DNA of 64,000 bases from assembly GCF_009497775.1 (NCBI RefSeq), contig NZ_CP031012.1:1550001-1614000 (forward strand), written 5' to 3'. How positions within the stretch are numbered: the stretch's first letter is position 1; the number at the start of each line of letters is the position of its first letter. The translations under genes and the position numbers were made by a program. The notes beneath the pieces are model-generated. The model searched no databases and was not told the origin of the DNA. It worked only from the letters and a program-made list of their open reading frames with translations. Below are positions 1 through 64,000 of the stretch, in pieces. Origin of the DNA: Alcaligenes faecalis. Lineage in GTDB: Bacteria > Pseudomonadota > Gammaproteobacteria > Burkholderiales > Burkholderiaceae_B.

Positions 1-469
1 ACACCACTTCGGCGCTGGACAAACTCTGATCTAGCGCCCGTCCGACGAGATAGCCTGCGTCAGCATGGAGGCTATCGAGCGGTACGCGCACCGCATCCGG
101 CAACTCCCCGGCATCAGCACCGCTTACAGGTTGCTGCGCGGCAGGCCCCTTTAGGTGCTTGCGCCAAATGGTCGCTGCCGCGTACAGATCGCTTTGCATT
201 TGTGAGCCGGGCGATGCTGTATCCGCTAAACCGTCTAAGCGATCTGCCAAGTTCCCGCCGCTTGCATACTGCTGCGCCTGGGCGGCAACGGGGGCGGCGT
301 CCAACATTGCCTTGTACGCCTGCACAGCTACATCGCCCCATGATCCACCAGCCTGAACAGCAGCCGAGCCACCCATTATTCTCATGGTCACGGTCGGCTC
401 TATCGGAACCAGCCTCCAGCCTTGCGGCACCGCGCTTACGGGTGCGCTGTTTTGTGTATCTGTGCTCAT
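1..469 (-). CDS. Phage hypothetical protein, 3'-truncated by window edge
   Basis: An open frame runs from an ATG at 469 to the window edge without a stop, giving at least 156 residues. It starts MSTDTQNSAPVSAVPQGWRL and contains GGSWGDVAVQAYKAMLDAAP. The pattern 'GWRLVPIEPTVTMRIMGGSA' followed by 'YKAMLDAAP' is seen in many small accessory proteins of temperate phages with no known function. Its ATG overlaps the stop of the upstream gene (ATGA), so it is translationally coupled and last in the visible part of the leftward operon. The C-terminus lies outside the window. Function unknown. Confidence 0.6.
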   Translation of the reverse strand, partial: MSTDTQNSAPVSAVPQGWRLVPIEPTVTMRIMGGSAAVQAGGSWGDVAVQAYKAMLDAAPVAAQAQQYASGGNLADRLDGLADTASPGSQMQSDLYAAATIWRKHLKGPAAQQPVSGADAGELPDAVRVPLDSLHADAGYLVGRALDQSLSSAEVV

Positions 470-645
470 CGCTTTTTCTCCTGCAATTGCGGGTAATTTG
501 GGTTGGGGGCGGCTTTGGAAGTCACCGGGATGAATGCGCGTGTTCCGTATACCTGTGCTGCGCGTTCTTGGTTGATGACCAACTGGCTGATCGCCTGGAC
601 TGGGTTGTGACGCATATCGTCAGGCATGCTGTGGTTCTGGCGCAT
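466..645 (-). CDS. Small phage hypothetical protein
   Basis: A 59-residue protein, MRQNHSMPDDMRHNPVQAIS onward, rich in Gln, Asn and Pro. The start at 645 is chosen because an AAGGAGG ribosome binding site lies six bases upstream; a second in-frame ATG at 627 is possible. It overlaps the end of the upstream gene by 26 bases and its stop overlaps the next ATG. No domain is recognised. Coupling places it in the DGR-distal part of the leftward early operon. Confidence 0.5.
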   Translation of the reverse strand: MRQNHSMPDDMRHNPVQAISQLVINQERAAQVYGTRAFIPVTSKAAPNPNYPQLQEKKR

Positions 646-910
646 TGGCGGCCTCCTTGTCAGCCTTGGCTTTCTTTCCGCAGAAAGGGCAGTACGAGAC
701 GATGATGCTAAGGTCCTTGCCCTTCTCGCTGCGGTAGCCGGGGGTGTCCGACTTAACTCCGAATGGGATGCTGATATACGTCCCAGGATTGGCACCGTCC
801 AGGACGTAGGTGATGTTGCGGCAGCGCACTGATTCAATTGGCGCCTTCACCTGCGGCTGGTGGAGCTCTTTGATCTTTGCTTCGATTTCTTCAATGCAAT
901 TGCAGTTCAT
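620..910 (-). CDS. Phage hypothetical protein with C-terminal CxxC motif
   Basis: 96 residues from the ATG at 910, which overlaps the upstream stop (ATGA); an alternative ATG is at 925. The N-terminus has a short helix (EEIEAKIKELHQ) and an early CNC. The C-terminal part has CPFCGKK, half of a possible zinc knuckle. Such small Cys-containing proteins are common in phage early operons. No function can be assigned. It is part of the chain of coupled genes downstream of the reverse transcriptase. Confidence 0.6.
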   Translation of the reverse strand: MNCNCIEEIEAKIKELHQPQVKAPIESVRCRNITYVLDGANPGTYISIPFGVKSDTPGYRSEKGKDLSIIVSYCPFCGKKAKADKEAANAPEPQHA

Positions 911-1140
911 GTTTTTGCTTCCCATCCGCTCTCACCCCAGACCACACAAGAGCGTTCCAGCTCATGGCACAGGGATGCATATCCGTTATTGAAATGACCG
1001 TGGGTAGAGGTTTTGTGCAGGAGCACGCGCACCTCTTGGTCATGGCGAAGGGTAAAAAATTGCCCCGGTTCGATGTGTCGAAGGCGGGGCAGGGGTTTGC
1101 TGCCTTTGTGGCGTGTGTGCAGTTCTTCACTGAGGGCCAT
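907..1140 (-). CDS. Phage hypothetical protein downstream of RT
   Basis: 77 residues, MALSEELHTRHKGSK onward. The start at 1140 is supported by an AGGAG six to seven bases upstream and by a 14-base overlap with the 3' end of the reverse transcriptase gene. An in-frame ATG at 1191 would lie deep inside RT. It contains HIEPGQFFTLRHDQEVRVLL and a late Cys. No family recognised. It is the first gene after the DGR cassette in the same transcription unit. Confidence 0.5.
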   Translation of the reverse strand: MALSEELHTRHKGSKPLPRLRHIEPGQFFTLRHDQEVRVLLHKTSTHGHFNNGYASLCHELERSCVVWGESGWEAKT

Positions 1141-2239
1141 GTGGCGCTCCTGATTTTCGATATGCTTTGGTTGCATCCCAGGCGATGGCATGGCCGCGCT
1201 TTCTGGCTGCGGCGCTTACTTTTGCTCTGTCTCTGTACCCGTTGCTGTGCCGCATGAGCCCCAGATAGCTGTTGATTGTTTCCAGCGACTTGTCAGTCGG
1301 TACGGTTTCTATGCGGTTTAGTGCGGTGCGAACAGAGCGACGGCGCACCTGACGACGCCAGGGCTTGATAACGTGGCCAGCGAAGTCCACGCCTCTGTTG
1401 ATGGGTTGAAGGATTGTCTTGGTAGGGTTGAGTTGTAGGCCCAAGGTCGGCAAATACTCATTGATGCTTGCCAGGGCTTCATTCAGCCACTGAGGCGAGT
1501 CATGCAAAAGAACGAAGTCATCGACATAACGCACGTAGTGTTTGCATCGAATACGGTGTTTGACATGCTGATCCAGCCCATCAAGCAGCACGTTTGCAAA
1601 GAATTGGCTGCTCAAGTTGCCAATGGGTAACCCATGGTGCCGTGGTGCAGTCATCAGGTGCTTGTGTGGTGGAACGAGCTGCAGCAGCGCCTGCTCCCCG
1701 CGTATCTCCACGTTGTTGCGTGGGTCGTGAAATAAGATCAGCTTAGCCAGCATGCGCCACCAGCGTTCCGGTATGTGCTTGGCGAGCATCGGCCAGACCA
1801 CTCGTTTGTCGATGCTCACGAAAAAGTTGGCCAAGTCACATTTCAGATAGAACCCCGGCTTACTCCAGTTCTGCGTCTGGCTCCTGATCTTGGTTTCCAA
1901 CCGCTTGGCGGCGTACAGGGTGCCACGACCAGGGATGCAAGCACTGGAGTCGGCAATAAAGCGCCGGTAAAACCGTTCCGAGATCTGGTTATAGAGCAGG
2001 TGGTGCACAATCCGATCACGGAAATCAGCCGCCCACACCTCTCGCGGCTTGGGTCTTGTAATAACAAAGCAGATGGACCGGCCTGGGCTGTAATCCCCGG
2101 TCACCAGATCATCATGTAGCTCCAGCAAGTTGCGCTCCAGATCTCGCTCAAACATAAGGGCGCTTGCTGTGTTGCGTTTCAAGCGTCGGCAGGTGAAATA
2201 CGCCTGCACCAGCAACTCGAACGAATAGCCAGTATCCAT
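1127..2239 (-). CDS. DGR reverse transcriptase
   Basis: 370-residue RNA-dependent DNA polymerase that copies the template RNA into adenine-mutated cDNA. Core RT motifs are visible in order: DFRDRIVHHLL, the palm strand YLKCDLANFFVSID, then GLPIGNLSSQFFANVLLDGL, the catalytic YVRYVDDFVLL, and a later LNPTKT/FAGHVIKPW. The IGN(L)xSQ form of motif 4 is characteristic of DGR-type RTs and differs from the QGxPxSP of group II introns. No maturase or endonuclease domain follows, and the length matches the DGR family. The start at 2239 (MDTGYSFELL) is preferred: the frame stays open to 2341, but that extension only reads through the template repeat out of its coding frame. The 3' end overlaps the next gene. 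Order target-avd-TR-RT matches the Bordetella phage BPP-1 DGR. Confidence 0.95.
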   Translation of the reverse strand: MDTGYSFELLVQAYFTCRRLKRNTASALMFERDLERNLLELHDDLVTGDYSPGRSICFVITRPKPREVWAADFRDRIVHHLLYNQISERFYRRFIADSSACIPGRGTLYAAKRLETKIRSQTQNWSKPGFYLKCDLANFFVSIDKRVVWPMLAKHIPERWWRMLAKLILFHDPRNNVEIRGEQALLQLVPPHKHLMTAPRHHGLPIGNLSSQFFANVLLDGLDQHVKHRIRCKHYVRYVDDFVLLHDSPQWLNEALASINEYLPTLGLQLNPTKTILQPINRGVDFAGHVIKPWRRQVRRRSVRTALNRIETVPTDKSLETINSYLGLMRHSNGYRDRAKVSAAARKRGHAIAWDATKAYRKSGAPHGPQ

Positions 2240-2258
2240 AGAAGCTCTCGGTTCAGTT

Positions 2259-2336
2259 TGCGGAAAGGGCGGACACGGAACTCGTTGTTTCGGTTGTTGT
2301 TGTTCACGTTTCCGTTCTCGAAATCGACCGCCCAGG
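2259..2336 (-). repeat. DGR template repeat (TR)
   Basis: A 78-base segment between avd and RT that aligns without gaps to VR1, VR2 and VR3. Read in the VR frame on the minus strand it would encode WAVDFE, then a core with eight AAC (Asn) codons, then EFRVRPFR. AAC-rich templates are the hallmark of DGR TRs because adenines are the mutable positions. At its 3' end TR continues CCGCAA where all three VRs have CCGCAG, the expected IMH*/IMH difference that makes homing one-way. It is presumably transcribed with the operon as the RNA template. Confidence 0.95.
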
Positions 2337-2398
2337 TTCATTCGAGCTATTCACATCGGCCCAGCGAGACTTTGGCTCATTGAGCGGACTGCGCAGGA

Positions 2399-2860
2399 TC
2401 ACCCCGACTGCTGCCGTCGATATCCTTGTTGCGCCTGGCGGTGGGCTTGTGGCCCAGCGGCTCGACCAGATTGATTGGCGCGTTGTCCGGTCTGCCTTGG
2501 CAAACCGGCATCAAGCGCACGTTCCGAGTGTTTCTGCCATCCGGTAGCTTGCTTGCCGACGCTATCCGTGAGGGCTATGGCTTGGGCATACTGCCCGCGT
2601 GAAATAAGGCGCAGGTCCACTGACAACCGCAATGACAGATTCACCGCCTCAACTTCTTGTCGCATTTTGCGCAGAATGTCGGTCCGATCGTCTGAGGTGT
2701 TTGCCTCATAAACCCGCATGACCAGATCCATGCAGCGGCGGCGCAGTTCCGCGCCGAAATCCGCTTTGTAGTTCCTGGGCATGTTGGAGACCAACTGCGT
2801 GACGAGCTGACACAGTGAATAAGTGGCTTTGTATATTGCGGTGTCGGTGTGAAGTGCCAT
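2399..2860 (-). CDS. avd: DGR accessory variability determinant (Avd)
   Basis: 153-residue basic helical protein resembling the pentameric four-helix-bundle Avd that binds RT and template RNA and is required for mutagenic cDNA synthesis. Seen: the N-terminal IYKATYSLCQLVTQLVSNMP, PRNYKADFGAELRRRCMDLV and IYEAN-like segments typical of Avd/S23-family bundles, then DILRKMRQEVEAVNLSLRLS. The last ~40 residues are a Gln/Arg-rich tail that is longer than usual and probably disordered. It lies between target 1 and TR, as in BPP-1. The start has an AAGG just upstream. Confidence 0.85.
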   Translation of the reverse strand: MALHTDTAIYKATYSLCQLVTQLVSNMPRNYKADFGAELRRRCMDLVMRVYEANTSDDRTDILRKMRQEVEAVNLSLRLSVDLRLISRGQYAQAIALTDSVGKQATGWQKHSERALDAGLPRQTGQRANQSGRAAGPQAHRQAQQGYRRQQSG

Positions 2861-2869
2861 GCCTTTACT

Positions 2870-2885
2870 GCGGGCTGACGCCCGC
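2870..2885. other. GC-rich hairpin downstream of VR1 (DGR target-site hairpin candidate)
   Basis: GCGGGC-TGAC-GCCCGC: a perfect six-pair stem with a four-base loop, 30 bases beyond the 3' end of VR1 on the coding strand and before avd. DGR target sites often have such a stem with a tetraloop just after VR, which increases homing. The loop (GTCA on the coding strand) does not match the common GRNA pattern, so the assignment is tentative. Confidence 0.55.
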
Positions 2886-2892
2886 TAAATAG

Positions 2893-3318
2893 TTAAATGG
2901 ATGAAGCGACAATGCTGCGGAAAGGGCGGACACGGAACTCGCCGTACCGGAGGCTGCTGAACACGCTCCCGGTCTCGACACCGACCGCCCAGGGATAGTC
3001 ATGGTGCTCAGAGCGGGACCAGTAAATGCTGTCCCAGCCCTCGCGCACAAACTGCTCTGGTGCATTGATGTAGGCCAGCATCAGATCCTCTTGCTCCGGC
3101 GCTCGCCAGTCGGTATGGCCGTTAATATCACCAACGTTTGCTACTGCCTTGTCCACGTTCTTGAACTCGACCTTTTCAATGTCAGATTCAATGCCCGCAG
3201 CAATGATGATGTGGTGGGCCGCGCCATCGATCAGGCGTTTGCCAATGTAAACGCCGCCTTGCTCGGGCCATCTTTGTCCGAGGTCCGGGGCGCGGGAAAT
3301 GGTTTCATTGGTGCTCAT
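2893..3318 (-). CDS. DGR target protein 1 (DUF1566/C-type-lectin-like)
   Basis: 141 residues. The N-terminal half carries QGGVYIGKRLIDG, as in the other two targets, followed by DWRAPEQEDLMLAYINAPEQF and the lectin-like core YWSRSEHHDYPWAVGVETG. The last ~30 residues are VR1, ending EFRVRPFR plus a seven-residue tail. DUF1566 has the C-type-lectin/formylglycine-generating-enzyme fold, the usual scaffold for DGR-variable binding sites. There is no signal peptide or membrane segment. AGGAG lies seven bases before the ATG. The variable residues read T, S, F, S, S, L, Y, G where TR would give Asn. Ligand unknown. Confidence 0.85.
   Translation of the reverse strand: MSTNETISRAPDLGQRWPEQGGVYIGKRLIDGAAHHIIIAAGIESDIEKVEFKNVDKAVANVGDINGHTDWRAPEQEDLMLAYINAPEQFVREGWDSIYWSRSEHHDYPWAVGVETGSVFSSLRYGEFRVRPFRSIVASSI
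2916..2993 (-). repeat. DGR variable repeat VR1
   Basis: 78 bases aligned to TR without gaps. Fourteen substitutions fall at TR adenines, including GAT to GGT and silent GGA to GGG and CGA to CGG. One substitution (TTC to GTC) is at a thymine near the 5' end of the repeat. Both flanks match the other VRs. Confidence 0.92.
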
Positions 3319-3354
3319 TGGGTGGCTCCTGTGCCGAAGTAAAGGGGTAAAGCG

Positions 3355-3912
3355 TTAAATGGCGAATCTGCGGAAAGGGCGGACACGGAACTCGCGGTAT
3401 CGGAAGTCGCGGTACACGAGCCCGAGCTCGAAATCGACCGCCCAGGGATAAGAACCACGCAGGCTGCTGGTCCAGTACCAGCTCGATTTCTCGAACAGGT
3501 CTGGCACGTTTGCCAGGGCAATCATCATTTCGCGCCGGGATGGCAGATAGAAATCACAATGGCCGTCAGCTTCGTAGTCGCTGGCCAGCTTGGCGGCAGG
3601 GTATTTGTCGCGCAGGGTGTTGGTATTGCTCAAGCCGTCCCAGTCGGACAGATCAAGGCTGCCATCTGGGCCCCAGGCTGCGGTCCCGACGTCCTTGGGT
3701 TGCGGGATGATCAGGCCGTACAGCACGCCGTCACCGCCTTGGATGTCACCAGCGTAGATACCTCCCTGACCGGCGAGGTATTCACCGATCTTGTGGCGAC
3801 CTGGGGCGGGTGCAGTTGTTTGTTTCAGGCTGCCGATCAATTTCTCAGCAACTGTATGGGTAGGTAGCGCGAGCATGGCTCCGCCACCCAAATCGAATTG
3901 GACTGTGTTCAT
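3355..3912 (-). CDS. DGR target protein 2 (DUF1566/C-type-lectin-like)
   Basis: 185 residues from the ATG at 3912 (MNTVQFDLGGGAM). Layout: a ~45-residue N-terminal region, then GQGGIYAGDIQGGDG, a middle with DFYLPSRREMMIALANVPDLF, then the lectin core YWTSSLRGSYPWAVDFE and VR2, ending EFRVRPFRRFAI. The N-terminal 'TVAEKLIGSLK' stretch resembles the 'VPLLKLLALL' stretch of target 3, so the two may share an assembly or attachment segment. It sits just downstream of the SSB gene and 36 bases upstream of target 1. No export signal. The variable residues read L, L, Y, R, D, F, Y, R. Confidence 0.85.
   Translation of the reverse strand: MNTVQFDLGGGAMLALPTHTVAEKLIGSLKQTTAPAPGRHKIGEYLAGQGGIYAGDIQGGDGVLYGLIIPQPKDVGTAAWGPDGSLDLSDWDGLSNTNTLRDKYPAAKLASDYEADGHCDFYLPSRREMMIALANVPDLFEKSSWYWTSSLRGSYPWAVDFELGLVYRDFRYREFRVRPFRRFAI
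3369..3446 (-). repeat. DGR variable repeat VR2
   Basis: 78 bases aligned to TR without gaps. All fourteen substitutions are at TR adenines, including a silent GGA to GGG. No other position differs. Unlike VR1 and VR3, no obvious GC-rich hairpin follows it. Confidence 0.94.
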
Positions 3913-4003
3913 TGCTTGGGATTCCTTGTCGGGAGATTGCCCCGAAGGGCTGTTGGTAGGCGGCACGGCACTGAATCAAATCAGCGCTCTAGGCCGTGTC
4001 GCC

Positions 4004-4525
4004 TCAATTAAAAGGTATGTCGTCGTCCATATCGGCAAGGTTGTCCGACATAGGAGCGTTATTACGTGGAGCCTGTTGTTGCTGCTGTTGCTGAGGCGCT
4101 GGGCGCTGAGCACGTTGTGGAGCTGGTGCACCACCACCGCGGCCACCGTATTCGCCACCACCCATGCTGCCGCCGCCCATATCACCACCGTCACGGCCAC
4201 CCAGCATTTGCATTTGCTCGGCAATGATCTCGGTCGTGAAACGCTCCTGACCATCCTGGCCCGTCCATTTACGGGTACGCAGGCGACCTTCTACGTAGAC
4301 GGGACGGCCTTTGCGCAGGTACTCACTCGCGATTTCAGCCAGACGGTTGTAGAACACGACTCGATGCCATTCCACTTCCTCGCGGCGCTCGCCCGAGGTA
4401 CGGTCTTTCCACTGCGAAGTCGTGGCAATGGAAATATTGCAGATGGCCGAACCTTCCGCGCTGTAGCGTACTTCTGGGTCGCGGCCGAGGTTGCCCACCA
4501 AAATGACTTTGTTGACTGAGGCCAT
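4004..4525 (-). CDS. ssb: Single-stranded DNA-binding protein
   Basis: 173-residue SSB. N-terminal OB fold: [40 protein letters not shown] and [11 protein letters not shown]. It is followed by a disordered Gly/Gln/Pro linker (a run of glutamines, GGG repeats) and the acidic tip DMDDDIPFN that recruits partner proteins. It is the third gene of the phage recombination set (ERF, exonuclease, SSB) and binds single strands produced by the exonuclease. It is likely a phage copy, although close to bacterial SSB. Its start immediately follows the end of the exonuclease gene. Confidence 0.93.
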
Positions 4526-5161
4526 TTATGCGGCCTCCAGCAGGGCGTCCCGCAGTTCGTGCTGATACTTGGTGACTGTCCGCTCAAACTCCATCAGATC
4601 GGATTCAAGTAAGTCGATCTGGTTGTCGTCGCGCTCGATGCGAATGATCTTCATGCGGCCTAGGTCATGAACCCACAAGACCAGATCCACCCATTTACGG
4701 CCGAGCAACCACATTGCACCATTGCATTGGTCTACGTAGGCGGCAATATCGCCGTTCACAAACGCGGTGAACAGAGTGTCGCTGCTGACCATCGTCTTGA
4801 TCTCAATGATTCCGTCCTGGCCAACTAGACCGTCCACGCTAACCCCAAACAGGCGGTCAGGCGTCGTGATGAAACCGGCCTCGTCAACAATGTGCCCGGT
4901 CTTGCGCTCATAGACAGCACGGGCGTAGGGTTCTTGCTCTGTGCCAAGGCGCATAGCGCCGTTCACAAAGACCTGCATAGGTTCGCCGCCTTCACGCTCT
5001 CGGGCCACATCCATGGCGTAGTCCAAGCACTTCTTAGAAGGGGCTCCGCTTTTCAGGCGGTCGCGGCAGTCTTTGAAACGGCTGCCAGTTATGACGCCCT
5101 TGCGGGCCTGGAGCCATTCCGGGGTGCCCTGTTCGGCGGTGTGAATGATTAAGCCTTCCAT
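4526..5161 (-). CDS. YqaJ/lambda-Exo-type recombination exonuclease
   Basis: 211 residues of the PD-(D/E)xK nuclease family that makes 3' overhangs for strand annealing. Visible: EWLQARKGVITGSRF at the N-terminus, GTEQEPYARAVYERKTG, then the active-site set FGVSVDGLVG followed by IIEIKTM (Asp and ExK). A C-terminal helix is typical of YqaJ proteins. The start codon overlaps the stop of the ERF gene upstream, so exonuclease and annealase are coupled, as in lambda exo/bet. Confidence 0.88.
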   Translation of the reverse strand: MEGLIIHTAEQGTPEWLQARKGVITGSRFKDCRDRLKSGAPSKKCLDYAMDVAREREGGEPMQVFVNGAMRLGTEQEPYARAVYERKTGHIVDEAGFITTPDRLFGVSVDGLVGQDGIIEIKTMVSSDTLFTAFVNGDIAAYVDQCNGAMWLLGRKWVDLVLWVHDLGRMKIIRIERDDNQIDLLESDLMEFERTVTKYQHELRDALLEAA

Positions 5162-5898
5162 TATTGAGCCTCCGTGAGCATCTTTTTCTTGTCCGATACG
5201 GCCTTTTTGAAGGCGTTGTAATCAGCAAGGTTGTTGGTTGCGTAAATGACGTTGCCGCCTTCCTGCCAGATGGTTTCCAACCGCTCCAGCGTTTCGGCTT
5301 TGGCCACTTCGCTGATCCAAGATTCTTTCAGTGCAGGATCCGCCGGCGCTCGGCCATCGGTGTCGTCGTCCTGCTCGGACAAGCCGGTAATGGCCTTCAA
5401 GGTGTAGCGTTCCAAGTAGGTTTTGGTACTGGCGCGGGACTGAATGGCGTTGCGGCCTGGGCCAGTATCTGGCGGCCCGCCCATGCTTACACTTTCTTGG
5501 TGGCCGCCAACGTGCCGCAGGTAGCAGGTGACCTCCATCCAGTCTTTGTCATCCTTGGTCAGCTTCCAACTGGACGAAAGCCCGTGCTTGGATAGGGCAG
5601 GGGTGACTGCATTTACAACGTCATGCAGTTCGGCGTACTTCTGATTCTTAAGCGGGCCATCGGAACGGGCCTTGCCCTTGATGATTGTGACTGACTCGGC
5701 CTTGAATGCAGCGAACGCCTCGTCATAAGCTTTCTTGGCCTGTGTTGCGTTGTAGCGATCCTGCAGGTCCATCATTTGTCCGATTTGCTCAGGGCTCATT
5801 CCAGACTGTAGGGCGGCGATTGCCATGGCCATCGGTGACCCGGCTGGGGCGGGGGCTGCGGTAGCAGCCTGTGGGGCTTCAATGATTTCTGTGCTCAT
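5161..5898 (-). CDS. erf: ERF-family single-strand annealing protein
   Basis: 245 residues. After an Ala/Pro-rich N-terminus comes the ERF core: NQKYAELHDVVNAVTPALSKHGLSSSW, EVTCYLRHVGGH and TYLERYTLKAITGL. ERF proteins (P22 Erf type) anneal complementary single strands and circularise phage DNA. The start at 5898 (MSTEIIEAPQ) has GAGGA upstream; the frame is open further but without support. Next to the exonuclease and SSB it completes a two-component recombinase module. Confidence 0.88.
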   Translation of the reverse strand: MSTEIIEAPQAATAAPAPAGSPMAMAIAALQSGMSPEQIGQMMDLQDRYNATQAKKAYDEAFAAFKAESVTIIKGKARSDGPLKNQKYAELHDVVNAVTPALSKHGLSSSWKLTKDDKDWMEVTCYLRHVGGHQESVSMGGPPDTGPGRNAIQSRASTKTYLERYTLKAITGLSEQDDDTDGRAPADPALKESWISEVAKAETLERLETIWQEGGNVIYATNNLADYNAFKKAVSDKKKMLTEAQ

Positions 5899-5909
5899 GA
5901 TGTCCTCAA

Positions 5910-6977
5910 TTAATACTGGATTCGGATAGCCGGGATCAGGCCCTTGGCGATCAGAATGACGGCTTGCTTGGCGCACTCGTCGGGCATGCCGTTTTCGATG
6001 AAGGCAGCCAGGGCGGCATTGTTGATGCTGGCCTTGTGTGCGATATCGGCCTCGCGTTTCTGCTGTGCAGCTTCTACTGCCGCCTTTTCGTCGGCCTGGC
6101 GCTTGATTTCCCCCTGGCGGGCGGCTTCGGCGGCATCCTTGGCGCGTTGCTCTGCGGCCAGCTTTTCAGCTTCGGCTCGGGCCTCAGCTTGTTTCTGGCG
6201 TTCGATGGCTTCGGCCCGTTCCCGCTCAGCCTGTTCTGCGGCCGCCCTGGCATCGGCTTCACGTTTTGCGGCGGCATCCCGTTCAGCCTGGGCTTTGGCT
6301 TCCGCGTCGGCTCGGGCCTTCTCAGTCGCTTGCCGGGCAATCTCGGCTTCGCGGTCTTTTTGCTCCTGCTCGGCCTGCTTGCGGCGTAACTCGGCCAGTT
6401 CCGCCTGTTCGGCTTCGTACTTCTGGCGTTCAGCCAGGGCTGAGTTCAGGATTTCCAGAGCCTTGGCTTTGACCCGGTGGGCCTCGGCTTCAAACTCTTC
6501 CCAAGCCTCGTCCATCACCACAGACTCAACCACTGCGATGCGCTGGCGCAGGGATTCAACATCAAGCCCACCGACTTCTCGGGCTTGATCAGCCATACCG
6601 TCCAGGTCGGCACGGTGTAGCGCTACCCGGCTGGCCTCTGCTTCTTCCCATTCCGTCAGCGGCTTGCGTACCTCGTCGGCCAGTGCGTCCAGCGTTTCCC
6701 GCATGCGCTTGCGTTCAGCGTCGATCAGCTTGGGGATTTCCTTTAGCCGGTCCACCTGCTCTTTGCCCAGGCCGTCCAAGGCGGTTTTGATCTTGCGCAC
6801 CTTGAACGCTCGGCTTGCAATCGCGTCACGACCTTTCTTTGTTTTCAAGTCCGATTCGTGCCCAGTCACTTCCTGGCGGATGCGCTCAATGTACGGGTCC
6901 AGGCCGTTCGCTGTTTGGTAGATTTGCAGTGCTGTTTCTACTGGGGGGAGTTCCGTCAACTCTAAAACTTCGTTCAT
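5910..6977 (-). CDS. Long coiled-coil phage protein (DUF1351-like)
   Basis: 355 residues. The N-terminal third, with HESDLKTKKGRDAIASRAFK and DRLKEIPKLIDAERKRMRET, resembles DUF1351-type proteins found beside phage recombinases. The centre (about residues 170-310) is an uninterrupted charged helix with repeated AE/KA/QA heptads, clearly a coiled coil. The last 40 residues form a small domain ending GLIPAIRIQY. The start at 6977 has GGAG at good spacing; the ATG 12 bases upstream is too close to it. Precise role unknown; probably accessory to recombination or replication. Confidence 0.7.
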   Translation of the reverse strand: MNEVLELTELPPVETALQIYQTANGLDPYIERIRQEVTGHESDLKTKKGRDAIASRAFKVRKIKTALDGLGKEQVDRLKEIPKLIDAERKRMRETLDALADEVRKPLTEWEEAEASRVALHRADLDGMADQAREVGGLDVESLRQRIAVVESVVMDEAWEEFEAEAHRVKAKALEILNSALAERQKYEAEQAELAELRRKQAEQEQKDREAEIARQATEKARADAEAKAQAERDAAAKREADARAAAEQAERERAEAIERQKQAEARAEAEKLAAEQRAKDAAEAARQGEIKRQADEKAAVEAAQQKREADIAHKASINNAALAAFIENGMPDECAKQAVILIAKGLIPAIRIQY

Positions 6978-6978
6978 G

Positions 6979-7167
6979 TCATGCTCCAATCGCTCGGGCC
7001 GCCAGAGTCGGGCCGAAAAAAAGCAGTCCGCAGACTGCTATGGCAATGAGTAGGGTGAGGGGCCAGCCCCACGGAGGTGTGCTGCTATTTGGTGCGTAGC
7101 ATCCCCGTCCGTCGAAAGGGTTACGGCGACGAGTGCGGGGGAAGCCGGGGTTTTGGCTATGAGGCAT
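6979..7167 (-). CDS. Small single-pass membrane protein
   Basis: 62 residues from ATG 7167, with AAGGAGA upstream. The N-terminal half is Pro/Arg-rich (NPGFPRTRRRNPFDGRG). It is followed by one clear transmembrane segment (WPLTLLIAIAVCGLLFFGP). The start lies inside the 3' end of the upstream gene and the stop is next to the coiled-coil gene. No family recognised. Confidence 0.5.
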   Translation of the reverse strand: MPHSQNPGFPRTRRRNPFDGRGCYAPNSSTPPWGWPLTLLIAIAVCGLLFFGPTLAARAIGA

Positions 7168-7405
7168 CAGGCTCTCCTTGGCTTCGTGCGCGTAACATGG
7201 CGTCGGCCATCCGATACGACCATTGAGCAACATCGTTAATCGGCGTGTCATTGGGATTCGGGTTTGCCTGCCAGCCCTGCATTGCCTTGGCCGCGAAGTA
7301 ATCACGCAAGGTCATGCCGTCGCAAGGAGCCATTCCTTGCCAAGGCTCCCCTGGGTTAAGAGGAACAGGAAACGCTGGTCCACCATCTTTAATTGGCTCT
7401 GTCAT
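7157..7405 (-). CDS. Phage hypothetical protein (MTLRDYFAAKAMQG type)
   Basis: 82 residues. It begins MTEPIKDGGPAFPVPLN and contains DGMTLRDYFAAKAMQGW and WSYRMADAMLRAR, a pattern found in many prophage early operons, where the function is unknown. The ATG overlaps the stop of the 38-residue gene upstream (ATGA). Confidence 0.75.
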   Translation of the reverse strand: MTEPIKDGGPAFPVPLNPGEPWQGMAPCDGMTLRDYFAAKAMQGWQANPNPNDTPINDVAQWSYRMADAMLRARSQGEPDAS

Positions 7406-7518
7406 GGCTGTCTCCAGATACTGATTACTTCTGAAATTAGGTAAGCAAAGCCCATGCAGCCAAAAACGATGGCGAGCACTGTGACTATGCCGAGAATGAA
7501 AGCAGCCAGGTCTAGCAC
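7402..7518 (-). CDS. 38-residue single-pass membrane protein
   Basis: A GTG start at 7518 overlaps the stop of the preceding gene and its TGA overlaps the ATG of the next, so it is coupled at both ends. The peptide VLDLAAFILGIVTVLAIVF onward is one hydrophobic helix with a short tail ISEVISIWRQP. Small membrane peptides in phage early operons can alter host membrane or defence proteins, but nothing in the sequence says which. Confidence 0.5.
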   Translation of the reverse strand: MLDLAAFILGIVTVLAIVFGCMGFAYLISEVISIWRQP

Positions 7519-7871
7519 GGCAGCGCCTCCAGTTCCTGCGTGGTCATGGCGTCATGACTGGCGTCGGCCCAGCTTTGAATGAGTGCTAGAAGATGCGCGT
7601 TCAGGCCGTCCCGATATACGGGGTCATGATTCAGAACACTCTTCACAAATGGCCCGATTGCATCGGATTTCTCATAAGCGATCATTTGGTCGTTCAGCAC
7701 TTCCAGCAGATCGGCCCGTGATTTCAGGTTTGCTGGTGTGGGAAAGCCCCACGACATCAGCACTGAGGTGGTGTCGCCTTTGAGGCAGTTGCGGATCTGC
7801 TCCGCGATATAGGCGCGGCGGCGCTCCGCCAGCTCGTACGCGTCTATCTCACGCATAGCAAAAGCGTTCAT
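7512..7871 (-). CDS. Phage hypothetical protein
   Basis: 119 residues, mostly helical. It starts MNAFAMREIDAYELAERRRA and has KSRADLLEVLNDQMIAYEKS and a C-terminal helix DAMTTQELEALPC. Not recognised. It is the upstream end of a coupled four-gene cluster leading to the coiled-coil protein. Confidence 0.6.
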   Translation of the reverse strand: MNAFAMREIDAYELAERRRAYIAEQIRNCLKGDTTSVLMSWGFPTPANLKSRADLLEVLNDQMIAYEKSDAIGPFVKSVLNHDPVYRDGLNAHLLALIQSWADASHDAMTTQELEALPC

Positions 7872-8216
7872 GTTTAGCTCCGGGGATTGCGCCGAAACCC
7901 GGCGCTTGAAAATAGGAAGAGGGTTAGCTTGTGGCCACCACCTTCACGTCCGGTGCGCACCGGAGCGGTATTGGTGGAGTTCCAGAGTTCTATGCCCTCT
8001 GATAGCAGCCCTTGATCGGATAAAGCACCGTTGCTCGGACTTCACACGTATGGAGGGGTTGGGGTTTGCTGCCGTCGCTAACACGACAGCCAAGGACCGC
8101 TATCAGAAGGGATTGATGGTCCGGCATACCCTGCCGGATGGGGCCTGAGCCTGATTGCTCCAAAACCAGCTTTGCAGGCATTGAACTCTCCGGCTTCGCC
8201 GGAAAATACTGAATTG
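7872..8216. other. 345-bp gap between target 3 and the next gene
   Basis: Holds the VR3-proximal hairpin and one weak minus-strand frame (7990-8181, 63 residues from MPAKLVLEQS) with no ribosome binding site or recognisable domain. I do not call it a gene. No terminator with a T-run is seen, so the leftward transcript probably reads from target 3 into the downstream operon. Confidence 0.5.
8190..8204. other. Hairpin downstream of VR3 (DGR target-site hairpin candidate)
   Basis: TCCGGC-TTC-GCCGGA: a six-pair perfect stem 26 bases beyond the 3' end of VR3, in almost the same position as the hairpin after VR1. A matching structure at two of three targets supports a role in target recognition rather than termination, since no T-run follows on either strand. 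Confidence 0.55.
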
Positions 8217-8687
8217 CTAAATGGACAATCTGCGGAAAGGGCGGACACGGAACTCGAGGAGACGGTTGCTGATGCTCACGCCACCGTGCTCGAAATCGAC
8301 CGCCCAGGGGTAGCTGCCTCGCTCGGTGCTGGTCCAGTGATATTCCTGATCAAACAGGGCTTTGGCATGCACTAAAGCAACCATCGCCTCGTCTTTGGTC
8401 GGCAGGCGCCAGTCAAGAAAGCCACCGCCTTTGTAGCGGGATGCCTCCACCTTGGCCGTTTCCCATTCATGGCTGCCCAGGGATTCTTTGGCTGCAATCA
8501 GGTGCACCAGTTGTCCATCTTCAACCATGGGGCCAACGTAAATACCGCCTTGCAGCTCGGAGCCGATGGCGGCAGGTAGGCCTGCAGGCGCTGCAACCGG
8601 CTCTTCGTTTGCCAGCAAAGCCAGCAGCTTAAGCAGCGGTACAGCCAAGGTCTGGCCGGGGATCTGAATGTTCACGCTCTGTGTCAT
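8217..8687 (-). CDS. DGR target protein 3, remote (DUF1566/C-type-lectin-like)
   Basis: 156 residues. N-terminus with NIQIPGQTLAVPLLKLLALL, then LQGGIYVGPMVEDG, the DUF1566 signature FLDWRLPTKDEAMVALVHAK, YHWTSTERGSYPWAVDFE and VR3, ending EFRVRPFRRLSI. It is about 6 kb from the RT, separated by the recombination genes, so the DGR acts on it in trans or at distance. It is the first substantial gene of the leftward operon. The variable residues read H, G, S, I, S, N, L, L. No signal peptide. A 26-residue coupled ORF precedes it. Confidence 0.85.
   Translation of the reverse strand: MTQSVNIQIPGQTLAVPLLKLLALLANEEPVAAPAGLPAAIGSELQGGIYVGPMVEDGQLVHLIAAKESLGSHEWETAKVEASRYKGGGFLDWRLPTKDEAMVALVHAKALFDQEYHWTSTERGSYPWAVDFEHGGVSISNRLLEFRVRPFRRLSI
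8231..8308 (-). repeat. DGR variable repeat VR3
   Basis: 78 bases aligned to TR without gaps. All twelve substitutions are at TR adenines, including silent GGA to GGT and CGA to CGT. One of the eight AAC codons is unchanged. No other position differs. Confidence 0.94.
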
Positions 8688-8764
8688 GCCTGTTCCTTTT
8701 CCTGTTTGTCATGCTTGCCCGGGAAATCGCTGGGCCAGCGCATTGGTTTGTCCTGCTGTTGCAT
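8684..8764 (-). CDS. 26-residue ORF coupled to DGR target 3
   Basis: ATG at 8764 is preceded by a good AGGAGA. It encodes MQQQDKPMRWPSDFPGKHDK and a short charged tail. Its TGA overlaps the target 3 start (ATGA). It may be a small protein or act as a leader that feeds ribosomes to target 3. It is too short to classify. Confidence 0.4.
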   Translation of the reverse strand: MQQQDKPMRWPSDFPGKHDKQEKEQA

Positions 8765-9092
8765 GTCTATCTCCTATTTATCCGTCAGCACCCTGAGTCA
8801 AGATGCTGGTGGATAACCGCTGCGCTCCTGGCTACTCCCAGCCAAGCTGGCTCCAGGTAGCGCAACGTACTAAATCCCCACGTCACGGGTTGTCCGTCTC
8901 ACTCTTTATCAGGGGGTGTGGGGATGCGCCCTGGGCCTAGCCGTGCACGTTCGCACCATTGGCCTGTTTATCGCTTTGCTGATTTTTAAAGAGCCTCCGC
9001 CTTAGCGGGCGCAGCCTTTGCTGCTGGCGCTCTCTCTAACTGCCTTGGTTGGGCTTTGGCCTAAACCGGCTGTTTGGTGAAGCGTTAGATGA
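8765..9092. other. Untranslated leader of the leftward early operon
   Basis: About 330 bases between the PL promoter and the first ORF without a convincing gene. Several short GC-rich inverted repeats occur (for example AGCCA-GCT-TGGCT near 8850), but no N-type antiterminator gene. Such long leaders in lambdoid phages carry antitermination or RNA-processing sites; none can be named here. Confidence 0.4.
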
Positions 9093-9133
9093 ATTACACC
9101 AAATGGTGAATTGATTGTCAACACCAAATGGTG
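9093..9133 (-). promoter_or_regulatory. PL promoter with two repressor operators
   Basis: On the minus strand a perfect -35 TTGACA (9121-9116) is followed by a 17-base spacer and -10 TGTAAT (9098-9093). Two copies of CACCAAATGGTG lie at 9097-9108 (in the spacer) and 9122-9133 (just upstream of -35), with centres 25 bases apart. The same near-palindrome occurs at the right operator. A repressor bound there would block the promoter that drives the recombination and DGR genes, so the DGR should be largely silent in the lysogen unless another promoter exists. Confidence 0.8.
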
Positions 9134-9184
9134 AAATTGCGGGCAAAAAGAAACCCGCCGTAGCGGGTGTTGGTTTTATGTGGG

Positions 9185-9670
9185 CTATTCCCTTGAGTCT
9201 TTCCCTCTAGGGATGCTCAAAAAACCTCGGACGATCCATCCTACGATTGTTGATAGGGCATATATCGAAATCAAGAAAATCCCTATTATCTGTAGATTTT
9301 CTTTTCTAGCATCCCAAACGCCCTTCGATCTCAACTTCTCAATATCACTGCGCAGATGACCCATGAGGCGAGGGTCGGTTAAGGCCGCGACCCTTAAGTC
9401 TCTATTATTCGGCCCCAGAAGAACACCCACAAAACACCCTGTCAAAAATACGCCCTCCACTGGACTTTCACGTCCATAGACTGACTCGGAGACGCTATAA
9501 ATAGGGCATTTCTCTACCAGTGCGGGCTTATATCCGCTCTCAAATTTAATGAATGCCGCGGATGAAACACCTGGGTAGATAGTGAACCAAGCACCAATAG
9601 CCGCAACCATCGCCATCGTAATAGTCACAATGCGACGCGCACCCTCAAATACATTGAATTTCGCTTTCAT
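9185..9670 (-). CDS. Two-pass membrane protein beside the repressor
   Basis: 161 residues. A first hydrophobic segment (VTITMAMVAAIGAWFTIYPG, residues ~15-34) is followed by a ~90-residue loop with two cysteines. A second segment (LQIIGIFLISIYALSTIVGW) ends in a basic tail. It lies just downstream of the repressor gene in the same direction and ahead of PL, so it is probably expressed from PRM in the lysogen. That position is typical of superinfection-exclusion or lysogenic-conversion genes; function is not shown by sequence. Confidence 0.6.
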   Translation of the reverse strand: MKAKFNVFEGARRIVTITMAMVAAIGAWFTIYPGVSSAAFIKFESGYKPALVEKCPIYSVSESVYGRESPVEGVFLTGCFVGVLLGPNNRDLRVAALTDPRLMGHLRSDIEKLRSKGVWDARKENLQIIGIFLISIYALSTIVGWIVRGFLSIPRGKDSRE

Positions 9671-9682
9671 TATTACGGCCTT

Positions 9683-10381
9683 TTAACCCTCTCCAAATAC
9701 CTTGAATTGCATAGGCAATGCTCTCAATACGCGCCCAACAATCCTGGTTTCATATGGTCTTTCTGACCAGACCCAGGGCGGGTATCTGTCATTATCAGAC
9801 GTGACTATTATCTCTTTTCCTGGCCGAGATAAGCGTTTGCAAACCAGATCATGATCATGGACAAGTAGGTAGATCCCTTCTGATGTGTATTCATTGATAG
9901 ATGTGTCTACAAACAACAGGTCATCTGGAAGGATAGTCGGTGTCATGGAGTCCTTGGTGGCCATGATGATCTTCACTGACTTGTTTTTGTTTGTTGTGCC
10001 AAGAAGCCTTTGGGCCACGCCAAGCGGCATAGCAATCGTCGAAAGAACGTCTGGCACATCTTCGTTTCTTATTCCTGGGCCACAAGCAGCCTTGATGTCC
10101 AGCCTTTCGAAAATGGCATCATCGCCATTGGTCGAGGGTGCGTTCGATACCCGTGCCATCGGCATATCTTTTAACGGTATGTCCAACCAGCCCGCATCCA
10201 AAGTCTCATCCCACTCTTTCTCCATTGCGCGGGCCACCTTTTCACCAAACGATTTACGACCAGCAATCATGTCGCTGATCTGAGTTGGTGATCTTTTTGT
10301 GCGCGCTGCAACAGTAGATGAGCCGAACTCTGCTGCTAGAGCGGCTAAGTTTTTCCTGCGGATTTCAACAGTGCTGTCCAT
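9683..10381 (-). CDS. CI-type repressor, HTH plus S24 peptidase domain
   Basis: 232 residues from ATG 10381 (MDSTVEIRRKNLAALAAEFG). N-terminal HTH with RTKRSPTQISDMIAGRKSFG. C-terminal LexA-like peptidase with the serine in ATKDSMTPTILPDD and lysine in DLVCKRLSRPGKE. A likely autocleavage site is Cys-Gly in KAACGPGI, the rarer variant known from phi80 CI. It should hold PL and PR off by binding CACCANNTGGTG sites and be inactivated by RecA after DNA damage. The frame is open further upstream, but that would cross the operators. Confidence 0.9.
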   Translation of the reverse strand: MDSTVEIRRKNLAALAAEFGSSTVAARTKRSPTQISDMIAGRKSFGEKVARAMEKEWDETLDAGWLDIPLKDMPMARVSNAPSTNGDDAIFERLDIKAACGPGIRNEDVPDVLSTIAMPLGVAQRLLGTTNKNKSVKIIMATKDSMTPTILPDDLLFVDTSINEYTSEGIYLLVHDHDLVCKRLSRPGKEIIVTSDNDRYPPWVWSERPYETRIVGRVLRALPMQFKVFGEG

Positions 10382-10387
10382 CTCGTG

Positions 10388-10459
10388 ATTACAGCACGCA
10401 GGCACCAATTGGTGAATTCCCCATTTGGTGTTGTTTATGTTCACCGAATGGTGTATTCT
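10388..10459. promoter_or_regulatory. Right operator with PR and PRM
   Basis: Three operator copies: CACCAATTGGTG (10403-10414, perfect palindrome), CCCCATTTGGTG (10419-10430) and CACCGAATGGTG (10442-10453). PR on the plus strand: TTGTTT (10431-10436), 17-base spacer, TATTCT (10454-10459), with one operator inside the spacer and one abutting -35. PRM on the minus strand: -10 TGTAAT (10393-10388) and a weak -35 TTCACC (10416-10411). This is the lambda three-site switch arrangement. Confidence 0.75.
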
Positions 10460-10466
10460 CGAATCC

Positions 10467-10706
10467 ATGGAAAAGCTCAAAACATACCTCATGAATTTGC
10501 CGGTCATTGAACGCGAAGCTCTTGCGCTTCGCTGTGAGACTACTTGGCCGTTCTTGCGAAACATCGCATATGGGTACCGCAAAGCGGGTGAAAAGCTCAG
10601 CGCCATCTTGGAACTGGAGACTTGCGGCGCCGTAACCCGCCGCGACCTACGCCCAGACGACTGGCACCGAATCTGGCCCGAGCTGGCTGAGAAGGAGCAT
10701 GTATGA
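10467..10706 (+). CDS. cro: Cro-like repressor (YdaS type)
   Basis: 79 residues from MEKLKTYLMNLPVIEREALA. An HTH is visible around TWPFLRNIAYGYRKAGEKLS, and the C-terminal RRDLRPDDWHRIWPEL is the usual ending of YdaS/Cro-like phage proteins. It is divergent from the repressor and eight bases past PR. It should compete for the same operators and favour lytic growth. Confidence 0.8.
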   Translation: MEKLKTYLMNLPVIEREALALRCETTWPFLRNIAYGYRKAGEKLSAILELETCGAVTRRDLRPDDWHRIWPELAEKEHV

Positions 10707-11080
10707 CCGATGAACAGCGACTAGCTGATATAGCAGCGCGGCAGCGGGCTGCATACGACCAGACACGCAAAGACATGGACCCATATCGAGATATGGGGAC
10801 TAAAGCTCTTAGCCGACTCGGTGAACTGCTGCAGGAGGCTTGGCTTGAATCCCAGCGAACCGGGATCCCTTTGAAGACGGGCTTTGACCGTGAATGGGTT
10901 ATTGCAGCCCTGATTCGGGCTTCGTCTTTGCGTCTATTGGAATTTGATACGTCCAAGGGGCTCCGGGTGCCGATGGCTGACGGACATGTTCTGTATCTAG
11001 CACTAGGGTACGAAGCCCCTGACCGTGAGTCGGGTGCTGAATTGTCTCCAGCATCAGCAGATAGCGGCCCTTCGACATGA
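10703..11080 (+). CDS. Hypothetical early protein
   Basis: 125 residues, overlapping the Cro stop by four bases, with AAGGAG five bases before the ATG. The N-terminus (RQRAAYDQTRKDMDPYRDMG) resembles the N-terminus of the ejection protein at 25905. The C-terminal 60 residues lie antisense to the gene at 10899-11171, so the true extent is uncertain. No domain recognised. Confidence 0.45.
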   Translation: MTDEQRLADIAARQRAAYDQTRKDMDPYRDMGTKALSRLGELLQEAWLESQRTGIPLKTGFDREWVIAALIRASSLRLLEFDTSKGLRVPMADGHVLYLALGYEAPDRESGAELSPASADSGPST

Positions 11081-11171
11081 GCAGGTCGTATATGCGTGGC
11101 GGTGTTCGTTCTCCATCCACGCGAATAGGCACCAGGATTTTCCCGATTGGCTTGTTTTCGTCTTCGCCCAT
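10899..11171 (-). CDS. Hypothetical protein antisense to the cro operon
   Basis: 90 residues from ATG 11171 (MGEDENKPIGKILVPIRVDG), with AGGAG six bases upstream. It contains RIYDLLMSKGRYLLMLETIQ, plausible globular sequence. It overlaps the 3' half of the rightward ORF at 10703-11080 on the opposite strand; one of the two may not be expressed. It forms a possible leftward pair with the small gene at 11241-11402. Function unknown. Confidence 0.5.
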   Translation of the reverse strand: MGEDENKPIGKILVPIRVDGERTPPRIYDLLMSKGRYLLMLETIQHPTHGQGLRTLVLDTEHVRQPSAPGAPWTYQIPIDAKTKPESGLQ

Positions 11172-11240
11172 GAAAGGCTCCTTTCTCAAGAAGTTGGTTT
11201 GTGAGATCTCCAATCATACGAGAAAGGAGCCGGGCTTCAC

Positions 11241-11402
11241 TCAGTGCGTGACGCATGGCGACTCTGAGGCCTCAAACGCTCGGTTGTCCTGCTCATCACA
11301 CAGACGCGCAAACAGTTGCATGACTGTCTGTTGCGTTGGTTCTTCAAAAGTACGCCGTGCGATGTCTTCGGCGGTAGTCAAGATTTTTTCAGTTTCGGTC
11401 AT
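11241..11402 (-). CDS. Small hypothetical protein, leftward
   Basis: 53 residues, MTETEKILTTAEDIARRTFE onward, then a helix VMQLFARLCDEQDNRAFEAS. ACGAGG lies eight to nine bases before the ATG. It sits between cro and cII and reads against the early right transcript, upstream of 10899-11171. No family recognised. Confidence 0.45.
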   Translation of the reverse strand: MTETEKILTTAEDIARRTFEEPTQQTVMQLFARLCDEQDNRAFEASESPCVTH

Positions 11403-11434
11403 TTGGATGGCCTCGTTTTAATTGGATGTACTCG

Positions 11435-11746
11435 ATGAACACAGAAACAGTATCGGGCGAGCGGCGCGAAAGCACACGCAAGAACGGTGCACGGATTCAA
11501 GCACTGATCATGAGCCGACTTGCAGAGGTAACGCAGGCCCGTGCATCGGCTTGCATTGGCGTGGACCCAAGCACGGTTAGCCGTTGGGTCAAGGACGACC
11601 TGGACTCAATCTGTCTTCTGTTGGCTGCTTTAGGTTTTCAGGTTTCTCGGACCACATCGATGGTGGTTGACCGCGACGAACTCAAGTTTATGAAGCGCGT
11701 TGTGGCCAAGTACTTCATTGCTGAGCTTGAGCGAGAAGAGGACTGA
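11435..11746 (+). CDS. CII-like transcriptional activator
   Basis: 103 residues from ATG 11435 (an ATG at 11426 is also in frame). The pattern NGARIQALIMSRLAEVTQAR, then IGVDPSTVSRW and a Leu-rich helix, matches lambda CII (HTH with GVDKSQISRWK). CII activates repressor and integrase promoters after infection. Its place downstream of cro and upstream of the replication genes is the same as in lambda. Confidence 0.75.
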   Translation: MNTETVSGERRESTRKNGARIQALIMSRLAEVTQARASACIGVDPSTVSRWVKDDLDSICLLLAALGFQVSRTTSMVVDRDELKFMKRVVAKYFIAELEREED

Positions 11747-11747
11747 T

Positions 11748-12179
11748 ATGCAGATCGTAAATAGTGATGAGTCCTTGCAGCGCTTTTTTGGCGACGTGCG
11801 CAGTCAGTACCAGGCGCATCGCTACCTGCGAATTTCAATCAAGACCGGCAAGGCCCGTACACAGCCCCAGAACGACATTACTCATGTCTGGTATGGGCAG
11901 ATAGCGCGTGAGCTGCCTGAGGATGATTCACTGGGCTGGCGCTGCTACTGCAAGCTGCATCACGGCGTACCGATTCTGCGGGCCGAAGACGCCGAGTTTC
12001 AAGGCATGTATGACTCGATCATCAAAGGCCGGAGCTACGAAGAGAAGCTGCTGATGATGAAGTATTTACCAGTGACATCGCTCATGAATCGAAAGCAACT
12101 GAGCGCATATGCCGAGGCTGTGCAGGCTGATTTCCGAGAGCGTGGTGTGTTTCTGGTGTTTCCGGAGGCTGGCAAATGA
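11748..12179 (+). CDS. Phage hypothetical protein in replication/recombination block
   Basis: 143 residues. It contains RYLRISIKTGKARTQPQNDI, WYGQIARELPEDD, WRCYCKLHHGVPILR and KYLPVTSLMNRKQLSAYAEA. This type is common between cII and the replication genes of beta- and gammaproteobacterial prophages, at the position of lambda NinB, but I see no clear NinB motif. Its ATG follows the cII-like stop by one base and its stop overlaps the next gene. Confidence 0.65.
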   Translation: MQIVNSDESLQRFFGDVRSQYQAHRYLRISIKTGKARTQPQNDITHVWYGQIARELPEDDSLGWRCYCKLHHGVPILRAEDAEFQGMYDSIIKGRSYEEKLLMMKYLPVTSLMNRKQLSAYAEAVQADFRERGVFLVFPEAGK

Positions 12180-12556
12180 AGATGGCATGGAACAGCACGC
12201 TCAAAGCTCCCACAAAACCGATGGCCCGTAGCGCCTGGAAGAAATCCGCACCAAAGAAGCGCGTATGGCACGACAAGTCCTATCTGGATATGTGCCGTGG
12301 GCAGCCTTGCTACCTGCTGGTGCCAGGCGTGTGCTGGGGCGCTGGCGGTATCGACTCAGTAGTGCCTTGTCATTCCAACCAGGCCAAACACGGCAAAGGG
12401 ATGGGCATCAAGGCAAACGACAAATTCACGGTGCCGGGCTGCATGCCCTGTCACCAATACATTGATCAATCTGGCGCGCCTAAAGCAGAGAAGTTTGCTC
12501 TTTGGGATTCCGCTTACGCCAGCTGGGCGCCTATTCGAGATGGAGTGAAGGCATGA
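12176..12556 (+). CDS. DUF1364/YbcO-like nuclease domain protein
   Basis: 126 residues. A basic N-terminus is followed by RGQPCYLLVPGVC, VVPCHSNQAKHGKGMG and PGCMPCHQYID. The C...C...H...CxxC arrangement is that of DUF1364/YbcO HNH-like metal nucleases of lambdoid phages. Overlaps of four bases with both neighbours indicate coupling. Probably acts on recombination intermediates (inference from family). Confidence 0.75.
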   Translation: MKMAWNSTLKAPTKPMARSAWKKSAPKKRVWHDKSYLDMCRGQPCYLLVPGVCWGAGGIDSVVPCHSNQAKHGKGMGIKANDKFTVPGCMPCHQYIDQSGAPKAEKFALWDSAYASWAPIRDGVKA

Positions 12557-13275
12557 GCACGATCATCATGTCCGAGTGCTGGCCATTGCAGGGTATGACA
12601 CCTGCTCAGAAGGCCGTGCTTATATCCCTGGCAGACAACGCAAACGACCAGGGCGTGTGCTGGCCATCTGTTGAGAGCATCGCCGCGCGCACCTGCTTAT
12701 CTGAGCGCTCTGTACAGAATGCCATCAAGTGGTTGATTGATGCTGGTGCATTGCAAGCCCAGCAGCGCCAAGGCCGTTCCACTGTGTACACCGTCACCCC
12801 CGCAGCATTTGCACCCCCGCAGGAAATGCGGGGCGCAAATAAAGACGAAACCCCCGCAAATAACGACAGAACCCCCGCAGCATTTGCACCCACCCCCGCA
12901 GCAGCTGCACCCAGAACCGTAAAGGAACCATCAAGGAACCGTAAGGAACCGCAAAAGAAGATAAGCGTGGAGGTGCCCGGCTGGCTGGATGCTGATGCAT
13001 GGTCGATGTGGGATGAGTTCCGAAAACAGAAATCCGGTAAGGCCTGGACGGATGCTGCCAAACGCCTTTCTCTGCGGACCCTGGAGAAGCTGCACGCTGA
13101 TGGCCACGACCCAGCGGCTGCTATCGAGCAGAGCATTGAACGCGGCTGGACTGGAATTTTTCCTGTGAAGGACTCAGTGCAGGCCGGGCATAGCAGCGGC
13201 GGATTCGACCCGCTGGCCTACGTGAACCGCAATCGAAAACGCCCAGGAGGAAACGACGATGTTATCGACGTGTGA
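12553..13275 (+). CDS. Replication initiator, O-like (HTH_36 domain)
   Basis: 240 residues from ATG 12553. N-terminal winged helix: MTPAQKAVLISLADNANDQG, CWPSVESIAARTCLSERSVQ. A Pro-rich linker follows with three repeats of PAAFAP-like sequence, then the C-terminal domain WSMWDEFRKQKSGKAWTDAA, ending GGFDPLAYVNRNRKR and DDVIDV. O-type proteins bind the phage origin. The tail FDPLAYVNRxR...DDVID is repeated in the element 2 counterpart (36566-37363), while the N-terminal domains differ. Confidence 0.78.
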   Translation: MSTIIMSECWPLQGMTPAQKAVLISLADNANDQGVCWPSVESIAARTCLSERSVQNAIKWLIDAGALQAQQRQGRSTVYTVTPAAFAPPQEMRGANKDETPANNDRTPAAFAPTPAAAAPRTVKEPSRNRKEPQKKISVEVPGWLDADAWSMWDEFRKQKSGKAWTDAAKRLSLRTLEKLHADGHDPAAAIEQSIERGWTGIFPVKDSVQAGHSSGGFDPLAYVNRNRKRPGGNDDVIDV

Positions 13276-13969
13276 AGCGCCAAACCAATGGCTGATGGCC
13301 CACGCCAAGCTGGAGGGTATCAGCCTGATGGATCACCTGTACAACCGCTTGAACGGCATTTACCCGAACAAGTTCCGCTCGAACTTCAAGGATATTCAGG
13401 CCATCCAAGACTGGAAAGAAGCCTGGGCAGAAGCGTTTGACGAAGAGGGCATTGCCCCGCAGGACGTAGCCTTGGGCATCAAGAATTGCCGCCGCATGTT
13501 CGACTGGCCGCCGAGCCTGCCAGAGTTTTTGCGTGCATGCCGGCCGCATTTGGAAGCGGATGTGGCGTTCTTTGAAGCGGTACGCGGTATGCAGGCCCGA
13601 GCAAAGGGAGAAGTAGGCGCATGGTCACACCCGGCGATCTTTCACGCTGCTATTGCGGTCGGGCAGTACGACATGATGAACCAGGCTTACCAGCAACTGG
13701 AGAACCGCTGGAACAAAGCACTGGCCAGCCAGCTTGCGTTGGGCGTTTGGGCTGACATACCAGCTCCGGCTCTTGCCTTGCCGTCGCCTGTGGACACAAA
13801 AGAAGTGCGCGCTGAGGGGCAGAAGAAAGTGCGGGAGCTGGCACACCAAGCATTCAACCAGAAGGGCAAGGATCAGAAAGGCTGGGCGCGGAAGATTCTG
13901 GACAACCAGAAAGGCCGATCCCCGACTGTTCTGGCCATGGCCCGCGCTGCGTTGTCGGAGGCTGCATGA
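13259..13969 (+). CDS. P-like helicase-loading replication protein
   Basis: 236 residues, MLSTCEAPNQWLMAHAKLEG onward, with FDWPPSLPEFLRACRP, a motif of lambda P-type helicase loaders, and HPAIFHAAIAVGQYDMM. P-type proteins recruit host DnaB to the O-bound origin. It overlaps the O-like gene by 17 bases and has AGGAGG upstream. It is strongly similar over its length to the element 2 protein at 37347-38054. Confidence 0.78.
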   Translation: MLSTCEAPNQWLMAHAKLEGISLMDHLYNRLNGIYPNKFRSNFKDIQAIQDWKEAWAEAFDEEGIAPQDVALGIKNCRRMFDWPPSLPEFLRACRPHLEADVAFFEAVRGMQARAKGEVGAWSHPAIFHAAIAVGQYDMMNQAYQQLENRWNKALASQLALGVWADIPAPALALPSPVDTKEVRAEGQKKVRELAHQAFNQKGKDQKGWARKILDNQKGRSPTVLAMARAALSEAA

Positions 13970-14310
13970 TCGAGATCCGGTTGCCATGGCCAAACAAAGG
14001 CCTAAGCCCAAATGCACGCCTGCACCACATGGCGCTGGCAAAGCTGAAAGCCGCATACCGGCAGCAATGTCGCCTGTTGGCCAGCCAGCATAAACAGCCG
14101 GTGCCGGATAGCCCGGCCTTGGTGCTGGAGTTCATGCCGCCAGATAAGCGTAGGAGGGACCGGGACAATCTGCTGGCATCGATGAAGTCGGGTATTGACG
14201 GCGTTTGTGATGCCCTGGGGGTGGATGACAGTGCGTTTGACCCGTTGGTAGTGAGCATGAAAGAGCCTGTGCTTGGTGGCGCTGTGATTCTGAGGATCCA
14301 GGAGGTCTGA
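13966..14310 (+). CDS. rusA: RusA-type Holliday junction resolvase
   Basis: 114 residues. Core pattern RRRDRDNLLASMKSGIDGVC followed by DALGVDDSAF, the RusA family signature with the catalytic aspartates, and the N-terminal LPWPNKGLSPNARLHHM. RusA homodimers cleave four-way junctions arising in replication and recombination. The ATG overlaps the P-like stop. Confidence 0.9.
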   Translation: MIEIRLPWPNKGLSPNARLHHMALAKLKAAYRQQCRLLASQHKQPVPDSPALVLEFMPPDKRRRDRDNLLASMKSGIDGVCDALGVDDSAFDPLVVSMKEPVLGGAVILRIQEV

Positions 14311-14666
14311 TGAGGCAATACGACGCTGATTCGATTTTGTGGAACTGGGCGCGGTGGTGTGGTCAGGGGCCTACTGTGGGGAACATGGCCCCGCACTACG
14401 CCGACGACGATAACGCCGAGAGGGTGGATGTGCGCCAGGCTGAGCAGGTGGACCAACTACACAAGACCCTGCCGCAGCCTGAGCAGATGATCGTTATTGC
14501 CGAGTACCCGCAGCGTAATGGCAGGTTTGAGGGGATGCATGCACAGCAGCGCAGAGAAGCAGCCCAGCGATGGATCAAGAGCGTTACAGGTGTATGGGTC
14601 AGGGAAGTGGAATACAGGCTGTACCTGGGCCTGTTCAGGGATTTGGTGTGGAGGGAGTTGGGATGA
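14310..14666 (+). CDS. Q-like late antitermination protein (putative)
   Basis: 118 residues: ILWNWARWCGQGPTVGNMAP, then VDQLHKTLPQPEQMIVIAEY and RWIKSVTGVWVREVEYRLYL. Position (last early gene, a small ORF away from a terminator and the late genes) and its paralogue in the same place in element 2 (38399-38779) suggest a late regulator of the Q type. Sequence alone does not prove it. Confidence 0.55.
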   Translation: MRQYDADSILWNWARWCGQGPTVGNMAPHYADDDNAERVDVRQAEQVDQLHKTLPQPEQMIVIAEYPQRNGRFEGMHAQQRREAAQRWIKSVTGVWVREVEYRLYLGLFRDLVWRELG

Positions 14667-14929
14667 AGTATGCGAACGAGGTCATTTCTCTTATGGGGGC
14701 GCATCCCGGTCGCCAGTTTCGGATGGCTCAGATTGTCCGGCACGTCACAAAAGCCCAGGCGGTGCCACCCGCTACCCGACAAGCTATCAGGGTAGGAGTG
14801 CGTCGGGTACTTGAAAGCCTGATAGAAAATGGTCAGGTGATTCAGATCAAGGAATCTGAAACATCGTCTCTGTATTTCTGGCACGTAAAACTGATACATG
14901 GAGTTGGTGCAAACTGCTACGCCAACTGA
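14663..14929 (+). CDS. Small winged-helix-like phage protein
   Basis: 88 residues from MKYANEVISLMGAHPGRQFR, with MAQIVRHVTKAQAV, VGVRRVLESLIENGQV and SSLYFWH. The pattern is that of a short winged-helix DNA-binding domain. It is paralogous to 38776-39024 in element 2, again directly after the Q-like gene. It is probably part of late regulation (inference). Confidence 0.6.
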   Translation: MKYANEVISLMGAHPGRQFRMAQIVRHVTKAQAVPPATRQAIRVGVRRVLESLIENGQVIQIKESETSSLYFWHVKLIHGVGANCYAN

Positions 14930-14973
14930 TACATTGGAGGTGGCCTTTTTGCGCCCGTAGGATTTGAAACTGA

Positions 14974-15002
14974 CCCGCCATCGAAAGATCGGCGGGTTTT
15001 TT
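14974..15002 (+). terminator. Intrinsic terminator before the late genes
   Basis: CCCGCC, an eleven-base loop, GGCGGG and then TTTTTT. It lies between the last regulatory gene and terminase, the position of lambda tR', so late expression would require antitermination. Confidence 0.8.
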
Positions 15003-15015
15003 ATTGGATACACAC

Positions 15016-15450
15016 ATGGCCCTGACTCCAAAGCAGGAGGCCTTTGCCCTTGCTTATGTAGAGACGGGCAACGCCTCCGAAGCCTACCGGCGCTCATACA
15101 ACGCCGAAAAGATGAAGCCCGAAGTCATCGCTGTAAAGGCAAGCGAGCTGCTTGCTCACGGTAAGGTATCGGTAAGGGTAAAAGAATTACAAGCTGCCCA
15201 CGCAAAGCGCCATCAACTTACGGTTGATGACCTGCTAAAGGAGCTAGAAGAAGCTCGCGTCACCGCTCTAACAGCCGAGACCGCACAGTCTTCCGCTGCA
15301 GTAGCTGCAACGATGGGCAAAGCCAAGCTGCTGGGCCTGGACAAACAGGTCATAGAGCACACGGGCAAGGACGGCGGGCCTATTCGATTCTCAGCAACGG
15401 ATTTCTCAGATGACCAGCTCGCAGCTATCGCCGCAGGAGGCCGCCGCTGA
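15016..15450 (+). CDS. Terminase small subunit
   Basis: 144 residues, MALTPKQEAFALAYVETGNA with SEAYRRSYNA, the Terminase_2-type helix-turn-helix N-terminus that recognises phage DNA. The remainder is helical (LTVDDLLKELEEARVTALTA). ATG 15016 is chosen over a TTG twelve bases upstream. The 3' end overlaps the large subunit by 41 bases. Confidence 0.88.
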   Translation: MALTPKQEAFALAYVETGNASEAYRRSYNAEKMKPEVIAVKASELLAHGKVSVRVKELQAAHAKRHQLTVDDLLKELEEARVTALTAETAQSSAAVAATMGKAKLLGLDKQVIEHTGKDGGPIRFSATDFSDDQLAAIAAGGRR

Positions 15451-16849
15451 GCTGTTGCGACGCCGTAGAGGTCGAGAAGGCCTTATCGCGTTCACTGAGT
15501 ACACATTCCCAGGCTACCGTCCAGCACCTCACCATCATCTGATTGCAGAGGCGCTTGAGCGGGTTGAGCGGGGAGAGTGCAAGCGATTGATGATTTGCAT
15601 GCCGCCACGGCATGGTAAGTCGGAGCTGGCGTCTCGTCGTTTTCCCTCCTATTTCATTGGTCGGAACCCAGCCAAGCAGATTATTGCTGCCAGCTACAAC
15701 GGTGATCTGGCTGGCGACTTTGGGCGGGAAGTGCGAAATATCGTTGCTGAGCCAGAGTTCAATGCTCTGTTCCAGGTGCAATTGGCATCTGACTCGAAAG
15801 CGGCGAATCGTTGGCACACAAGCGGTGGCGGTATGTATGTCGCTGCTGGTGTTGGAACAGCTATTACTGGGCGCGGCGCTCATATCCTGCTGATTGATGA
15901 CCCGTTCAAGGACAGGGAAGAGGCAGATAGCGAGAGACGCAGGCAGCGCGTGTGGGATTGGTATACCAGCACAGCCTATACCCGGCTCATGCCTGGCGGT
16001 GCCATTGTCCTGATTAACACTCGCTGGCATGAGGACGACCTGTCCGGTCGGTTGCTGGCTCAGCAGGAGCACGGTGGCGACCAGTGGGAGGTGCTAAGCC
16101 TCCCAGCAATTGACGAGCGTGGACATGCGTTGTGGGAAGCGGACTATCCGCTTACTCGCCTGCTGGAGATTAAGGCGGTTCTGCCCGAGCGTGATTGGAA
16201 TGCCCTGTATCAGCAGAACCCGACTCCAGATGATGGCACTTACTTCCGGCGCGACTGGTTTAAGACCTGGGATCGGCTGCCAGCGGCCCTAAACCTGTAC
16301 GGCACCAGCGACTACGCAGTAACGGCAGACGGTGGTGACTGGACGGTGCATCGGGTCTGGGGTGTAGACGAACGAGGCGACATATACCGGGTAGCAGGTT
16401 GGAGAGGCCAGACAGCCTCCGACGAGTGGATAGAGCGAAAGATTGATCTGATGCTCAAGTACCGGCCGCTGGCATGGTTTGGTGAAGCCGGTGTTATCCA
16501 GAAGTCGATTGAGCCAATGCTCACTAGGCGGATGAGGGAGCGCAATTGCTACTCACGGCTTGAGTGGCTGCCCAGCATAAGCGATAAGCCAACCAGAGCA
16601 CGCGGCATTCAGGCCCGTCTATCTATGGGCGGAGTCTGGTTCGAGCCAAATGCAGAAATAGACGAATTCTTAAAGTTCCCCGGCGGCGCACACGATGACG
16701 AAGTGGACGTTGCGGGGATGATTGGGCGCGCCCTTGATGAGGCGCATCCTGCCGTAGTGCCAGTACGCCGCTCCAGTTCCCGCCAGGATAGCTGGGACGA
16801 TGCTTTTAACGACTCTGATAGCGACGAAGAATCATGGAAAGTGAAGTGA
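15410..16849 (+). CDS. Terminase large subunit
   Basis: 479 residues. ATPase domain with Walker A MPPRHGKSELASRRFP and Walker B HILLIDDPFKDREEAD. Then comes the C-term RNase-H-like nuclease, with Asp in YGTSDYAVTADGGD, FGEAGVIQKSIEP and the final acidic GGAHDDEVDVAG. It cuts and packages DNA into the prohead through the portal. Its length is normal for the family and it appears intact. Confidence 0.93.
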   Translation: MTSSQLSPQEAAAELLRRRRGREGLIAFTEYTFPGYRPAPHHHLIAEALERVERGECKRLMICMPPRHGKSELASRRFPSYFIGRNPAKQIIAASYNGDLAGDFGREVRNIVAEPEFNALFQVQLASDSKAANRWHTSGGGMYVAAGVGTAITGRGAHILLIDDPFKDREEADSERRRQRVWDWYTSTAYTRLMPGGAIVLINTRWHEDDLSGRLLAQQEHGGDQWEVLSLPAIDERGHALWEADYPLTRLLEIKAVLPERDWNALYQQNPTPDDGTYFRRDWFKTWDRLPAALNLYGTSDYAVTADGGDWTVHRVWGVDERGDIYRVAGWRGQTASDEWIERKIDLMLKYRPLAWFGEAGVIQKSIEPMLTRRMRERNCYSRLEWLPSISDKPTRARGIQARLSMGGVWFEPNAEIDEFLKFPGGAHDDEVDVAGMIGRALDEAHPAVVPVRRSSSRQDSWDDAFNDSDSDEESWKVK

Positions 16850-18699
16850 TTGCCGACAACGAACACTCGCAGCTTGTGGCGTGGTTCGAGGAGGCCGAAT
16901 CCGCCACTGATGCCGCACGCCGCTTCTCGGAGCGCGATCGCGAGTATTACGACAATCAGCAGTGGACGAAGGCTGAGCTTGAAACACTGCGCAAGCGCGG
17001 CCAACCGGCCCTGACGATCAACTACATCCAGCGCAAGGTGGATTTCCTGCGTGGTCTTGAGCGTCGAATGCGTTCAGACCCAAAGGCTTTCCCGCGCACC
17101 CCTCAAGAAGAGCAACTGGCTGATGCTGCTACGGACGCGTTGCGCTTCGTCGCAGATCAGAACAATTTTGACGAGGTACGCAGTCGGGTATACGAGAATT
17201 TGCTTATCGAAGGATACGGTGGCGCAGACGTTGTTGTGGTTGAGCGACCAGACGGTCAGATCGATGTAGCAATCACCTATGTGCCATGGGATCGGATCAT
17301 TTATGACCCCCATAGCCGTGAGCCAGACTTCTCTGACGCTCGCTATGTAGGCATCGTTATCTGGATGGACAGAAGCGAGGCGCTGGCAAGGTGGCCTGAT
17401 GCACAAGAGATTATTGAGGCGACCCTACAAGCCGCCTCAAGCTCCGACACTTTCGATGATCGACCCAAGAATGCGATGTGGTCAGACAATCGACGCACTC
17501 GTATTCGCGTGGTCCAGATGCAGTATGTGGATTCTGAGGGTGTCAACACAATCTGCACGTTTACACGTGGTGGCATGCTGGATGAGCCGCAGGAATCGCC
17601 TTACCTAGATGAGTATGGGATGCCTGCCAGAACGCTCATTCTGCGCAGCTCTTACATAGACCGGGAGAACAACCGATACGGCCATGTGCGCAGCATGATC
17701 AGCATGCAGGACGAGATCAATAAGCGACGCAGCAAGGCACTTCATCTTGTGTCTGTGCGTCAGACGTACGGCAATCGTCGTGCAATCGCTGATAAAGACC
17801 AGGCGCGCCGTGAGCTGGCCAAGCCGGACGGTCACATTGAAATCAATGAGGCTGCCGAGTTTGGTAAAGACTTTGGGATATTGCCTACCGGCGATATGGC
17901 CGCTGCACAAATGCAACTCCTGCAGCACGTGACTGGAGAAATGCAGGCGGCAGGGCCAAACGCGGCGATGGCGGGGAAAGACCCTCGTCAACAGTCAGGC
18001 AGGGCCATCCAAGCCCAGCAACAGGGCGGCAGCATCGAAATGGAGCCATCCACCGATGACCTTCGGCAGTGGACGCGCTCAGTGTTTGAAGCTGTTTGGA
18101 TGCGGGTTCGTCAGTTCTGGACTGAAGAGCGCTGGATTCGCGTCACCGATGATGAGCGAAACCTGAAATGGGTGGGCCTCAACAAGAAAGTAACCCTTGG
18201 AGATAAGCTGCAGGAAATGCCGCCAGAGCAGGCCCAGCAAGCGGCCGCTCAGATGGGTGTGCAGCCAGGTGACCCGCGCTTGCAGGAAGTTGTTGAGATC
18301 GATAACGAGATCAGTGGCCTTCATGTAGATATTGTCATTGAGGAAGGGCCAGATGTTGCCACGATTCAATCTGAGCAGTTTCAGGTGTTGGCTGACTTGG
18401 CCCAGTCCGGAATGCCGATCCCGCCAGAGGTCATTATTCAGGCAAGCAGCTTGCGGAATAAAGATCAGTTGCTTGAGAAAATCGAACAGGCACAGCAGGC
18501 CCAGGCAGAAGCGGCGCAGCAACAAGCGCAGTTCGCCCAGGCCAAGGCAGAGGCAGATATTCGGAAAACTCAGGCTGATGCATCGAAATCCGAGGCAGAC
18601 GCCGCAAGAAGCGGCGCAGATGCACAGCGGACTACTGTAGAAACACAACTGACGGTAGCGCAGGTAGCGACACCACAAAATATATTGATGGGGGTTTGA
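16834..18699 (+). CDS. P22-type portal protein
   Basis: 621 residues. Typical P22-family portal pattern: RDREYYDNQQWTKAELETLR, RGQPALTINYIQRKVDFLRG, YVPWDRIIYDPHSREPDFSD and AMAGKDPRQQSGRAIQAQQQ. The C-terminal 100 residues are a Gln/Ala-rich coiled coil (QAQAEAAQQQAQFAQAKAEA), corresponding to the barrel of podovirus portals. It forms the dodecameric DNA entry ring. Overlaps the terminase by 16 bases. Confidence 0.9.
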   Translation: MESEVIADNEHSQLVAWFEEAESATDAARRFSERDREYYDNQQWTKAELETLRKRGQPALTINYIQRKVDFLRGLERRMRSDPKAFPRTPQEEQLADAATDALRFVADQNNFDEVRSRVYENLLIEGYGGADVVVVERPDGQIDVAITYVPWDRIIYDPHSREPDFSDARYVGIVIWMDRSEALARWPDAQEIIEATLQAASSSDTFDDRPKNAMWSDNRRTRIRVVQMQYVDSEGVNTICTFTRGGMLDEPQESPYLDEYGMPARTLILRSSYIDRENNRYGHVRSMISMQDEINKRRSKALHLVSVRQTYGNRRAIADKDQARRELAKPDGHIEINEAAEFGKDFGILPTGDMAAAQMQLLQHVTGEMQAAGPNAAMAGKDPRQQSGRAIQAQQQGGSIEMEPSTDDLRQWTRSVFEAVWMRVRQFWTEERWIRVTDDERNLKWVGLNKKVTLGDKLQEMPPEQAQQAAAQMGVQPGDPRLQEVVEIDNEISGLHVDIVIEEGPDVATIQSEQFQVLADLAQSGMPIPPEVIIQASSLRNKDQLLEKIEQAQQAQAEAAQQQAQFAQAKAEADIRKTQADASKSEADAARSGADAQRTTVETQLTVAQVATPQNILMGV

Positions 18700-18700
18700 G

Positions 18701-19135
18701 ATGGCGGATGAATCTATTGCGCTGCCGTTCCCAGGCGGGCGGCTGAAGCTGGTTGATCTTGGGGATGGGACGTATGGGCTTGCCATTGGCAGCCCTGGCG
18801 GTGGGGCCACAGGCGGCCTGACAAACACTGAGCTGCGAGCTGCGCCGCTGGAAGTTCACCCAGGGTTCGCTACTGGCGGAAATATTTCGGTCAGCACGGC
18901 AGCGAATGGCACGGACTTTGTAGTGTTTACTGCCCGTGCTTGTGCCCAGTTAACGGTTATTAATGACAGCGATGTCGTATTTGAGGTGCGCCAAGGTGGT
19001 GCTGGTGTGGCTTGCCCAGTGCTGTCCCAGTCGAGCTTTACCTTCTTTGGTATATCCAACGCTAATCAGTTGTCAGTACGTCGCAAAGACACTGGCACTG
19101 ACCCGCTTAACGTGTACGCACGCTGGGAGAGTTGA
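18701..19135 (+). CDS. Structural protein, beta-rich (putative)
   Basis: 144 residues, MADESIALPFPGGRLKLVDL onward; Gly/Thr-rich and beta-predicted in the second half (ARACAQLTVINDSDVVFEVR). It lies directly behind portal with one base gap. Size and composition fit a small head decoration or accessory protein, but no family is recognised. Confidence 0.55.
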   Translation: MADESIALPFPGGRLKLVDLGDGTYGLAIGSPGGGATGGLTNTELRAAPLEVHPGFATGGNISVSTAANGTDFVVFTARACAQLTVINDSDVVFEVRQGGAGVACPVLSQSSFTFFGISNANQLSVRRKDTGTDPLNVYARWES

Positions 19136-19136
19136 C

Positions 19137-19922
19137 ATGCGGATGACGCCACGAGTAGCTGGCGCATTTGGGCGTGTGGGCTTTCGGGCGACAAGTCCCC
19201 GCATAGCGTGGCGCAAGGATGTACCAGGAGAAGATGATTTCCTTTTTCATGGGCACATAGGCGAACAGACCTACAAGTTCAAAGCGAAATACGCCGGGTT
19301 TCTGGCGATTGGATTCTTTGGGCGTGACCGTGGGGTTTCTGGGCACTCCTGGAAGATGGAGGCAACCTATAACGGGCGGCCAATGAGAGTAATGGCCCCG
19401 ACGTATGTTGGTTCCGACCGGGGGATTCCCGGCTTTGCATACGTGCTGGATGCCGTTGCTGGAGAGGAAGTAGAGGTTGCGTTCTCGGTGGTAAGCGGAG
19501 AAATGCATACCGGTGCGCTGAAGGTCATGAACCCGCTTAAGTATGTGCCAGTTGATCGTGAGCCTGCCTCTTCGTGGTCGGGCAACGGCGGATCTGGTGG
19601 CGGCATGTCAGTCAGCCCGCAAAACGAGGGTGTCGAGCAGGTCCTTATTGTTGGTGGCTACGGTGGAATCCGGACGCCGATCACATTCTCCAACAGTCAG
19701 TACAACCCCCGAGACAAAGACGCTGAATGGATTGCCACCCGCGTGGAGTTTGTGGTGGATAGCACGGTGGTCGCGGGGTCAAAGACATCCGTGGCGTTCG
19801 CTTACTTCCAGACTCAGGCGACGCCTTGCAACATCACGCAGAACTGCAACAACTTCTCCATGGAGCCCGGCTACGGTCTGGCGATGTTTCGCGCTAAGGA
19901 CATGGGGCTGACGCCTCCATAG
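19137..19922 (+). CDS. Putative head or virion protein
   Basis: 261 residues from MRMTPRVAGAFGRVGFRATS. The middle part is beta-rich (KFKAKYAGFLAIGFFGRDRG), with a Gly-rich linker SGNGGSGGGMS and a C-terminal domain with three cysteines. Not recognised. It lies between portal and scaffold, where P22-like phages carry accessory head genes. A terminator follows it. Confidence 0.5.
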   Translation: MRMTPRVAGAFGRVGFRATSPRIAWRKDVPGEDDFLFHGHIGEQTYKFKAKYAGFLAIGFFGRDRGVSGHSWKMEATYNGRPMRVMAPTYVGSDRGIPGFAYVLDAVAGEEVEVAFSVVSGEMHTGALKVMNPLKYVPVDREPASSWSGNGGSGGGMSVSPQNEGVEQVLIVGGYGGIRTPITFSNSQYNPRDKDAEWIATRVEFVVDSTVVAGSKTSVAFAYFQTQATPCNITQNCNNFSMEPGYGLAMFRAKDMGLTPP

Positions 19923-19946
19923 AAGAATTCCACTGATTAATAGTCG

Positions 19947-19970
19947 GCCACGCACTGCGTGGCTTTTTTT
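19947..19970 (+). terminator. Intrinsic terminator within the head operon
   Basis: GCCACGC-ACT-GCGTGGC directly followed by seven T residues, between the gene ending at 19922 and the scaffold gene. Its position inside a late operon implies readthrough or antitermination. Confidence 0.8.
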
Positions 19971-20040
19971 ATGTGCCGCCGCCGGGCTTTCGGGCGTGAT
20001 TTGCCGCCGCCGGGCAGATATCGGGCGTTTGGAGAGCAAT

Positions 20041-20805
20041 GTGAGCAACTTGGAAGACGTTTTGAGTGACAACGCCGATGACCTCTTGAACGAGCAGGCT
20101 GCACAGGCTGATCAGGATCAACTGAATAGCTCTGCTGCTGCCGCTGATGACCAGGGAGATCATACGGAACAGTCAACGGGCGAAAAAGCGGCTGGTACGG
20201 AAGAGACGCCGGATGAGTCGAAAAAAAAGGATGTGCCGCCGACATCTGAAACTGAACACCACGTTCCCCGCAAAGCTTTAGAGGATGAGCGCCGAAAGCG
20301 TCAGCAGTTGGAGCAGGAGTTACTGCAGGCTCGTCAGGCTCGACCCGAACAAGCACGCCAGCAACACGAGCAGCAAGAGCAATTGCCGCCAGAAGTCATC
20401 ATGCAGCAGCAACTCTTTAATGAGCGGCTGAATATGTCGGAAATGGTTCTCCGGCAGCAGCATGATGACGTTGATGCCGTGATTGAGCGGTTCCAGCAAG
20501 AAGTTCAGAAAAATCCAGCCTTGGGCATGCAGCTCCAGTCCCAGGCCCACCCTTATCAGTGGGCTTATGACTATGCCAAACGCGCCATGGTGATGGATGA
20601 AATCGGAAGCGACCCAGAGGCTTATAAAACACGCCTTCGAGAGCAACTGATGGCAGAGCTCCAACAGCAGCCGGCTGCAGACAGCGCCACAACTCAGGCT
20701 GAGAAGCCAAATATCCCGAAATCCCTGGCTAACGCCCGATCCTCCGCAGCGCGTTCAGCGCCAGCATGGACAGGGCCTACGCCGCTTGACGATATTGTTA
20801 AATAA
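20041..20805 (+). CDS. Scaffolding protein (putative)
   Basis: 254 residues from a GTG at 20041 with GGAGAG just upstream. Very acidic N-terminus (SNLEDVLSDNADDLLNEQAA), a central long Gln/Arg helix (KRQQLEQELLQARQARPEQA) and a helical C-terminus. This composition and the position directly before the capsid gene are those of internal scaffolding proteins, which guide capsid assembly and leave the prohead. Confidence 0.75.
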   Translation: MSNLEDVLSDNADDLLNEQAAQADQDQLNSSAAAADDQGDHTEQSTGEKAAGTEETPDESKKKDVPPTSETEHHVPRKALEDERRKRQQLEQELLQARQARPEQARQQHEQQEQLPPEVIMQQQLFNERLNMSEMVLRQQHDDVDAVIERFQQEVQKNPALGMQLQSQAHPYQWAYDYAKRAMVMDEIGSDPEAYKTRLREQLMAELQQQPAADSATTQAEKPNIPKSLANARSSAARSAPAWTGPTPLDDIVK

Positions 20806-20819
20806 TCAAGAGGTAAATC

Positions 20820-21905
20820 ATGGCTGAAACAATCGCAACCCCAGGCTTAACGCCTCAACAGTGGGATGACAAGTTCTTCCGCGAATATGTGCGCTCCAAC
20901 CGTTTCAAGCGGTACATGGGCACCAGCGAAAACTCCATCATTCAACTCAAAGAAGACCTGACCCGCAAAAAAGGCGATAAGGTCACCTTCGCTAACGTCC
21001 GCAAGCTGCGCGGCCCAGGTGTAACTGGCCGCTCCATGCTGGAAGGCAACGAAGAAGAGCTGGATAGCCGCTCCATGGCAGTGCAGGTTGATACTGTGCG
21101 TAACGCTGTGGTGGTGACTGACCACGATGAGCAGCTTTCTGCGATTGGCCTGCGTGATGCTGGCCGCTCCGCTCTGAAAGACTGGGCTCTGGACAAGATG
21201 CGCAACGACATTATCGACGCCCTGCGATCGATTAATGGCGTGTCTTACGGCACCGCTACTGAGGCGCAGAAGGACGCATGGCTGACGGATAATGCCGACC
21301 GCGTTCTGTTTGGCAATGCCCGCAGCAACAACGCCGCCAATGATCACTCTGCCGCCCTGGCATTGATCAGCAACACCACTGGCAAGCTGACTGCCGCCAC
21401 TGTCTCGCTGGCAAAGCGCATGGCCCAGACTGCTGATCCGGCTATTCGCCCGGTCCGCCTGAACGAAGATGAAGAGTGGTTCGTCATGTTCGCTCATCCT
21501 CTGGCCTTCCGCGACCTGTCACAAGACCCTGTCATGCAACAGGCAAACCGTGATGCTCGGCCACGCGCTGTGATGGATAACCCCATCTTTACCGGCGGCT
21601 CTTTGGTTTGGGATGGCGTCATCATCCGTGAAATCCCGGAAATCCCAAGCATTGCTGGTGTTGGTGATTCTGGCATTGACGTTGCCACGTCCTTCCTGTG
21701 CGGCGCACAAGCAGTCGGCCTGGCATGGGCCAGCCGCCTGAAGTCTACGACCAACGTGCGTGACTACGGCTTCCGTAAAGGTGTCGGCGTGCAAGAAATG
21801 CGCGGTATCGAAAAGCTGCTGTTTGGTAAAGGCAATGGTGATCTCGATGACCTGGTCCAGCATGGTGTCGTGACTGTTTACACGGCCGGGGTTGCCGACC
21901 TGTAA
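20820..21905 (+). CDS. Major capsid protein, N4-gp56 family
   Basis: 361 residues with the family pattern QQWDDKFFREYVRSNRFKRY, LKEDLTRKKGDKVTFANVRK, GRSALKDWALDKMRND and MSFxHPLAFRDL-like EEWFVMFAHPLAFRDLSQDP. This HK97-fold capsid family is found in N4-like and many P22-like podoviruses. Good ribosome binding site (AAGAGGTAAATC). Intact. Confidence 0.9.
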   Translation: MAETIATPGLTPQQWDDKFFREYVRSNRFKRYMGTSENSIIQLKEDLTRKKGDKVTFANVRKLRGPGVTGRSMLEGNEEELDSRSMAVQVDTVRNAVVVTDHDEQLSAIGLRDAGRSALKDWALDKMRNDIIDALRSINGVSYGTATEAQKDAWLTDNADRVLFGNARSNNAANDHSAALALISNTTGKLTAATVSLAKRMAQTADPAIRPVRLNEDEEWFVMFAHPLAFRDLSQDPVMQQANRDARPRAVMDNPIFTGGSLVWDGVIIREIPEIPSIAGVGDSGIDVATSFLCGAQAVGLAWASRLKSTTNVRDYGFRKGVGVQEMRGIEKLLFGKGNGDLDDLVQHGVVTVYTAGVADL

Positions 21906-21949
21906 GCGGTTGGGGCGGCCTCCTTGGTCGCCCCTTTCTTGGAGTAGTC

Positions 21950-22279
21950 ATGAAGATCACTTTCATAGGCGACCCGCGCTCACCAGGGGATCGCGACACC
22001 ATCGAAATCTTTGGTTTGGTACTGAAGCTTAACGAGCCTCAAGAGGTGTCTGCCGATGTTGCCAATCGGTTGCGTGGACATAGCCATTTCTCTGTAGAGG
22101 CTGAAGATGAAACTGGAAGACTTAGCGGTCAGAGTGCTGGAGAAGCTGGGAGTTCTGGCAGCGGGGGAGACGGCGGAAGCGGCAGACCTGAAGAAAGCCC
22201 AGGAAAAACTGGTGGCAGCGCACGCCGCGGTCGTAGCCAGAAGCCTAAATCGGTGGACGACGCACAATCTGCCAGTTGA
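21950..22279 (+). CDS. Small protein with low-complexity tail overlapping the next gene
   Basis: 109 residues. The first ~55 (MKITFIGDPRSPGDRDTIEI to the NRLRGHSHFS region) look like a compact beta-rich phage domain. The rest is Gly/Ser/Arg-rich (EAGSSGSGGDGGSGRPEESP) and is encoded in a different frame of the gene starting at 22107, with a 173-base overlap. The tail composition may be a by-product of overprinting. It has GGAG upstream. Role unknown. Confidence 0.55.
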   Translation: MKITFIGDPRSPGDRDTIEIFGLVLKLNEPQEVSADVANRLRGHSHFSVEAEDETGRLSGQSAGEAGSSGSGGDGGSGRPEESPGKTGGSARRGRSQKPKSVDDAQSAS

Positions 22280-22436
22280 GGTTCACGAACCCTATGTCTC
22301 CCTGGCTGCTGTGCTTGTGGCGCCCGACTATGGGCGCACGCCAGGCGGTGATTGGTGGATTTGGGGAATGTCTGAGATTGCTACCGCAGCATCGACACGC
22401 ATATCTCAAGGGGCTATTCCAGCGGAGTACTTTTGA
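22107..22436 (+). CDS. Head-completion protein, P22 gp4-like (putative)
   Basis: 109 residues: MKLEDLAVRVLEKLGVLAAG, a helix pair with AAGETAEAADLKKAQEKLVA, then VSLAAVLVAPDYGRTPGGDW. The layout (LxxxLGVLAAGE and a later VAPDYG) resembles the gp4 tail-accessory/head-completion family that sits under the portal. It begins inside the previous gene and its stop overlaps the next start. Similarity to P22 gp4 is by pattern and context only. Confidence 0.55.
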   Translation: MKLEDLAVRVLEKLGVLAAGETAEAADLKKAQEKLVAAHAAVVARSLNRWTTHNLPVEVHEPYVSLAAVLVAPDYGRTPGGDWWIWGMSEIATAASTRISQGAIPAEYF

Positions 22437-22765
22437 TGCAAATCGATATTGTCCTTGGCGATTTGGCGCGCCGTGACGCTCAAGTGGTCGCTGGTGATGA
22501 CATTAAGGTCGGACTTACCGCTTACTCCCCGGCGTCTCCAGACTCAATCCCGCTTGAGGGAACGCTAAAGCTGATTCTATTCAAGGGCGCATACGACGCG
22601 GCCAGCGTTGACGGTGTTGGCGACCACCCTGCAATTTTTACGATCCCAGGCTCAACAACGCGGAATAAAGTGGGTCGCTGGCATTGGCGGATTGAGCAGA
22701 CGATAGGCGCATCGAGGGCGACACTGGTAATGGGCGTTCTTGTAATTGTGAACCCAGGACATTGA
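22436..22765 (+). CDS. Phage structural/connector protein
   Basis: 109 residues from ATG 22436 (TGATG overlap with the previous stop). Beta-rich: MQIDIVLGDLARRDAQVVAG, ValGlyLeuThr-type strands and GTLKLILFKGAYDAASVDGV. No family recognised. Between gp4-like and gp10-like genes, so probably part of the head-tail connector. Confidence 0.55.
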   Translation: MQIDIVLGDLARRDAQVVAGDDIKVGLTAYSPASPDSIPLEGTLKLILFKGAYDAASVDGVGDHPAIFTIPGSTTRNKVGRWHWRIEQTIGASRATLVMGVLVIVNPGH

Positions 22766-22766
22766 T

Positions 22767-24209
22767 ATGGCAGCGCAGCGCATTCGCATCCCATTCGTCG
22801 GCCCAGCCTACCTAACCCGCAGCCCCAATCAATCCGCCCAGCGTCTGATTAACTGGTACGTAGAGGCAACGGAGCAGGGCGGCAAGACTGAGTACGCGTT
22901 GTATCCGACGCCAGGCCTGCGCCTCGGTGTGAAGATCGGCACGGGACCGGTGCGCGGCGCTGTCGAAGTGAACGGCGGCCATGTGTACGTTGTGTCCGGC
23001 TCTGAAGTGTTTCGGGTTTCTCCTGGCTTCACCACAGCAAAGGCTGGAAGCATCGGCACAAGCCGCGGCCAAGTCGGAATGGCCTACAACGGCGACCAAG
23101 TGATCATCGTTGACGGTCAGCGAGGCTACATCGTGGATGTGGCCAAGAACGAGCTGAAACCCATCACGGATGTGGATTTCCCGAGCACGGTGACTTGGGC
23201 CCAGTACCTGGACCGCTATTTCGTGGTTGGCGGTGACGGCTCGGGCCGGTTTTATATCTCTGATATTGCTGATGGCAAGAACTGGGTAGGGACAGAATAC
23301 GCCACCGCAGAGGGTGATCCTGATCCACTGATCGCAGGTATCGTGAATCACCGCGAGTTGATCCTGATGGGCACGAACTCATTTGAGATCTGGGTAAACA
23401 CCGGCAACACCACATTCCCGATTGAGCGCACCGGCAACGCCTTTGGCGAGACAGGATGCGCCGCTGTGGCAACACTCTGCAAGATGAAGGGTGAGCTGTT
23501 GTGGCTAGGCAAGGATCGCTCAGGTGACGGCGTGGTGTGGCGCATGGACGGGTACAGCCCGGTCCGCGTCTCAACGCACGCGCTTGAGTGGGAGATTCGC
23601 CAGTACGGCCGCATCGATGACGCTGTGGCCTACACCTATCAGATGGGCGGTAGTGCCTGGTATGTCCTGCACTTCCCGTCTGCTGATCGCACTTGGGTCT
23701 ACAACATCAACGGCAACTACTGGCATGAGTGGTTGGCTTTTGATGCTGCTACAGGTCTGTTCCACCGCCACCGCTCCAACTGCCACTTCATGCTCGGCCG
23801 CGATCATGTGGTCGGTGATTGGGAGACTGGAGAGCTGTTTGTTCTGGATGCCACTATCTACACAGACAACGGCAAGACAATCCGGCGCGTTCGGTCAACC
23901 TACGCCGAAGATGCAGACCTGAAGCGGGTCTTCTTCTCGTCGTTGCAGATTGACCTGCAAGCCGGAGTCGGGCTGGTAGCTGGGCAGGGCAGTGAGCCGC
24001 GGATGATGCTGCGCTGGTCGAATGATGGCGGGCACACCTGGAGCAACACGCGGGTGGCCACCATGGGCAGACTGGGCCAGTACGGTGCACGCTGTATCTG
24101 GAACCGGTTGGGTAATGGCCGGGCCAGAGTATGGGAAATATCCGTCACTGACCCGGTGAATGCTGTGGTGCTGGGCGCAGTAATGATGGGGGAGGCTGGC
24201 GAATCATGA
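22767..24209 (+). CDS. Packaged-DNA stabilisation protein, P22 gp10-like
   Basis: 480 residues. N-terminal GPAYLTRSPNQSAQRLINWY and the propeller-like repeats (MAYNGDQVIIVDGQRGYIVD, DRYFVVGGDGSGRFYISDIA, LLWLGKDRSGDGVVWRMDGY) match gp10/tail-accessory proteins that plug the portal and hold the tail needle and spikes. Intact. It marks the particle as short-tailed. Confidence 0.85.
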   Translation: MAAQRIRIPFVGPAYLTRSPNQSAQRLINWYVEATEQGGKTEYALYPTPGLRLGVKIGTGPVRGAVEVNGGHVYVVSGSEVFRVSPGFTTAKAGSIGTSRGQVGMAYNGDQVIIVDGQRGYIVDVAKNELKPITDVDFPSTVTWAQYLDRYFVVGGDGSGRFYISDIADGKNWVGTEYATAEGDPDPLIAGIVNHRELILMGTNSFEIWVNTGNTTFPIERTGNAFGETGCAAVATLCKMKGELLWLGKDRSGDGVVWRMDGYSPVRVSTHALEWEIRQYGRIDDAVAYTYQMGGSAWYVLHFPSADRTWVYNINGNYWHEWLAFDAATGLFHRHRSNCHFMLGRDHVVGDWETGELFVLDATIYTDNGKTIRRVRSTYAEDADLKRVFFSSLQIDLQAGVGLVAGQGSEPRMMLRWSNDGGHTWSNTRVATMGRLGQYGARCIWNRLGNGRARVWEISVTDPVNAVVLGAVMMGEAGES

Positions 24210-24841
24210 CTTCACCCTTAGCCTTGTTCCCCCAACGTATTGCTATCGGCAAAGTGAATGTCGGCGGGCGTGATGTCCCTGTCCATATTTCGCCTGAGTT
24301 CTTCCGTGCTTTGCAGGATGTTCTACGGCGGGTAGGTGGTCCTTCATCTGAGATTGGGTCTCTAAACCAGTTTTTTGATGAGGTCTCACCATCGGGCGCT
24401 ATTGGTCTTGACGATATCGCTTCTGGTGCTCTGATGTTTGGTCAGTCTGTCAGCCAGCCTGTTGGCGGCCAGGATGTCGTTGGAGCTGGTGAGGCTGTTA
24501 TGGGGTTCCCCATGGCGGAAGACTACCAGTTTGAGAGGGCAGGCCCTGTGGTGCAGCCAGCTCAATACCAAAGCTCCGATCAGGCACCGGTCATGGCGCA
24601 GCCTGTCGCAGACCAATCAGCGCTTCCATTCCAGGCCCTGTCAGTAACGTCCAGCCCGATGCAGATACAAGCAGACCGGCGCTGTGCAATCCAGATTACT
24701 GGCGCTACCACCGCCATGACTCTATCTCGTGCTGGCGTCGATCTGGTCATAACCGGTGCGCCGCTAATCGAACTCAATTTAGGCGATACGCTGACCGTCG
24801 AATACACGACAGCACCCGCCATCACACTGATTCCGAGGTAA
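24206..24841 (+). CDS. Virion-associated hypothetical protein
   Basis: 211 residues, MTSPLALFPQRIAIGKVNVG, with DVPVHISPEFFRALQDVLRR. A Gln/Pro-rich centre and a beta-rich C-terminus (AIQITGATTAMTLSRAGVDL) follow. It overlaps the gp10-like stop by four bases. This type is regularly seen downstream of gp10 in podoviral prophages. Role unknown; probably structural. Confidence 0.6.
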   Translation: MTSPLALFPQRIAIGKVNVGGRDVPVHISPEFFRALQDVLRRVGGPSSEIGSLNQFFDEVSPSGAIGLDDIASGALMFGQSVSQPVGGQDVVGAGEAVMGFPMAEDYQFERAGPVVQPAQYQSSDQAPVMAQPVADQSALPFQALSVTSSPMQIQADRRCAIQITGATTAMTLSRAGVDLVITGAPLIELNLGDTLTVEYTTAPAITLIPR

Positions 24842-24843
24842 CT

Positions 24844-25185
24844 ATGCAACGCTTGCCCAAACGTTTGGTCGAGGGCGCTGCCCTGGCAGTCACGCCTACT
24901 GCACTGTACGAAACCCCAGGCGGCACGTACACAACCATCAGCGCCCTGACAGTAACCAACACCAGCGCGGCTGTGGCCACGGTAACGGTGTTCTTGGTGA
25001 TCCAAGGAGCGTCGCCCGGTGCCGGTAACGCGGTGCTGTGGAAACGTGCGCTGGCCCCAGGCGAGTCCCGCGTAGTAGGCGAGGCCATCGGCCAGACTCT
25101 GCATGCTGGCGGCACTATCCAGGCGGAGGCCTCGGTGGCTGCATCTATCACTTTGGTGGCGTCTGGCTATGAAACCATTGCTTGA
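24844..25185 (+). CDS. Small beta-sandwich virion protein (putative)
   Basis: 113 residues: YETPGGTYTTISALTVTNTS, then VTVFLVIQGASPGAGNAVLW and SRVVGEAIGQTLHAGGTIQA. The alternating beta pattern resembles small Ig-like or decoration proteins of phage particles. It is two bases downstream of its neighbour and overlaps the GNAT-like gene by 17 bases. Confidence 0.6.
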   Translation: MQRLPKRLVEGAALAVTPTALYETPGGTYTTISALTVTNTSAAVATVTVFLVIQGASPGAGNAVLWKRALAPGESRVVGEAIGQTLHAGGTIQAEASVAASITLVASGYETIA

Positions 25186-25903
25186 GCGTACGTTTGATGC
25201 CGCTGCCGTTGCGCGCGTAATGAACGACCCAAGCGTGCGGCCATACATTGGCCCAGGCCCCGATTTAATAGACCCGGCCCCGTTTTTAGCCGATCAGCGT
25301 AACGTGGCGCTATTTGGTGAGCATGGTGGACATTTGTACACCTGGTATGCGCCTGGAATCTATGAGGTTCATACCCAGTTTCTGCCAGGTGGCCGCAATC
25401 AACATGCGTTGGACGCCTCTCAGTTCTCAGTGTTCGAGATGTTCACAAAGACGGACTGCATGGAGGTCGTGACACGTATTCAGGCAAAGAACAAAGCAGC
25501 GATACGACTGGCTGAGGCTTGTGGGTTCCAGTTCTTGTTTGAGCAGGAAGACAGACCGGGCTGGGGCCATATGAAGTATTACCGGCTCGATTACCACCGA
25601 TGGGTCCAGACATCCCCAAGACTCCCCGAGATCGGCCAGTGGTTTCATGAACGCCTGGAACAACAGCGCGGCAGCCCACCAGGCCATGAGGATGATCCAG
25701 CGCATGACCGGTATGTGGGCGCGACAACATCCATGATTCTGTGCGGAAACGTGGTCAAGGGCCTACACACATACAACCGATGGGCCAAGTTGGCTGGTTA
25801 CTGCCAGCTCAGGGTGGTATCTGAGTCCCCGTTGCAGATTCATGTCGGGGACGGGCTGATTCAAATTGAAGATGGCACATTCATTGTGCCGGTAGGAGAT
25901 TGA
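25169..25903 (+). CDS. GNAT-like protein in the virion module
   Basis: 244 residues from MKPLLERTFDAAAVARVMND. The centre has the GNAT C-terminal pattern VVTRIQAKNKAAIRLAEACG, as in acetyltransferases that bind acetyl-CoA. The N-terminal DPSVRPYIGPG also fits GNAT-like phage proteins. The last ~100 residues (DRYVGATTSMILCGNVVKGL) form a second region of unknown fold. Whether it acetylates anything is unknown; such proteins occur in short-tailed phages between gp10 and the ejection genes. Confidence 0.65.
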   Translation: MKPLLERTFDAAAVARVMNDPSVRPYIGPGPDLIDPAPFLADQRNVALFGEHGGHLYTWYAPGIYEVHTQFLPGGRNQHALDASQFSVFEMFTKTDCMEVVTRIQAKNKAAIRLAEACGFQFLFEQEDRPGWGHMKYYRLDYHRWVQTSPRLPEIGQWFHERLEQQRGSPPGHEDDPAHDRYVGATTSMILCGNVVKGLHTYNRWAKLAGYCQLRVVSESPLQIHVGDGLIQIEDGTFIVPVGD

Positions 25904-25904
25904 T

Positions 25905-27002
25905 ATGGCTGGTGGAGCAATCGGAGCAATCGGCGGGATTATTGGCGGAGCAATGGGGGCAGATGCTGCTTCGGATGCCGCAAGTGCTCAGCAAAGGGCT
26001 GCTGATCGTGCAACTGAAGAGCAGCGCCGACAGTATGACCAGACTCGTGAGGATATGGCCCCTTGGCGAGAAACTGGTGGGGCAGCGCTCAATCAGCTTG
26101 CCTACCTAATGGGTATTGGTGGGTTTGGCGGCGGCGCTGGAGGTGGATCTTCGTCAAAAGCACTCACAGAGGCGCAGATTCGTGAGGAGCTTTTGCCTCA
26201 GTTCACCAGCCAGGGAAGTGGCCAGGGGGCATCGAACCCATTGTCTCGGTTTGCCGAAAAGATGGGCTATCCAGCCAATAATGGCGGATATGTGATGGTC
26301 TATAACGGCTCTGGGAATGATGGTGACATAGGCAGGAAAGTTCCTTTTAATCAGCAGCAGTCGAATGTTGATGAGGCGGGACTGAACGCTGCAGTACAAA
26401 AGCGATTGCAGGAGCAGCAGGCCCAGCAGCAGGCCGCCGAAGCAGCAGCCCGCAAGGCGGCTGAGTCTGACCCGGCGTTTGGCAGCTTGCTGCGCCGGTT
26501 CACGATGGATGATTACCTGGAAGACCCAGGCTATCAGTTCCGCCTGCAGCAGGGCGAACAAGCCATCAACCGGGCAGCAGCGGCAGCAGGCCGGTATGAC
26601 TCGGGCCGGGCACTGAAAGACCTGGGCGAATTTAACTCCGGCATGGCGTCTCAAGAGTTTGGGAATGCATACAACCGCTGGAACAATGACCAGACGAACA
26701 TCTTTAACCGCCTGTCTGGCGTTGCGGGTACAGGGCAGCAGGCAACAAATCAGTTGGCTCATTACGGCGCAAACATGACAAACAACATTGCAGGAAACAT
26801 TGTTGGTGCCGGTAACGCTGCTGCCGCAGGTCAAATGGGCGCAGCGAACGCTTGGTCTGGTGCCTTGGGGAATACTACCAATGCCTTGTCCCAATACTTC
26901 AGCGGCAGAGGGCCCAATCTAGGCATCAGCGCTGGCAGTCAATTCAATATGAATGGCCTGTCCAGTGGCAGTTTTAACCCATCATTCTCTGCGAGACTGT
27001 AA
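25905..27002 (+). CDS. DNA ejection / internal virion protein 1
   Basis: 365 residues. Gly/Ala-rich N-terminus GGAIGAIGGIIGGAMGADAA, then helix QQRAADRATEEQRRQYDQTR and EDMAPWRETGGAALNQLAYL, a pattern of podovirus ejection proteins. The centre is a Gln/Ala coiled coil, then GYQFRLQQGEQAINRAAAAA and an Asn/Ala-rich tail. These proteins leave the head with DNA and cross the cell envelope. TAGGAG precedes the start. Confidence 0.75.
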   Translation: MAGGAIGAIGGIIGGAMGADAASDAASAQQRAADRATEEQRRQYDQTREDMAPWRETGGAALNQLAYLMGIGGFGGGAGGGSSSKALTEAQIREELLPQFTSQGSGQGASNPLSRFAEKMGYPANNGGYVMVYNGSGNDGDIGRKVPFNQQQSNVDEAGLNAAVQKRLQEQQAQQQAAEAAARKAAESDPAFGSLLRRFTMDDYLEDPGYQFRLQQGEQAINRAAAAAGRYDSGRALKDLGEFNSGMASQEFGNAYNRWNNDQTNIFNRLSGVAGTGQQATNQLAHYGANMTNNIAGNIVGAGNAAAAGQMGAANAWSGALGNTTNALSQYFSGRGPNLGISAGSQFNMNGLSSGSFNPSFSARL

Positions 27003-28273
27003 TGGCAACTATCGATTCTCGTATTCCCTTGGCGTTTCAGTCGCCGCAGATTAATTCCCCAGCTCAGAACAAACTGGCGGCACTGGCTGTGCGTGGCGCA
27101 GAAATGGATCTGGACATGAAAGGGCAGGCGCTGCAACAGCGTAACGCTCTGATGGAACTGTCCCAACGCCCTGATTTCTACAACAGTTCAGGCGGGATTA
27201 ATCCGGCCATGATGCCCGAAATTGGCCGCGTGGCTCCAGATCAGGCGCTGGGCTACTCCAAGGCAATTCAAGGCCAGCAAAAAGCTCTGTCCGACGCGCA
27301 GATGGCCCAGCTAAACCAGGCCAAGACACAACTGGAGCTGGTTGGCCGCTTGGTTGGCGGCGTTACTGATGAAACCAGCTTCCAGGCAGCACGCCAACAG
27401 GCGCAGGCTTATGGCATCCCACTTGATGGCGTTCCAGCTCAGTACGACCCGAGGTGGGTGCAGCAGACTCGCCAGCAGACCCTGACCGCGCAACAGCAGA
27501 TCGACAACTTCTATAAAGAACAGGGCCTGAATATGCAGCAGCAGCGCCTGCAACACGATATTAATCAGTCGGGCACAACGACACTGCAGAAAAACCTAGC
27601 GGCTGCAGGCTTGAGCCCGGGCACGCCAGAGTATCAGCAGGCCGTGCTGGATGGTTCCCGAGGCACTACTGTCAATGTGGGCGCTGGAGACAAAGCCTGG
27701 GACACGGAAAGCGCAAAGCTCTTCGCAAAGCGATATGACGACATCAGCTCAGGTGCGGTGAATGCTCAGCAAATGATGGGGATGTATGACCTTGCTGAGC
27801 AGGCGCTTAATAGCGGAGTTCGCACCGGCCTAGGAGCAGACGCTGAAATAACCTTGCGTCAGTTGGGTGCGGCGATGGGCATGAATACCGAGCCAGAGAA
27901 ACTGGCTGGTGGTGAGTTGGTCCGTGCCGTGCAGAACAGAATGGCTCTACTCATGCGCTCGCCGGATGGCGGTATGGGCATGCCAGGAGCGCTGTCTGAT
28001 CGCGATATCCGCTTCCTTAAAGACTCTCAGATTGGTATCGACCGAAGCCCAGAGGGTAACCGCGCAATGCTTCAGGCCTTCAGGGCGATGGAGAAGCGGA
28101 AAATAGAGATGGCACAGCTTGCGGATCAGTACATTCAAGAGAATGGCCGCTTGGATGCCGGTTTCAATCGTACTTTGCGTGAATTTGCGGAAGCAAATCC
28201 CATCTTTGATCCTGGCCAGCCATTGACTGGCGGTACCAGAGATTCTCAGTTAGACGACATTTTGGGGCTTTGA
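27002..28273 (+). CDS. DNA ejection / internal virion protein 2
   Basis: 423 residues, helical and Gln-rich: QNKLAALAVRGAEMDLDMKG, KAIQGQQKALSDAQMAQLNQ and, in the C-terminal half, VRAVQNRMALLMRSPDGGMG. Starts on the previous stop (TAATG). By position and composition it is the second of three ejection proteins; no enzymatic motif is visible. Confidence 0.7.
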   Translation: MATIDSRIPLAFQSPQINSPAQNKLAALAVRGAEMDLDMKGQALQQRNALMELSQRPDFYNSSGGINPAMMPEIGRVAPDQALGYSKAIQGQQKALSDAQMAQLNQAKTQLELVGRLVGGVTDETSFQAARQQAQAYGIPLDGVPAQYDPRWVQQTRQQTLTAQQQIDNFYKEQGLNMQQQRLQHDINQSGTTTLQKNLAAAGLSPGTPEYQQAVLDGSRGTTVNVGAGDKAWDTESAKLFAKRYDDISSGAVNAQQMMGMYDLAEQALNSGVRTGLGADAEITLRQLGAAMGMNTEPEKLAGGELVRAVQNRMALLMRSPDGGMGMPGALSDRDIRFLKDSQIGIDRSPEGNRAMLQAFRAMEKRKIEMAQLADQYIQENGRLDAGFNRTLREFAEANPIFDPGQPLTGGTRDSQLDDILGL

Positions 28274-28274
28274 T

Positions 28275-31091
28275 ATGGCTTGGGAAAAACTTGCGCCATT
28301 GGCGATCAGCCGCCTTTCAAGTGATTTGAATTTGTCGCCAGAGCAAGCTGCGGGCATTGTTGGTCAGCTTGGTTATGAATCTGACGGACTGCAGGCCATC
28401 AATGAGCGTAAGCCCGTTGTTCCCGGCAGCCGCGGAGGGTTCGGATGGGCGCAGTGGACAGGCCCGAGGCGAAAGCAGTTTGAAGCTTGGGCTCAGGAAA
28501 ACAAAACTGACGTCACCGACCCCGAGGCAAATTATCAGTTCTTGATACACGAGCTGACCAATACGCCAGAGTCGAAGGTACTTGATGGTTTACGGAAAAC
28601 TCAAGATGCCCAGGCTGCTGGTCGCATTTTTACTGATCAGTTTTTACGCCCAGGCGCGCCAGCATACGATCAGCGGCAGTCATGGACTGAGAGGGCTTTG
28701 AGCATGATCATTCCATCAGCGCAGGCGGGAACACTGCCGCCTGGTTTGCAGGGTTCCAGTGCGCAGAAGACAGTCAATACTGGTGCGGCACCGTTGAGTG
28801 AGCGGATCGAGAAAGCGCGTGCAGCTGGGTTTAATGACGAAGAAATCTTGCAGCGCATTCAAGCCAATTCTGGCATGCAACAACGGATTCAAAAAGCCCG
28901 AGAGGCTGGATTCTCGGATGAAGAGATTTTCGGTCGTATGGGTTTGCAGATTACTCAGTCGCAACAGGCGCCGCAGCAACCAGAACCGTCTTTTGCAGAG
29001 CGTGCCGGTTCCGCCATCATGGATATCCCGCGTCAAGTCGGCTTGACTGCTCGGTATGGGCTTGAAGGGCTTGGCCAAGCTGCTGGAGTCGTTACTGAGC
29101 CTCTTCGCCAGGGTCTTAATGTAGGTCTCCGAGCAGTTGGCCTGCCTGAAGCCGCAAGTACAGCCCAAGTCGCGTCCTCTGCGGCCGATGCCCTTGGTCT
29201 GCCAGAGCCACAGGATGCGAACGAGCGAGTGGTCGGTGACGTTACGCGGCTTATGGCCGGGGCTGGTGGTGTTGCGGGAACCGCTCATGCCCTTAGCGGA
29301 GGTGCGGCGGGACTTACTCAGGCTGCAATGGCGCGAGCGGGGGATACAGCATCTAAATTCGTTGGTACTCAGGCAGCGCGAGGCGCAATCGGATCTGGTC
29401 GGGCATTAGCCAGTTCGCTCGCAGCCAGCCCAGGGCAACAAATTGCCTCTGCGGCTGGAGCGGGCGCAGCTGGTGGCTCAGTACGGGAAGCGGGCGGTTC
29501 GCCTTTGGCGCAGGCGGGCGCTGCTCTCGCTGGCGGCCTGGCCGCGCCGATGCTCGCCTCTGGAGTGCAATCTGCTGTGCATAGTGTCCAGAATCGGTTT
29601 TCGGATGTTGACCAGCGTATCCGCCAAACTCTCGCCCAAGCTGGCACGAACTTTGACGAACTTCCGGCCCGTGTTCAGCAACAACTACGCGATGAGGCGT
29701 CGCAGGCATTGCGCTCCGGTGGTGAACTGAATCCAGCGGCAATGCAGCGTCTTGCAGATTTTCGACGTGTTGAGGGGGCAACTCCGACTCGCGGCATGCT
29801 ATCTCAGGATGCTGGCCAGATCACACGAGAGCAAAACCTCGCCAAGATTCAGGCCAACTCTACCGCAGTAGGTGGGCGCAACCTGTCTCAGATCCAAAAC
29901 GAGAATAACGCGGCTTTAGTGCGCGCTTTGGACCAGGCTGGTGCTGCTGGTGCAGATGACGCCATGACTGCAGGGCAGCGGGCTATCGAATCGCTGCAGC
30001 GTCGTCTTGGCGGACAGCAGGCGCGGGTCAATGATCTATATGGGTTGGCGCGTGACAGCGCAGGCCGCAGCTTCCCGTTGGATGGCAGGGCTTTTGCTGA
30101 TCGAGCAATCCAGGCCCTGGATGACAATCTTGCCGGAGGATTTTTGCCTGCTGAGATTCGGACACAAATCAACCGCATCAGCGCTGGTGAGGTGCCATTT
30201 ACAGTGGATTATGCGGAGCAACTGAAGTCGATTATGGCAACGACCCAGCGCAATAGCTCAGATGGAAACATCCGCCGGGCGCTTGGATTGGTGCGAGAGG
30301 CGTTGGACGATGCACCCGTTATTCCGCTCGGCCAACAGACGGCTGCTGCTGGAGCCCGGGCGGTGAAACCAGGGAATCTTCCGGCGACTCAAGGGGTAGA
30401 GCTGGGAGAGCAGGCTGTGGGAGCTTTTAACCAGGCACGGTCCGCAAACCGCTCTATGATGCGGCAAATTGAGCGGACTCCCGCTCTACGCGACTTATAC
30501 GATGGGAAGATAGCACCGGATAATTTTCTGCAGAAGTACGTCATCAGCCCCTCTGTGCCAGCACGCAATGTTAACCGCCTGTCGCGCTTGCTGGCTGCAG
30601 ATCCAACTGCTCGTGATTCAGTCCGTGGCGCTCTTGTCAGTCACCTGAAAGACAAGGCGTTGTCGGGTATGCCCGACGATATTGGGGCGGCAAAGTTCAG
30701 CGCTGCCAATTACACAAGGGAGCTGCAGAAGATTGGGCGCAATAAGCTGGCTGCATTCTTCGATCCGCAAGAGGTGAACCAGCTAGAAGCCATATCCCGA
30801 GTCGGAAGGTTGATGTCAAACCAGCCCGTTGGGAGTGCTGTCAACAACAGTAACACTGCCGCTACGCTGGTCGGACGCACTTTGGATGCGCTTGGTACGG
30901 CGGGGAGGGGGTTGCGAATATTGGGTATTGGCGATCAGATCGGAGCTATCCAAGGAGGGCTACGCCAAAGAGCAGCGCAGCGAGTTTCTCCTGCACTGTT
31001 GGACACCATTACTGTTCGCCCGAACCGCCTTCTGCAAATGACTACTACAGGGTCACTTCTTGCCGCGCCAGGAGTTCCAGGCAGCGAGTAG
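28275..31091 (+). CDS. Ejection protein 3 with N-terminal tail-lysozyme domain
   Basis: 938 residues. Residues 1-150 match the phage_tail_lysozyme type: LSSDLNLSPEQAAGIVGQLG, YESDGL and GRGGFGWAQWTGPRR-like GSRGGFGWAQWTGPRRKQFE, with the catalytic Glu likely in the YESDG segment. Two short repeats (IEKARAAGFNDEEIL, IQKAREAGFSDEEIF) follow near residues 175-220. The rest is Ala/Gly-rich and amphipathic helical. It probably opens peptidoglycan during DNA entry. Confidence 0.8.
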   Translation: MAWEKLAPLAISRLSSDLNLSPEQAAGIVGQLGYESDGLQAINERKPVVPGSRGGFGWAQWTGPRRKQFEAWAQENKTDVTDPEANYQFLIHELTNTPESKVLDGLRKTQDAQAAGRIFTDQFLRPGAPAYDQRQSWTERALSMIIPSAQAGTLPPGLQGSSAQKTVNTGAAPLSERIEKARAAGFNDEEILQRIQANSGMQQRIQKAREAGFSDEEIFGRMGLQITQSQQAPQQPEPSFAERAGSAIMDIPRQVGLTARYGLEGLGQAAGVVTEPLRQGLNVGLRAVGLPEAASTAQVASSAADALGLPEPQDANERVVGDVTRLMAGAGGVAGTAHALSGGAAGLTQAAMARAGDTASKFVGTQAARGAIGSGRALASSLAASPGQQIASAAGAGAAGGSVREAGGSPLAQAGAALAGGLAAPMLASGVQSAVHSVQNRFSDVDQRIRQTLAQAGTNFDELPARVQQQLRDEASQALRSGGELNPAAMQRLADFRRVEGATPTRGMLSQDAGQITREQNLAKIQANSTAVGGRNLSQIQNENNAALVRALDQAGAAGADDAMTAGQRAIESLQRRLGGQQARVNDLYGLARDSAGRSFPLDGRAFADRAIQALDDNLAGGFLPAEIRTQINRISAGEVPFTVDYAEQLKSIMATTQRNSSDGNIRRALGLVREALDDAPVIPLGQQTAAAGARAVKPGNLPATQGVELGEQAVGAFNQARSANRSMMRQIERTPALRDLYDGKIAPDNFLQKYVISPSVPARNVNRLSRLLAADPTARDSVRGALVSHLKDKALSGMPDDIGAAKFSAANYTRELQKIGRNKLAAFFDPQEVNQLEAISRVGRLMSNQPVGSAVNNSNTAATLVGRTLDALGTAGRGLRILGIGDQIGAIQGGLRQRAAQRVSPALLDTITVRPNRLLQMTTTGSLLAAPGVPGSE

Positions 31092-31154
31092 GATCATCGC
31101 GCCAATCCATCCCAACAAAATAGGGTCATGCCCCCATAGTAAGTTTTCTTTCAT
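31053..31154 (-). CDS. Possible 33-residue membrane peptide antisense to ejection gene
   Basis: ATG at 31154 with TTGGA five bases upstream. It encodes MKENLLWGHDPILLGWIGAM, then a hydrophobic stretch and a basic end. Its 3' part is antisense to the end of the ejection gene. It could be chance; listed because it has a start, ribosome binding site and one clear transmembrane helix. Confidence 0.25.
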   Translation of the reverse strand: MKENLLWGHDPILLGWIGAMILLAAWNSWRGKK

Positions 31155-31197
31155 ATTTTCCAAGCCCTTTTTTGGGCATCAAGTTTAGTAAATCAAA

Positions 31198-31229
31198 TCC
31201 CCACAGATCTCTGTCTAGTGGGGATTTTT
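31198..31229 (+). terminator. Terminator before tailspike
   Basis: TCCCCAC, a 13-base loop, GTGGGGA and TTTTT, immediately before the tailspike gene. A short GCCC-T6-GGGC hairpin lies just upstream. Confidence 0.7.
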
Positions 31230-31243
31230 CATGGAGTAAAGCC

Positions 31244-32554
31244 ATGTCAGTCTCTTACAGCATGCCCCGGTTTCAGGCCATTGATATGTTCGGCCGTCCA
31301 ATGGTTGGGGCGAGACTATACATATATCAGAACAAAACAACGACCCCTTCTCAAACATGGAAAGATAAGAGCCAAGCAACCAGCAATACGAATCCGATTG
31401 TTTTGGATGCGCGTGGTGAGGCCGTTATCTGGCTGGCGTCGGATCGGGCCTATACGTTTGTCCTGAGAGATATTTTTGGAGTGCTTGTATGGTCTCAAGA
31501 TGACGTTGGCTCCGGTAGCGCAGGGATGGTGGATTTTGATCAGAGCGCCAAATATCCGCCTGGCAGTATTGGGGAAAAACTCCAGCAGAGCGTATCCACT
31601 GGCAATCAACGAGGTGGGTTCGCAGTAGCTGGAGTAATTCGCCGAGATGCATCAGTGTCGCCAGATTGGACGACAATTAGCGACGCTTCTCATAAACCAA
31701 TCAACTGGGTCGGCCCAAGTGGCAGCGGAGTTGATCAACGAGTTGAATTCAAGTCTGGGCCTGTTGCGTCTTTTATTGTTTGCCCAGACGAAACGTTTGC
31801 CAAAGACGGTGTGACCGCTGGGATCAGCGGCGGAAGTGGAGCAGCGCTTATATCAATGGGCGCTCCCTGCACATTTGAAGCTGATGTAGAGAGCATCACT
31901 ATCAGTCGCTACAACGCTCGGTATTTTTCTGCCGTCAGGTTCACGGTCAGCAGAAATGCGAACACAGGGCTGATTACATTAACTCATCCAGCCACTTTCT
32001 CCCATCAGCGCCCAATAGTGCAATACCAACCCAAGAATAGCACTGGGGAGTTGCTTATTCCGCATCATGTCAGTAGTTCCGGCATTGGCGGAGGAACAAC
32101 CACCTTATTTCTGATCGGTGAGGCTGCTGGTGCAGTTATTTACACTGGCTCTCAGTGGGTGCTTGCAGCTTCGGCATGGGAATCTGCTGATGTGTCATTT
32201 GAGTACGAGGAATCGACAGGGACGTTAAAAGTAAATCACCCAAGGGTACTTTTGTCTGGCGGAGTAAGTCCAAGGGTGCAGGTTTCTTTGGGGGGGGCGC
32301 AAACTGGGGCATATTTCCTAACCGCATTCGATACATCCGAGACAAGCTTCAAAGTTCGGTTCAGGAATCACAACAACGCCATCCCAACTCTAAATGCAAA
32401 CATGGGGTTCTACTTCTCCAGGGGTATGACAGCACCGCGCAAGAATCCGGCCGGATCGATCATGGTAGACATTGGACGCGTTCATGTCGCTATGAATCAG
32501 GTGAGTGCTCCGAGTGGCAACCTTTGGTGCCTAGGCATCAACAATCTCTCTTAG
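31244..32554 (+). CDS. Tailspike/tail fibre with P22-like head-binding domain
   Basis: 436 residues from MSVSYSMPRFQAIDMFGRPM, GGAG nine bases upstream. Residues 1-95 (GARLYIYQNKTTTPSQTWKD, LDARGEAVIWLASDRAYTFV) are the head-binding domain found in P22-type tailspikes. The remainder is beta-rich and not recognised, and would bind the receptor. No DGR variable repeat or TR similarity is present here, so the DGR does not target the adsorption protein. Confidence 0.75.
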   Translation: MSVSYSMPRFQAIDMFGRPMVGARLYIYQNKTTTPSQTWKDKSQATSNTNPIVLDARGEAVIWLASDRAYTFVLRDIFGVLVWSQDDVGSGSAGMVDFDQSAKYPPGSIGEKLQQSVSTGNQRGGFAVAGVIRRDASVSPDWTTISDASHKPINWVGPSGSGVDQRVEFKSGPVASFIVCPDETFAKDGVTAGISGGSGAALISMGAPCTFEADVESITISRYNARYFSAVRFTVSRNANTGLITLTHPATFSHQRPIVQYQPKNSTGELLIPHHVSSSGIGGGTTTLFLIGEAAGAVIYTGSQWVLAASAWESADVSFEYEESTGTLKVNHPRVLLSGGVSPRVQVSLGGAQTGAYFLTAFDTSETSFKVRFRNHNNAIPTLNANMGFYFSRGMTAPRKNPAGSIMVDIGRVHVAMNQVSAPSGNLWCLGINNLS

Positions 32555-32577
32555 GTCATCAGAATTAGGAGGCTGTT

Positions 32578-32823
32578 ATGCCCCAAAGGACTTCACGAAT
32601 GTTTGATAACGATGCTGCCCACTTGCCTATAAGCACGGGATCGGCTCTGGTCATCTACGGATGGACAGCCCAGGAAATCATTCTCTTTATGTGGGGGGCT
32701 TACGTGTTCATGCTGATCGTCGCAAAGCTTCCCGAATTTACACGGTCGTCAATTCAGATCTTCATGTTCTTGAGCAAGCGCTGGGAGCGATTAAAGGAGT
32801 GGAAGCGTGGATCTAAAAACTAA
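32578..32823 (+). CDS. Holin
   Basis: 81 residues with a strong AGGAGG before the ATG. A first moderately hydrophobic stretch (ISTGSALVIYGWTAQEIILF) runs into WGAYVFMLIVAKLPEF, then a basic cytoplasmic tail WERLKEWKRGSKN. It triggers lysis timing. Near-copy of 54018-54242 in element 2. Overlaps the endolysin start by 17 bases. Confidence 0.75.
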   Translation: MPQRTSRMFDNDAAHLPISTGSALVIYGWTAQEIILFMWGAYVFMLIVAKLPEFTRSSIQIFMFLSKRWERLKEWKRGSKN

Positions 32824-33265
32824 GGCTGGTGCTGGGATAGTTGCGGCCGCGATTGGTCTGGTTGCTGCCTGGGAGGGTCGGTCTTTAATTGCGTACGTGG
32901 ACCCGGTGGGCATCCCGACTATCTGCGACGGCTATACCCATGGCGTGAAGCTGAGCGATGTGGCTACGCCAGAACGATGCGACGCTCTGACAGAGCAGGA
33001 GGTGCGCAAGGCCCTGGCAGTGGTAGACCGCTCTGTGCCACAGCCCTTGCCCGACGGCGTCCGTGTAGCGCTGGCCAGCTTCGTCTACAACGTGGGGCCT
33101 GGTGCTTACGGCAGCTCGACCCTGTTGCGCAAGCTGCGGTCTGGGGATTTGGCCGGGGCCTGCAATCAGCTACCCCGCTGGGTGTATGCCGGGGGCAAGA
33201 AGCTGCGCGGTCTTGAACGGCGGCGCGAAGCAGAGAGGCAAATATGTCTATCCGATCTGCAGTAA
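32807..33265 (+). CDS. Endolysin, GH24 lysozyme with SAR-type N-terminus
   Basis: 152 residues from a GTG with AAGGAG upstream. N-terminal weakly hydrophobic Ala/Gly segment (GAGIVAAAIGLVAAW) typical of signal-anchor-release domains. The catalytic triad pattern E-8-D-5-T is present in WEGRSLIAYVDPVGIPT, followed by the FVYNVGPGAYGSSTLLRKLR core. It cleaves murein once released from the membrane. Close paralogue at 54226-54684. Confidence 0.9.
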   Translation: MDLKTKAGAGIVAAAIGLVAAWEGRSLIAYVDPVGIPTICDGYTHGVKLSDVATPERCDALTEQEVRKALAVVDRSVPQPLPDGVRVALASFVYNVGPGAYGSSTLLRKLRSGDLAGACNQLPRWVYAGGKKLRGLERRREAERQICLSDLQ

Positions 33266-33726
33266 CAGGGGCTGCTGTTCTTGCAGCCCTTTTTATTGGT
33301 CTGCAGATGTACGGCTCAGCCCAGCACAAGAAGGGCTACGACAAAGCCCAGGCCGAATACATGATTGCTGCCGCGCATGCAGAGGGCAGGGCGCGGCAGA
33401 TCGAGCAACAGAAACAAAAGGAGGTTGAAGATGTTCGTGCCGAATACCAGAAGCGGGTCGATGCGGCGGCTGGTGCTGCTGTTTCTGCCCGTGCTGATCT
33501 TGACGGGCTGCGCGGCAAGCTCACGGCCGCCAATGATCGTGCCGCCGCCCAAGCTGCCAGAGCCGGACGCGCTCTGGATGAAAACTCCAGAATTGCCGTC
33601 GAGCTGCGCAACGTGGTCGGAATGTGCGCAGCACGATATACGGAGCTGGCAGGAGTCGCTGACCGCTACCGGGGCGATCTGATCGCGTTGCAGGGGTATG
33701 CTCATTCAGTTGTCGGCAGCCCGTAG
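33244..33726 (+). CDS. Rz: i-spanin (Rz)
   Basis: 160 residues. N-terminal membrane anchor (SAVTGAAVLAALFIGLQMYG), then a long periplasmic coiled coil (QIEQQKQKEVEDVRAEYQKR) and a final segment with one Cys. With Rz1 it fuses the inner and outer membranes in the last lysis step. Overlaps the endolysin by 22 bases and contains Rz1 in another frame. Confidence 0.88.
   Translation: MSIRSAVTGAAVLAALFIGLQMYGSAQHKKGYDKAQAEYMIAAAHAEGRARQIEQQKQKEVEDVRAEYQKRVDAAAGAAVSARADLDGLRGKLTAANDRAAAQAARAGRALDENSRIAVELRNVVGMCAARYTELAGVADRYRGDLIALQGYAHSVVGSP
33431..33682 (+). CDS. Rz1: o-spanin (Rz1) nested in Rz
   Basis: 83 residues in the +1 frame inside Rz. Lipoprotein signal RRLVLLFLPVLILTGC with lipobox LTGC, then a Pro-rich segment (SSRPPMIVPPPKLPEP) as in lambda Rz1. 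An AAGGAGGT six bases before ATG 33431 sets the start; ATG 33461 is an alternative. Confidence 0.85.
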   Translation: MFVPNTRSGSMRRLVLLFLPVLILTGCAASSRPPMIVPPPKLPEPDALWMKTPELPSSCATWSECAQHDIRSWQESLTATGAI

Positions 33727-33996
33727 TTGCTCTACTGTGCGCTGCCTCTTGCGCCACTCCTTGACAGCCCTGTGCTGACGCACGGCAATCGCAAGGTCTC
33801 CATACTTCCTTTCCTTGCGCTCGTTGTGCCAGGACGTGCCCTCAATCAGCACAAGGAACTCGTCAGTCTCGCGTAGAATGCAGCGCATGTACGAGATCTC
33901 GCGTAGCAGCAGGTTGATCTCAGGGTCTTTGCCGCGCCGGGCAAGTATGTCTTTGAGCTGTTCGGCGCTCATGCCTGGTTTCTTTTGCCTGAACAT
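33706..33996 (-). CDS. Hypothetical protein under a LexA box
   Basis: 96 residues, MFRQKKPGMSAEQLKDILAR, with EINLLLREISYMRCILRETD and a basic C-terminal helix (HRAVKEWRKRQRTVEQLRAA). It is convergent with Rz, overlapping it by 21 bases. Its start lies eight bases downstream of a near-consensus LexA operator, so it should be induced by DNA damage. No family recognised; prophages often carry an SOS-controlled gene near the att site. Confidence 0.65.
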   Translation of the reverse strand: MFRQKKPGMSAEQLKDILARRGKDPEINLLLREISYMRCILRETDEFLVLIEGTSWHNERKERKYGDLAIAVRQHRAVKEWRKRQRTVEQLRAADN

Positions 33997-34003
33997 GATT
34001 TCA

Positions 34004-34019
34004 CTGTATGAAAAAACAG
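34004..34019 (-). promoter_or_regulatory. LexA (SOS) box
   Basis: CTGT-N8-ACAG with flanking bases; on the minus strand TACTGTTTTTTCATACAGTG, which matches the TACTGT...ACAGT consensus with an AT-rich centre. It sits directly upstream of the start of 33706-33996. Confidence 0.75.
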
Positions 34020-34065
34020 TAATTTAGCACCGGCAACGTCAAAATGTGTTTCAGGCTGTGGGCGC

Positions 34066-34090
34066 AAAAAAGCCCGCTCTATGGCGGGCT
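34066..34090 (-). terminator. Intrinsic terminator, leftward
   Basis: On the minus strand AGCCCGC-CATAGA-GCGGGCT followed by TTTTTT. It lies downstream of the tRNA gene and would end its transcript and insulate the prophage end. Confidence 0.75.
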
Positions 34091-34167
34091 AAATGCGAGG
34101 GCGTCAAATTTTCCCCCACTGAAATTTTGCGCGAGATTCTAAAATGACATGAAACCCGCATGAATTC

Positions 34168-34246
<79 letters not shown>

Positions 34247-34411
34247 AACAAGTCCGCAATTATTACATAAAGTCTGTCTTTGTGCCTAGCGAAGCCAAGG
34301 CCAGAGCAAGAGATTCAAGCATCTGGAAGGCCAACTGTATTTGTTCGCGATTGGTAGCACCTCGTTGTTTATCCTTGGAGCACAATAGGTGCGTCTAAAA
34401 CCCAGAGAATA

Positions 34412-34570
34412 ATGATGAAAAAACTTATTTTGATGCTGGCCATGACGGCCGTTCTGTCGGCCTGTGCCGTCCATACTCCCAGGGGTTCGGTCATTGTGGA
34501 TCCAGACGGGCACGGCGGGTATGGACAGCGCCATTGTCCCCCCGGACAAGCTAAAAAGGGCAACTGCTAA
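34412..34570 (+). CDS. Small lipoprotein
   Basis: 52 residues starting MMKKLILMLAMTAVLSACAV: a signal peptide with lipobox LSAC. The mature part has VIVDPDGHGGYGQRHCPPGQ, with a second Cys near the end. A short envelope lipoprotein of unknown role, in the chromosomal gap between the two elements. Confidence 0.65.
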   Translation: MMKKLILMLAMTAVLSACAVHTPRGSVIVDPDGHGGYGQRHCPPGQAKKGNC

Positions 34571-34592
34571 GCAAGCACCTCAGGCAACATTC

Positions 34593-34913
34593 TTATTTGC
34601 GTTGATAGCGTTTGCTACCTGTGCTGGTTTCGCAATAACGTCCTCCGCGTGGGCCCGTGCAATAGGTGCCACTGGAGCAGGAGCAAGCGCTACCAGAGCG
34701 CAGCGCTTGGGGAGCAGGCTGCGAACTTCGTCCCGCTGTGCCGGTGTACGCGGGGCAAGATCGCTTGCTGCCACTGGCAGAACCGTCACGACAGACAAAG
34801 ACCTCTCCCTCGCAATGTGAAATCCCGCCTTTCTTGCCTGAGCATGGGGTATTTCTTGCTTGGGTACTGAGAGGGAGCAATGCCAGGATCAGGCATAGGA
34901 ACAAGCATTTCAT
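34593..34913 (-). CDS. Secreted Cys-rich hypothetical protein
   Basis: 106 residues. Signal peptide MKCLFLCLILALLPLSTQA with cleavage before RNTPCSG. The mature part has about eight cysteines in pairs (CSGKKGGISHC, VCRD, CSCSSGTYC) plus Ser/Gly-rich linker, so it is probably disulfide-bonded in the periplasm or outside. No function recognised. Convergent with the small lipoprotein. Confidence 0.65.
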   Translation of the reverse strand: MKCLFLCLILALLPLSTQARNTPCSGKKGGISHCEGEVFVCRDGSASGSKRSCPAYTGTAGRSSQPAPQALRSGSACSCSSGTYCTGPRGGRYCETSTGSKRYQRK

Positions 34914-35033
34914 TTTGATCTCACGAGCCAGGGGTAAGCTTGATTCCCCGATGGTCTTGCCATAAAAAGAGCATTGAAAAATAATAGTTTTTGGATGCCC
35001 TGCTATAGCAGAAATTTTATTTTGGATAGTGTC

Positions 35034-35300
35034 ATGCGAATCTTAATGCTTGTCCCCACCTTATTGCTAGCCGCCTGCCAAAATACGGCACCCACCGAGA
35101 AAGTCGGCAGTGAAGCATGGCTGGAAAAGGTGGATCGCCAGTTGGCCGTTTCCGATGGGCAAGGGCATGGCCCCGACTACGGATCGCAGGAATGGTGCAA
35201 CGTGGTCCACATCCGTTTGTACGGTCAGGAGCCAGCACAAGCGGTGCCGTGCGATCAGGCCTGGATGGAGAAAGTCGATCAGGAAATGAAAAAGCCTTAA
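35034..35300 (+). CDS. Hypothetical lipoprotein
   Basis: 88 residues from MRILMLVPTLLLAACQNTAP: signal peptide with lipobox LAAC. The mature part carries two similar segments, SEAWLEKVDRQL and DQAWMEKVDQEM, around a WCNVVHIRLYGQE core with Cys residues. Unknown role, envelope-anchored. Confidence 0.65.
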   Translation: MRILMLVPTLLLAACQNTAPTEKVGSEAWLEKVDRQLAVSDGQGHGPDYGSQEWCNVVHIRLYGQEPAQAVPCDQAWMEKVDQEMKKP

Positions 35301-35336
35301 GCCGCGCCATGTCTGGCAGACTGCGCTGTCAGCCTG

Positions 35337-36035
35337 TTACGAACGCCGATAGTATTTCCGGTGTTCCACCATGGTGCCGATGATCTCAATGGCATGCTGG
35401 TCGCTGCGAATGGAAGGGTAGTCCTCGTTCAGAGGCACCAGCTCAAAGATTTCCTGCCCACCTTCATCAATGCACAAGAGACGGTATTTCTTGAAGGTGG
35501 CTTCTTCTTCGCTGTTCTTGGCGACTACATAATCACCGGGGCGGGGCGTGAGCTCGCAATCCACAATAATCCGGTCGCCTTCCTTGAAGTCCGGCAACAT
35601 GGAGTCGCCCTTGATCTGCAAGGCAAAGGAGCGCTCGGACAGGCACAGGTCCGTCAGCAGATACTCCACTTCTTCAAAGGTGAAGTTCTGACCGGGGTCC
35701 CGAAACACGCCGGCCTGCACATAGTTCAGCAGGGGGATGCGCCGCTCGCCCATCATGGCGTCCTGCACGTTGGAATCAAAACCGTGCTTGGCTCCAAAAC
35801 CATAGCCTTGCTGATCCAGGCTATGCGCTTCCAGACCCACTTCTTTTTCTATCGCTCGCGCCACTCGTTCGCCAATGCTGCGCCCACCGTTGTAGGTGGA
35901 TGACAGGTACTGGGCCAGCTGTGCCCGTGTGCGCCCAATAGAGCGCGCAAAGTCAGCCGCGTTGCCGTGCGCGCGGTCTTCAATCAGGCGTTGCAGGTTT
36001 CTGCGGCGAATCGAGTAAATATCCATACCCGACAT
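35337..36035 (-). CDS. Element 2 repressor, HTH plus S24 peptidase
   Basis: 232 residues. HTH part: NAADFARSIGRTRAQLAQYL. S24 peptidase: a likely Ala-Gly cleavage site in LLNYVQAGVFR, the serine in KGDSMLPDFKEGD and lysine in EEATFKKYRLL. It should be RecA-inactivated, so element 2 would be expressed after DNA damage. Divergent from the Cro-like gene with an operator-like palindrome between. Start unclear: ATG 36035 or 36026, neither with a good ribosome binding site. Confidence 0.9.
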   Translation of the reverse strand: MSGMDIYSIRRRNLQRLIEDRAHGNAADFARSIGRTRAQLAQYLSSTYNGGRSIGERVARAIEKEVGLEAHSLDQQGYGFGAKHGFDSNVQDAMMGERRIPLLNYVQAGVFRDPGQNFTFEEVEYLLTDLCLSERSFALQIKGDSMLPDFKEGDRIIVDCELTPRPGDYVVAKNSEEEATFKKYRLLCIDEGGQEIFELVPLNEDYPSIRSDQHAIEIIGTMVEHRKYYRRS

Positions 36036-36050
36036 TAAAACAAGAAAAAA

Positions 36051-36066
36051 CTAAACATTGGTTTAG
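36051..36066. promoter_or_regulatory. Element 2 operator candidate
   Basis: CTAAAC-ATTG-GTTTAG, a perfect inverted repeat between repressor and Cro-like gene. Further half-sites GTTTAG (36084-36089) and CTAAAC (36116-36121) and a -10-like TATACT (36097-36102) for the rightward gene are nearby. Confidence 0.55.
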
Positions 36067-36108
36067 ATATTTCTTTTCTTTACGTTTAGAACTATCTATA
36101 CTCAATGC

Positions 36109-36300
36109 ATGAACGCTAAACACATCATCGAGGAAATGGGCGGTCGCCGAGCCGTATTGCGTATCACGGGCTTGAGCAAAGGCCGCATATCTCAATGGGA
36201 GAAGGCTGGTGTCATACCGCGCGTCTGGCAACTGGTCTTCCATCACATGAACCCGGTGGTGCCCGCCCCAGCACCCAAAGAAAGCTCTAGAAATATCTAA
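36109..36300 (+). CDS. cro: Cro-like regulator of element 2
   Basis: 63 residues: MNAKHIIEEMGGRRAVLRIT, GLSKGRISQWEKAGVIPRVW, the short Cro HTH. Divergent from the repressor, likely competing for the same operator. Confidence 0.75.
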   Translation: MNAKHIIEEMGGRRAVLRITGLSKGRISQWEKAGVIPRVWQLVFHHMNPVVPAPAPKESSRNI

Positions 36301-36565
36301 GCATTTAAGGCGGGTTTGGCTTGCAAGCCACACCTGACAGATCGGCTGCGTCATGGGGTGACGCAGTTCTTGTGCCCTTGGGGCATTGCCTATCAATCGG
36401 ATGTTCCTGGCCTGTTTGGGCCAGGGGTCCTGCTGCGCGCTGCATTTTTGCAAACACATCAGCGGCGTGCGGTTTTTCAGGCGGGGGTGCCATGAAAACA
36501 CGTATTCAACACCATCGACAAGCGCTTGCTGGCTGCCGGTGGCCCACACAAGCAGGAGCGTGCCT

Positions 36566-37363
36566 ATGAGCAATATGCCGTGGTTTCGTGCCTACACCGA
36601 GATGGTGGATGACGAGAAATTGCGTCTGCTGGCCTTTGAGGACAGATGGCACTACGTGGCCTTGTTGTGCCTGAAGGGGCAGGGCGTGCTCGACAGTGGG
36701 GACACGCTGATGCTGCGCAAGGTAGCCGTCAAGCTGGGTCTGGATCTGCGCACCCTGGACGATGTGGTGCGCCGTTTAAGCGAAGTGGGCCTGATCGACC
36801 AGGACAGTTTGCAGCCTTTGGCGTGGGACAAGCGCCAGATGAAATCCGACAGCAGCGCTGAGCGGGTGGCGCGTTTTCGGGCCAGAAAAAAGCAGGAACA
36901 AGACGGTAACGAGGACAGTAACGCGTCCGTAACGTTACCGAAACGGCCAGGTAACGCGCTAGATAAAGAGACAGATAAAGAAGGAGATACAGATAAAGAA
37001 AGAGATAAAGAAAAAGCAAACGCGCGCCGCAAGGCGACTGCGCTGGAGTTTTCTGCCTGGCCTGCCGAACCCAGTGCAGAAGTGGTGGCGGATTATCTGC
37101 GCCATCGTCGCGAGATCAAGGCGCCCTTGACGCAAACCGCCCTGAACCGCCTGGGCACCGAAGCCCATCGTGCCTTGGAGATGGGCTACAGCGTGGATGA
37201 CTTTCTGGCCGAGTGCATGTTGCGTGGCTGGCGCGGGGGCAAGGCCAGTTGGCTGGAAGGCCGCAATGAGTCCCGTGCAGGGCAGGCATCCGGCTTTGAC
37301 CCCCTGGCCTATGTGAACCGTCATCGGCAACGCGAGGAGATAGACGATGTCATCGATATCTGA
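36566..37363 (+). CDS. O-like replication protein of element 2
   Basis: 265 residues from ATG 36566 with AGGAG upstream. The N-terminal MPWFRAYTEMVDDEKLRLLA and the HTH (LGLDLRTLDDVVRRLSEVGL) are of the phage replisome-organiser type. A linker (36961-37016) is a near-tandem AGATAAAGAA DNA repeat giving DK(E/T) residues. The C-terminal domain ends SGFDPLAYVNRHRQR and DDVIDI, as in element 1. The N-terminal domain differs from element 1, so the genes are mosaic. Confidence 0.75.
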   Translation: MSNMPWFRAYTEMVDDEKLRLLAFEDRWHYVALLCLKGQGVLDSGDTLMLRKVAVKLGLDLRTLDDVVRRLSEVGLIDQDSLQPLAWDKRQMKSDSSAERVARFRARKKQEQDGNEDSNASVTLPKRPGNALDKETDKEGDTDKERDKEKANARRKATALEFSAWPAEPSAEVVADYLRHRREIKAPLTQTALNRLGTEAHRALEMGYSVDDFLAECMLRGWRGGKASWLEGRNESRAGQASGFDPLAYVNRHRQREEIDDVIDI

Positions 37364-38054
37364 TTTTTCCAACCCCTGGCTGCTGCGTCATACCAAGCTG
37401 GAAGGCATCAGCCTGATGGACCATTTGTACAACCGGCTCAATGGCATTTATCCCAACAAGTTCCGCTCCAACTTCCGAGACAAGCAAGCCATTGAGGACT
37501 GGAAGCAGGCTTGGGCCGAGGCCTTTGATGAAGAGGGCGTCTCGCCCACCGATGTGGCTCTGGGCATCAAGAATTGCCGCCGCATGTTTGATTGGCCACC
37601 CAGCTTGCCGGAGTTCTTGCGTGCGTGTCGCCCTCAGCTGGAACCGGAAACGGCCTTCTTTCAGGCTGTGCGTGGCATGCAGGCACGAGTGCGGGGAGAA
37701 ATGGGCGAGTGGTCGCACCCGGCGATCTATCACGCGGCAATCAGTATCGGGCAGTTTGATTTGCTGAATCAGGCTTACACGCAACTGGAGCAGCGCTGGC
37801 ACAAAGTTCTGGCTGATCAACTGGCCAAAGGCCAATGGCCAGAAATCCCGCCGCTCCGATTGGCACTGGCTTCGCCGCAAGACAGAGAGCAAGGGCGCCG
37901 GGAAGGGCAGCAGCGCGTGCGAGATCTGGCCCAGGTGATTGCAGGCAACAACAACAAGGACCCGCGAGTCTGGGCGAACCGGATCTTGGCACGTCCTGAA
38001 GAGCGTTCCCTGGCGGTGCTGAAGATGGCTAAAGCGGCCTTGGGCAAGGAGTAA
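37347..38054 (+). CDS. P-like helicase loader of element 2
   Basis: 235 residues, strongly similar to 13259-13969: RHTKLEGISLMDHLYNRLNG, then FDWPPSLPEFLRACRP and HPAIYHAAISIGQFDLLNQA. Overlaps the O-like gene by 17 bases, as in element 1. Intact frame. Confidence 0.78.
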   Translation: MSSISDFSNPWLLRHTKLEGISLMDHLYNRLNGIYPNKFRSNFRDKQAIEDWKQAWAEAFDEEGVSPTDVALGIKNCRRMFDWPPSLPEFLRACRPQLEPETAFFQAVRGMQARVRGEMGEWSHPAIYHAAISIGQFDLLNQAYTQLEQRWHKVLADQLAKGQWPEIPPLRLALASPQDREQGRREGQQRVRDLAQVIAGNNNKDPRVWANRILARPEERSLAVLKMAKAALGKE

Positions 38055-38061
38055 ATGAGCT

Positions 38062-38385
38062 ATGGATCTGACAACACCGCTTCATCAAGAAGTGCCCAGG
38101 GCTACTACCGGAACACCTGCCCACCGCTACAAGGAACTGCAGGTTTTGCAGCAGCGCGGCCAGATCAGGCAGTTGGTACAGCAGCCATCCTGGAGCCTGG
38201 TACCACGGTTTTTCAGCCACCGGGTACCTGCCTGCAGGATTTGCTACATCGCGGACTTTGCCTACACGGACAACAGCAGCGGCCATCGCATTGTGGAGGC
38301 AGGCCGCGATACAGAAAGCCTGTTCCAAGGCATCAAGCGTGTCTTGCTGACCTGGATGCACGGCATCATCGTCCATCGGGCTTGA
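38062..38385 (+). CDS. DUF1064 phage nuclease-like protein
   Basis: 107 residues: HRYKELQVLQQRGQIRQLVQ, then a beta strand, CYIADFAYTDNSSG and RIVEAGRDTESLF. This is the DUF1064 layout (E, then D and E in ADF...E), a PD-(D/E)xK-like fold seen where lambdoid phages have a junction-resolving enzyme. It takes the position RusA has in element 1. The usual 'VEDVKG' reads 'VEAGRD', so catalytic integrity is doubtful. Confidence 0.65.
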   Translation: MDLTTPLHQEVPRATTGTPAHRYKELQVLQQRGQIRQLVQQPSWSLVPRFFSHRVPACRICYIADFAYTDNSSGHRIVEAGRDTESLFQGIKRVLLTWMHGIIVHRA

Positions 38386-38398
38386 AGGAGGAATACAC

Positions 38399-38779
38399 AT
38401 GACAATCAAAGCAGAAAGCAAACAGGGCCTGAGTGGCGACGACTTGCTCTGGAACTGGGCACGCTGGTGCTGGTCCGGACAGACCGTGGGCAATATGGAG
38501 CGCTACGTTCCCTGGCAAGAGGACTTTCGGCCCATACACCAGGACCACGCACTGGCGGTGGATGCCTTGTACCAACGCCTGCCGCACTATCAAGCCATGG
38601 TCATCCAGGCCGAGTACCCGCGCAAGAATGCCCAGTACGGTCATCTGACCGCCAGCGAGCGCCAGGTCACAGCCCGTTTGTGGATCAAGAAGGTTACGGG
38701 TGCGGTCCTTCGTGATGAGGACTACCGCCGCCATTTGATGGATTTCAGAATCACGGTTGAAAAGGAGATTTTGCGGTGA
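38399..38779 (+). CDS. Q-like antitermination protein of element 2 (putative)
   Basis: 126 residues with LLWNWARWCWSGQTVGNMER, QAEYPRKNAQYGHLTASERQ and RLWIKKVTGAVLRDEDYRRH; clear paralogue of 14310-14666. GAAGGAGG precedes the ATG. It lies upstream of a terminator and the tail genes, consistent with late antitermination. Confidence 0.55.
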   Translation: MTIKAESKQGLSGDDLLWNWARWCWSGQTVGNMERYVPWQEDFRPIHQDHALAVDALYQRLPHYQAMVIQAEYPRKNAQYGHLTASERQVTARLWIKKVTGAVLRDEDYRRHLMDFRITVEKEILR

Positions 38780-39024
38780 AGTATGCAGCCGAAGTCATAG
38801 ACCTGTTAGCGGCCTATCCGGGACGAGAGTTCCGCATGATCCAGATTGTGCGGCACGTCAGCAAAGGCATGGAGCTGTCCACCGCACAACGCAACGCCAT
38901 GCGCGAAGGCGTCAAGCGCGTGCTGGTGCAACTGCAGGATTCAGGCCAGGTGGACAAGATCAAGGAGGGTGAAACCTCTGCCTTTTACGCCTGGCGTTGC
39001 AGTCTGCAACATGGTCCGCTATGA
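38776..39024 (+). CDS. Small winged-helix-like protein of element 2
   Basis: 82 residues, MKYAAEVIDLLAAYPGREFR and MIQIVRHVSKGMEL; paralogue of 14663-14929. Overlaps the Q-like stop by four bases. Confidence 0.6.
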   Translation: MKYAAEVIDLLAAYPGREFRMIQIVRHVSKGMELSTAQRNAMREGVKRVLVQLQDSGQVDKIKEGETSAFYAWRCSLQHGPL

Positions 39025-39084
39025 ATCTGCAAGCGCAATTGCAATAATGGGCGTGCAAAGTTGCGTCCAATGCAAACGAAACAA

Positions 39085-39115
39085 CCCCGAGCAAGAAATT
39101 GCTGCGGGGTTTTTT
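39085..39115 (+). terminator. Terminator before the tail operon
   Basis: CCCCG-AGCAA-GAAA-TTGCT-G-CGGGG followed by TTTTTT. Same relative position as the terminator at 14974 in element 1, but here tail genes rather than terminase follow. Confidence 0.8.
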
Positions 39116-39197
39116 ATTGCCTAGTCGCAGCGCCTACGCACAGTCGTCGATTTGCCATCGAGAAGATGGCCAGGACCGTTCAGGAGAACTACACAAG

Positions 39198-39617
39198 ATG
39201 AACTTTGAACAGATCAGTAAAGCCATTATTGATCGAATGGTGGCATTGACCGGGATTGCTCAGGAGCGCATCGAGTACCCCAATGCCCACGCGGCCTTTA
39301 CCCCGCCGGATACGGGTGTCTGGTGCCGTCTGCTGATCAAGAATACCGATTCGGAAATGTCGGGCATGGGGACAAAACCCTACACCCGCAAATCCGGCGA
39401 GATTCTGATCGAGTGCTTTGATCGTTTGGGTCAGGGCCGTCAGGAGCTGGATCGCCTGAGCGATGCCCTGGATGAACACTTTTCCTTCTGGTCTGAAGGA
39501 GCTTTGGAGTGCCTGGGCTTGAGCCAGGTCGATGTGGCAGCCGATGACCCCAAAAAACGGCCCCAACGCGAAGAGTTCTACCAGATCAACCTGACCGTCC
39601 CGTTCCGGGCCGGTTGA
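39198..39617 (+). CDS. Tail terminator protein (DUF4128-like)
   Basis: 139 residues from MNFEQISKAIIDRMVALTGI, with DTGVWCRLLIKNTDSEMSGM, the SGEILIECFDRLGQG strand and EFYQINLTVPFRAG. This matches tail-completion proteins that cap the siphovirus tail tube at the head end. It is the first late gene here, with no head genes before it. Confidence 0.8.
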   Translation: MNFEQISKAIIDRMVALTGIAQERIEYPNAHAAFTPPDTGVWCRLLIKNTDSEMSGMGTKPYTRKSGEILIECFDRLGQGRQELDRLSDALDEHFSFWSEGALECLGLSQVDVAADDPKKRPQREEFYQINLTVPFRAG

Positions 39618-39638
39618 TTTTTTACCTGTTTTTTTGTG

Positions 39639-39662
39639 CCGACCTCGTGTCGGTTTTTTTTT
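39639..39662 (+). terminator. Terminator between tail terminator and tube genes
   Basis: CCGAC-CTCGT-GTCGG followed by nine T residues. Confidence 0.75.
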
Positions 39663-39686
39663 GCCTGCATACAGGAGAGATGCATC

Positions 39687-40607
39687 ATGAGTTCTGGCGC
39701 TAAAGTTACTAGCTACCTGGTTAAAGAAACCGTTCCCGGTGTTACCCCCGGTTCGGGCTGGCAGACGCTGCGCGTCACCGGCAACACACTGACTCCAACT
39801 CTGAACAAAGAGGAGTCTGAAGAAATCACCGATTCGCGCATTGGTCAGGGTTCGATCGTGACCAGCATTGATATTGGTGGCGACATCACGGGCGAACTGT
39901 CCTACGGCACCTTTGACGAGCTGCTGGCCGCCGCCTTCTACGGTGAATGGAAAGAGAACAAGCTGAGCGTGGGCGAGACCCGCAGCACCTTCAGCGTGGC
40001 CAAAGCCTATCGCGACGTAGATGTCTACGCACTGTTCAAGGGTGCGCATGTCAGCACCTTTGCACTGGAAGTGCCCGAGGAGGGCAAAGCCACCGTGACC
40101 TTCACGATGTCTTGCCTGGATTACGAAGATAAGGAAACGCCTTTCGCAACCAATCCGGCCGAGCCAGGCCAAAGCCCTTTCATGTCCTCGATCAGCGTGG
40201 GCGATGTGAAGGCCAATGGCGTGTCCCTGGCTGGCCAGGCTTGCGTATCGGGCCTGACCCTGAACATCGACAACCAACTGCAGACTCAACGCTGCTTTGG
40301 TGCCGAGCGTTTGGGCCCCGGCGCCCTGATTGAGACTGCAGCAGCCATCACCGGTACGGTGACCCTGGCTTGGTCTCAGAAGGCTTGGGAGCTGTGGAAG
40401 AACCAGTTCAAACGCACCCCGATCGCCATTTCCTTCCCGATCACCGACACCCTGGGCAACAAGTACGAGATCGATCTGCCTGCCATTGAGGTAGATGGTG
40501 ACCTGCCTAACGGTGCCAAGGGCGACATTCTGAAAGTGGAACTGAACTTCACCGTGGCCAAGCAAACTCCCGTGCTGACTCGCAGTCCTGCTGCGACTAC
40601 GCCTTAA
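39687..40607 (+). CDS. Major tail tube protein
   Basis: 306 residues from MSSGAKVTSYLVKETVPGVT with AGGAGA upstream. It contains GSGWQTLRVTGNTLTPTLNK, EITDSRIGQG, SVxGxxxxEL-type GGDITGELSYGTFDELLAAA and a C-terminal ILKVELNFTVAKQT. This is the pattern of phage tail tube proteins of the TTP_4 type. It forms the flexible non-contractile tube. Confidence 0.85.
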   Translation: MSSGAKVTSYLVKETVPGVTPGSGWQTLRVTGNTLTPTLNKEESEEITDSRIGQGSIVTSIDIGGDITGELSYGTFDELLAAAFYGEWKENKLSVGETRSTFSVAKAYRDVDVYALFKGAHVSTFALEVPEEGKATVTFTMSCLDYEDKETPFATNPAEPGQSPFMSSISVGDVKANGVSLAGQACVSGLTLNIDNQLQTQRCFGAERLGPGALIETAAAITGTVTLAWSQKAWELWKNQFKRTPIAISFPITDTLGNKYEIDLPAIEVDGDLPNGAKGDILKVELNFTVAKQTPVLTRSPAATTP

Positions 40608-40618
40608 GGAGCGATGGC

Positions 40619-41092
40619 ATGGCTTTGAAGATTAATCGCCTGGAATCGGTTCTGAGTCAGGAGCGGTGGGAGGATTATGACGAGGACGTGTCTTTCAAGA
40701 TTGCTGCGCTTGATACTGAGGCTTATCAAATAGCCCTGGAGCGAGCACGACGCTTGATTGCTCGGGAAGATGCAGGGCATTCGCTAGCGGCCATTCGTGT
40801 CTCAAGTAACGATATCCGCGAGCATGATGTCCAGTGCCAGCTGTTGAGCACGTATATCGTCAAGGACTGGAAGGGTGAAGTCCTTGATGAAGCGGGCAAC
40901 GTCATTCCTTATTCGCCGGAGAATGCGACCAAGTTGCTGTCAGAGAACACAGACCTCTTTGTCTGGGTGATTGCGACAGCGGCCCATGTTGCTGCCAATG
41001 CGAAGAAGGAGGCCCAGGAAACCGTGGAAAAGTCCTCGCCCGGTTCCAGTGGGAAAAAGAGTGGGCCGGGCAAAATGAAAAGCGCAAGCTGA
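40619..41092 (+). CDS. Tail assembly chaperone, short form (gpG-like)
   Basis: 157 residues, MALKINRLESVLSQERWEDY; acidic and helical, with VKDWKGEVLDEAGNVIPYSP and ATKLLSENTDLFVWVIATAA. Position between tube and tape measure is that of lambda gpG. A slippery GGGAAAAAG at 41051-41059 near the 3' end allows a -1 shift into the extension below. The chaperone coats the tape measure during tail assembly. Confidence 0.8.
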   Translation: MALKINRLESVLSQERWEDYDEDVSFKIAALDTEAYQIALERARRLIAREDAGHSLAAIRVSSNDIREHDVQCQLLSTYIVKDWKGEVLDEAGNVIPYSPENATKLLSENTDLFVWVIATAAHVAANAKKEAQETVEKSSPGSSGKKSGPGKMKSAS

Positions 41093-41337
41093 TTCATTCG
41101 ACTCTCGGTGCTCAGATCCCGGATGAACCTCCCAGTGATCCCATTACGGATCATGTCATCCGTGTTTATTGTGCTGCAGACCGTTGTCGGAGTGTCGTTG
41201 TTGGAATGGGCGGGGCGGTGCCATTGCCCCTCTCTACCGAGAACATAAGTGCCGTGGTCCAGGCATATGGAACCCCACTATCCCGGCAAGAGCTGGATAT
41301 GGCTGTGTTTGAGCTTGATCGCTTGGAACGCAGTTGA
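41053..41337 (+). CDS. gpT-like extension reached by -1 frameshift (gpGT)
   Basis: In the -1 frame after the AAAAAG run the sequence reads EWAGQNEKRKLIHSTLGAQI, then PDEPPSDPITDHVIRVYCAA and a helix LSRQELDMAVFELDRLER before a stop at 41335-41337, about 93 residues with good protein character. No ATG with a ribosome binding site begins it, so it is made as a G-T fusion, as in lambda. The exact slip codon is inferred. Confidence 0.7.
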   Translation, partial: EKEWAGQNEKRKLIHSTLGAQIPDEPPSDPITDHVIRVYCAADRCRSVVVGMGGAVPLPLSTENISAVVQAYGTPLSRQELDMAVFELDRLERS

Positions 41338-41455
41338 TTGCCAGGTGGTGGGAGCAGGAGGGGGCCAGCCGGGTTTGCATGTCTACCTGGCTGGCCCAAT
41401 GTGTTTGATTGGGTTCAGGTCCTGAGATTTGAATCAGCGTCTATGTGCGGTTTTC

Positions 41456-41478
41456 CCTGCTTCGGCAGGTTTTTTTTA
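41456..41478 (+). terminator. Terminator before tape measure
   Basis: CCTGC-TTCG-GCAGG followed by a run of eight or more T, 15 bases before the tape-measure gene. Confidence 0.75.
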
Positions 41479-41492
41479 TCTGGAGAAATTGA

Positions 41493-44400
41493 ATGGCGCA
41501 AGAGTCTCGATTGACTATTACGCTCGATACTCGGTCGGCGGAGCAAGGGGCCAAAGATCTGACGCTTGCCCTGAATGCAATGGAGGGGGCTGGCATTCGT
41601 GTTGCGGCCATGTCGGATCGAGTCAATGGCAGTATGGCAGGCGTCAGCAATGCGACCCTCTCGAGTGCAGCCTCTGCGGCTGTGATGGACCGAGTGTTGA
41701 AGTCTGCCTTAAGTGGATTTTCGGCCATGGGTTTGATTGAGATGGCCGAGCAGTGGGATAGCTATGCTGAACGTATGGCGGTTGCGACGCAGTCTTTAGG
41801 CGAGTATGACCAGGCCCAGGCTCGAGTGGCGCAGGTCGCTCAGGCGACCTTCCGTCCTATTGATGAAACACGTGAAGCGTTCATCGCACTTTCTCCGGCT
41901 TTGCGGGAGATCGGCCTTGGCTTTGATCAAAGCATGGATGCGGTAGGGGCCTTTTCGGGGCTGTTGGCGACGAATGGGGCTAGTGCAGAGAGCGGTGCCG
42001 TCGCCATGGAGGCGTTTGCCAATTCGTTTCGAAGCGGCGCGGTTAACGCCAGTGACTGGGCGCAGATTACCGGTACTGTTGATTCCTTGATTTCCCATAT
42101 GGCCGACAGCACAGGGAAAACGACGGCAGAGATTGATCAGTTGGGCAAGAGTGGCCAGATGTCAGTCCAGATGCTGGCTCAAGGTTTGGCATCTTCGTAT
42201 ATTCCTGCCTTGCAGCAAGTGGAGCTGATGCCCAGAACAGTCAGTGGCGCGCTGACGAACTTGAACTCGGCATTTGGCGAGTATGTAGGCAATACGAATA
42301 ATTCCTTGCAGGCAACGACATTGCTGGCATCGGGAATCAACTTTATTTCCCAGAATTTTGAGTCGTTTGCCGATGTGCTGGGGACTGTGGCCCTGGGTGC
42401 ACTGGGGGTCTATACGTCGCGGACGATTGGTGCTGTTGCGGCCTCTGTGAGTGCCACGGTGGCGAGCCATACCAAGGCTGCTGCTACGCTTGCTGCCGCC
42501 AGAGCGGAAGCGCAGGCTGCTGCGGCGGCTTTGGCAAGTGCACGAGCAAGTTTAGGTTTGACAACGACTCTTGCGCAGTTAACTACAGCAAAAAACGCGG
42601 CAGAGGCGGCCAGCAGGCGTCTTGCTGTAGCGCAAGCGGCAACGGCGGGAGTCGGTAGGACTTTGTTAGGTGTGCTGGGTGGCCCTGTTGGCTTGCTGGC
42701 TACGATTGGCCTGACTGCAGCGTCTTTTTTTACGATGGATGGAGCTTCAGATCGTGCAAAGATTGCGACGGATGCTCTTACTGGCTCCGCGCAGGACGCG
42801 TCTACAGCATTTGGCAACCTGGGTGTTCTGTCCAGGCAAGCCGCGCTTGATAGTCTGGCGGTGCTTCTAGACACGCAGATGGGTGAAGCCAGCAAGGCTA
42901 TGGCTGATTTTGTCGACAAGTTGGATCCGACGACAAAAAAGGGGGGAGCTGCCGTTGCGCGGATGCGAGCGGAGATGCGAAATGAGCTGACTTTCCTGGT
43001 GGGTAATGTTTCTTCGGCCGGTGGTGATCTTGAGCAGGCCATTGATGGCTTGATCGGGAAGTGGACTGAGCAAGGAGTGATTACCGAGTCTCAAGCTGGC
43101 CGATATCGTACGCTTGCCATCGCTATGGTGAAGTCTCGAGATGAGGCTACCCAAACAGGACAGCGATGGGAGGCTTTGTCCGAGCTGGGCAGGCAGTTGG
43201 GCCTGGCTGCGCACGGTGCTGCTGGTGGTGTGCAGACACTAAACAACGCACTAGGTTTCTCGGAGAATGCAAGCAAGCAACTTGAGCAAATCCAGAGTCG
43301 GATCAAGTCATTACAGGATGGTGGTGATCCGGTAAAAATGACGACTCGCTGGATCAGCGAGCATAAGGGCACTAGTGAGAGCGAGCGGATTGCACTCATG
43401 TCCGCTGCATATGCAGAAAAAACCTTGTTAGAGGCGCGGCAGTCAACGGGTATTGCGACGAAAGGAGCTGTTTCCTCTGCAGATACTCTTCTACAATCTT
43501 TGCGTGATCAGGTCGCTGTGCTGGGGATGACTGACGCCCAGTTGCAACGCTATCGGCTTCAGATGGCTGGTGCTTCGAAGGGCCAGATGGATGAGGTGGA
43601 AGCTTTGCAGGCCACAAAAAAGGCCTACGAAGATACGGAGCGAGCAAACAAGCTCTACCAGAAGGCGATGTTGGAGCAAAAAAGCATTGCAGAAGAAAAC
43701 ACCATTTTTCAGACTCAGAAAAACCAAGAAAATGTAGGTTTGGGAATTGGTGAGCGCAGACGCAAGCAATTGGCCGAAGAGTATCAAATCATGGCGGACT
43801 TTGAGCGCCGCAGACGCGCGCTGGAGGCCGGCCAGGAGGACGAATCCACACGCCTGGATGAACCGCTTTATCTGCAATCTATTGAGAGTTTGCGATCGGC
43901 AGAAGAGGAAAAGCTGGCTATCGTGCGCCGATCTGTGCAGGAGCGTTCGCTTCTTGAGCAGGACTGGGGATTGGCGATGCAGGAGGCGATGATTAATTAT
44001 GCCGATAATACGGCTAATGTTTATCAGGCCGTTTCTGGTTTAGTCGGGAATATATTTAAGGGCATGGAAGATGCGCTGTTCCAGTTTGCCATGAAAGGCA
44101 AGATGGATTTTGCGAGTCTTGCCGATAGCATTATTGCGGACATGATTCGAATTGCGATTCAGCAGTCTGTGACAGCACCCTTGGCCGGCATGATTGGGAA
44201 CTTGTTTGGTGGTGTGAGCGGGGTGTCTACTGCCAGCGCGATACAGCAAGGCGGTGGTGACGGTATTGGTGCTCTGATTAGTTTGAATGGTTGGGCTTCT
44301 GGCGGTTACACCGGAGACGGTGGACGCTATGAACCAGCTGGTATCGTCCACAGGGGCGAGGGCGTTCTGAATCAAGACGATATGCGTAGTTTGGGTGGGC

Positions 44401-44699
44401 GTTCCGGGTTTGACCGGCTACGTCGCTCCTTACGTGGATATGCCAATGGCGGGACGGTAGGCTATCCAGCTTTGCCATCAGCAACGGCGACCGGCTCCAT
44501 GCCAGGTCAGGATTTGCAGGTGGTCGTTAATAACTACGGTGGAAACAGAGTTGAAGCCAAGGAAGAGATGAGCACAGGCGCTGATGGCCAGATGCTCCGG
44601 CGTGTGGTTATCAGTATTTTGGATGAGCAACTGGGAAGCCCAAGCACTAGCACAGGGCGAGTGTTGCAGAGAGGCTGGGGATTAAGAGCACGATCATAA
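41493..44699 (+). CDS. Tail tape measure protein
   Basis: 1068 residues. N-terminal tape-measure domain (LIEMAEQWDSYAERMAVATQ, FSGLLATNGASAESGAVAME, LAQGLASSYIPALQQVELMP). Two hydrophobic stretches occur near residues 290-310 and 390-420. Ala-rich coiled coil centre, then a lambda gpH-type C-terminal domain (KGMEDALFQFAMKGKMDFAS, LADSIIADMIRIAIQQSVTA) and GGYTGDGGRYEPAGIVHRGE. It sets tail length: about 160 nm at 0.15 nm per residue (rule of thumb). Intact. Confidence 0.9.
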   Translation: MAQESRLTITLDTRSAEQGAKDLTLALNAMEGAGIRVAAMSDRVNGSMAGVSNATLSSAASAAVMDRVLKSALSGFSAMGLIEMAEQWDSYAERMAVATQSLGEYDQAQARVAQVAQATFRPIDETREAFIALSPALREIGLGFDQSMDAVGAFSGLLATNGASAESGAVAMEAFANSFRSGAVNASDWAQITGTVDSLISHMADSTGKTTAEIDQLGKSGQMSVQMLAQGLASSYIPALQQVELMPRTVSGALTNLNSAFGEYVGNTNNSLQATTLLASGINFISQNFESFADVLGTVALGALGVYTSRTIGAVAASVSATVASHTKAAATLAAARAEAQAAAAALASARASLGLTTTLAQLTTAKNAAEAASRRLAVAQAATAGVGRTLLGVLGGPVGLLATIGLTAASFFTMDGASDRAKIATDALTGSAQDASTAFGNLGVLSRQAALDSLAVLLDTQMGEASKAMADFVDKLDPTTKKGGAAVARMRAEMRNELTFLVGNVSSAGGDLEQAIDGLIGKWTEQGVITESQAGRYRTLAIAMVKSRDEATQTGQRWEALSELGRQLGLAAHGAAGGVQTLNNALGFSENASKQLEQIQSRIKSLQDGGDPVKMTTRWISEHKGTSESERIALMSAAYAEKTLLEARQSTGIATKGAVSSADTLLQSLRDQVAVLGMTDAQLQRYRLQMAGASKGQMDEVEALQATKKAYEDTERANKLYQKAMLEQKSIAEENTIFQTQKNQENVGLGIGERRRKQLAEEYQIMADFERRRRALEAGQEDESTRLDEPLYLQSIESLRSAEEEKLAIVRRSVQERSLLEQDWGLAMQEAMINYADNTANVYQAVSGLVGNIFKGMEDALFQFAMKGKMDFASLADSIIADMIRIAIQQSVTAPLAGMIGNLFGGVSGVSTASAIQQGGGDGIGALISLNGWASGGYTGDGGRYEPAGIVHRGEGVLNQDDMRSLGGRSGFDRLRRSLRGYANGGTVGYPALPSATATGSMPGQDLQVVVNNYGGNRVEAKEEMSTGADGQMLRRVVISILDEQLGSPSTSTGRVLQRGWGLRARS

Positions 44700-44755
44700 G
44701 GGAAAGAAAAGCAGAGTGCGGCCCTTATTGTATTGCTGCGTTTCACAAACATCAG

Positions 44756-44788
44756 GCCCGTTGGATATTGATCCAACGGGCTTTTTTT
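44756..44788 (+). terminator. Strong terminator after tape measure
   Basis: GCCCGTTGGAT-ATTG-ATCCAACGGGC, an 11-pair perfect stem, then seven T residues. It lies in the middle of the tail operon, before the tip genes. Confidence 0.85.
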
Positions 44789-44798
44789 ATTTCAGTCT

Positions 44799-45155
44799 AT
44801 GAACAAATTACCTGATTACGTCTCGATCCTGATCGATGGTTTTGGTGAGCGTTTTGACCCTGCCGTCAAGCGAACCGAAATGGATCGTGGTCCTGTGAAA
44901 CAAGAAATATTGAATTCGCAGGTGTTAGTGGAAGTAGAAGCCACTCTTTTTTTTCGTAGCCGAGAGGATACCGTCAAATTTGATAGTTGGTATTTCGACA
45001 CTATCCGCCGGATTGGCTGGTTTGATATGTATGACCACCGATATCGCATGACGCGTTCGATGAGGTTCAAAGGTGGGGATATTGGCACCTTGACGCCGTT
45101 GGCGGGCGGGTTTCAGTATGCCCAGCGCCAGGTGACGTTGGAGTACATGCGATGA
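44799..45155 (+). CDS. Distal tail protein (gpM-like)
   Basis: 118 residues: MNKLPDYVSILIDGFGERFD, VEVEATLFFRSREDTVKFDS, WFDMYDHRYRMTRSMRFKGG, QVTLEYMR. Beta-rich, with the place and size of lambda gpM-type tip-assembly proteins. Overlaps the next gene by four bases. Confidence 0.7.
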   Translation: MNKLPDYVSILIDGFGERFDPAVKRTEMDRGPVKQEILNSQVLVEVEATLFFRSREDTVKFDSWYFDTIRRIGWFDMYDHRYRMTRSMRFKGGDIGTLTPLAGGFQYAQRQVTLEYMR

Positions 45156-45628
45156 GTATCAACAAGGAGTTTCGTCGTAATCGACAAAGGATTACCGACC
45201 CGGATGGGGTGGTATTGCTGGTAGAGATTACGCATTCGTCTTTTTCTGCACCGTTCCGGCTGGCCAACGATACCAAGGCTTGGATCAGTCGTGGTGTGAC
45301 ATACGTGGGTTATCCGTTTCGCTTTACCCTGCCTGATTCGGGCGAGGGGGAAAGTCCGAAGATGGTGCTGGAGATGGATAACACGGGCGGTGATATCTTG
45401 CGCGAGTTGGAATCCATTAGAGAGCCTGGTGAAGAGGTGTGGTGCAGCATCATCATGATTGACCGCTCTATGCCGGATATTCACACCATGAAACTGAGTT
45501 TGCCTATCTCTGTCGTGGCGGTTGATAGCTCCAGCATCATGGCAAAGCCTTCGATGGATTCAATTCTGAATCGCTCTGCAGTCACGCTGCGTTATGACAA
45601 GCGTACAGCGCCCGGAATTTTCCAATGA
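45152..45628 (+). CDS. DUF1833 tail protein (gpL-like)
   Basis: 158 residues: SINKEFRRNRQRITDPDGVV, LLVEITHSSFSAPFRLANDT, VTYVGYPFRFTLPDSGEGES, and IVxDNTGGDILRELESIREP-like MVLEMDNTGGDILRELESIR. DUF1833 proteins occupy the gpL position in the tail tip. Confidence 0.8.
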   Translation: MSINKEFRRNRQRITDPDGVVLLVEITHSSFSAPFRLANDTKAWISRGVTYVGYPFRFTLPDSGEGESPKMVLEMDNTGGDILRELESIREPGEEVWCSIIMIDRSMPDIHTMKLSLPISVVAVDSSSIMAKPSMDSILNRSAVTLRYDKRTAPGIFQ

Positions 45629-46041
45629 TTAAAGCGCTTGATAGGTTTGTCGGGCGGCCACATTGTGCCGATCACTACGATTGTGCTGATTTGGCGGTGG
45701 AGGTGGCGCGGGAAATATTTGCCCGCCAGCTTGCATTGCCTACTGCCAGGCCTCGTCCGCAAGGGCAGCGTGGTCAGGCTGTGGCGATCCGGGCCATGGC
45801 TGATGAATTGGCCTTTGAGGTTGTCGAACCGGTCGATGGTGATTTGGTGCTGATGCAAAGTGCAGGGCAAGAGCTGCCTGGACATATTGGGACTTACTTT
45901 TTTGTGAATCACCAAGCGCATGTACTGCATACATCAGTGGCCTTGGGGTATGCGAGCTTGCATAAATTGAGAGCCTTGCCGGCATTCAATTTGCGGGTGG
46001 TCGGATTTTATAGATGGAAGGATCAGGATGAGCAAAATTGA
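45625..46041 (+). CDS. NlpC/P60-family tail tip peptidase (gpK-like)
   Basis: 138 residues: RPHCADHYDCADLAVEVARE with the catalytic Cys in YDCAD, and His in ELPGHIGTYFFVNHQAHVLH. These tail proteins cut peptide cross-links during infection. Overlaps neighbours on both sides. Confidence 0.8.
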   Translation: MIKALDRFVGRPHCADHYDCADLAVEVAREIFARQLALPTARPRPQGQRGQAVAIRAMADELAFEVVEPVDGDLVLMQSAGQELPGHIGTYFFVNHQAHVLHTSVALGYASLHKLRALPAFNLRVVGFYRWKDQDEQN

Positions 46042-49000
46042 TGCAGGGCGGTTAGTCGTTACGCCGCACCCACTGACCCTGGAGGGGCAGACAAATACTC
46101 CGGCAGATCTGAAGGCAGGCGAAAGCCTGCTTTCTTTTTTGGAGCGCCATGTTCCGAATCTGCATGCCTGCAAATATGCTGTGTCCATCAATGGGTGCCC
46201 CATTGCGCCCGAGTTATGGGCACAGGAAAAGCCCACGCATGGCGCAGTCATTTCGGTGCGTTCCGTTGTGGAAAAGCAGGCCTTGCAACTGGTGGCGATC
46301 GCTGCTTTAGCCTATTTCACGATGGGGGCCGGGGCGGCTTGGATTGGTACGACATTTAGTGTTGGTAGCACAGTTGCATCTGTAATTGGCGGAGCCATGT
46401 TCCTGGGTGGCTCCATGCTGATCAATAAGGTGCTAGCGCCCCCTATACCCAAAATTGGCAATACGGATTTTGGTCGTGAGCCGGTATTTAATATTGCACC
46501 CGGCAACAACTCGGCACGTCAGTATGAGGCTTTGCCGATATTGCTTGGCGCAATGCAGTACGCTCCTGATTACGCAAGTCTCCCCTACACCTGGTATGAG
46601 GGGAATGAACAAATGCTTGGCGCGATTTTTAATGCAGGTTTGAATATAGATCGCTTTGAAAGTGGTTTGCTCAATGGCGATACAGAGTTAAGCGCCTATC
46701 AAAATGTCAATGTCTGGACACGTGGTTTTGAGGGTATGCCTGAGCAGCACATTCCTTTATTTTCCAATCCGGACGTCAGTGATGGAGGGGAGCTTGAAGG
46801 GGCGGGAGAGTGGGTAACGCGTACAACCTCTACAGACACTGTGTTGATTCAATGTGATTTTGATATCCAATTGTTTGGTCAAGGAGAGGATGGTGTAGAG
46901 GGGCGCGATCTGCTTCTGGAGGGACGCTATCGTCCCGTTGGGGACAGTGAGTGGAGGCGTATTTCGTCGGTCCATCTACATAACCGGACCATAAAGCCTC
47001 TGCGTCGCACAGAGACGATTACGGTTGAGGCCGGGCAGTATGAAGTGGCATGGCGAAATGCGTCTGGTGGCAGTAGCGATGGTGGAGAAACTACACGCAA
47101 TGTAGTTTGGACACAGCTGAAAAGTATTCGGCCTGATAACGGTGATTACTTGGGGCAGTCTCGTATTGGCATACAGATTAAAGCCACTGGCCAGTTAAAT
47201 GGCAGTTTGAAAGAGATCAAAGGTCGTTTTGTTGCCCGTGCTATGCCGGTCTGGGATGGGAATGCCTGGGCACAAGCAACGACACCTGAAAATGGATTGT
47301 CCAATCCGGGAGCCCAGATTTTGTTGCTGGCGCGGGGTATCTACGTTGATGATCCGTTTTATGGGCGCAAGTTGATAGCGGGTCTGGGACTGCCTGATGA
47401 CCAGATTGATCTTGAGGGCCTGAAAGCATTCATGTTGCATTGTGCGAGTAATAATCTGCGTCATGATGCGGTGATTAACGATGATCGTAGCAATTTGGAT
47501 CTGCTCAACCAGATTGCGCGTTGCGGTTTGGGCACCTTTGGGTTTTTTAATGGCAAGTGGGGGGTGGTGTGGGCTTGGGATAAGCAGCCGCTGGATGGTG
47601 TGGTCAATATGGCCACCATCAAAAAGTCTACTTTCCAAGTCAATTATGAGTTGGCCAGTGCTGCTGACGGCATTATTTATACGTACTTGAATCGGGATAC
47701 ATGGCAGCAAGACTCGATCTATGTCTATGCCCCTGGTAAAACGACGATGTTAAATCCGGCCAGGTTGACTGGTGAGGGTATTACTACCGCTGAGCATGCA
47801 GCTGTTATGGCGCGTTATCACTTGGGGCAGTCGCTGTATCAGTTCAAGGATATTCAGTACGAAACTGACCTGGAGCATCTTGACTACCAGCGGATGTCTG
47901 TTCTGGCGCTGAGCCATGATATGACTCAGTGGGGGTTTGGGGGGCGACTGGTTGGAGCAACCAAGGATGAACAAGGTGTTGTCGTGCTGCAGCTGGATTC
48001 TCCTGTGCCGGATGAGTCGGTCCATGGAGTGGGTACTGCCGAGCCCTTTATTGGTCTGCGTATACCTGGCGAGTCTATTTATCGTGTTTTTCGGGCTGTA
48101 CGCCCAAGTGCTGGCTCCTTGACGCTGCAACTTCAAGATGCATGGCCTGCGGACGCACTGTTTCCTGGAGATGATGTCGATAATCCGGCGCATGACACGC
48201 TGTGGTTCTACGACTTCAAGCCTACGCCGGGGGCGCGTGTACGTGTGGCCGGCATGCAAATGCAAGCAGGGTTGGGTGGTGCACAAGTTGCAGTCGTGCC
48301 AGAGTCTGACGAGTTTTGGGACTATGTTCTTAATGGGACGTATGAGCCCGCAGGCAGTGATAGCGAGCTCTCTCGTGATGAAACTCCAGTAGTGCGAAAT
48401 CTTCGTATTACTGAGCAGCAGATGGTGCAGGGAAATACGCACTTCACAGAGTTAACGATTACCTTTGATGTGAGTGGTGAGCTGGCATCAGCAGAGGTAT
48501 GGGCTGGACCAGAGGGGCATGAGTTGGTTCATGTCGCTGATACCTCTACGCGTCAAGCTACGTTTCGTATTGATATGGCTGGCAATTGGATGGTGCAGGT
48601 GCGTCCTATGGGCCATACTCGTGCCGGTCCCGCCGCGAGCATTTTTTATTTAACGCAACATACAGATCTACCTCCCTGGAATTATGACTCGCTGCTAATC
48701 ACTGAAATCTCCGGTGGTCTGCGCCGGTATGTATTTGACTATTTGGAGAATGATCCGCCATTTGATTTGGCCGGTGCCGAGCTTCGTTACTTGGCTGGAA
48801 AACATGCTGCGCCCAATTGGGATGCAATGACGCCATTGGGCAGTGGCTTTCATACCGCAACTTTTGAAAGTGTGTTGCCGCAGGAGGGAGTGTGGACTTT
48901 TGCTCTACGTGCGCGTAACACCTCTGGCCAGTTGTCTACGACGGCCTTGGTGCGTAGTCTGAGTTTGGGCAAGAACTTCGATCAGGTGCAGACCAAAGAT

Positions 49001-52000
49001 AAAACGCCTCCGCCTGCAGTGACGGGTTTGTCCGCGGCTGCAGGTTTGGGGACGGTGATTGCCAGCTGGAATCCAGCGGCTTATGAAACCGGGCATGGCC
49101 ATGCGCGCACCCTGATTTATGCCGCAAAAGGTGCTGCTGCTGCCGTATCGACAGCAAAGTTGGTTGCCGAGTCTCACCATGGTCCCGTTTCGTTCACGGC
49201 AGGGCTAGGCGAGACCTGGCGGGTATGGGCCAAGCATGAGAGTGTGGATGGAGTGCTCTCAAGCAAGTTTGCCGGGCCTGTCAATGTCACGCTGGGCAAG
49301 ATCGGCGATGTGGATCTGGCTGAAGATCTGGATCTGGCCAAACGCCTGGCTGATGGTTCAGTTACGGCAGAAAAACTGGCGGACGGTGCCTTGACGGAGT
49401 CCAAATTTGCGCAAGGTGTAGAGCCGGTAAAAATTATTCCTGACATAGGCGTCTTACCCACGGTCAAGTCGACGTCCAGTGTGCTTTGGAAAGGTTCTCT
49501 GTATGTATGGAGCACTACGTCCAAGAAATATGAAAAGGCCGTGGCCGAGGTTGCACCAGAGTCCCTGGGGCCGGACAAGTTTCAACCAGGAACGGAGCCA
49601 GTAACGACGGTCCCTGATGCGGGCCAACTGCCCGTCGTTAAAGTCACGACGACCGTTTCTTGGAAGGGTGCTCTTTATACGTGGAATACGGCGGCCAAGA
49701 AGTATGAAAAGGCCGTGGCTGATGTTGCGTCGCAGTCGATTGGGCCGGACAAGTTTTTGCCTGGTACTGAACCGGTAACGGTTGTCCCTGACAACAAGCC
49801 ATTACCGACCCTTCAGTCGACTTCCAATATCTCCTGGAAAGGAAAGCTGTATCGCTGGGACGGGACCAAGTACGTATCGAGTGTTGATACCGGAGACCTT
49901 GTCGGCAAGATCACAGATCAGCAGATTGATGATATCAGTGCGGCCAAACTGACCGGGAAGATTACAGGCACGCAGGTTGCAAATAACGAGATCAAGACGC
50001 CACACCTGGCTGCTGGATCGGTTGTTGCAGAGAAAATTGCGGCCGGTGCCGTGGTCGCTTCTAAGCTATTTGTAGGGGCAAATGGCAATCTGATTCCCAA
50101 TGGGGCGGGGGAAATGGGTCTTGAGCAAGCCAAGCTTGGCTGGCCGGCCCGATTTGTGGTGGATGAAGACAATGCTCCTGTTGGCTTCCCCTGGTCCTAT
50201 CGTTCTCCTGCAGGAGAAACCGGCACACGGGACTCCACGTTTGGTTCTATCCCTGTAGAGCCTGGTGCCGAGTATCAGATTACCCTCTGGGCAATGGCTG
50301 ATCGCGAGAACAGTCGTGTCTATATAGAGGGGAGAAATCAGGCGGGCGAGCACGCGTTTACGAGGTCCAAGGGGGATGGCGCAGGGGTAACAGGCGTATA
50401 TGTTCTTTCAAATCAAATACTGCCTACAAGCTGGACGCGGTTTTCGACGACTGTAACTATTAGCGATGGCACTACACATTTGCATCGCTTTCGCTACTAC
50501 ATTAACCACGCGAACGGGACAGAGAGAGGGGCGGCGCAGTTATTTGCCGGGCTGACGATGACTAAACGGGCAACGGGTGAGTTGATCGTTGACGGCGTTG
50601 TCACGGCGGATAAAGTGGCTGCAAATGCCATTTCTTCAGAGAAAATCGCTGCTAATGCTGTAACGACGGCCAAGATTGCAGCATCTGCAGTGACTGCAGA
50701 TCAGATCGCGGCCAACACGATTATGGCGGAAAAGTTGGTGGTGTCATCGCCGACGAATCTGTTGCCGGATACGTATGGGTGGACCGATCGAGCCAATGGA
50801 GTCTCATGGCGGCGGGCAGGTTTTTCATCTAATTACAGCTCTGGCTCAGTCTGGTTACAACACAAGAAACGGGCAACGCTCGATACTTTGTTTGAAATTC
50901 GAGCGGGCACTCGGTATCTGTTCAATGTGGAGATGGATTGCCAGACGGAGGGGGCAAAGCAAGTATTTGAGCTGGTTCAGGAGGATGGAGAGTCCTTCTC
51001 ACCGCGCCGTTTTTTAGGCTCGTTTACGACCTCCCCAGGTGCGTATCGGCCCTATTCAAACTCCATCGAGTTTTCAAGCTCAGAACGGGTGCGGCTCAAG
51101 GTATTTGCCAACGATAACCAGAGTGCATCGACCGGTGGCTATGTTTGGCTGAAAAACCCCAGCTTGCGACCAATGGCTCAGGGTGAGTTGATCGTAGACG
51201 GTGCGATCACTGCTGAAAAAGTGGCGGCCAACGCGATTACGGCTAAGCACTTGGCGGCGAATTCCGTGACTGCAGTCAAGGTGGCGGCAGGAGCTATCGC
51301 GGCTGAGCATTTGGCGGCTGGTGCAATTACAGTCGGAAAAATCCAGGATGGTGCGGTCACGGGGGATAAGCTTGCCACTACGACGATCACGGGAGACAAG
51401 ATCGCTACGGGAGCTATTACGGCAGATAAGGTGGCAACGAATGCCGTGACTTCCGACAAAATTGCAGCGAACGCGATTACTTCCGCAAAGATCTCGGCGG
51501 GAGCTGTTGGCGCTGAGCAGGTTGCGGCAAATGTGATTACGGCCAAACACCTGGTCGTGGCTGACAGGTCGAATCTGCATCCTGATCCTACCGTTTCGCT
51601 TGGTGACGAAAGTGCACTTTGGTCCATTCCTTCTTGGGTGGCTGCCATTCCTGCCGGAACCTCCACTGTTGGATGGGGATTTAGTGGAGGCGTGTTACGA
51701 GCGACCGCAGCAAATCCTGGCACGGTCTGGAATGGGCCCTATTTGCGTGTCGGGAATATTGAGTTGCAGGGAGGGCAGGACTATGTTTTGTCGTTCCGGC
51801 ATCGACGTTTTAATGCTGGTACTTCAGCTTTTAGAACAGTGGTGTATTTTTATGACGCCAAGGGGGAGCAGATTACGGGCTCAACAGCAACGCTTAATCA
51901 CACGACGAACTCCTCAGCTCCACAGGATGTCACCTTGTCTGTTACTACGCCGGCGAAAGCGGCGACGATGCAGATTTATTATCAACAGAATCCGGATAGC

Positions 52001-52984
52001 AGTACCTCCGGCTTTATCATTGGGGATTTTTCAGTCCGGCGGGCAGCATCTGCTGAGCTGATTGTTGACGGTGCCATTACTGCTGACAAATTGGCTGCCG
52101 GGTCTGTTGTGGCTGGGAAGTTGGCAGCTAATAGCGTGGCTGCCAGCAATGTTGCAGCAGGTGTGATTACGGCAGATAAGTTGGCTGTAGATTCGGTGAC
52201 GGCGGCGAAGATAGCAGTAGGTAGCGTGGATGCCAGCAAACTTTTAGCCAGTTCAGTCACTACTGAAAAGTTGGCAGTAAATAGTGTGACAGCAGCAAAG
52301 ATAGCGACTAACGCTGTCACTGCTGACAAGATTCAGGCTGGGACGATTACTGCAGAGTCGGGCGTAATTGCCAATGGGGGCATTACAAATGCCCATTTGG
52401 GTACTGCTGTGGTTACAACAGCCAAAATTGCTGAAGGTGCAATCTCGCGGGCAAAGATACAAAATGCGGCTATTGGGGAGGCTCAGATTGAGGATGCAGT
52501 CATTGTCAATGCCAAGATTCGTGATAGTGCTATTACACGAGCCAAAATTGGTCATGCTGAAGTTGATACGTTAAGGATTGCAGGGAATTCAGTCACTATA
52601 CATGCGTCGGTTTCTGCCCCCCTTTATCAGCCTGGGGCTCTTGCAATCGAACGTCCTGTCAGCTTGCAGTTCTATCTTCCTTATTCTTCTGATTTCACAC
52701 TAATAGCAAATATAGAGCCTTGGACGGTGTCTGGCACATCGGGTACTAGAGATGCACGTAGCAACATCTGGTATGACACTGGCGGCTATGTTCTTGGGTC
52801 AGTCTATTGCGTTCGAGATATCCAGGGGGTTCTCTCTACGGGAGGTTCTACAACCATTAAGGGCTGGCTGCCTGAAGGTAATCATTCGATAACGATTAGG
52901 CAGGCTCCTAGTTTTAGTTCGATCAGTTCGTTAGGGTCCGTGTTTCCAGCGGTTTCGATGATTATGTTAATGGCCATGAGGTAG
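46028..52984 (+). CDS. Giant tail-tip / host specificity protein (gpJ/TipJ-like)
   Basis: 2318 residues. Residues 1-150 resemble gpI with two hydrophobic stretches (LQLVAIAALAYFTMGAGAAW, VASVIGGAMFLGGSMLINKV). About 150-960 is the J core that forms the tip ring (ILLGAMQYAPDYASLPYTWY, GLGTFGFFNGKWGVVWAWDK). About 990-1090 is Fn3-like. Then come three 58-residue repeats, then long stretches of ADKIAANAIT-type repeats alternating with three ~150-residue beta-rich modules near 1350, 1575 and 1845. A C-terminal receptor-binding-like domain lies at ~2190-2318. Lambda gpJ has 1132 residues, so this is twice the usual size. Confidence 0.88.
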   Translation: MSKIDAGRLVVTPHPLTLEGQTNTPADLKAGESLLSFLERHVPNLHACKYAVSINGCPIAPELWAQEKPTHGAVISVRSVVEKQALQLVAIAALAYFTMGAGAAWIGTTFSVGSTVASVIGGAMFLGGSMLINKVLAPPIPKIGNTDFGREPVFNIAPGNNSARQYEALPILLGAMQYAPDYASLPYTWYEGNEQMLGAIFNAGLNIDRFESGLLNGDTELSAYQNVNVWTRGFEGMPEQHIPLFSNPDVSDGGELEGAGEWVTRTTSTDTVLIQCDFDIQLFGQGEDGVEGRDLLLEGRYRPVGDSEWRRISSVHLHNRTIKPLRRTETITVEAGQYEVAWRNASGGSSDGGETTRNVVWTQLKSIRPDNGDYLGQSRIGIQIKATGQLNGSLKEIKGRFVARAMPVWDGNAWAQATTPENGLSNPGAQILLLARGIYVDDPFYGRKLIAGLGLPDDQIDLEGLKAFMLHCASNNLRHDAVINDDRSNLDLLNQIARCGLGTFGFFNGKWGVVWAWDKQPLDGVVNMATIKKSTFQVNYELASAADGIIYTYLNRDTWQQDSIYVYAPGKTTMLNPARLTGEGITTAEHAAVMARYHLGQSLYQFKDIQYETDLEHLDYQRMSVLALSHDMTQWGFGGRLVGATKDEQGVVVLQLDSPVPDESVHGVGTAEPFIGLRIPGESIYRVFRAVRPSAGSLTLQLQDAWPADALFPGDDVDNPAHDTLWFYDFKPTPGARVRVAGMQMQAGLGGAQVAVVPESDEFWDYVLNGTYEPAGSDSELSRDETPVVRNLRITEQQMVQGNTHFTELTITFDVSGELASAEVWAGPEGHELVHVADTSTRQATFRIDMAGNWMVQVRPMGHTRAGPAASIFYLTQHTDLPPWNYDSLLITEISGGLRRYVFDYLENDPPFDLAGAELRYLAGKHAAPNWDAMTPLGSGFHTATFESVLPQEGVWTFALRARNTSGQLSTTALVRSLSLGKNFDQVQTKDKTPPPAVTGLSAAAGLGTVIASWNPAAYETGHGHARTLIYAAKGAAAAVSTAKLVAESHHGPVSFTAGLGETWRVWAKHESVDGVLSSKFAGPVNVTLGKIGDVDLAEDLDLAKRLADGSVTAEKLADGALTESKFAQGVEPVKIIPDIGVLPTVKSTSSVLWKGSLYVWSTTSKKYEKAVAEVAPESLGPDKFQPGTEPVTTVPDAGQLPVVKVTTTVSWKGALYTWNTAAKKYEKAVADVASQSIGPDKFLPGTEPVTVVPDNKPLPTLQSTSNISWKGKLYRWDGTKYVSSVDTGDLVGKITDQQIDDISAAKLTGKITGTQVANNEIKTPHLAAGSVVAEKIAAGAVVASKLFVGANGNLIPNGAGEMGLEQAKLGWPARFVVDEDNAPVGFPWSYRSPAGETGTRDSTFGSIPVEPGAEYQITLWAMADRENSRVYIEGRNQAGEHAFTRSKGDGAGVTGVYVLSNQILPTSWTRFSTTVTISDGTTHLHRFRYYINHANGTERGAAQLFAGLTMTKRATGELIVDGVVTADKVAANAISSEKIAANAVTTAKIAASAVTADQIAANTIMAEKLVVSSPTNLLPDTYGWTDRANGVSWRRAGFSSNYSSGSVWLQHKKRATLDTLFEIRAGTRYLFNVEMDCQTEGAKQVFELVQEDGESFSPRRFLGSFTTSPGAYRPYSNSIEFSSSERVRLKVFANDNQSASTGGYVWLKNPSLRPMAQGELIVDGAITAEKVAANAITAKHLAANSVTAVKVAAGAIAAEHLAAGAITVGKIQDGAVTGDKLATTTITGDKIATGAITADKVATNAVTSDKIAANAITSAKISAGAVGAEQVAANVITAKHLVVADRSNLHPDPTVSLGDESALWSIPSWVAAIPAGTSTVGWGFSGGVLRATAANPGTVWNGPYLRVGNIELQGGQDYVLSFRHRRFNAGTSAFRTVVYFYDAKGEQITGSTATLNHTTNSSAPQDVTLSVTTPAKAATMQIYYQQNPDSSTSGFIIGDFSVRRAASAELIVDGAITADKLAAGSVVAGKLAANSVAASNVAAGVITADKLAVDSVTAAKIAVGSVDASKLLASSVTTEKLAVNSVTAAKIATNAVTADKIQAGTITAESGVIANGGITNAHLGTAVVTTAKIAEGAISRAKIQNAAIGEAQIEDAVIVNAKIRDSAITRAKIGHAEVDTLRIAGNSVTIHASVSAPLYQPGALAIERPVSLQFYLPYSSDFTLIANIEPWTVSGTSGTRDARSNIWYDTGGYVLGSVYCVRDIQGVLSTGGSTTIKGWLPEGNHSITIRQAPSFSSISSLGSVFPAVSMIMLMAMR
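49421..49900 (+). repeat. Three 174-bp in-frame tandem repeats in the tip gene
   Basis: Repeat units start near 49421, 49595 and 49769, exactly 174 bases (58 residues) apart. Each reads EPV..(I/V)PD..LP.(V/L)....(S/N)(V/I)(L/S)WKG.LY.W and two end KKYEKAV. The units have diverged at the DNA level. They probably form small beta domains along the tip fibre. Confidence 0.85.
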
Positions 52985-52988
52985 TTAA

Positions 52989-53360
52989 ATGAGAAATGTA
53001 TCGTTATTTCAAGATGGGCGTTTACATGCTGTTGTATCTGGTTCAGCAGAGTTTGTAGTGAGACCTACTTTGCGAAGATGGCCTTGCGATTGGGTCGAAG
53101 GAATCTTTGATGAGTCCTGGTTATTAGAAGAAGGAGTGCCTCGTAAGCGGCAGCCGTACCCTGCTTTATTGGATGGGTTGGTGTTGCAGGGAGTCTGTCC
53201 AAATAGTGTAGTCATGATTGAGGGGGAGCAGTATGAGTGTCCAGAGGGCGGGGATATCGATCTGTCTTTTCAGTTCCCTGGTACATATGAGGTCACGGTC
53301 TCGTGTTGGCCGTATTTAGATGGGAGTTATACCGTTGAAAATCCACCACCAGCCAAATAA
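52989..53360 (+). CDS. Hypothetical tail-associated protein
   Basis: 123 residues, MRNVSLFQDGRLHAVVSGSA, LRRWPCDWVEGIFDESWLLE, MIEGEQYECPEGGDIDLSFQ, FPGTYEVTVSCWPYLDGSYT. It looks like a small beta-domain protein. It lies four bases after the tip gene, where siphoviruses place fibre or chaperone genes. No family recognised. Confidence 0.6.
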   Translation: MRNVSLFQDGRLHAVVSGSAEFVVRPTLRRWPCDWVEGIFDESWLLEEGVPRKRQPYPALLDGLVLQGVCPNSVVMIEGEQYECPEGGDIDLSFQFPGTYEVTVSCWPYLDGSYTVENPPPAK

Positions 53361-53526
53361 CCACGCTGAACGCCGACGACAGGAATATCCGGTGATCGGG
53401 GATCAGCTTGATGCCGTGTACAAGCTAGCTCGCCATATGCAGGAACAAGGCCAGAAGCTGCCACCGGATGTCGAACAGTGGGTGGCTCAGTGCCGAGCCG
53501 TTAAAGAAAAGTATCCAGCCGCTTGA
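53320..53526 (+). CDS. Small tail fibre-associated protein
   Basis: 68 residues, ATG within the previous gene; a TTG at 53335 (LKIHHQPNN) is a possible alternative start. Contains HAERRRQEYPVIGDQLDAVY and a helical end PDVEQWVAQCRAVKEKYPAA. The 'YPxIGDQLDAxYK' pattern occurs in many phage fibre-locus proteins. Function unknown. Confidence 0.6.
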   Translation: MGVIPLKIHHQPNNHAERRRQEYPVIGDQLDAVYKLARHMQEQGQKLPPDVEQWVAQCRAVKEKYPAA

Positions 53527-53541
53527 GAAGCGGCTTTTTTT
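53517..53541 (+). terminator. Intrinsic terminator
   Basis: AGCCGCTT-GAG-AAGCGGCT followed by T residues, overlapping the stop of the gene ending at 53526. Confidence 0.8.
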
Positions 53542-53553
53542 ATGGAGTTTGAT

Positions 53554-53871
53554 ATGTCATTGGCCATTTTTACGAAAAACATAATGACGGAAGGCGGGCC
53601 TGCCAAAGCTCATTCTATTGGCCGTATTTCTACTGAACGCGGCACTGCGGGTTGGACTGTGCAGGTCGATCATCATGCGACTCAAGAGCTGGCAGAGCGA
53701 CAGGCGGGAGTGGTTTGGCAGACGTACTACGTGATGCCATTTGATACCGCTCTGGGTGCTCAACCTCAGCTATCTGCGGTTGCCTGGCTGATTGCAAATG
53801 AGCCGGCATTTTCTGGTGGGGAAGTAGTGGTCAGTGCTGATCCGATAGAAACCGCTGAAGAGCAACAGTAA
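53554..53871 (+). CDS. Phage hypothetical protein near lysis cassette
   Basis: 105 residues from MSLAIFTKNIMTEGGPAKAH, GGAG six bases upstream (an ATG at 53542 is also in frame). It has ISTERGTAGWTVQVDHHATQ and an acidic end. Not recognised. Follows the tail genes and precedes holin. Confidence 0.55.
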   Translation: MSLAIFTKNIMTEGGPAKAHSIGRISTERGTAGWTVQVDHHATQELAERQAGVVWQTYYVMPFDTALGAQPQLSAVAWLIANEPAFSGGEVVVSADPIETAEEQQ

Positions 53872-53932
53872 ATCGTAATTTGATCGTAGTGAGGCTGCCT
53901 GATGTGCAGTTTCTTGAATGTCGTTGCCCCGG

Positions 53933-53953
53933 CCCGCTTGAGCGGGTTTTTTT
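53933..53953 (+). terminator. Intrinsic terminator before lysis cassette
   Basis: CCCGCT-TG-AGCGGG followed by seven T residues. Confidence 0.75.
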
Positions 53954-54017
53954 ATGTCTGCTGCATCCATGAAAGGGATGCAGCAGACAGGGCAGATTTG
54001 ATTAAGGAGAAGGGCCT

Positions 54018-54242
54018 GTGCTGAATAACGACGCCGCTCATTTACCCATAAGCACTGGCTCGGCCCTGCTTATTTATGGTTGGACCATGCAGGATTTTGT
54101 GCTGACACTCTGGGCGGCTTATGTAGTGATTTTGATTGTGACCAAGTTGCCCGAGTTCATTCGGGCGGCGGCGCGGATTGTGGGTGGGATGCAGCGTGCC
54201 TGGCGCCAGCTCAAGGAGTGGAAGCATGGATCTGAAGACTAA
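54018..54242 (+). CDS. Holin of element 2
   Basis: 74 residues from a GTG start with AAGGAGA upstream: VLNNDAAHLPISTGSALLIY, hydrophobic FVLTLWAAYVVILIVTKLPE, basic tail RQLKEWKHGSED. Paralogue of 32578-32823. Overlaps the endolysin by 17 bases. Confidence 0.75.
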   Translation: MLNNDAAHLPISTGSALLIYGWTMQDFVLTLWAAYVVILIVTKLPEFIRAAARIVGGMQRAWRQLKEWKHGSED

Positions 54243-54684
54243 GCTGGGCGCAGGGGTGGTCTCGGCGGCTATTGCTGTGGTTGCTGCCTGGGAAGGTCGC
54301 TCTTTGATTGCCTATGTGGACCCCGTGGGCATCCCGACTATCTGCGATGGCTACACGCAGGGGGTCAAGCTGGGTGATGTGGCAAGTCCGGAGCGTTGCG
54401 ACGCCTTGATGGAGCAGGAGGTGCGTCGTGCTTTAGCTGTGGTGGATCGCTCTGTGAGCTATCCCTTGCCGGATGAGGTACGGGTCGCTTTGAGCAGCTT
54501 TGTTTACAACGTGGGGGCTGGGGCTTATGGCAATTCGACTTTGCTGCGCAAGCTACGGGCTCAGGATATAGCAGGTGCATGCCGGGAGCTGGATCGTTGG
54601 GTCTATGCAGGTGGTCGCAAGCTGCGGGGGCTGGAGCGGCGGCGTCAGGCCGAGAGGCTGTTATGTCTATCAAGTCTGCATTAG
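54226..54684 (+). CDS. Endolysin of element 2 (GH24, SAR-type)
   Basis: 152 residues from MDLKTKLGAGVVSAAIAVVA. Same E-8-D-5-T triad in WEGRSLIAYVDPVGIPT. Same length and very similar sequence to 32807-33265. A functional lysis enzyme without head genes fits a tailocin or remnant. Confidence 0.9.
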   Translation: MDLKTKLGAGVVSAAIAVVAAWEGRSLIAYVDPVGIPTICDGYTQGVKLGDVASPERCDALMEQEVRRALAVVDRSVSYPLPDEVRVALSSFVYNVGAGAYGNSTLLRKLRAQDIAGACRELDRWVYAGGRKLRGLERRRQAERLLCLSSLH

Positions 54685-55136
54685 CAGGGGCTGCTGTTCT
54701 GGCAGCCTTTTTTTTATGGGGGGCGCTGTATGGCCAGGAGCAGTATCGCAAGGGCTATGAGCTGGCCCAGGCAGAGACCAGGGCCGCGCAGTTGCAGGCC
54801 GAGGTCCGTGCACGCCTGATGGAGCAACGATTACAAAAGGAGGTGGAGGATGTTCGAGTCACTTATCAAGCGCAGCTGGATGCGGCCCTGCGTGCTGCTG
54901 TGGCTGCTCGCGCCGATCTTGACGGCTTGCGCAGCAAGCTCGCCGTCGCCAATGATCGTGTCGTCGCTCAGGCTGCCCGAGCCGGACATGCGCTGGATGC
55001 AAACGCCCGAATTGCCAGCGAGCTGCGCAACGTGGTCGGCCTGTGCGCAGAACGATATACAGAGTTGGCAGCAGCGGCTGACGGATACCGGAGCGCTTTA
55101 GGTGGTTTGCAGGGGTATGTATTTAACCTGCGGTAA
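54663..55136 (+). CDS. Rz: i-spanin (Rz) of element 2
   Basis: 157 residues from MSIKSALAGAAVLAAFFLWG. Membrane anchor, then coiled coil MEQRLQKEVEDVRVTYQAQL. Paralogue of 33244-33726. Overlaps the endolysin by 22 bases. Confidence 0.85.
   Translation: MSIKSALAGAAVLAAFFLWGALYGQEQYRKGYELAQAETRAAQLQAEVRARLMEQRLQKEVEDVRVTYQAQLDAALRAAVAARADLDGLRSKLAVANDRVVAQAARAGHALDANARIASELRNVVGLCAERYTELAAAADGYRSALGGLQGYVFNLR
54850..55101 (+). CDS. Rz1: o-spanin (Rz1) of element 2, nested in Rz
   Basis: 83 residues with signal RPCVLLWLLAPILTAC (lipobox LTAC). AAGGAGGT lies upstream of the ATG. Like its element 1 counterpart it lies in the +1 frame of Rz. The Pro content is lower than in element 1. Confidence 0.82.
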   Translation: MFESLIKRSWMRPCVLLWLLAPILTACAASSPSPMIVSSLRLPEPDMRWMQTPELPASCATWSACAQNDIQSWQQRLTDTGAL

Positions 55137-55155
55137 TCCCTGCTGTATTTGGTAG

Positions 55156-55482
55156 TTATCGGTTAGAGCGAAAGTATTGCCAAGTTATGGCTCCAGCACC
55201 TATTCCGATCAGAGCCCCGATAAAAGCTGCCTTAAGGCGACTTAGCAGTGCATCTTCGTTGAGCATGTCGAGTGTGGGCACTCTTTGCATAGGGTCGTAT
55301 CTAAACCAAGGCCACCAGTAATAAATCAATACAGCCAGAAAAATGACGGCAATGACGCCCAAAACGCGCCCGTCCCAGAGGAGCATATCTTTCAATCCAC
55401 TGACGATCAGTGTGGTAAAGAATAGCCAGAGAAAGGCATAAAAACCCACAGTTAGCATAAGCGCCCAAGAACTAAAAATCAT
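55156..55482 (-). CDS. Hypothetical membrane protein
   Basis: 108 residues with three to four hydrophobic segments: WALMLTVGFYAFLWLFFTTL, VLGVIAVIFLAVLIYYWWPW and AAFIGALIGIGAGAITWQYF. Convergent with the element 2 Rz gene. No family recognised; either the last gene of element 2 (possible exclusion protein) or the first host gene. Confidence 0.6.
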   Translation of the reverse strand: MIFSSWALMLTVGFYAFLWLFFTTLIVSGLKDMLLWDGRVLGVIAVIFLAVLIYYWWPWFRYDPMQRVPTLDMLNEDALLSRLKAAFIGALIGIGAGAITWQYFRSNR

Positions 55483-56006
55483 ATTTTGTCCTATGTCAAA
55501 ATAAATGAATATAGCTCTTTTTGATCAAAGGTGCAGCCGTTTGTGGGAAGGGGCTCAAAGAGTGTTCGATTGCGTTTGGCTTTATGCCTTCAACTGTTAA
55601 CGGTTGTAGAAAAGGTAAAGTTCTCGTGCTGACTGCAGCCTAATTTTAGGCAATGTGCACTCGTCAAAAACCTTCAAATATTTCTTGCGATTGTGCGGTG
55701 TGACGACAGTGATGTGGCGGATCATTTGCCATTTCACGCTGTCTTTACCGCCTTCCAGGGCACCACGACGGTCACGCTCAAACAGGGTGCGCCGAAAGTA
55801 TCGTACTCTGGCAGGTTTGACACGGCAGGTGATGTAGGAGTTGGGGGGCAAGGCTTAGTTCGCTGCAGCGGCAGGGGTGGTGAAAGCACAAGTCCTATCG
55901 TGTCGCGCTTGATAAGCAGGCAAGCCCAACACTGCCATTTTGATAAGGACGCTGATGATATCTGCTGTTATGGTTAAGTTTCAAGCCATAAACAATAGGA
56001 GTCATT
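55483..56006. other. 524-bp gap at the right edge of element 2
   Basis: No convincing gene. Two competing frames exist on opposite strands: minus 55597-55851 (84 residues, ending ARELYLFYNR) and plus 55693-55977 (94 residues, FQGTTTVTLKQGAPKVSYSG). Neither has a good ribosome binding site or known domain. It may be the degraded junction of element 2 with the chromosome. No integrase or clear att repeat seen. Confidence 0.4.
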
Positions 56007-56372
56007 ATGTCTACTTACGTTAAATTGCGCTCGGCTGTGGCGCTGGCTTTGTTATCAGGGGTACTGTCGTTTCCTGCCCATGCGCAGTACACGGGCCCAT
56101 CGGAGATTGGTCAGACGACGGTTGCGGAGATCCTGAAAAATCCTGTGGATGATCAGGACGTGCGGGTACAAGGTCATCTGCTACGTCAAACGGCCCACGA
56201 CAAGTTTCTGTTTTCTGATGGTAGCGGGGAGATCGTGGCGGAGATCAAGGCCAAGCATTTCGCCGGTCAGACTTTGGATGAGAAAACCAAGGTGGAGCTG
56301 ATTGGCGAGGTTGATACCAGTTCCAAGCGGCCTCCCGAGATTGAGGTGGGTTTTTTGAAAGTTGTGGACTGA
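56007..56372 (+). CDS. BOF-family (YgiW/YdeI) periplasmic stress protein
   Basis: 121 residues. Signal peptide ending FPAHAQ. Then YTGPSEIGQTTVAEILKNPV, DDQDVRVQGHLLRQTAHDKF, FSDGSGEIVAEIKAKHF and KVELIGEVD: the bacterial OB-fold (BOF) domain. Family members are linked to envelope stress. AGGAG precedes the ATG. Monocistronic by appearance. Confidence 0.88.
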   Translation: MSTYVKLRSAVALALLSGVLSFPAHAQYTGPSEIGQTTVAEILKNPVDDQDVRVQGHLLRQTAHDKFLFSDGSGEIVAEIKAKHFAGQTLDEKTKVELIGEVDTSSKRPPEIEVGFLKVVD

Positions 56373-56488
56373 TTTTCTGCTTGGGACTCCGTCTTTCTGC
56401 CGCCTGATTATCCCCATATCCGCTGATTGAATGTGACGCTACACTGGCCGGGTCGCGGTGCAGGCCGCTTTTTATCCTTGTGTCCAGA

Positions 56489-56833
56489 ATGGCTAAGATC
56501 CTTCCCATCTTGATGTTGGTCGTCTCCAATGTGTTCATGACCATTGCCTGGTATGGGCACCTGAAGTATCCCAATAGTCCTTTGCTGAAAGTCGTTCTGA
56601 TCAGCTGGGGTATTGCCTTGGTGGAGTACTGCCTGGCGGTGCCGGCCAATCGTTTGGGGCATACCGTCTACAGTGCTGCTCAGCTAAAGACCATGCAGGA
56701 AGTGATTACCTTGCTGGTGTTTGTGGTGTTCTCGGTGCTGTATCTGAAAGAGAGCTTTACGCTCAATCACCTGGTCGGCTTCACGCTGATTGGTGCCGGG
56801 GCATTTTTTATTTTTTATGGGCCGTTGAAATAA
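56489..56833 (+). CDS. DMT-type inner membrane protein (DUF486)
   Basis: 114 residues with four membrane helices: ILPILMLVVSNVFMTIAWYG, VVLISWGIALVEYCLAVPAN, VITLLVFVVFSVLYLKESFT, LVGFTLIGAGAFFIFYG. DUF486 proteins are small relatives of drug/metabolite transporters with unknown substrate. ATG 56489 chosen over a GTG nine bases upstream. Confidence 0.85.
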   Translation: MAKILPILMLVVSNVFMTIAWYGHLKYPNSPLLKVVLISWGIALVEYCLAVPANRLGHTVYSAAQLKTMQEVITLLVFVVFSVLYLKESFTLNHLVGFTLIGAGAFFIFYGPLK

Positions 56834-57277
56834 GGGCAAATTTCATTACGGTCCTTTGGGCTCGGCCTTTGTGGTTTACGGCAGGAAGAACAGAGCTCGG
56901 TGTGGCGCATAATGCGATACGCCGGGCTATTTTTTTGTCCTGAGAGTATATGTGCAGGGACAAAAAAAAGCCTCGCATGTCGCAAGGCCTGAAGCCGGAT
57001 AAATAGGGAGGTGAAAAAATGTTATCCGGTATTTCCATACTACGGATGGGCAGGCCTGCTGACTAGGTTCAAAGCATAGCAGTGAGTAACTATTTGTGGC
57101 TCCGAAGCTGCTGTTTCCTATGGGGTTTTGCCTATCTGAAACAGGGCGGCTTGCTACCTGAATCGGATAAAAAATACCCCTGAAATAAATAAGCCCCAAG
57201 GCCGGAAAGAACTCCAGCCTTGGGGCATTTGATCAGCCGTCAGTGTAGATCGTGCTCAGACGATCTTGCTTCCAGGC
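56834..57277. other. 444-bp intergenic region with hairpin
   Basis: No gene seen. A perfect ten-pair hairpin (GCCCCAAGGC / GCCTTGGGGC, 57193-57226) lies downstream of the leftward lipoprotein gene and is followed on that strand by TTATTTATTT, so it is its likely terminator. Confidence 0.6.
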
Positions 57278-58093
57278 TTACTTGCTGACTTGCTCGGACT
57301 CTACGACCATATCCAGAACATCGGCCTTGGACGATGCGTCTGCGGGCACGTTCTTCAGCTCGTAGCGGTTGATACGTAGCACGTTACGAACGCCAGGAGT
57401 GTGGGTGTAGCCTTCGATATCGCCGTAGTAGTACATCCACTCGCCAGTGTGGGTTTTGATGCCGGAGTCGTTGTACTGGATTTCACGTACTTTCAGACAC
57501 TGGTAATTCGGCATCAAGGGGTGCGAACATGCTTCGCGTTGTGGGCCCACTTCCAGGAAAACACGGGTCGGCTCGCTGCCGTAACGGGTCGTTGCAGTAG
57601 GCTCACCTTTCAGGCGCCATTTGGTGCCGTCTTTAAAGCCCAGGGTCAGGACAGGCGCGGGATTATCCGGTGCGGAGTCGGCCTTGGCCATGCTCCAGTC
57701 GGTTGCCGTGGACAACAATTTGCCGACGGCCTGCTCGTTGCGCATCAGCTCGGGGTCCGAGCACATCTTCATGGTGCTGACCGGCGAGGTGAAGGTGATT
57801 TTGGAACCGCTGATGGTGTAGCCGCTACCCAGGACATTACACAGATTGTCGATCGACATCATCTTGTCGGTGAAATTCAAGGTGACTTGCTCGCCGCCTG
57901 CGCCAGGAATGGCAGGGGCTGGCTGGCCGTCTTTGCCAGTCGTGGCAAACAGACGCCAGTGATAAGCCTGCAGAGAGGTTTCTTTGTCCATTTGGCGCTC
58001 GGAAGTCGCGGTGTTGCTGTTGTTTGGAGCCGCGCAAGCGGCCAGACCCATTAAGGCCAGTGAACCAATCGTCAACTTGAGGGTGTTTTTCAT
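57278..58093 (-). CDS. META/DUF4377-domain lipoprotein
   Basis: 271 residues. Signal peptide with lipobox LAAC. META (HslJ-like) domain at ~40-165: YHWRLFATTGKDGQPAPAIP, VTLNFTDKMMSIDNLCNVLG, MKMCSDPELMRNEQAVGKLL. DUF4377 at ~185-270: PTRVFLEVGPQREACSHPLM, YQCLKVREIQYNDSGIKTHT, GEWMYYYGDIEGYTHTPGVR. Outer-membrane-anchored, associated with heat or antibiotic stress in relatives; biochemical role unknown. Confidence 0.85.
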   Translation of the reverse strand: MKNTLKLTIGSLALMGLAACAAPNNSNTATSERQMDKETSLQAYHWRLFATTGKDGQPAPAIPGAGGEQVTLNFTDKMMSIDNLCNVLGSGYTISGSKITFTSPVSTMKMCSDPELMRNEQAVGKLLSTATDWSMAKADSAPDNPAPVLTLGFKDGTKWRLKGEPTATTRYGSEPTRVFLEVGPQREACSHPLMPNYQCLKVREIQYNDSGIKTHTGEWMYYYGDIEGYTHTPGVRNVLRINRYELKNVPADASSKADVLDMVVESEQVSK

Positions 58094-58199
58094 GGGTGGT
58101 TTCCTTGATGAGTCGTGGGCTGCATGGGGGTGTCAGCCCGGGGTTGAAGAATAAAGCAGTCGGAGTGGGGGCGTTCGGCTGGAACGGCCCAGCTCCCGA

Positions 58200-58907
58200 T
58201 CAAGCTTGGGGTAAAGCTCGTACCTGATTATCCAGACTTTCGCGCAAGGAGTTTGGCAAGGATAGTAAACGGGCCAGCTCGTCCAGATAGGCGCGTTCCA
58301 TATAGCTTTGCTCGTCAATGACGATGGCGCTGGTCAGGTAAATTTCGGCCGACATCTCGGGCGTTTGCGCCAATTGGGCAATCGCTTGCGGGTCGATCGG
58401 TTTGAGCAGTTCTTGCGACAACCAGAGTCGGGCTTGTTCGGGGGCGGCCATCTTGCTGATTTCCGCGTCGATCAGTTCGCGCTCGGCGTCGCCAATGTGG
58501 CCGTCTGCCTTGGCAGCGGAGACCAGGGCAGCCAGGATGATCATGGCATGGGTGTCGGCCGGGCCGTTAGTGGCCAGCGGCAGCGGGGCGGCAGGTACCG
58601 CTTGCACGGGGGACGGGGCCGCTTGCTGGCCTGCGTTTTGTTCTTGCCAGTTCTGGTAGACCTTGACGGCCAGGGCGCCCAGAGCAGCGGCTCCGCCGTA
58701 CGCGGCCATGGAGCCGCCCATTTTGCGGAATTTCTTGTTGCCCAGCAGGACGCCCAGAACGCCGCCTACAAGCGCGCCGCCACCAAAACCACCGGCTTGT
58801 TCACTGATCTTTTTACCCAGGTCGGAGGAGTTCAATTGACCCTGACCTTGTTTTAGTGCGCTTTGGCCGCTTTGCAGAATTTGTTGCAGCATTTGCTGAA
58901 GTGACAT
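58200..58907 (-). CDS. TerB-like DUF533 membrane protein
   Basis: 235 residues. N-terminal helix MSLQQMLQQILQSGQSALKQ, Gly-rich hydrophobic part (GGALVGGVLGVLLGNKKFRK, YGGAAALGALAVKVYQNW), Pro/Ala linker, C-terminal TerB-like helical domain with AMIILAALVSAAKADGHIGD and ERELIDAEISKM. Similar to YebE-type proteins, often stress-induced. Function unknown. Confidence 0.85.
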   Translation of the reverse strand: MSLQQMLQQILQSGQSALKQGQGQLNSSDLGKKISEQAGGFGGGALVGGVLGVLLGNKKFRKMGGSMAAYGGAAALGALAVKVYQNWQEQNAGQQAAPSPVQAVPAAPLPLATNGPADTHAMIILAALVSAAKADGHIGDAERELIDAEISKMAAPEQARLWLSQELLKPIDPQAIAQLAQTPEMSAEIYLTSAIVIDEQSYMERAYLDELARLLSLPNSLRESLDNQVRALPQA

Positions 58908-59117
58908 GGATTCGCTCTATGAAAGGTAAATGGTAGCTTCGTTATAAACTACTTTATTGGGTGCGCCCGCGTACAATTGTAAGCAGACCTGCCGGAGAAA
59001 ATCGTCCAATAAGACGTGTGCGGCACGGGGAATTTGGTATCTTATGTCCAGATCAATCCATATAAGCGCGGGTGCGCTGATATCAAGGGGGGAAGGGCTT
59101 AACTGGCTCTGCACATT

Positions 59118-60269
59118 ATGAAATTGACTCGAACTGCTTTCGCTTTGTCCGTTGTTCTGGCCGCTCTGGCCACACCGGCTCAATCACAGGTCAAGATTGG
59201 CGTGATCGCCTCGGCCACGGGACCGACTGCGGTGGTCGGTTTGCCGCAGCGCAATACCGTGCCGCTGCTGCCTACCAAGGTTGGAGATCTGACGGTTGAG
59301 TACGTCTCCCTGGATGACGCCAGCGACCCGAACCAAACGGTGACGCTGTTCAAGAAAATGATTTCCGAGGACAAGATCGACGCCTTGATCGGGCCTACCG
59401 GCTCGCCCAATGCCATGGGTCTGATCCAGTTTGCAGCGGACTCGGGTACGCCCGTACTGGCTCCGGTAGGCGCAGCGTCTGTGGTGCTGCCCATGACCGA
59501 GCAAAAGAAATGGGTTTTTAAAACAACCCAGAACGACGACATTATTGCTCAGGCCCTGGTCAAGCATATGGTCGATACTGGCGTGAAAACAGCCGGTTTC
59601 CTGGGCTTTAACGATGCCTATGGCGAGAGCTGGTTGACCGTGTTCAAGGAACTGGCTGCTGCGAATAATATCAAGATTGTGGCCACAGAACGTTATGTGC
59701 GCTCGGATACCTCGGTAACGGGTCAGGCCTTGAAGATTTACGCTGCCAAACCGGATGTGGTTCTGGTAGCCGGGACTGGCGCTGCCGCGGTGCTGCCGCA
59801 AGTGACACTGGTTAAGCAAGGTTACAAAGGGCAAATTTATCAAACGCACGGTGCTGCGCTACCTGCTTTCTTGAGCCTGGGGGGCGAGCAGGTTGAAGGC
59901 ACCATTCTGGCAGCCAGCCTGATGCTGGTCTTGCCTGAAATTGCCGACACCAACCCGTCCAAGCCGATCGCGCAGGACTACATCCAGCGCTATACCGAGC
60001 GTTATGGTCAGGCTCCCGCTACGTTTGGCGCCAACGTGTATGACGCAGGCCTCTTGCTGGAAAAGGCAATTCCTGAAGCGGCTGCCAAGGCCAAGCCAGG
60101 TACGCCGGAGTTCCGTTCGGCTCTGCGTGATGCTCTGGAGCAAACCCGTGATCTGGTGGCGACCCAAGGTGTGTACACCATGTCGCCCGAAGACCATAGC
60201 GGCTTTGACGAGCGTGGTCGCGAGCTGATTACGGTGCGTAACGGCCAATGGCACTTGCTCAAGCCTTAA
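59118..60269 (+). CDS. ABC transporter periplasmic binding protein, branched-chain amino acid type
   Basis: 383 residues. Signal peptide ending LATPAQSQ. Then VKIGVIASATGPTAVVGLPQ, LSLDDASDPNQTVTLFKKMI-like VEYVSLDDASDPNQTVTLFK, KIDALIGPTGSPNAMGLIQF, and TAGFLGFNDAYGESWLTVFK. This is the Peripla_BP_6 (LivJ/LivK-like) fold. No permease or ATPase gene is next to it, so it is an orphan receptor or serves a distant transporter. Ligand unknown. Confidence 0.88.
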   Translation: MKLTRTAFALSVVLAALATPAQSQVKIGVIASATGPTAVVGLPQRNTVPLLPTKVGDLTVEYVSLDDASDPNQTVTLFKKMISEDKIDALIGPTGSPNAMGLIQFAADSGTPVLAPVGAASVVLPMTEQKKWVFKTTQNDDIIAQALVKHMVDTGVKTAGFLGFNDAYGESWLTVFKELAAANNIKIVATERYVRSDTSVTGQALKIYAAKPDVVLVAGTGAAAVLPQVTLVKQGYKGQIYQTHGAALPAFLSLGGEQVEGTILAASLMLVLPEIADTNPSKPIAQDYIQRYTERYGQAPATFGANVYDAGLLLEKAIPEAAAKAKPGTPEFRSALRDALEQTRDLVATQGVYTMSPEDHSGFDERGRELITVRNGQWHLLKP

Positions 60270-60296
60270 GCCGGTTTTAGGGCAGGCATGAAAAAA

Positions 60297-60317
60297 CGCG
60301 GCTTAAAGCCGCGTTTT
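60297..60317. terminator. Bidirectional terminator
   Basis: CGCGGCT-TAA-AGCCGCG flanked by A-run and T-run, between the binding-protein gene and the convergent DUF3892 gene. Confidence 0.85.
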
Positions 60318-60356
60318 CTGTTTTCCCTGAGGGAAGTGGAGGAAGGACCGGGCAGC

Positions 60357-60623
60357 TTATCCGGCCTGGCTGGGAAGGCTGAGCAAAATGTGAGGCTCTT
60401 CAACTTCAAGCTCAGTTTTCAGGTACTTGGCACCAAAACGGCTGAGCGCCACGATCAGTTTGGCGGGAATGCCATCCAGAAGAATGTAGTAGTCCTCCTG
60501 GCCCTGCTCAATTTGCTGGACAACATCCGGTTGGGAACGCTGCCAGCCTGTGCCTCCAAGATGGGTAATTCGTTCGTAAGGGTCCCGACGCATATCTTTC
60601 GTGACGTATGCAACCTCGATCAT
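60357..60623 (-). CDS. DUF3892 protein
   Basis: 88 residues from MIEVAYVTKDMRRDPYERIT, GAGGTGG upstream. HLGGTGWQRSQPDVVQQIEQ, DYYILLDGIPAKLIVALSRF and AKYLKTELEVEEPHILLSLP match DUF3892. Function unknown. Confidence 0.82.
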   Translation of the reverse strand: MIEVAYVTKDMRRDPYERITHLGGTGWQRSQPDVVQQIEQGQEDYYILLDGIPAKLIVALSRFGAKYLKTELEVEEPHILLSLPSQAG

Positions 60624-60710
60624 TTGCCACCTCATGAAGTTCTTGTTGGGACCTTCATCATTGGGCATATGGTGGCTGACAGCCATTAGGGATTTTACGA
60701 ACCTTGAGGT

Positions 60711-61367
60711 TTAGACCTTCAAAGCCTTGACCAGATAGGGATCCAGGTCCGGCTGACGCAGCAGCCAGTTCTTGTAATCCTGTGGTACATCGGCAATGGC
60801 CATGCCCTTGTGTTTGCCAAAATGCAAAATGGTGGGAATCCGGGCACGCTCGGAAAGCTGCCACAACTGTTCCCAGGTATTGATGTTTTGCGTCAGGCCC
60901 AGCAAGTACTGCAGGAGCGCCAGGCAATTGCGTACATCGGCCAGGGCACTGTGCGCATTGCGCAGGCGCTCGCGGGCATTGGCACGATCAATGTGATAGA
61001 TCAGGGCGGACTGGCTGTAGCTGTCCAGGCCTGGAATCAGGTGACGGGACAAGGCCAGGGTACAGATACGCTTGATATTGGGCGAACCGGCCACGCCCCA
61101 GTCATAGTCCACATTGTGGCCAATGATGTATTGGGTGTCGGCAGGCAGCTTGAATTCGGTATGCGACGGGCAGTCTTGCAGCTCTTCGTCGTAAATGTGG
61201 TGCGTGGCCAGGGCGCCCAGTGTATTGGCTTCATCGGGCCGGTAGCGTTGCTCGAACTCTTCATTGACCAGCAAGAAGACAGGGTCGCTTAAACGCAGCC
61301 AAGCTGCCTCGATGACTTGAGGCTGGGCAGTGCCGGTGGTTTCAGTATCAAACAGCAGGGCAGACAT
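60711..61367 (-). CDS. exoX: Exonuclease X-like 3'-5' exonuclease
   Basis: 218 residues from MSALLFDTETTG (exo I: DxE). Then YIIGHNVDYDWGVAG (exo II), HSALADVRNCLALLQYLLGL (exo III with HxxxxD): a DEDDh nuclease. The C-terminal TILHFGKHKGMAIADVPQDY is the DUF3820-like segment also at the end of E. coli ExoX. The frame is open to an ATG ten codons upstream. Likely a DNA repair exonuclease acting on single strands. Confidence 0.87.
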   Translation of the reverse strand: MSALLFDTETTGTAQPQVIEAAWLRLSDPVFLLVNEEFEQRYRPDEANTLGALATHHIYDEELQDCPSHTEFKLPADTQYIIGHNVDYDWGVAGSPNIKRICTLALSRHLIPGLDSYSQSALIYHIDRANARERLRNAHSALADVRNCLALLQYLLGLTQNINTWEQLWQLSERARIPTILHFGKHKGMAIADVPQDYKNWLLRQPDLDPYLVKALKV

Positions 61368-61421
61368 ACGGGAATCGCTAACAGACAAAGCTGTCATGGT
61401 AGTGCATGTGCCCCGCTTTGC

Positions 61422-61646
61422 CTATACAGGTTTCAGGCGGAAGCCTTCGGGAACGCCCCAGCGATTGGTGCGTAGCAGCCAGTGAGTCTGGCAGCTCAGG
61501 CAGCGGTACTGGGTTTCGTGGGATCCGTCGGGAGAGGGGGGATGTTGTCCCAGTAAACGCAAATCGGCATGCGCTTGGCTAGTACTTAATCCCTGTGGCA
61601 AGGTTAAACACGCTTGGCACAAGGGCGAGCCGTAAACTGACGCCAT
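61422..61646 (-). CDS. Small putative zinc-ribbon protein
   Basis: 74 residues, MASVYGSPLCQACLTLPQGL with CQAC, and YRCLSCQTHWLLRTN with CLSC: two CxxC pairs about 38 residues apart, a zinc-ribbon arrangement. Not recognised. Between exoX and the diguanylate cyclase on the same strand. Confidence 0.6.
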   Translation of the reverse strand: MASVYGSPLCQACLTLPQGLSTSQAHADLRLLGQHPPSPDGSHETQYRCLSCQTHWLLRTNRWGVPEGFRLKPV

Positions 61647-61710
61647 ATCACCGCTCCCTGATGTTTTGTTTCGTATTGACACATCAGTATCGGTTTGCTT
61701 ACGGATAGCG

Positions 61711-63171
61711 TCAAGTCCCCGTCTTGGGCTCGGGGAAATGATAGGAAAAACTCTGATCCCGACCGGCGCGTTTTGCCTCGTACAAAGCCGTGTCGGCCTG
61801 ACGAAGCAGGGCATGCAGATCCAGCGTGGAGGCTTCCAGCGTTGCGATACCCAGGCTGGCCGTCATGGTCAGTTGCTGTTCGTTATCCAGAGAGAAGGGC
61901 AGTAGGGCAATGCTTTTGCGCACACGCTCGGCCACGGCATGGGCTTGAGTGGCGCTGCAATCCGGTAGCAGGATGCCAAATTCTTCACCACCCAATCGAC
62001 CGCACAAGTCGGTATCGCGTAACGCCAGGGAAATGCGCTGGGTGATGGCGCTCAGGGCCAGGTCGCCCACATGGTGGCCGTGGGTGTCGTTAATGGGTTT
62101 GAAGTGGTCTATGTCCAGAACAATGACACTGACAGGAACTTGTTTCAGGCGACATTGGGTCAGCACGGCCTGGCTTTGCTGATAAAACGCCTGCTTGTTG
62201 AGCAAACCTGTCAGGGCGTCGTGGTGGGCGAGTCGCTGAAGCTTTTCAACCGCCAGATTACGGGCTGACATCAGGCTGGCACTGGTAATAGAGGCCAGCG
62301 CAATGGAGGCAATGCCGATACGCAGCGACAGCAGATCCAGCGAGGTATGTAACTGGCTGGGCAGGAAGTAGACCGGCTGGCTCAGGGCGAACAAGGTCCA
62401 CAGCACATAGAACAGGGTCAACAAGGTGGTGGAAAAGAGCGAGTAGCTCAGGGCGCACCACAACAAAGGCAGGACGGGAAAGGCCAGGGAGCCGGGGCCG
62501 TCAATCAGCAAGCTCAACAAGCTGGTCAGCAATAAGGACAGGGCGGGTGCCAGCTGGGCCAGACTCATCAAATGTGGCTCGTTCCAGTACTCCATGAAGC
62601 GGCGTATGGGACGGTCGGGGGCGGTCAGGATGACGGGCAGGATAGCGGTATAGGAAATCATGCCGGTCAGCATCCAGGACAGGATTGCCAGCGACAGGGT
62701 CTGCGAGGTATGCAGAGACAGGGCAATACCGCCCAGCAAGGCGGACAGCACACAGGCCAGTCCGTAGTAGGCGGCCAAGGTCAGCATGGCCTGGGGGCGG
62801 CGCAAGGACAGATCCAGCAGCGGATTGCGGGTGATCAGCCAGTAAGCCAGACCGACGCCACTGACATTGGCCAAAGTTAGCAAGAGGGCAATCGGCAGGG
62901 GATTGCGAGCAATCAGTTCGGCACACAGATAGGCCAGGACAACAATGACCCAGTTAAGGAACTGGCTGGCCCAGTCGGGGCGTCGAATGAACAGGCCCAG
63001 CAACACGGCCTCGGCAGGCCAGAAGATGGTCAGGGCGTCGTAATGACGCAGCTTGGTACCCAGCAGGGTCAGAATCAAGACCAGGCTGAACAGGAAAAAA
63101 CGGGAGAGATAGGAATAGCGCCGCGGCGGGCGCAAGCAGGAAGCCTGCTTTGATTTCATATCCGTTGCCAT
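61711..63171 (-). CDS. MASE1-like membrane diguanylate cyclase (GGDEF)
   Basis: 486 residues. Residues ~20-310 are about eight to ten membrane helices of MASE1 type (ALTIFWPAEAVLLGLF is its signature strand). The C-terminal GGDEF domain (~325-480) has HHDALTGLLNKQAFY, LDIDHFKPINDTHGHHVGD and GRLGGEEFG, an active GGEEF site. RDTD five residues before it is the RxxD inhibitory site. It makes cyclic-di-GMP and is product-inhibited; the sensed signal is unknown. Orphan gene. Confidence 0.9.
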   Translation of the reverse strand: MATDMKSKQASCLRPPRRYSYLSRFFLFSLVLILTLLGTKLRHYDALTIFWPAEAVLLGLFIRRPDWASQFLNWVIVVLAYLCAELIARNPLPIALLLTLANVSGVGLAYWLITRNPLLDLSLRRPQAMLTLAAYYGLACVLSALLGGIALSLHTSQTLSLAILSWMLTGMISYTAILPVILTAPDRPIRRFMEYWNEPHLMSLAQLAPALSLLLTSLLSLLIDGPGSLAFPVLPLLWCALSYSLFSTTLLTLFYVLWTLFALSQPVYFLPSQLHTSLDLLSLRIGIASIALASITSASLMSARNLAVEKLQRLAHHDALTGLLNKQAFYQQSQAVLTQCRLKQVPVSVIVLDIDHFKPINDTHGHHVGDLALSAITQRISLALRDTDLCGRLGGEEFGILLPDCSATQAHAVAERVRKSIALLPFSLDNEQQLTMTASLGIATLEASTLDLHALLRQADTALYEAKRAGRDQSFSYHFPEPKTGT

Positions 63172-63287
63172 AGGAGCACACGCTCGTCGTGGACGCTTTA
63201 CAGCGTCGGATAAGTTTCAAGCCGCCACTATTTTAGGATGAAAGCAGGAATGTTTCTTGCAAATTGTAATTATGTGTTTTTGAATGA

Positions 63288-63326
63288 AATTAATACGGGG
63301 ATTGGCCTGGATGCCCCGTATTAATT
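63288..63326. terminator. Long hairpin downstream of 63340-63606
   Basis: AATTAATACGGGG, 13-base loop, CCCCGTATTAATT: thirteen perfect pairs. It is just after the end of the leftward small gene, so a probable terminator, though the T-run is weak. Confidence 0.6.
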
Positions 63327-63339
63327 AGCTGGCAAAGCC

Positions 63340-63606
63340 TTAGTTCAAGGCGGGCAAAGGGTGGCGTGGAGCCACGTGATGCACGTCCTGCAGGCGGAAA
63401 CGGAAACGCACGTTGGCGTCCTGGTTCTGCGCGTCTGCGGTATAGGTAGTGCAGCCGTGTACAGGCGAGCTGAAAATCACGGTACCCGCCATGCGAGGGC
63501 CGTTCTTGGGTTGCAAGTAAACAGTATCGCCAATGCGAATGTCGGTTTTGTTCAAGGCAATATGCTCAGGGCGCGAGATCAAACCGGTTGGATAGATATT
63601 TTTCAT
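63340..63606 (-). CDS. Hypothetical protein
   Basis: 88 residues, MKNIYPTGLISRPEHIALNK, then IRIGDTVYLQPKNGPRMAGT and VRFRFRLQDVHHVAPRHPLP. A small beta-barrel-like domain (IGDTVYLQPKxGPxMxGTV, as in DUF2158-like regulators) is suggested by pattern. Function unknown. Confidence 0.55.
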   Translation of the reverse strand: MKNIYPTGLISRPEHIALNKTDIRIGDTVYLQPKNGPRMAGTVIFSSPVHGCTTYTADAQNQDANVRFRFRLQDVHHVAPRHPLPALN

Positions 63607-64000
63607 AATTTTTTTCCTTATCGTGTGGCGTCATTACATCGTTTTTTTATTGAGATTTGATGACACCATGATGGACCGGACTCCACACGGAGGCCAGGCC
63701 ATTGCTATTTCAATGTAGAGCCGCGCTGGCTGAACAAACGTCAGGCAGAAGTGCTCTGTGGCAGCATGGACAGCGCCTTATTCGTTTGCCAAGCAAATGG
63801 ACGGAGCGAGTCCGCTACGATGCAAAAAATAAGTCTGGATGTGGCTGTCGTCGCCGTGGTGAATGAATACCCGCATGTTTGGGGACATGCCAGAAGGTCA
63901 AAGGGACCTGTTTTTACGTGGGTACATTCAAAAAAATGTTGATCGCACTTTCTTAATGTAATGGATGTGTTGGTGCAATCAATCAACTATTAACTCATAG
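63607..64000. other. Right edge, no gene called
   Basis: A 63-residue plus-strand frame (63751-63942) and an 81-residue minus-strand frame (63741-63986) overlap; neither has a ribosome binding site or domain. An AT-rich stretch near 63600-63660 may hold the promoter of the leftward gene. Confidence 0.4.

Follow-up and report, generated by a model that had tools for sequence, protein, structure and literature searches.

A diversity-generating retroelement in an Alcaligenes faecalis prophage, with three small lectin-fold genes as predicted targets

Diversity-generating retroelements (DGRs) of phages have mostly been described as changing tail binding. In Bordetella phage BPP-1, the order is variable repeat (VR), avd, template repeat (TR) and reverse transcriptase (RT), mutagenesis acts on adenines and a hairpin follows the VR (PMC3240598, PMC12875486). 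The locus described here resembles it in order and adenine pattern, and in the hairpin for two of three VRs. The target in BPP-1 is a tail protein, and its TR and RT are separated by a structured spacer. Burkholderia cenocepacia phage Magia (MT701587) has an RT 60% identical to ours and shares Avd, and its authors already noted a possible DGR and short target genes (PMC7883833). Pseudomonas phage Cruim01 (PP179333) has an RT 63% identical to ours, an annotated RT-15 RNA and three VRs. Judged by its sequence, the DGR of A. faecalis is of this already known kind. It lies in a stretch of 64,000 nucleotides (contig NZ_CP031012.1), referred to here as the window, to which all positions refer.

Template repeat, variable repeats and the adenine pattern

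The TR aligns without gaps to each of three 78-base VRs, two of them followed by a perfect hairpin:

2259-2336, minus strand: template repeat (TR), 78 bases, 22 adenines, eight AAC codons
2916-2993, minus strand: VR1, differs at 14 of 22 TR adenines and 1 of 56 other bases
3369-3446, minus strand: VR2, differs at 14 of 22 TR adenines and 0 of 56 other bases
8231-8308, minus strand: VR3, differs at 12 of 22 TR adenines and 0 of 56 other bases
2870-2885, minus strand: hairpin 3' of VR1, stem GCGGGC, loop GTCA
8189-8203, minus strand: hairpin 3' of VR3, stem TCCGGC, loop GAA

Pooled over VR1 to VR3, 40 of 66 adenine cells versus 1 of 168 other cells were changed (Fisher test, p = 3e-26), and the gap-free alignment exactly reproduced the counts given in an earlier note on this DNA (14, 14 and 12 at adenines, one elsewhere). 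The silent third-position changes that it had pointed out are real: 5 of 6 cells were changed at the third-position adenines of GGA and CGA, with the TR codon GGA becoming GGG, GGG and GGT, and CGA becoming CGG, unchanged and CGT, in VR1 to VR3, respectively. The span 1127-3446 that it had assigned to the element omits VR3 and the VP3 gene (8217-8687). Using the TR with adenines free and up to three other mismatches, a pattern search of the 4.16-Mb genome matched only the TR and VR1 to VR3, with no fourth VR. No perfect hairpin of at least six pairs was found downstream of VR2; across the DGR family, downstream hairpins accompanied 114 of 288 VRs versus 5 of 126 TRs and 9 of 635 shuffles. The base after CCGCA, which is G in the VRs and A in the TRs of the window's group, was considered as a discriminator of the two kinds of repeat and fails in the family (G in 94 of 122 TRs and 253 of 273 VRs).

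We examined 161 loci (160 relatives plus the window), of which 155 contained at least one TR-VR pair with the adenine pattern; no VR turned up in L049, L061 and L074, three relatives whose upstream flanks are complete. Rather than being spread evenly over all TR bases, the contrary outcome named in the earlier note, differences in relatives concentrate at TR adenines. Thus, in 289 VR hits from 126 nonredundant loci, 3482 of 8310 TR adenines differed versus 67 of 19961 other bases, the latter figure being biased low because the VR finder tolerates adenine mismatches and penalizes the others. In an exempt-base control covering 81 of the 161 loci, exempting A gave 185 hits in 79 loci, compared with 45 in 32 for C, 28 in 23 for G and 26 in 21 for T. 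The argument from silent changes also holds in the family, where fourfold-silent TR adenines of the variable core were changed in 37 of 96 cells and nonsynonymous ones in 3249 of 6426. Compared with two relatives that carry exactly the same TR, VR1 of the window is different at 14 of the 22 adenine positions and, respectively, at 1 and 3 of the 56 others. A complete DGR with adenine mutagenesis is therefore sustained for the window and its relatives, but not the statement that the mechanism is seen at work, since the window records past events.

Reverse transcriptase, Avd and the RT-15 RNA

The conserved components of the element are the following:

1127-2239, minus strand: DGR reverse transcriptase (RT), 370 aa, with IGNLSSQ and YVDD
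2399-2860, minus strand: Avd accessory protein, 153-aa frame, PF22296 and PHROG Avd matches
2335-2520, minus strand: RT-15 structured RNA (RF03018), 143.7 bits, gathering score 82

DGR-type RTs have an SQ-type motif, and both IGNLSSQ and YVDD are present in the RT reading frame, as had been stated. The protein matched PF00078 (59.4 bits) and PHROG 1423, reverse transcriptase (1.2e-112), and its nearest solved chain was 8ub7_A (E value of 3.6e-34), which we take to be the BPP-1 RT. Translation most likely starts at 2239, because the alignment of relatives begins there; with the ATG at 2341 as the start, the TR would fall inside the RT. The Avd that had been claimed was recovered by PF22296 (53.9 bits; cut-off, 40) and by PHROG "Avd protein of DGR" (4.1e-33), although it scored 55 bits with the NCBIfam Avd model, under the cut-off of 80. 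No solved chain matched Avd in the structure search.

The RT-15 RNA lies directly 5' of the TR and overlaps the 3' end of the avd frame, and a match beside the TR was found in the window and in 7 of 7 relatives tested. No description of its role was found in the literature searched. A structured TR-RT spacer of the BPP-1 type is absent, since the gap between the TR end and the RT start is only 19 bases. We also considered a structured spacer hidden in the 5' end of RT and rejected it, as synonymous conservation was not raised over codons 1 to 60 in 126 sequences. The earlier note had overlooked the RT-15 RNA, the prophage setting and the distance of the third target.

Prophage setting, variable proteins and competing readings

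The DGR sits in a prophage, between the repressor and integrase genes and on the same strand as the recombination genes:

2893-3318, minus strand: variable protein 1 (VP1), 141 aa, Lcl_C-like, 32 bits
3355-3912, minus strand: variable protein 2 (VP2), 185 aa if counted from the probable ATG, open frame to 3966
4004-5976, minus strand: genes for SSB, a YqaJ exonuclease and an ERF annealing protein, part of one gene run with the DGR
8217-8687, minus strand: variable protein 3 (VP3), 156 aa, Lcl_C 32 bits, remote target near the repressor
9683-10606, minus strand: CI-like repressor with S24 domain, from domain and PHROG matches
31172-32554, plus strand: likely tail/appendage gene, PHROG appendage 1.3e-34 and tail fiber 9.8e-06

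The VRs were found at the 3' ends of genes whose products are predicted to adopt a C-type lectin fold. Lcl_C scores were under the cut-off of 34.9 for VP1, VP2 and VP3 and over it for 5 of 10 VPs from relatives, and the VP2 model (pLDDT of 90.3) had its best solved match in the Legionella Lcl C-terminal domain (8q4e; E value of 1.4e-5). PADLOC gave no match for the VPs or Avd. In the family, the VP frame was taken as the one with the most AAC/AAT codons (the longest open reading frame gave the expected end in only 90 of 289). We found no lipobox among the complete frames of family VPs, a strongly hydrophobic stretch in 15 of 277 and a hydrophobic start in 7 of 277, in what is a weak test of export because the first start codon was taken and many N termini are too long.

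A similar arrangement was found among relatives. The repressor, detected in 36 of 125, was always upstream of RT and on its strand in 35, while the integrase, detected in 43 of 125, was always downstream and on the RT strand in 39. Exonuclease, annealing protein or SSB genes were found in 38 of 125, all with a same-strand match, and structural genes near RT in 1 of 125 (queries came from few phages, and flanks were at most 10 kb); within flanks of this size, 45 of 125 had none of the five marker gene kinds. In five of seven isolate records, the cassette lies between an annotated repressor and integrase; in isolate L173 the annotated integrase is 10 kb off and on the opposite strand, and L172 is without an annotated repressor. 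Judged from gene order, this layout is unlike that of a tail-fiber DGR. A scan of 1000-10700 gave no sigma-70-like promoter (0 versus 4.4 expected), so the term "early operon" rests on layout.

We consider it probable that this is a complete temperate-prophage DGR, predicted to overwrite three small lectin-fold genes with likely intracellular products. Because the target genes sit among apparent early genes and not among tail genes, their diversified products likely work within the cell rather than choose hosts. Tropism switching of the BPP-1 kind would instead make the VPs virion proteins, perhaps tail-tip adaptors, whose diversity alters the cells bound. The VP2 model does also resemble domains of phage proteins named tail fiber, virion structural protein and S74-domain protein, Roux et al. 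report mainly tail proteins as viral DGR targets in their clades 1, 4 and 6 (PMC8144416), and the Magia announcement suggests a host-range change (PMC7883833). However, the VP genes have repressor, recombination and integrase genes as neighbors, tail genes are on the strand opposite to the DGR in the four isolate records that show them (L163, L170, L171 and L173), domain profiles and the VP2 model revealed no recognized shaft or virion-binding domain in VP1 to VP3 (141 to 185 aa), and the genome pattern search found no VR in the likely tail gene at 31172-32554. Tropism switching is thus an unlikely reading.

A formerly working DGR, now silent or broken in this strain, seems rather improbable. 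In its favor, no promoter-like site was found in 1000-10700, the avd frame extends into RT-15 and is longer than the avd of annotated relatives, and near-identical relatives mostly have the same VRs. Such pairs were rejected as proof of recent activity: among 26 with an RT identity of at least 95%, 25 had zero or one VR difference, most of them apparently the same record twice, and only L083/L084 had widely differing VRs. Against a relic, every frame is open, the RT motifs are intact and 167 of 168 non-adenine cells are equal between VRs and TR, a match that drift would have eroded. An antiviral RT system (DRT-like) with incidental repeats is highly implausible: PADLOC RT models match the RT (generic best at 3.9e-36, DRT families next), but NCBIfam Drt scores fall far short of the thresholds (for example, 42 of 200 bits), PHROG 1423 matches at 1.2e-112, and TR, VR and Avd are present. 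Diversifying selection on duplicated genes, without reverse transcription, has nothing but the three paralogues in its favor and is ruled out as the cause of the pattern, since TR adenines are changed whatever the coding effect, silent ones included.

Proposed mechanism, possibly rewritten templates and known systems

By analogy with BPP-1, the avd - RT-15 - TR - RT stretch of this prophage DGR would be transcribed, the RT-Avd complex would bind the RNA, and cDNA would be made with random bases opposite adenines; the VR would then be replaced from its conserved 3' end, with the hairpins after VR1 and VR3 assisting. Given that 19 bases alone separate TR and RT, RT-15, located 5' of the TR, may stand in for the structured spacer found 3' of the TR in BPP-1. 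The VPs would be produced early or in the lysogen and might bind intracellular proteins of host defenses or competing phages.

The template itself appears rewritten in 4 of 69 comparable loci, with changes at 42 of 106 adenines versus 1 of 257 other bases. Because these four templates changed nearly only at adenines, a TR may on occasion target itself. The four loci are all metagenome contigs, and assembly error could also account for the rewriting; an exact search of other contigs found each rewritten template only in its own contig, which leaves them without independent confirmation. A TR overwritten by its own mutated copy would permanently lose adenines and pass the new letters to the VRs. 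If templates do self-target, this loss would limit the useful life of a DGR, which can be tested with related genomes and read data.

More tentatively, the DGR of the window might belong to a widespread temperate-phage lineage that leaves tails unvaried, diversifies two to four small intracellular receptors instead and occasionally overwrites its own TR. Receptors made from the repressor-to-integrase region would help the prophage match host defenses or competing phages. The literature searches, which for the most part covered listed entries, showed no paper recognized as treating early-region targets of this DGR family or the natural rewriting of a TR. If the targets are intracellular, phages also put directed hypermutation to another use, perhaps against host defenses or phage rivals, and phage isolates already in collections allow a test of this.

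Magia, like the window, has a TR, VRs in two short genes of lectin fold (47 and 57) and a cassette between repressor and integrase, and our scan added a third VR in the gene adjoining Avd. It differs in its annealing protein, and the passages of its announcement that were consulted make no comment on the early location (PMC7883833). Cruim01 shares the SSB and exonuclease genes upstream and the integrase downstream, but its targets are annotated only as hypothetical and other genes lie between RT and integrase. Compared with BPP-1, the window has its structured RNA 5' of the TR and a TR-RT gap of 19 bases, while from RT-15 as described in Rfam it shows no difference, the match being full length.

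Adenine-directed variation in the window and its relatives

The genes of the window prophage showed the following arrangement around the diversity-generating retroelement (DGR).

Gene order of the minus-strand run and of the DNA to its left (window positions unless marked L165)
9683-10606, minus strand: repressor, first in the minus-strand gene order
8217-8687, minus strand: VP3 gene, after the repressor
5976-4004, minus strand: ERF, YqaJ and SSB gene stretch, between VP3 and VP2
3912-3355, minus strand: VP2 gene
3318-2893, minus strand: VP1 gene
2860-2399, minus strand: avd
2520-2335, minus strand: RT-15 RNA
2336-2259, minus strand: template repeat (TR)
2239-1127, minus strand: reverse transcriptase (RT), last of the run
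L165 14199-13816, strand of the DGR: excisionase-like gene, left of the window on the same contig
L165 14035-13064, strand of the DGR: tyrosine integrase, left of the window on the same contig

To the right, the plus strand carries a replication gene, terminase, portal, head and closure proteins, a likely tail/appendage gene and an endolysin, an arrangement typical of lambda-like temperate phages. A frame with hydrophobic stretches (9185-9670) separates the repressor from VP3; NCBIfam and PADLOC gave no family match for it. A second phage gene set, seen from the ORF list only, spans 35337-55136, comprising replication frames, one tape-measure-like frame, another repressor-like frame, a 2318-aa frame with repeats and a second endolysin-like frame.

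Compared with the TR, the variable repeats VR1, VR2 and VR3 had 14, 14 and 12 of 22 adenines changed and 1, 0 and 0 of 56 other bases (p = 3e-26), exactly the adenine-specific differences claimed in the earlier note. The changed TR codons in the VP frame comprised nine AAC or GAT and two others, GGA and CGA, in which a change of the third base is silent; five of the six such cells across the VRs were changed, so that the silent changes reported in the same note also held. Its finding is real and well described. No TR match beyond those known was found in the genome with adenines free and up to 3 other mismatches allowed, a search that a more diverged VR would escape.

We then extended the analysis to 160 loci encoding related RTs: the top 80 of 114 found in genome contigs and the top 80 of 348 found in viral contigs. 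At least one TR-VR pair was detected in 155 of 161 loci, window included; no pair was found in L018, L037 and L129, which have little DNA upstream, nor in L049, L061 and L074, despite 10 kb of it. Substitutions by TR base in related genomes, the count that the earlier note had proposed, were concentrated at adenines (3482/8310 changed, against 67/19961 other bases, in 289 VR matches of 126 nonredundant loci, some gapped VRs being counted twice), an outcome that the pair finder itself favors. Adenines changed to G in 1736 cases, to T in 1148 and to C in 598. When the base exempted from mismatch was varied in every second locus (81), A gave 185 matches in 79 loci, while C, G and T gave 45 in 32, 28 in 23 and 26 in 21, which may include pieces of the same VRs. 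Within the variable core, 37/96 fourfold-silent and 3249/6426 nonsynonymous adenines were changed, indicating that changes arise largely regardless of their effect. No VR match contained a premature stop.

Two relatives, L082 and L083, share the window TR across the 79 bases compared. In the VP1 VR, each differed from the window at 14/22 adenine sites, with 1/56 and 3/56 differences at other sites and 43/348 and 32/348 in the remainder of the gene; for VP2, L083 differed at 12/22 adenine sites, 0/56 others and 75/480 positions in the rest of the gene. This is not the even spread over TR bases that would have spoken against adenine mutagenesis. A shared TR with differing VRs is what would be expected from repeated homing off one template, in events that the sequences leave undated. 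Among pairs with RT identity of at least 95%, VRs were identical or one site apart in 25/26, most of which appear to be one record in two collections; L109 and L114, with RTs 99.3% identical, also have common VRs.

Position of the cassette and nature of its targets

A DGR of this kind has already been noted in outline for Burkholderia cenocepacia phage Magia; the points of note here are the placement of the family away from tail genes and the apparently rewritten templates described below. Markers were scanned in 125 nonredundant relatives, with flanks of up to 10 kb and structural queries from four phages. The scan detected a repressor in 36 relatives, in every case on the upstream side of the RT, and 35 of these repressors shared the RT strand. 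Integrases turned up in 43, without exception downstream, 39 of them on the RT strand. Genes for SSB, exonuclease or annealing protein appeared in 38, each of which had at least one such match on the RT strand, mostly upstream. Structural genes were found in a single relative (L064), 7.4 kb off. The flanks of 45 relatives yielded no match to any of the five early-type markers.

In five of seven isolate records (L162, Pseudomonas phage Cruim01; L163, Magia; L164, L170 and L171) the cassette lies between annotated repressor and integrase; L172 has a recombinase alone annotated, and in L173 the annotated integrase is on the opposite strand, 10 kb distant. All VRs found in these records were on the RT strand (scans covered 25 kb in L162-L164, 49.8 of 54.8 kb in L171 and the entire L170, L172 and L173). 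A remote VR on the opposite strand occurred in L142, L144 and L145, which have one common RT sequence; their remote VP (3022-3411 in L142) overlaps an HTH-like frame. A VR absent from the Magia annotation lies in a hypothetical gene adjoining Avd (L163 10900-11364; Magia record 32316-32780). OK094664.1 (Shewanella phage) and OP650936.1 (listed host Tenericutes), both 47902 long and with equal RT identity, are perhaps one sequence under two names.

Lcl_C scores of VP1, VP2 and VP3 (32, 19.8 and 32 bits) were all under the Pfam cut-off of 34.9, which five of 10 relatives' VPs tested passed. A confident VP2 model (pLDDT 90.3, pTM 0.76) predicts a lectin-like domain joined by a loose linker to a short hairpin and helix at the N terminus. 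Its sole match at E <=0.001 among solved structures was the C-terminal domain of Legionella Lcl (8q4e, E 1.4e-5), likewise retrieved by profile search. Fifteen predicted viral structures matched at the same threshold, including stand-alone DUF1566 proteins and also parts of proteins annotated as tail fiber, virion structural protein and S74-domain protein. The domain is thus one that other phages use on their tails, and in VP2 it stands alone. Among 277 complete VP frames of at least 80 aa, 15 had a strongly hydrophobic stretch, seven a hydrophobic start and none a lipobox, in a screen weakened by the many VP starts set too far upstream. Position, size and the lack of export signals would favor VP action inside the cell; PMC10053308 proposes, in general terms, that a VR protein in the cytosol may bind viral proteins.

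Apparently rewritten templates

In ordinary relatives, none of the reference TR adenines was changed in seven pairs whose RT genes diverge at 5 to 22% of their bases. Four loci, each with the TR upstream of an RT at 10001, departed from this pattern. L084 and L083 are identical over 1050 bases of RT and 190 bases upstream of the TR, and the L084 TR had 10/23 adenines and 1/56 other bases changed; the corresponding values were 13/23 and 0/56 for L085 (against the window), 6/27 and 0/74 for L097 (against L094) and 13/33 and 0/71 for L126 (against L149), in sum 42/106 adenines and 1/257 others (p = 1e-24). A comparable relative was available for 69 of the 126 loci, and only these four had at least six adenines lost, none gained and no more than one change elsewhere, criteria that were set once the data had been seen; L148 and L105 had lost 7 and 6 adenines amid other changes.

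The four are all metagenome contigs, two of them from one sample, and their exact TR cores were in no other viral contig. A misassembly that set a VR core inside TR flanks would look like a rewritten TR, but alone it would not account for the new letters common to the VRs: many new TR letters were present in the VRs of these loci, further differences fell mostly at the remaining adenines, and L097 retained the older letters in two of its three VRs. The simplest reading is that these TRs were struck by their own mutated cDNA. In the Bordetella phage BPP-1 DGR, an altered TR 3' end turns the TR into a target.

Comparison with the BPP-1 mechanism

By analogy with BPP-1, the RT-Avd complex would copy TR RNA with errors at adenines, and the cDNA would then replace the VR, aided by a hairpin downstream of it, steps described for that phage in PMC3240598 and PMC12875486. 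Hairpins of at least six perfect pairs followed 114/288 VRs, 5/126 TRs and 9/635 shuffled sequences; in the window, they were found downstream of VR1 and VR3, and of neither VR2 nor the TR.

RT-15 (Rfam RF03018) is a conserved structure ending where the TR begins and was found in all seven relatives tested, among them Cruim01, whose record has it annotated. The avd frame overlaps it by about 40 codons (2399-2520) and encodes 153 aa, versus 118 aa for Avd in annotated relatives. In BPP-1, the complex is recruited, and the cDNA primed, by a structured spacer that lies between TR and RT, whereas in the window only 19 bases separate the two. The TRs of relatives likewise end no more than about 40 bases from where the RT match starts, and synonymous conservation was not raised over the initial RT codons. 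RT-15, on the other side of the template, may do the work of the BPP-1 spacer.
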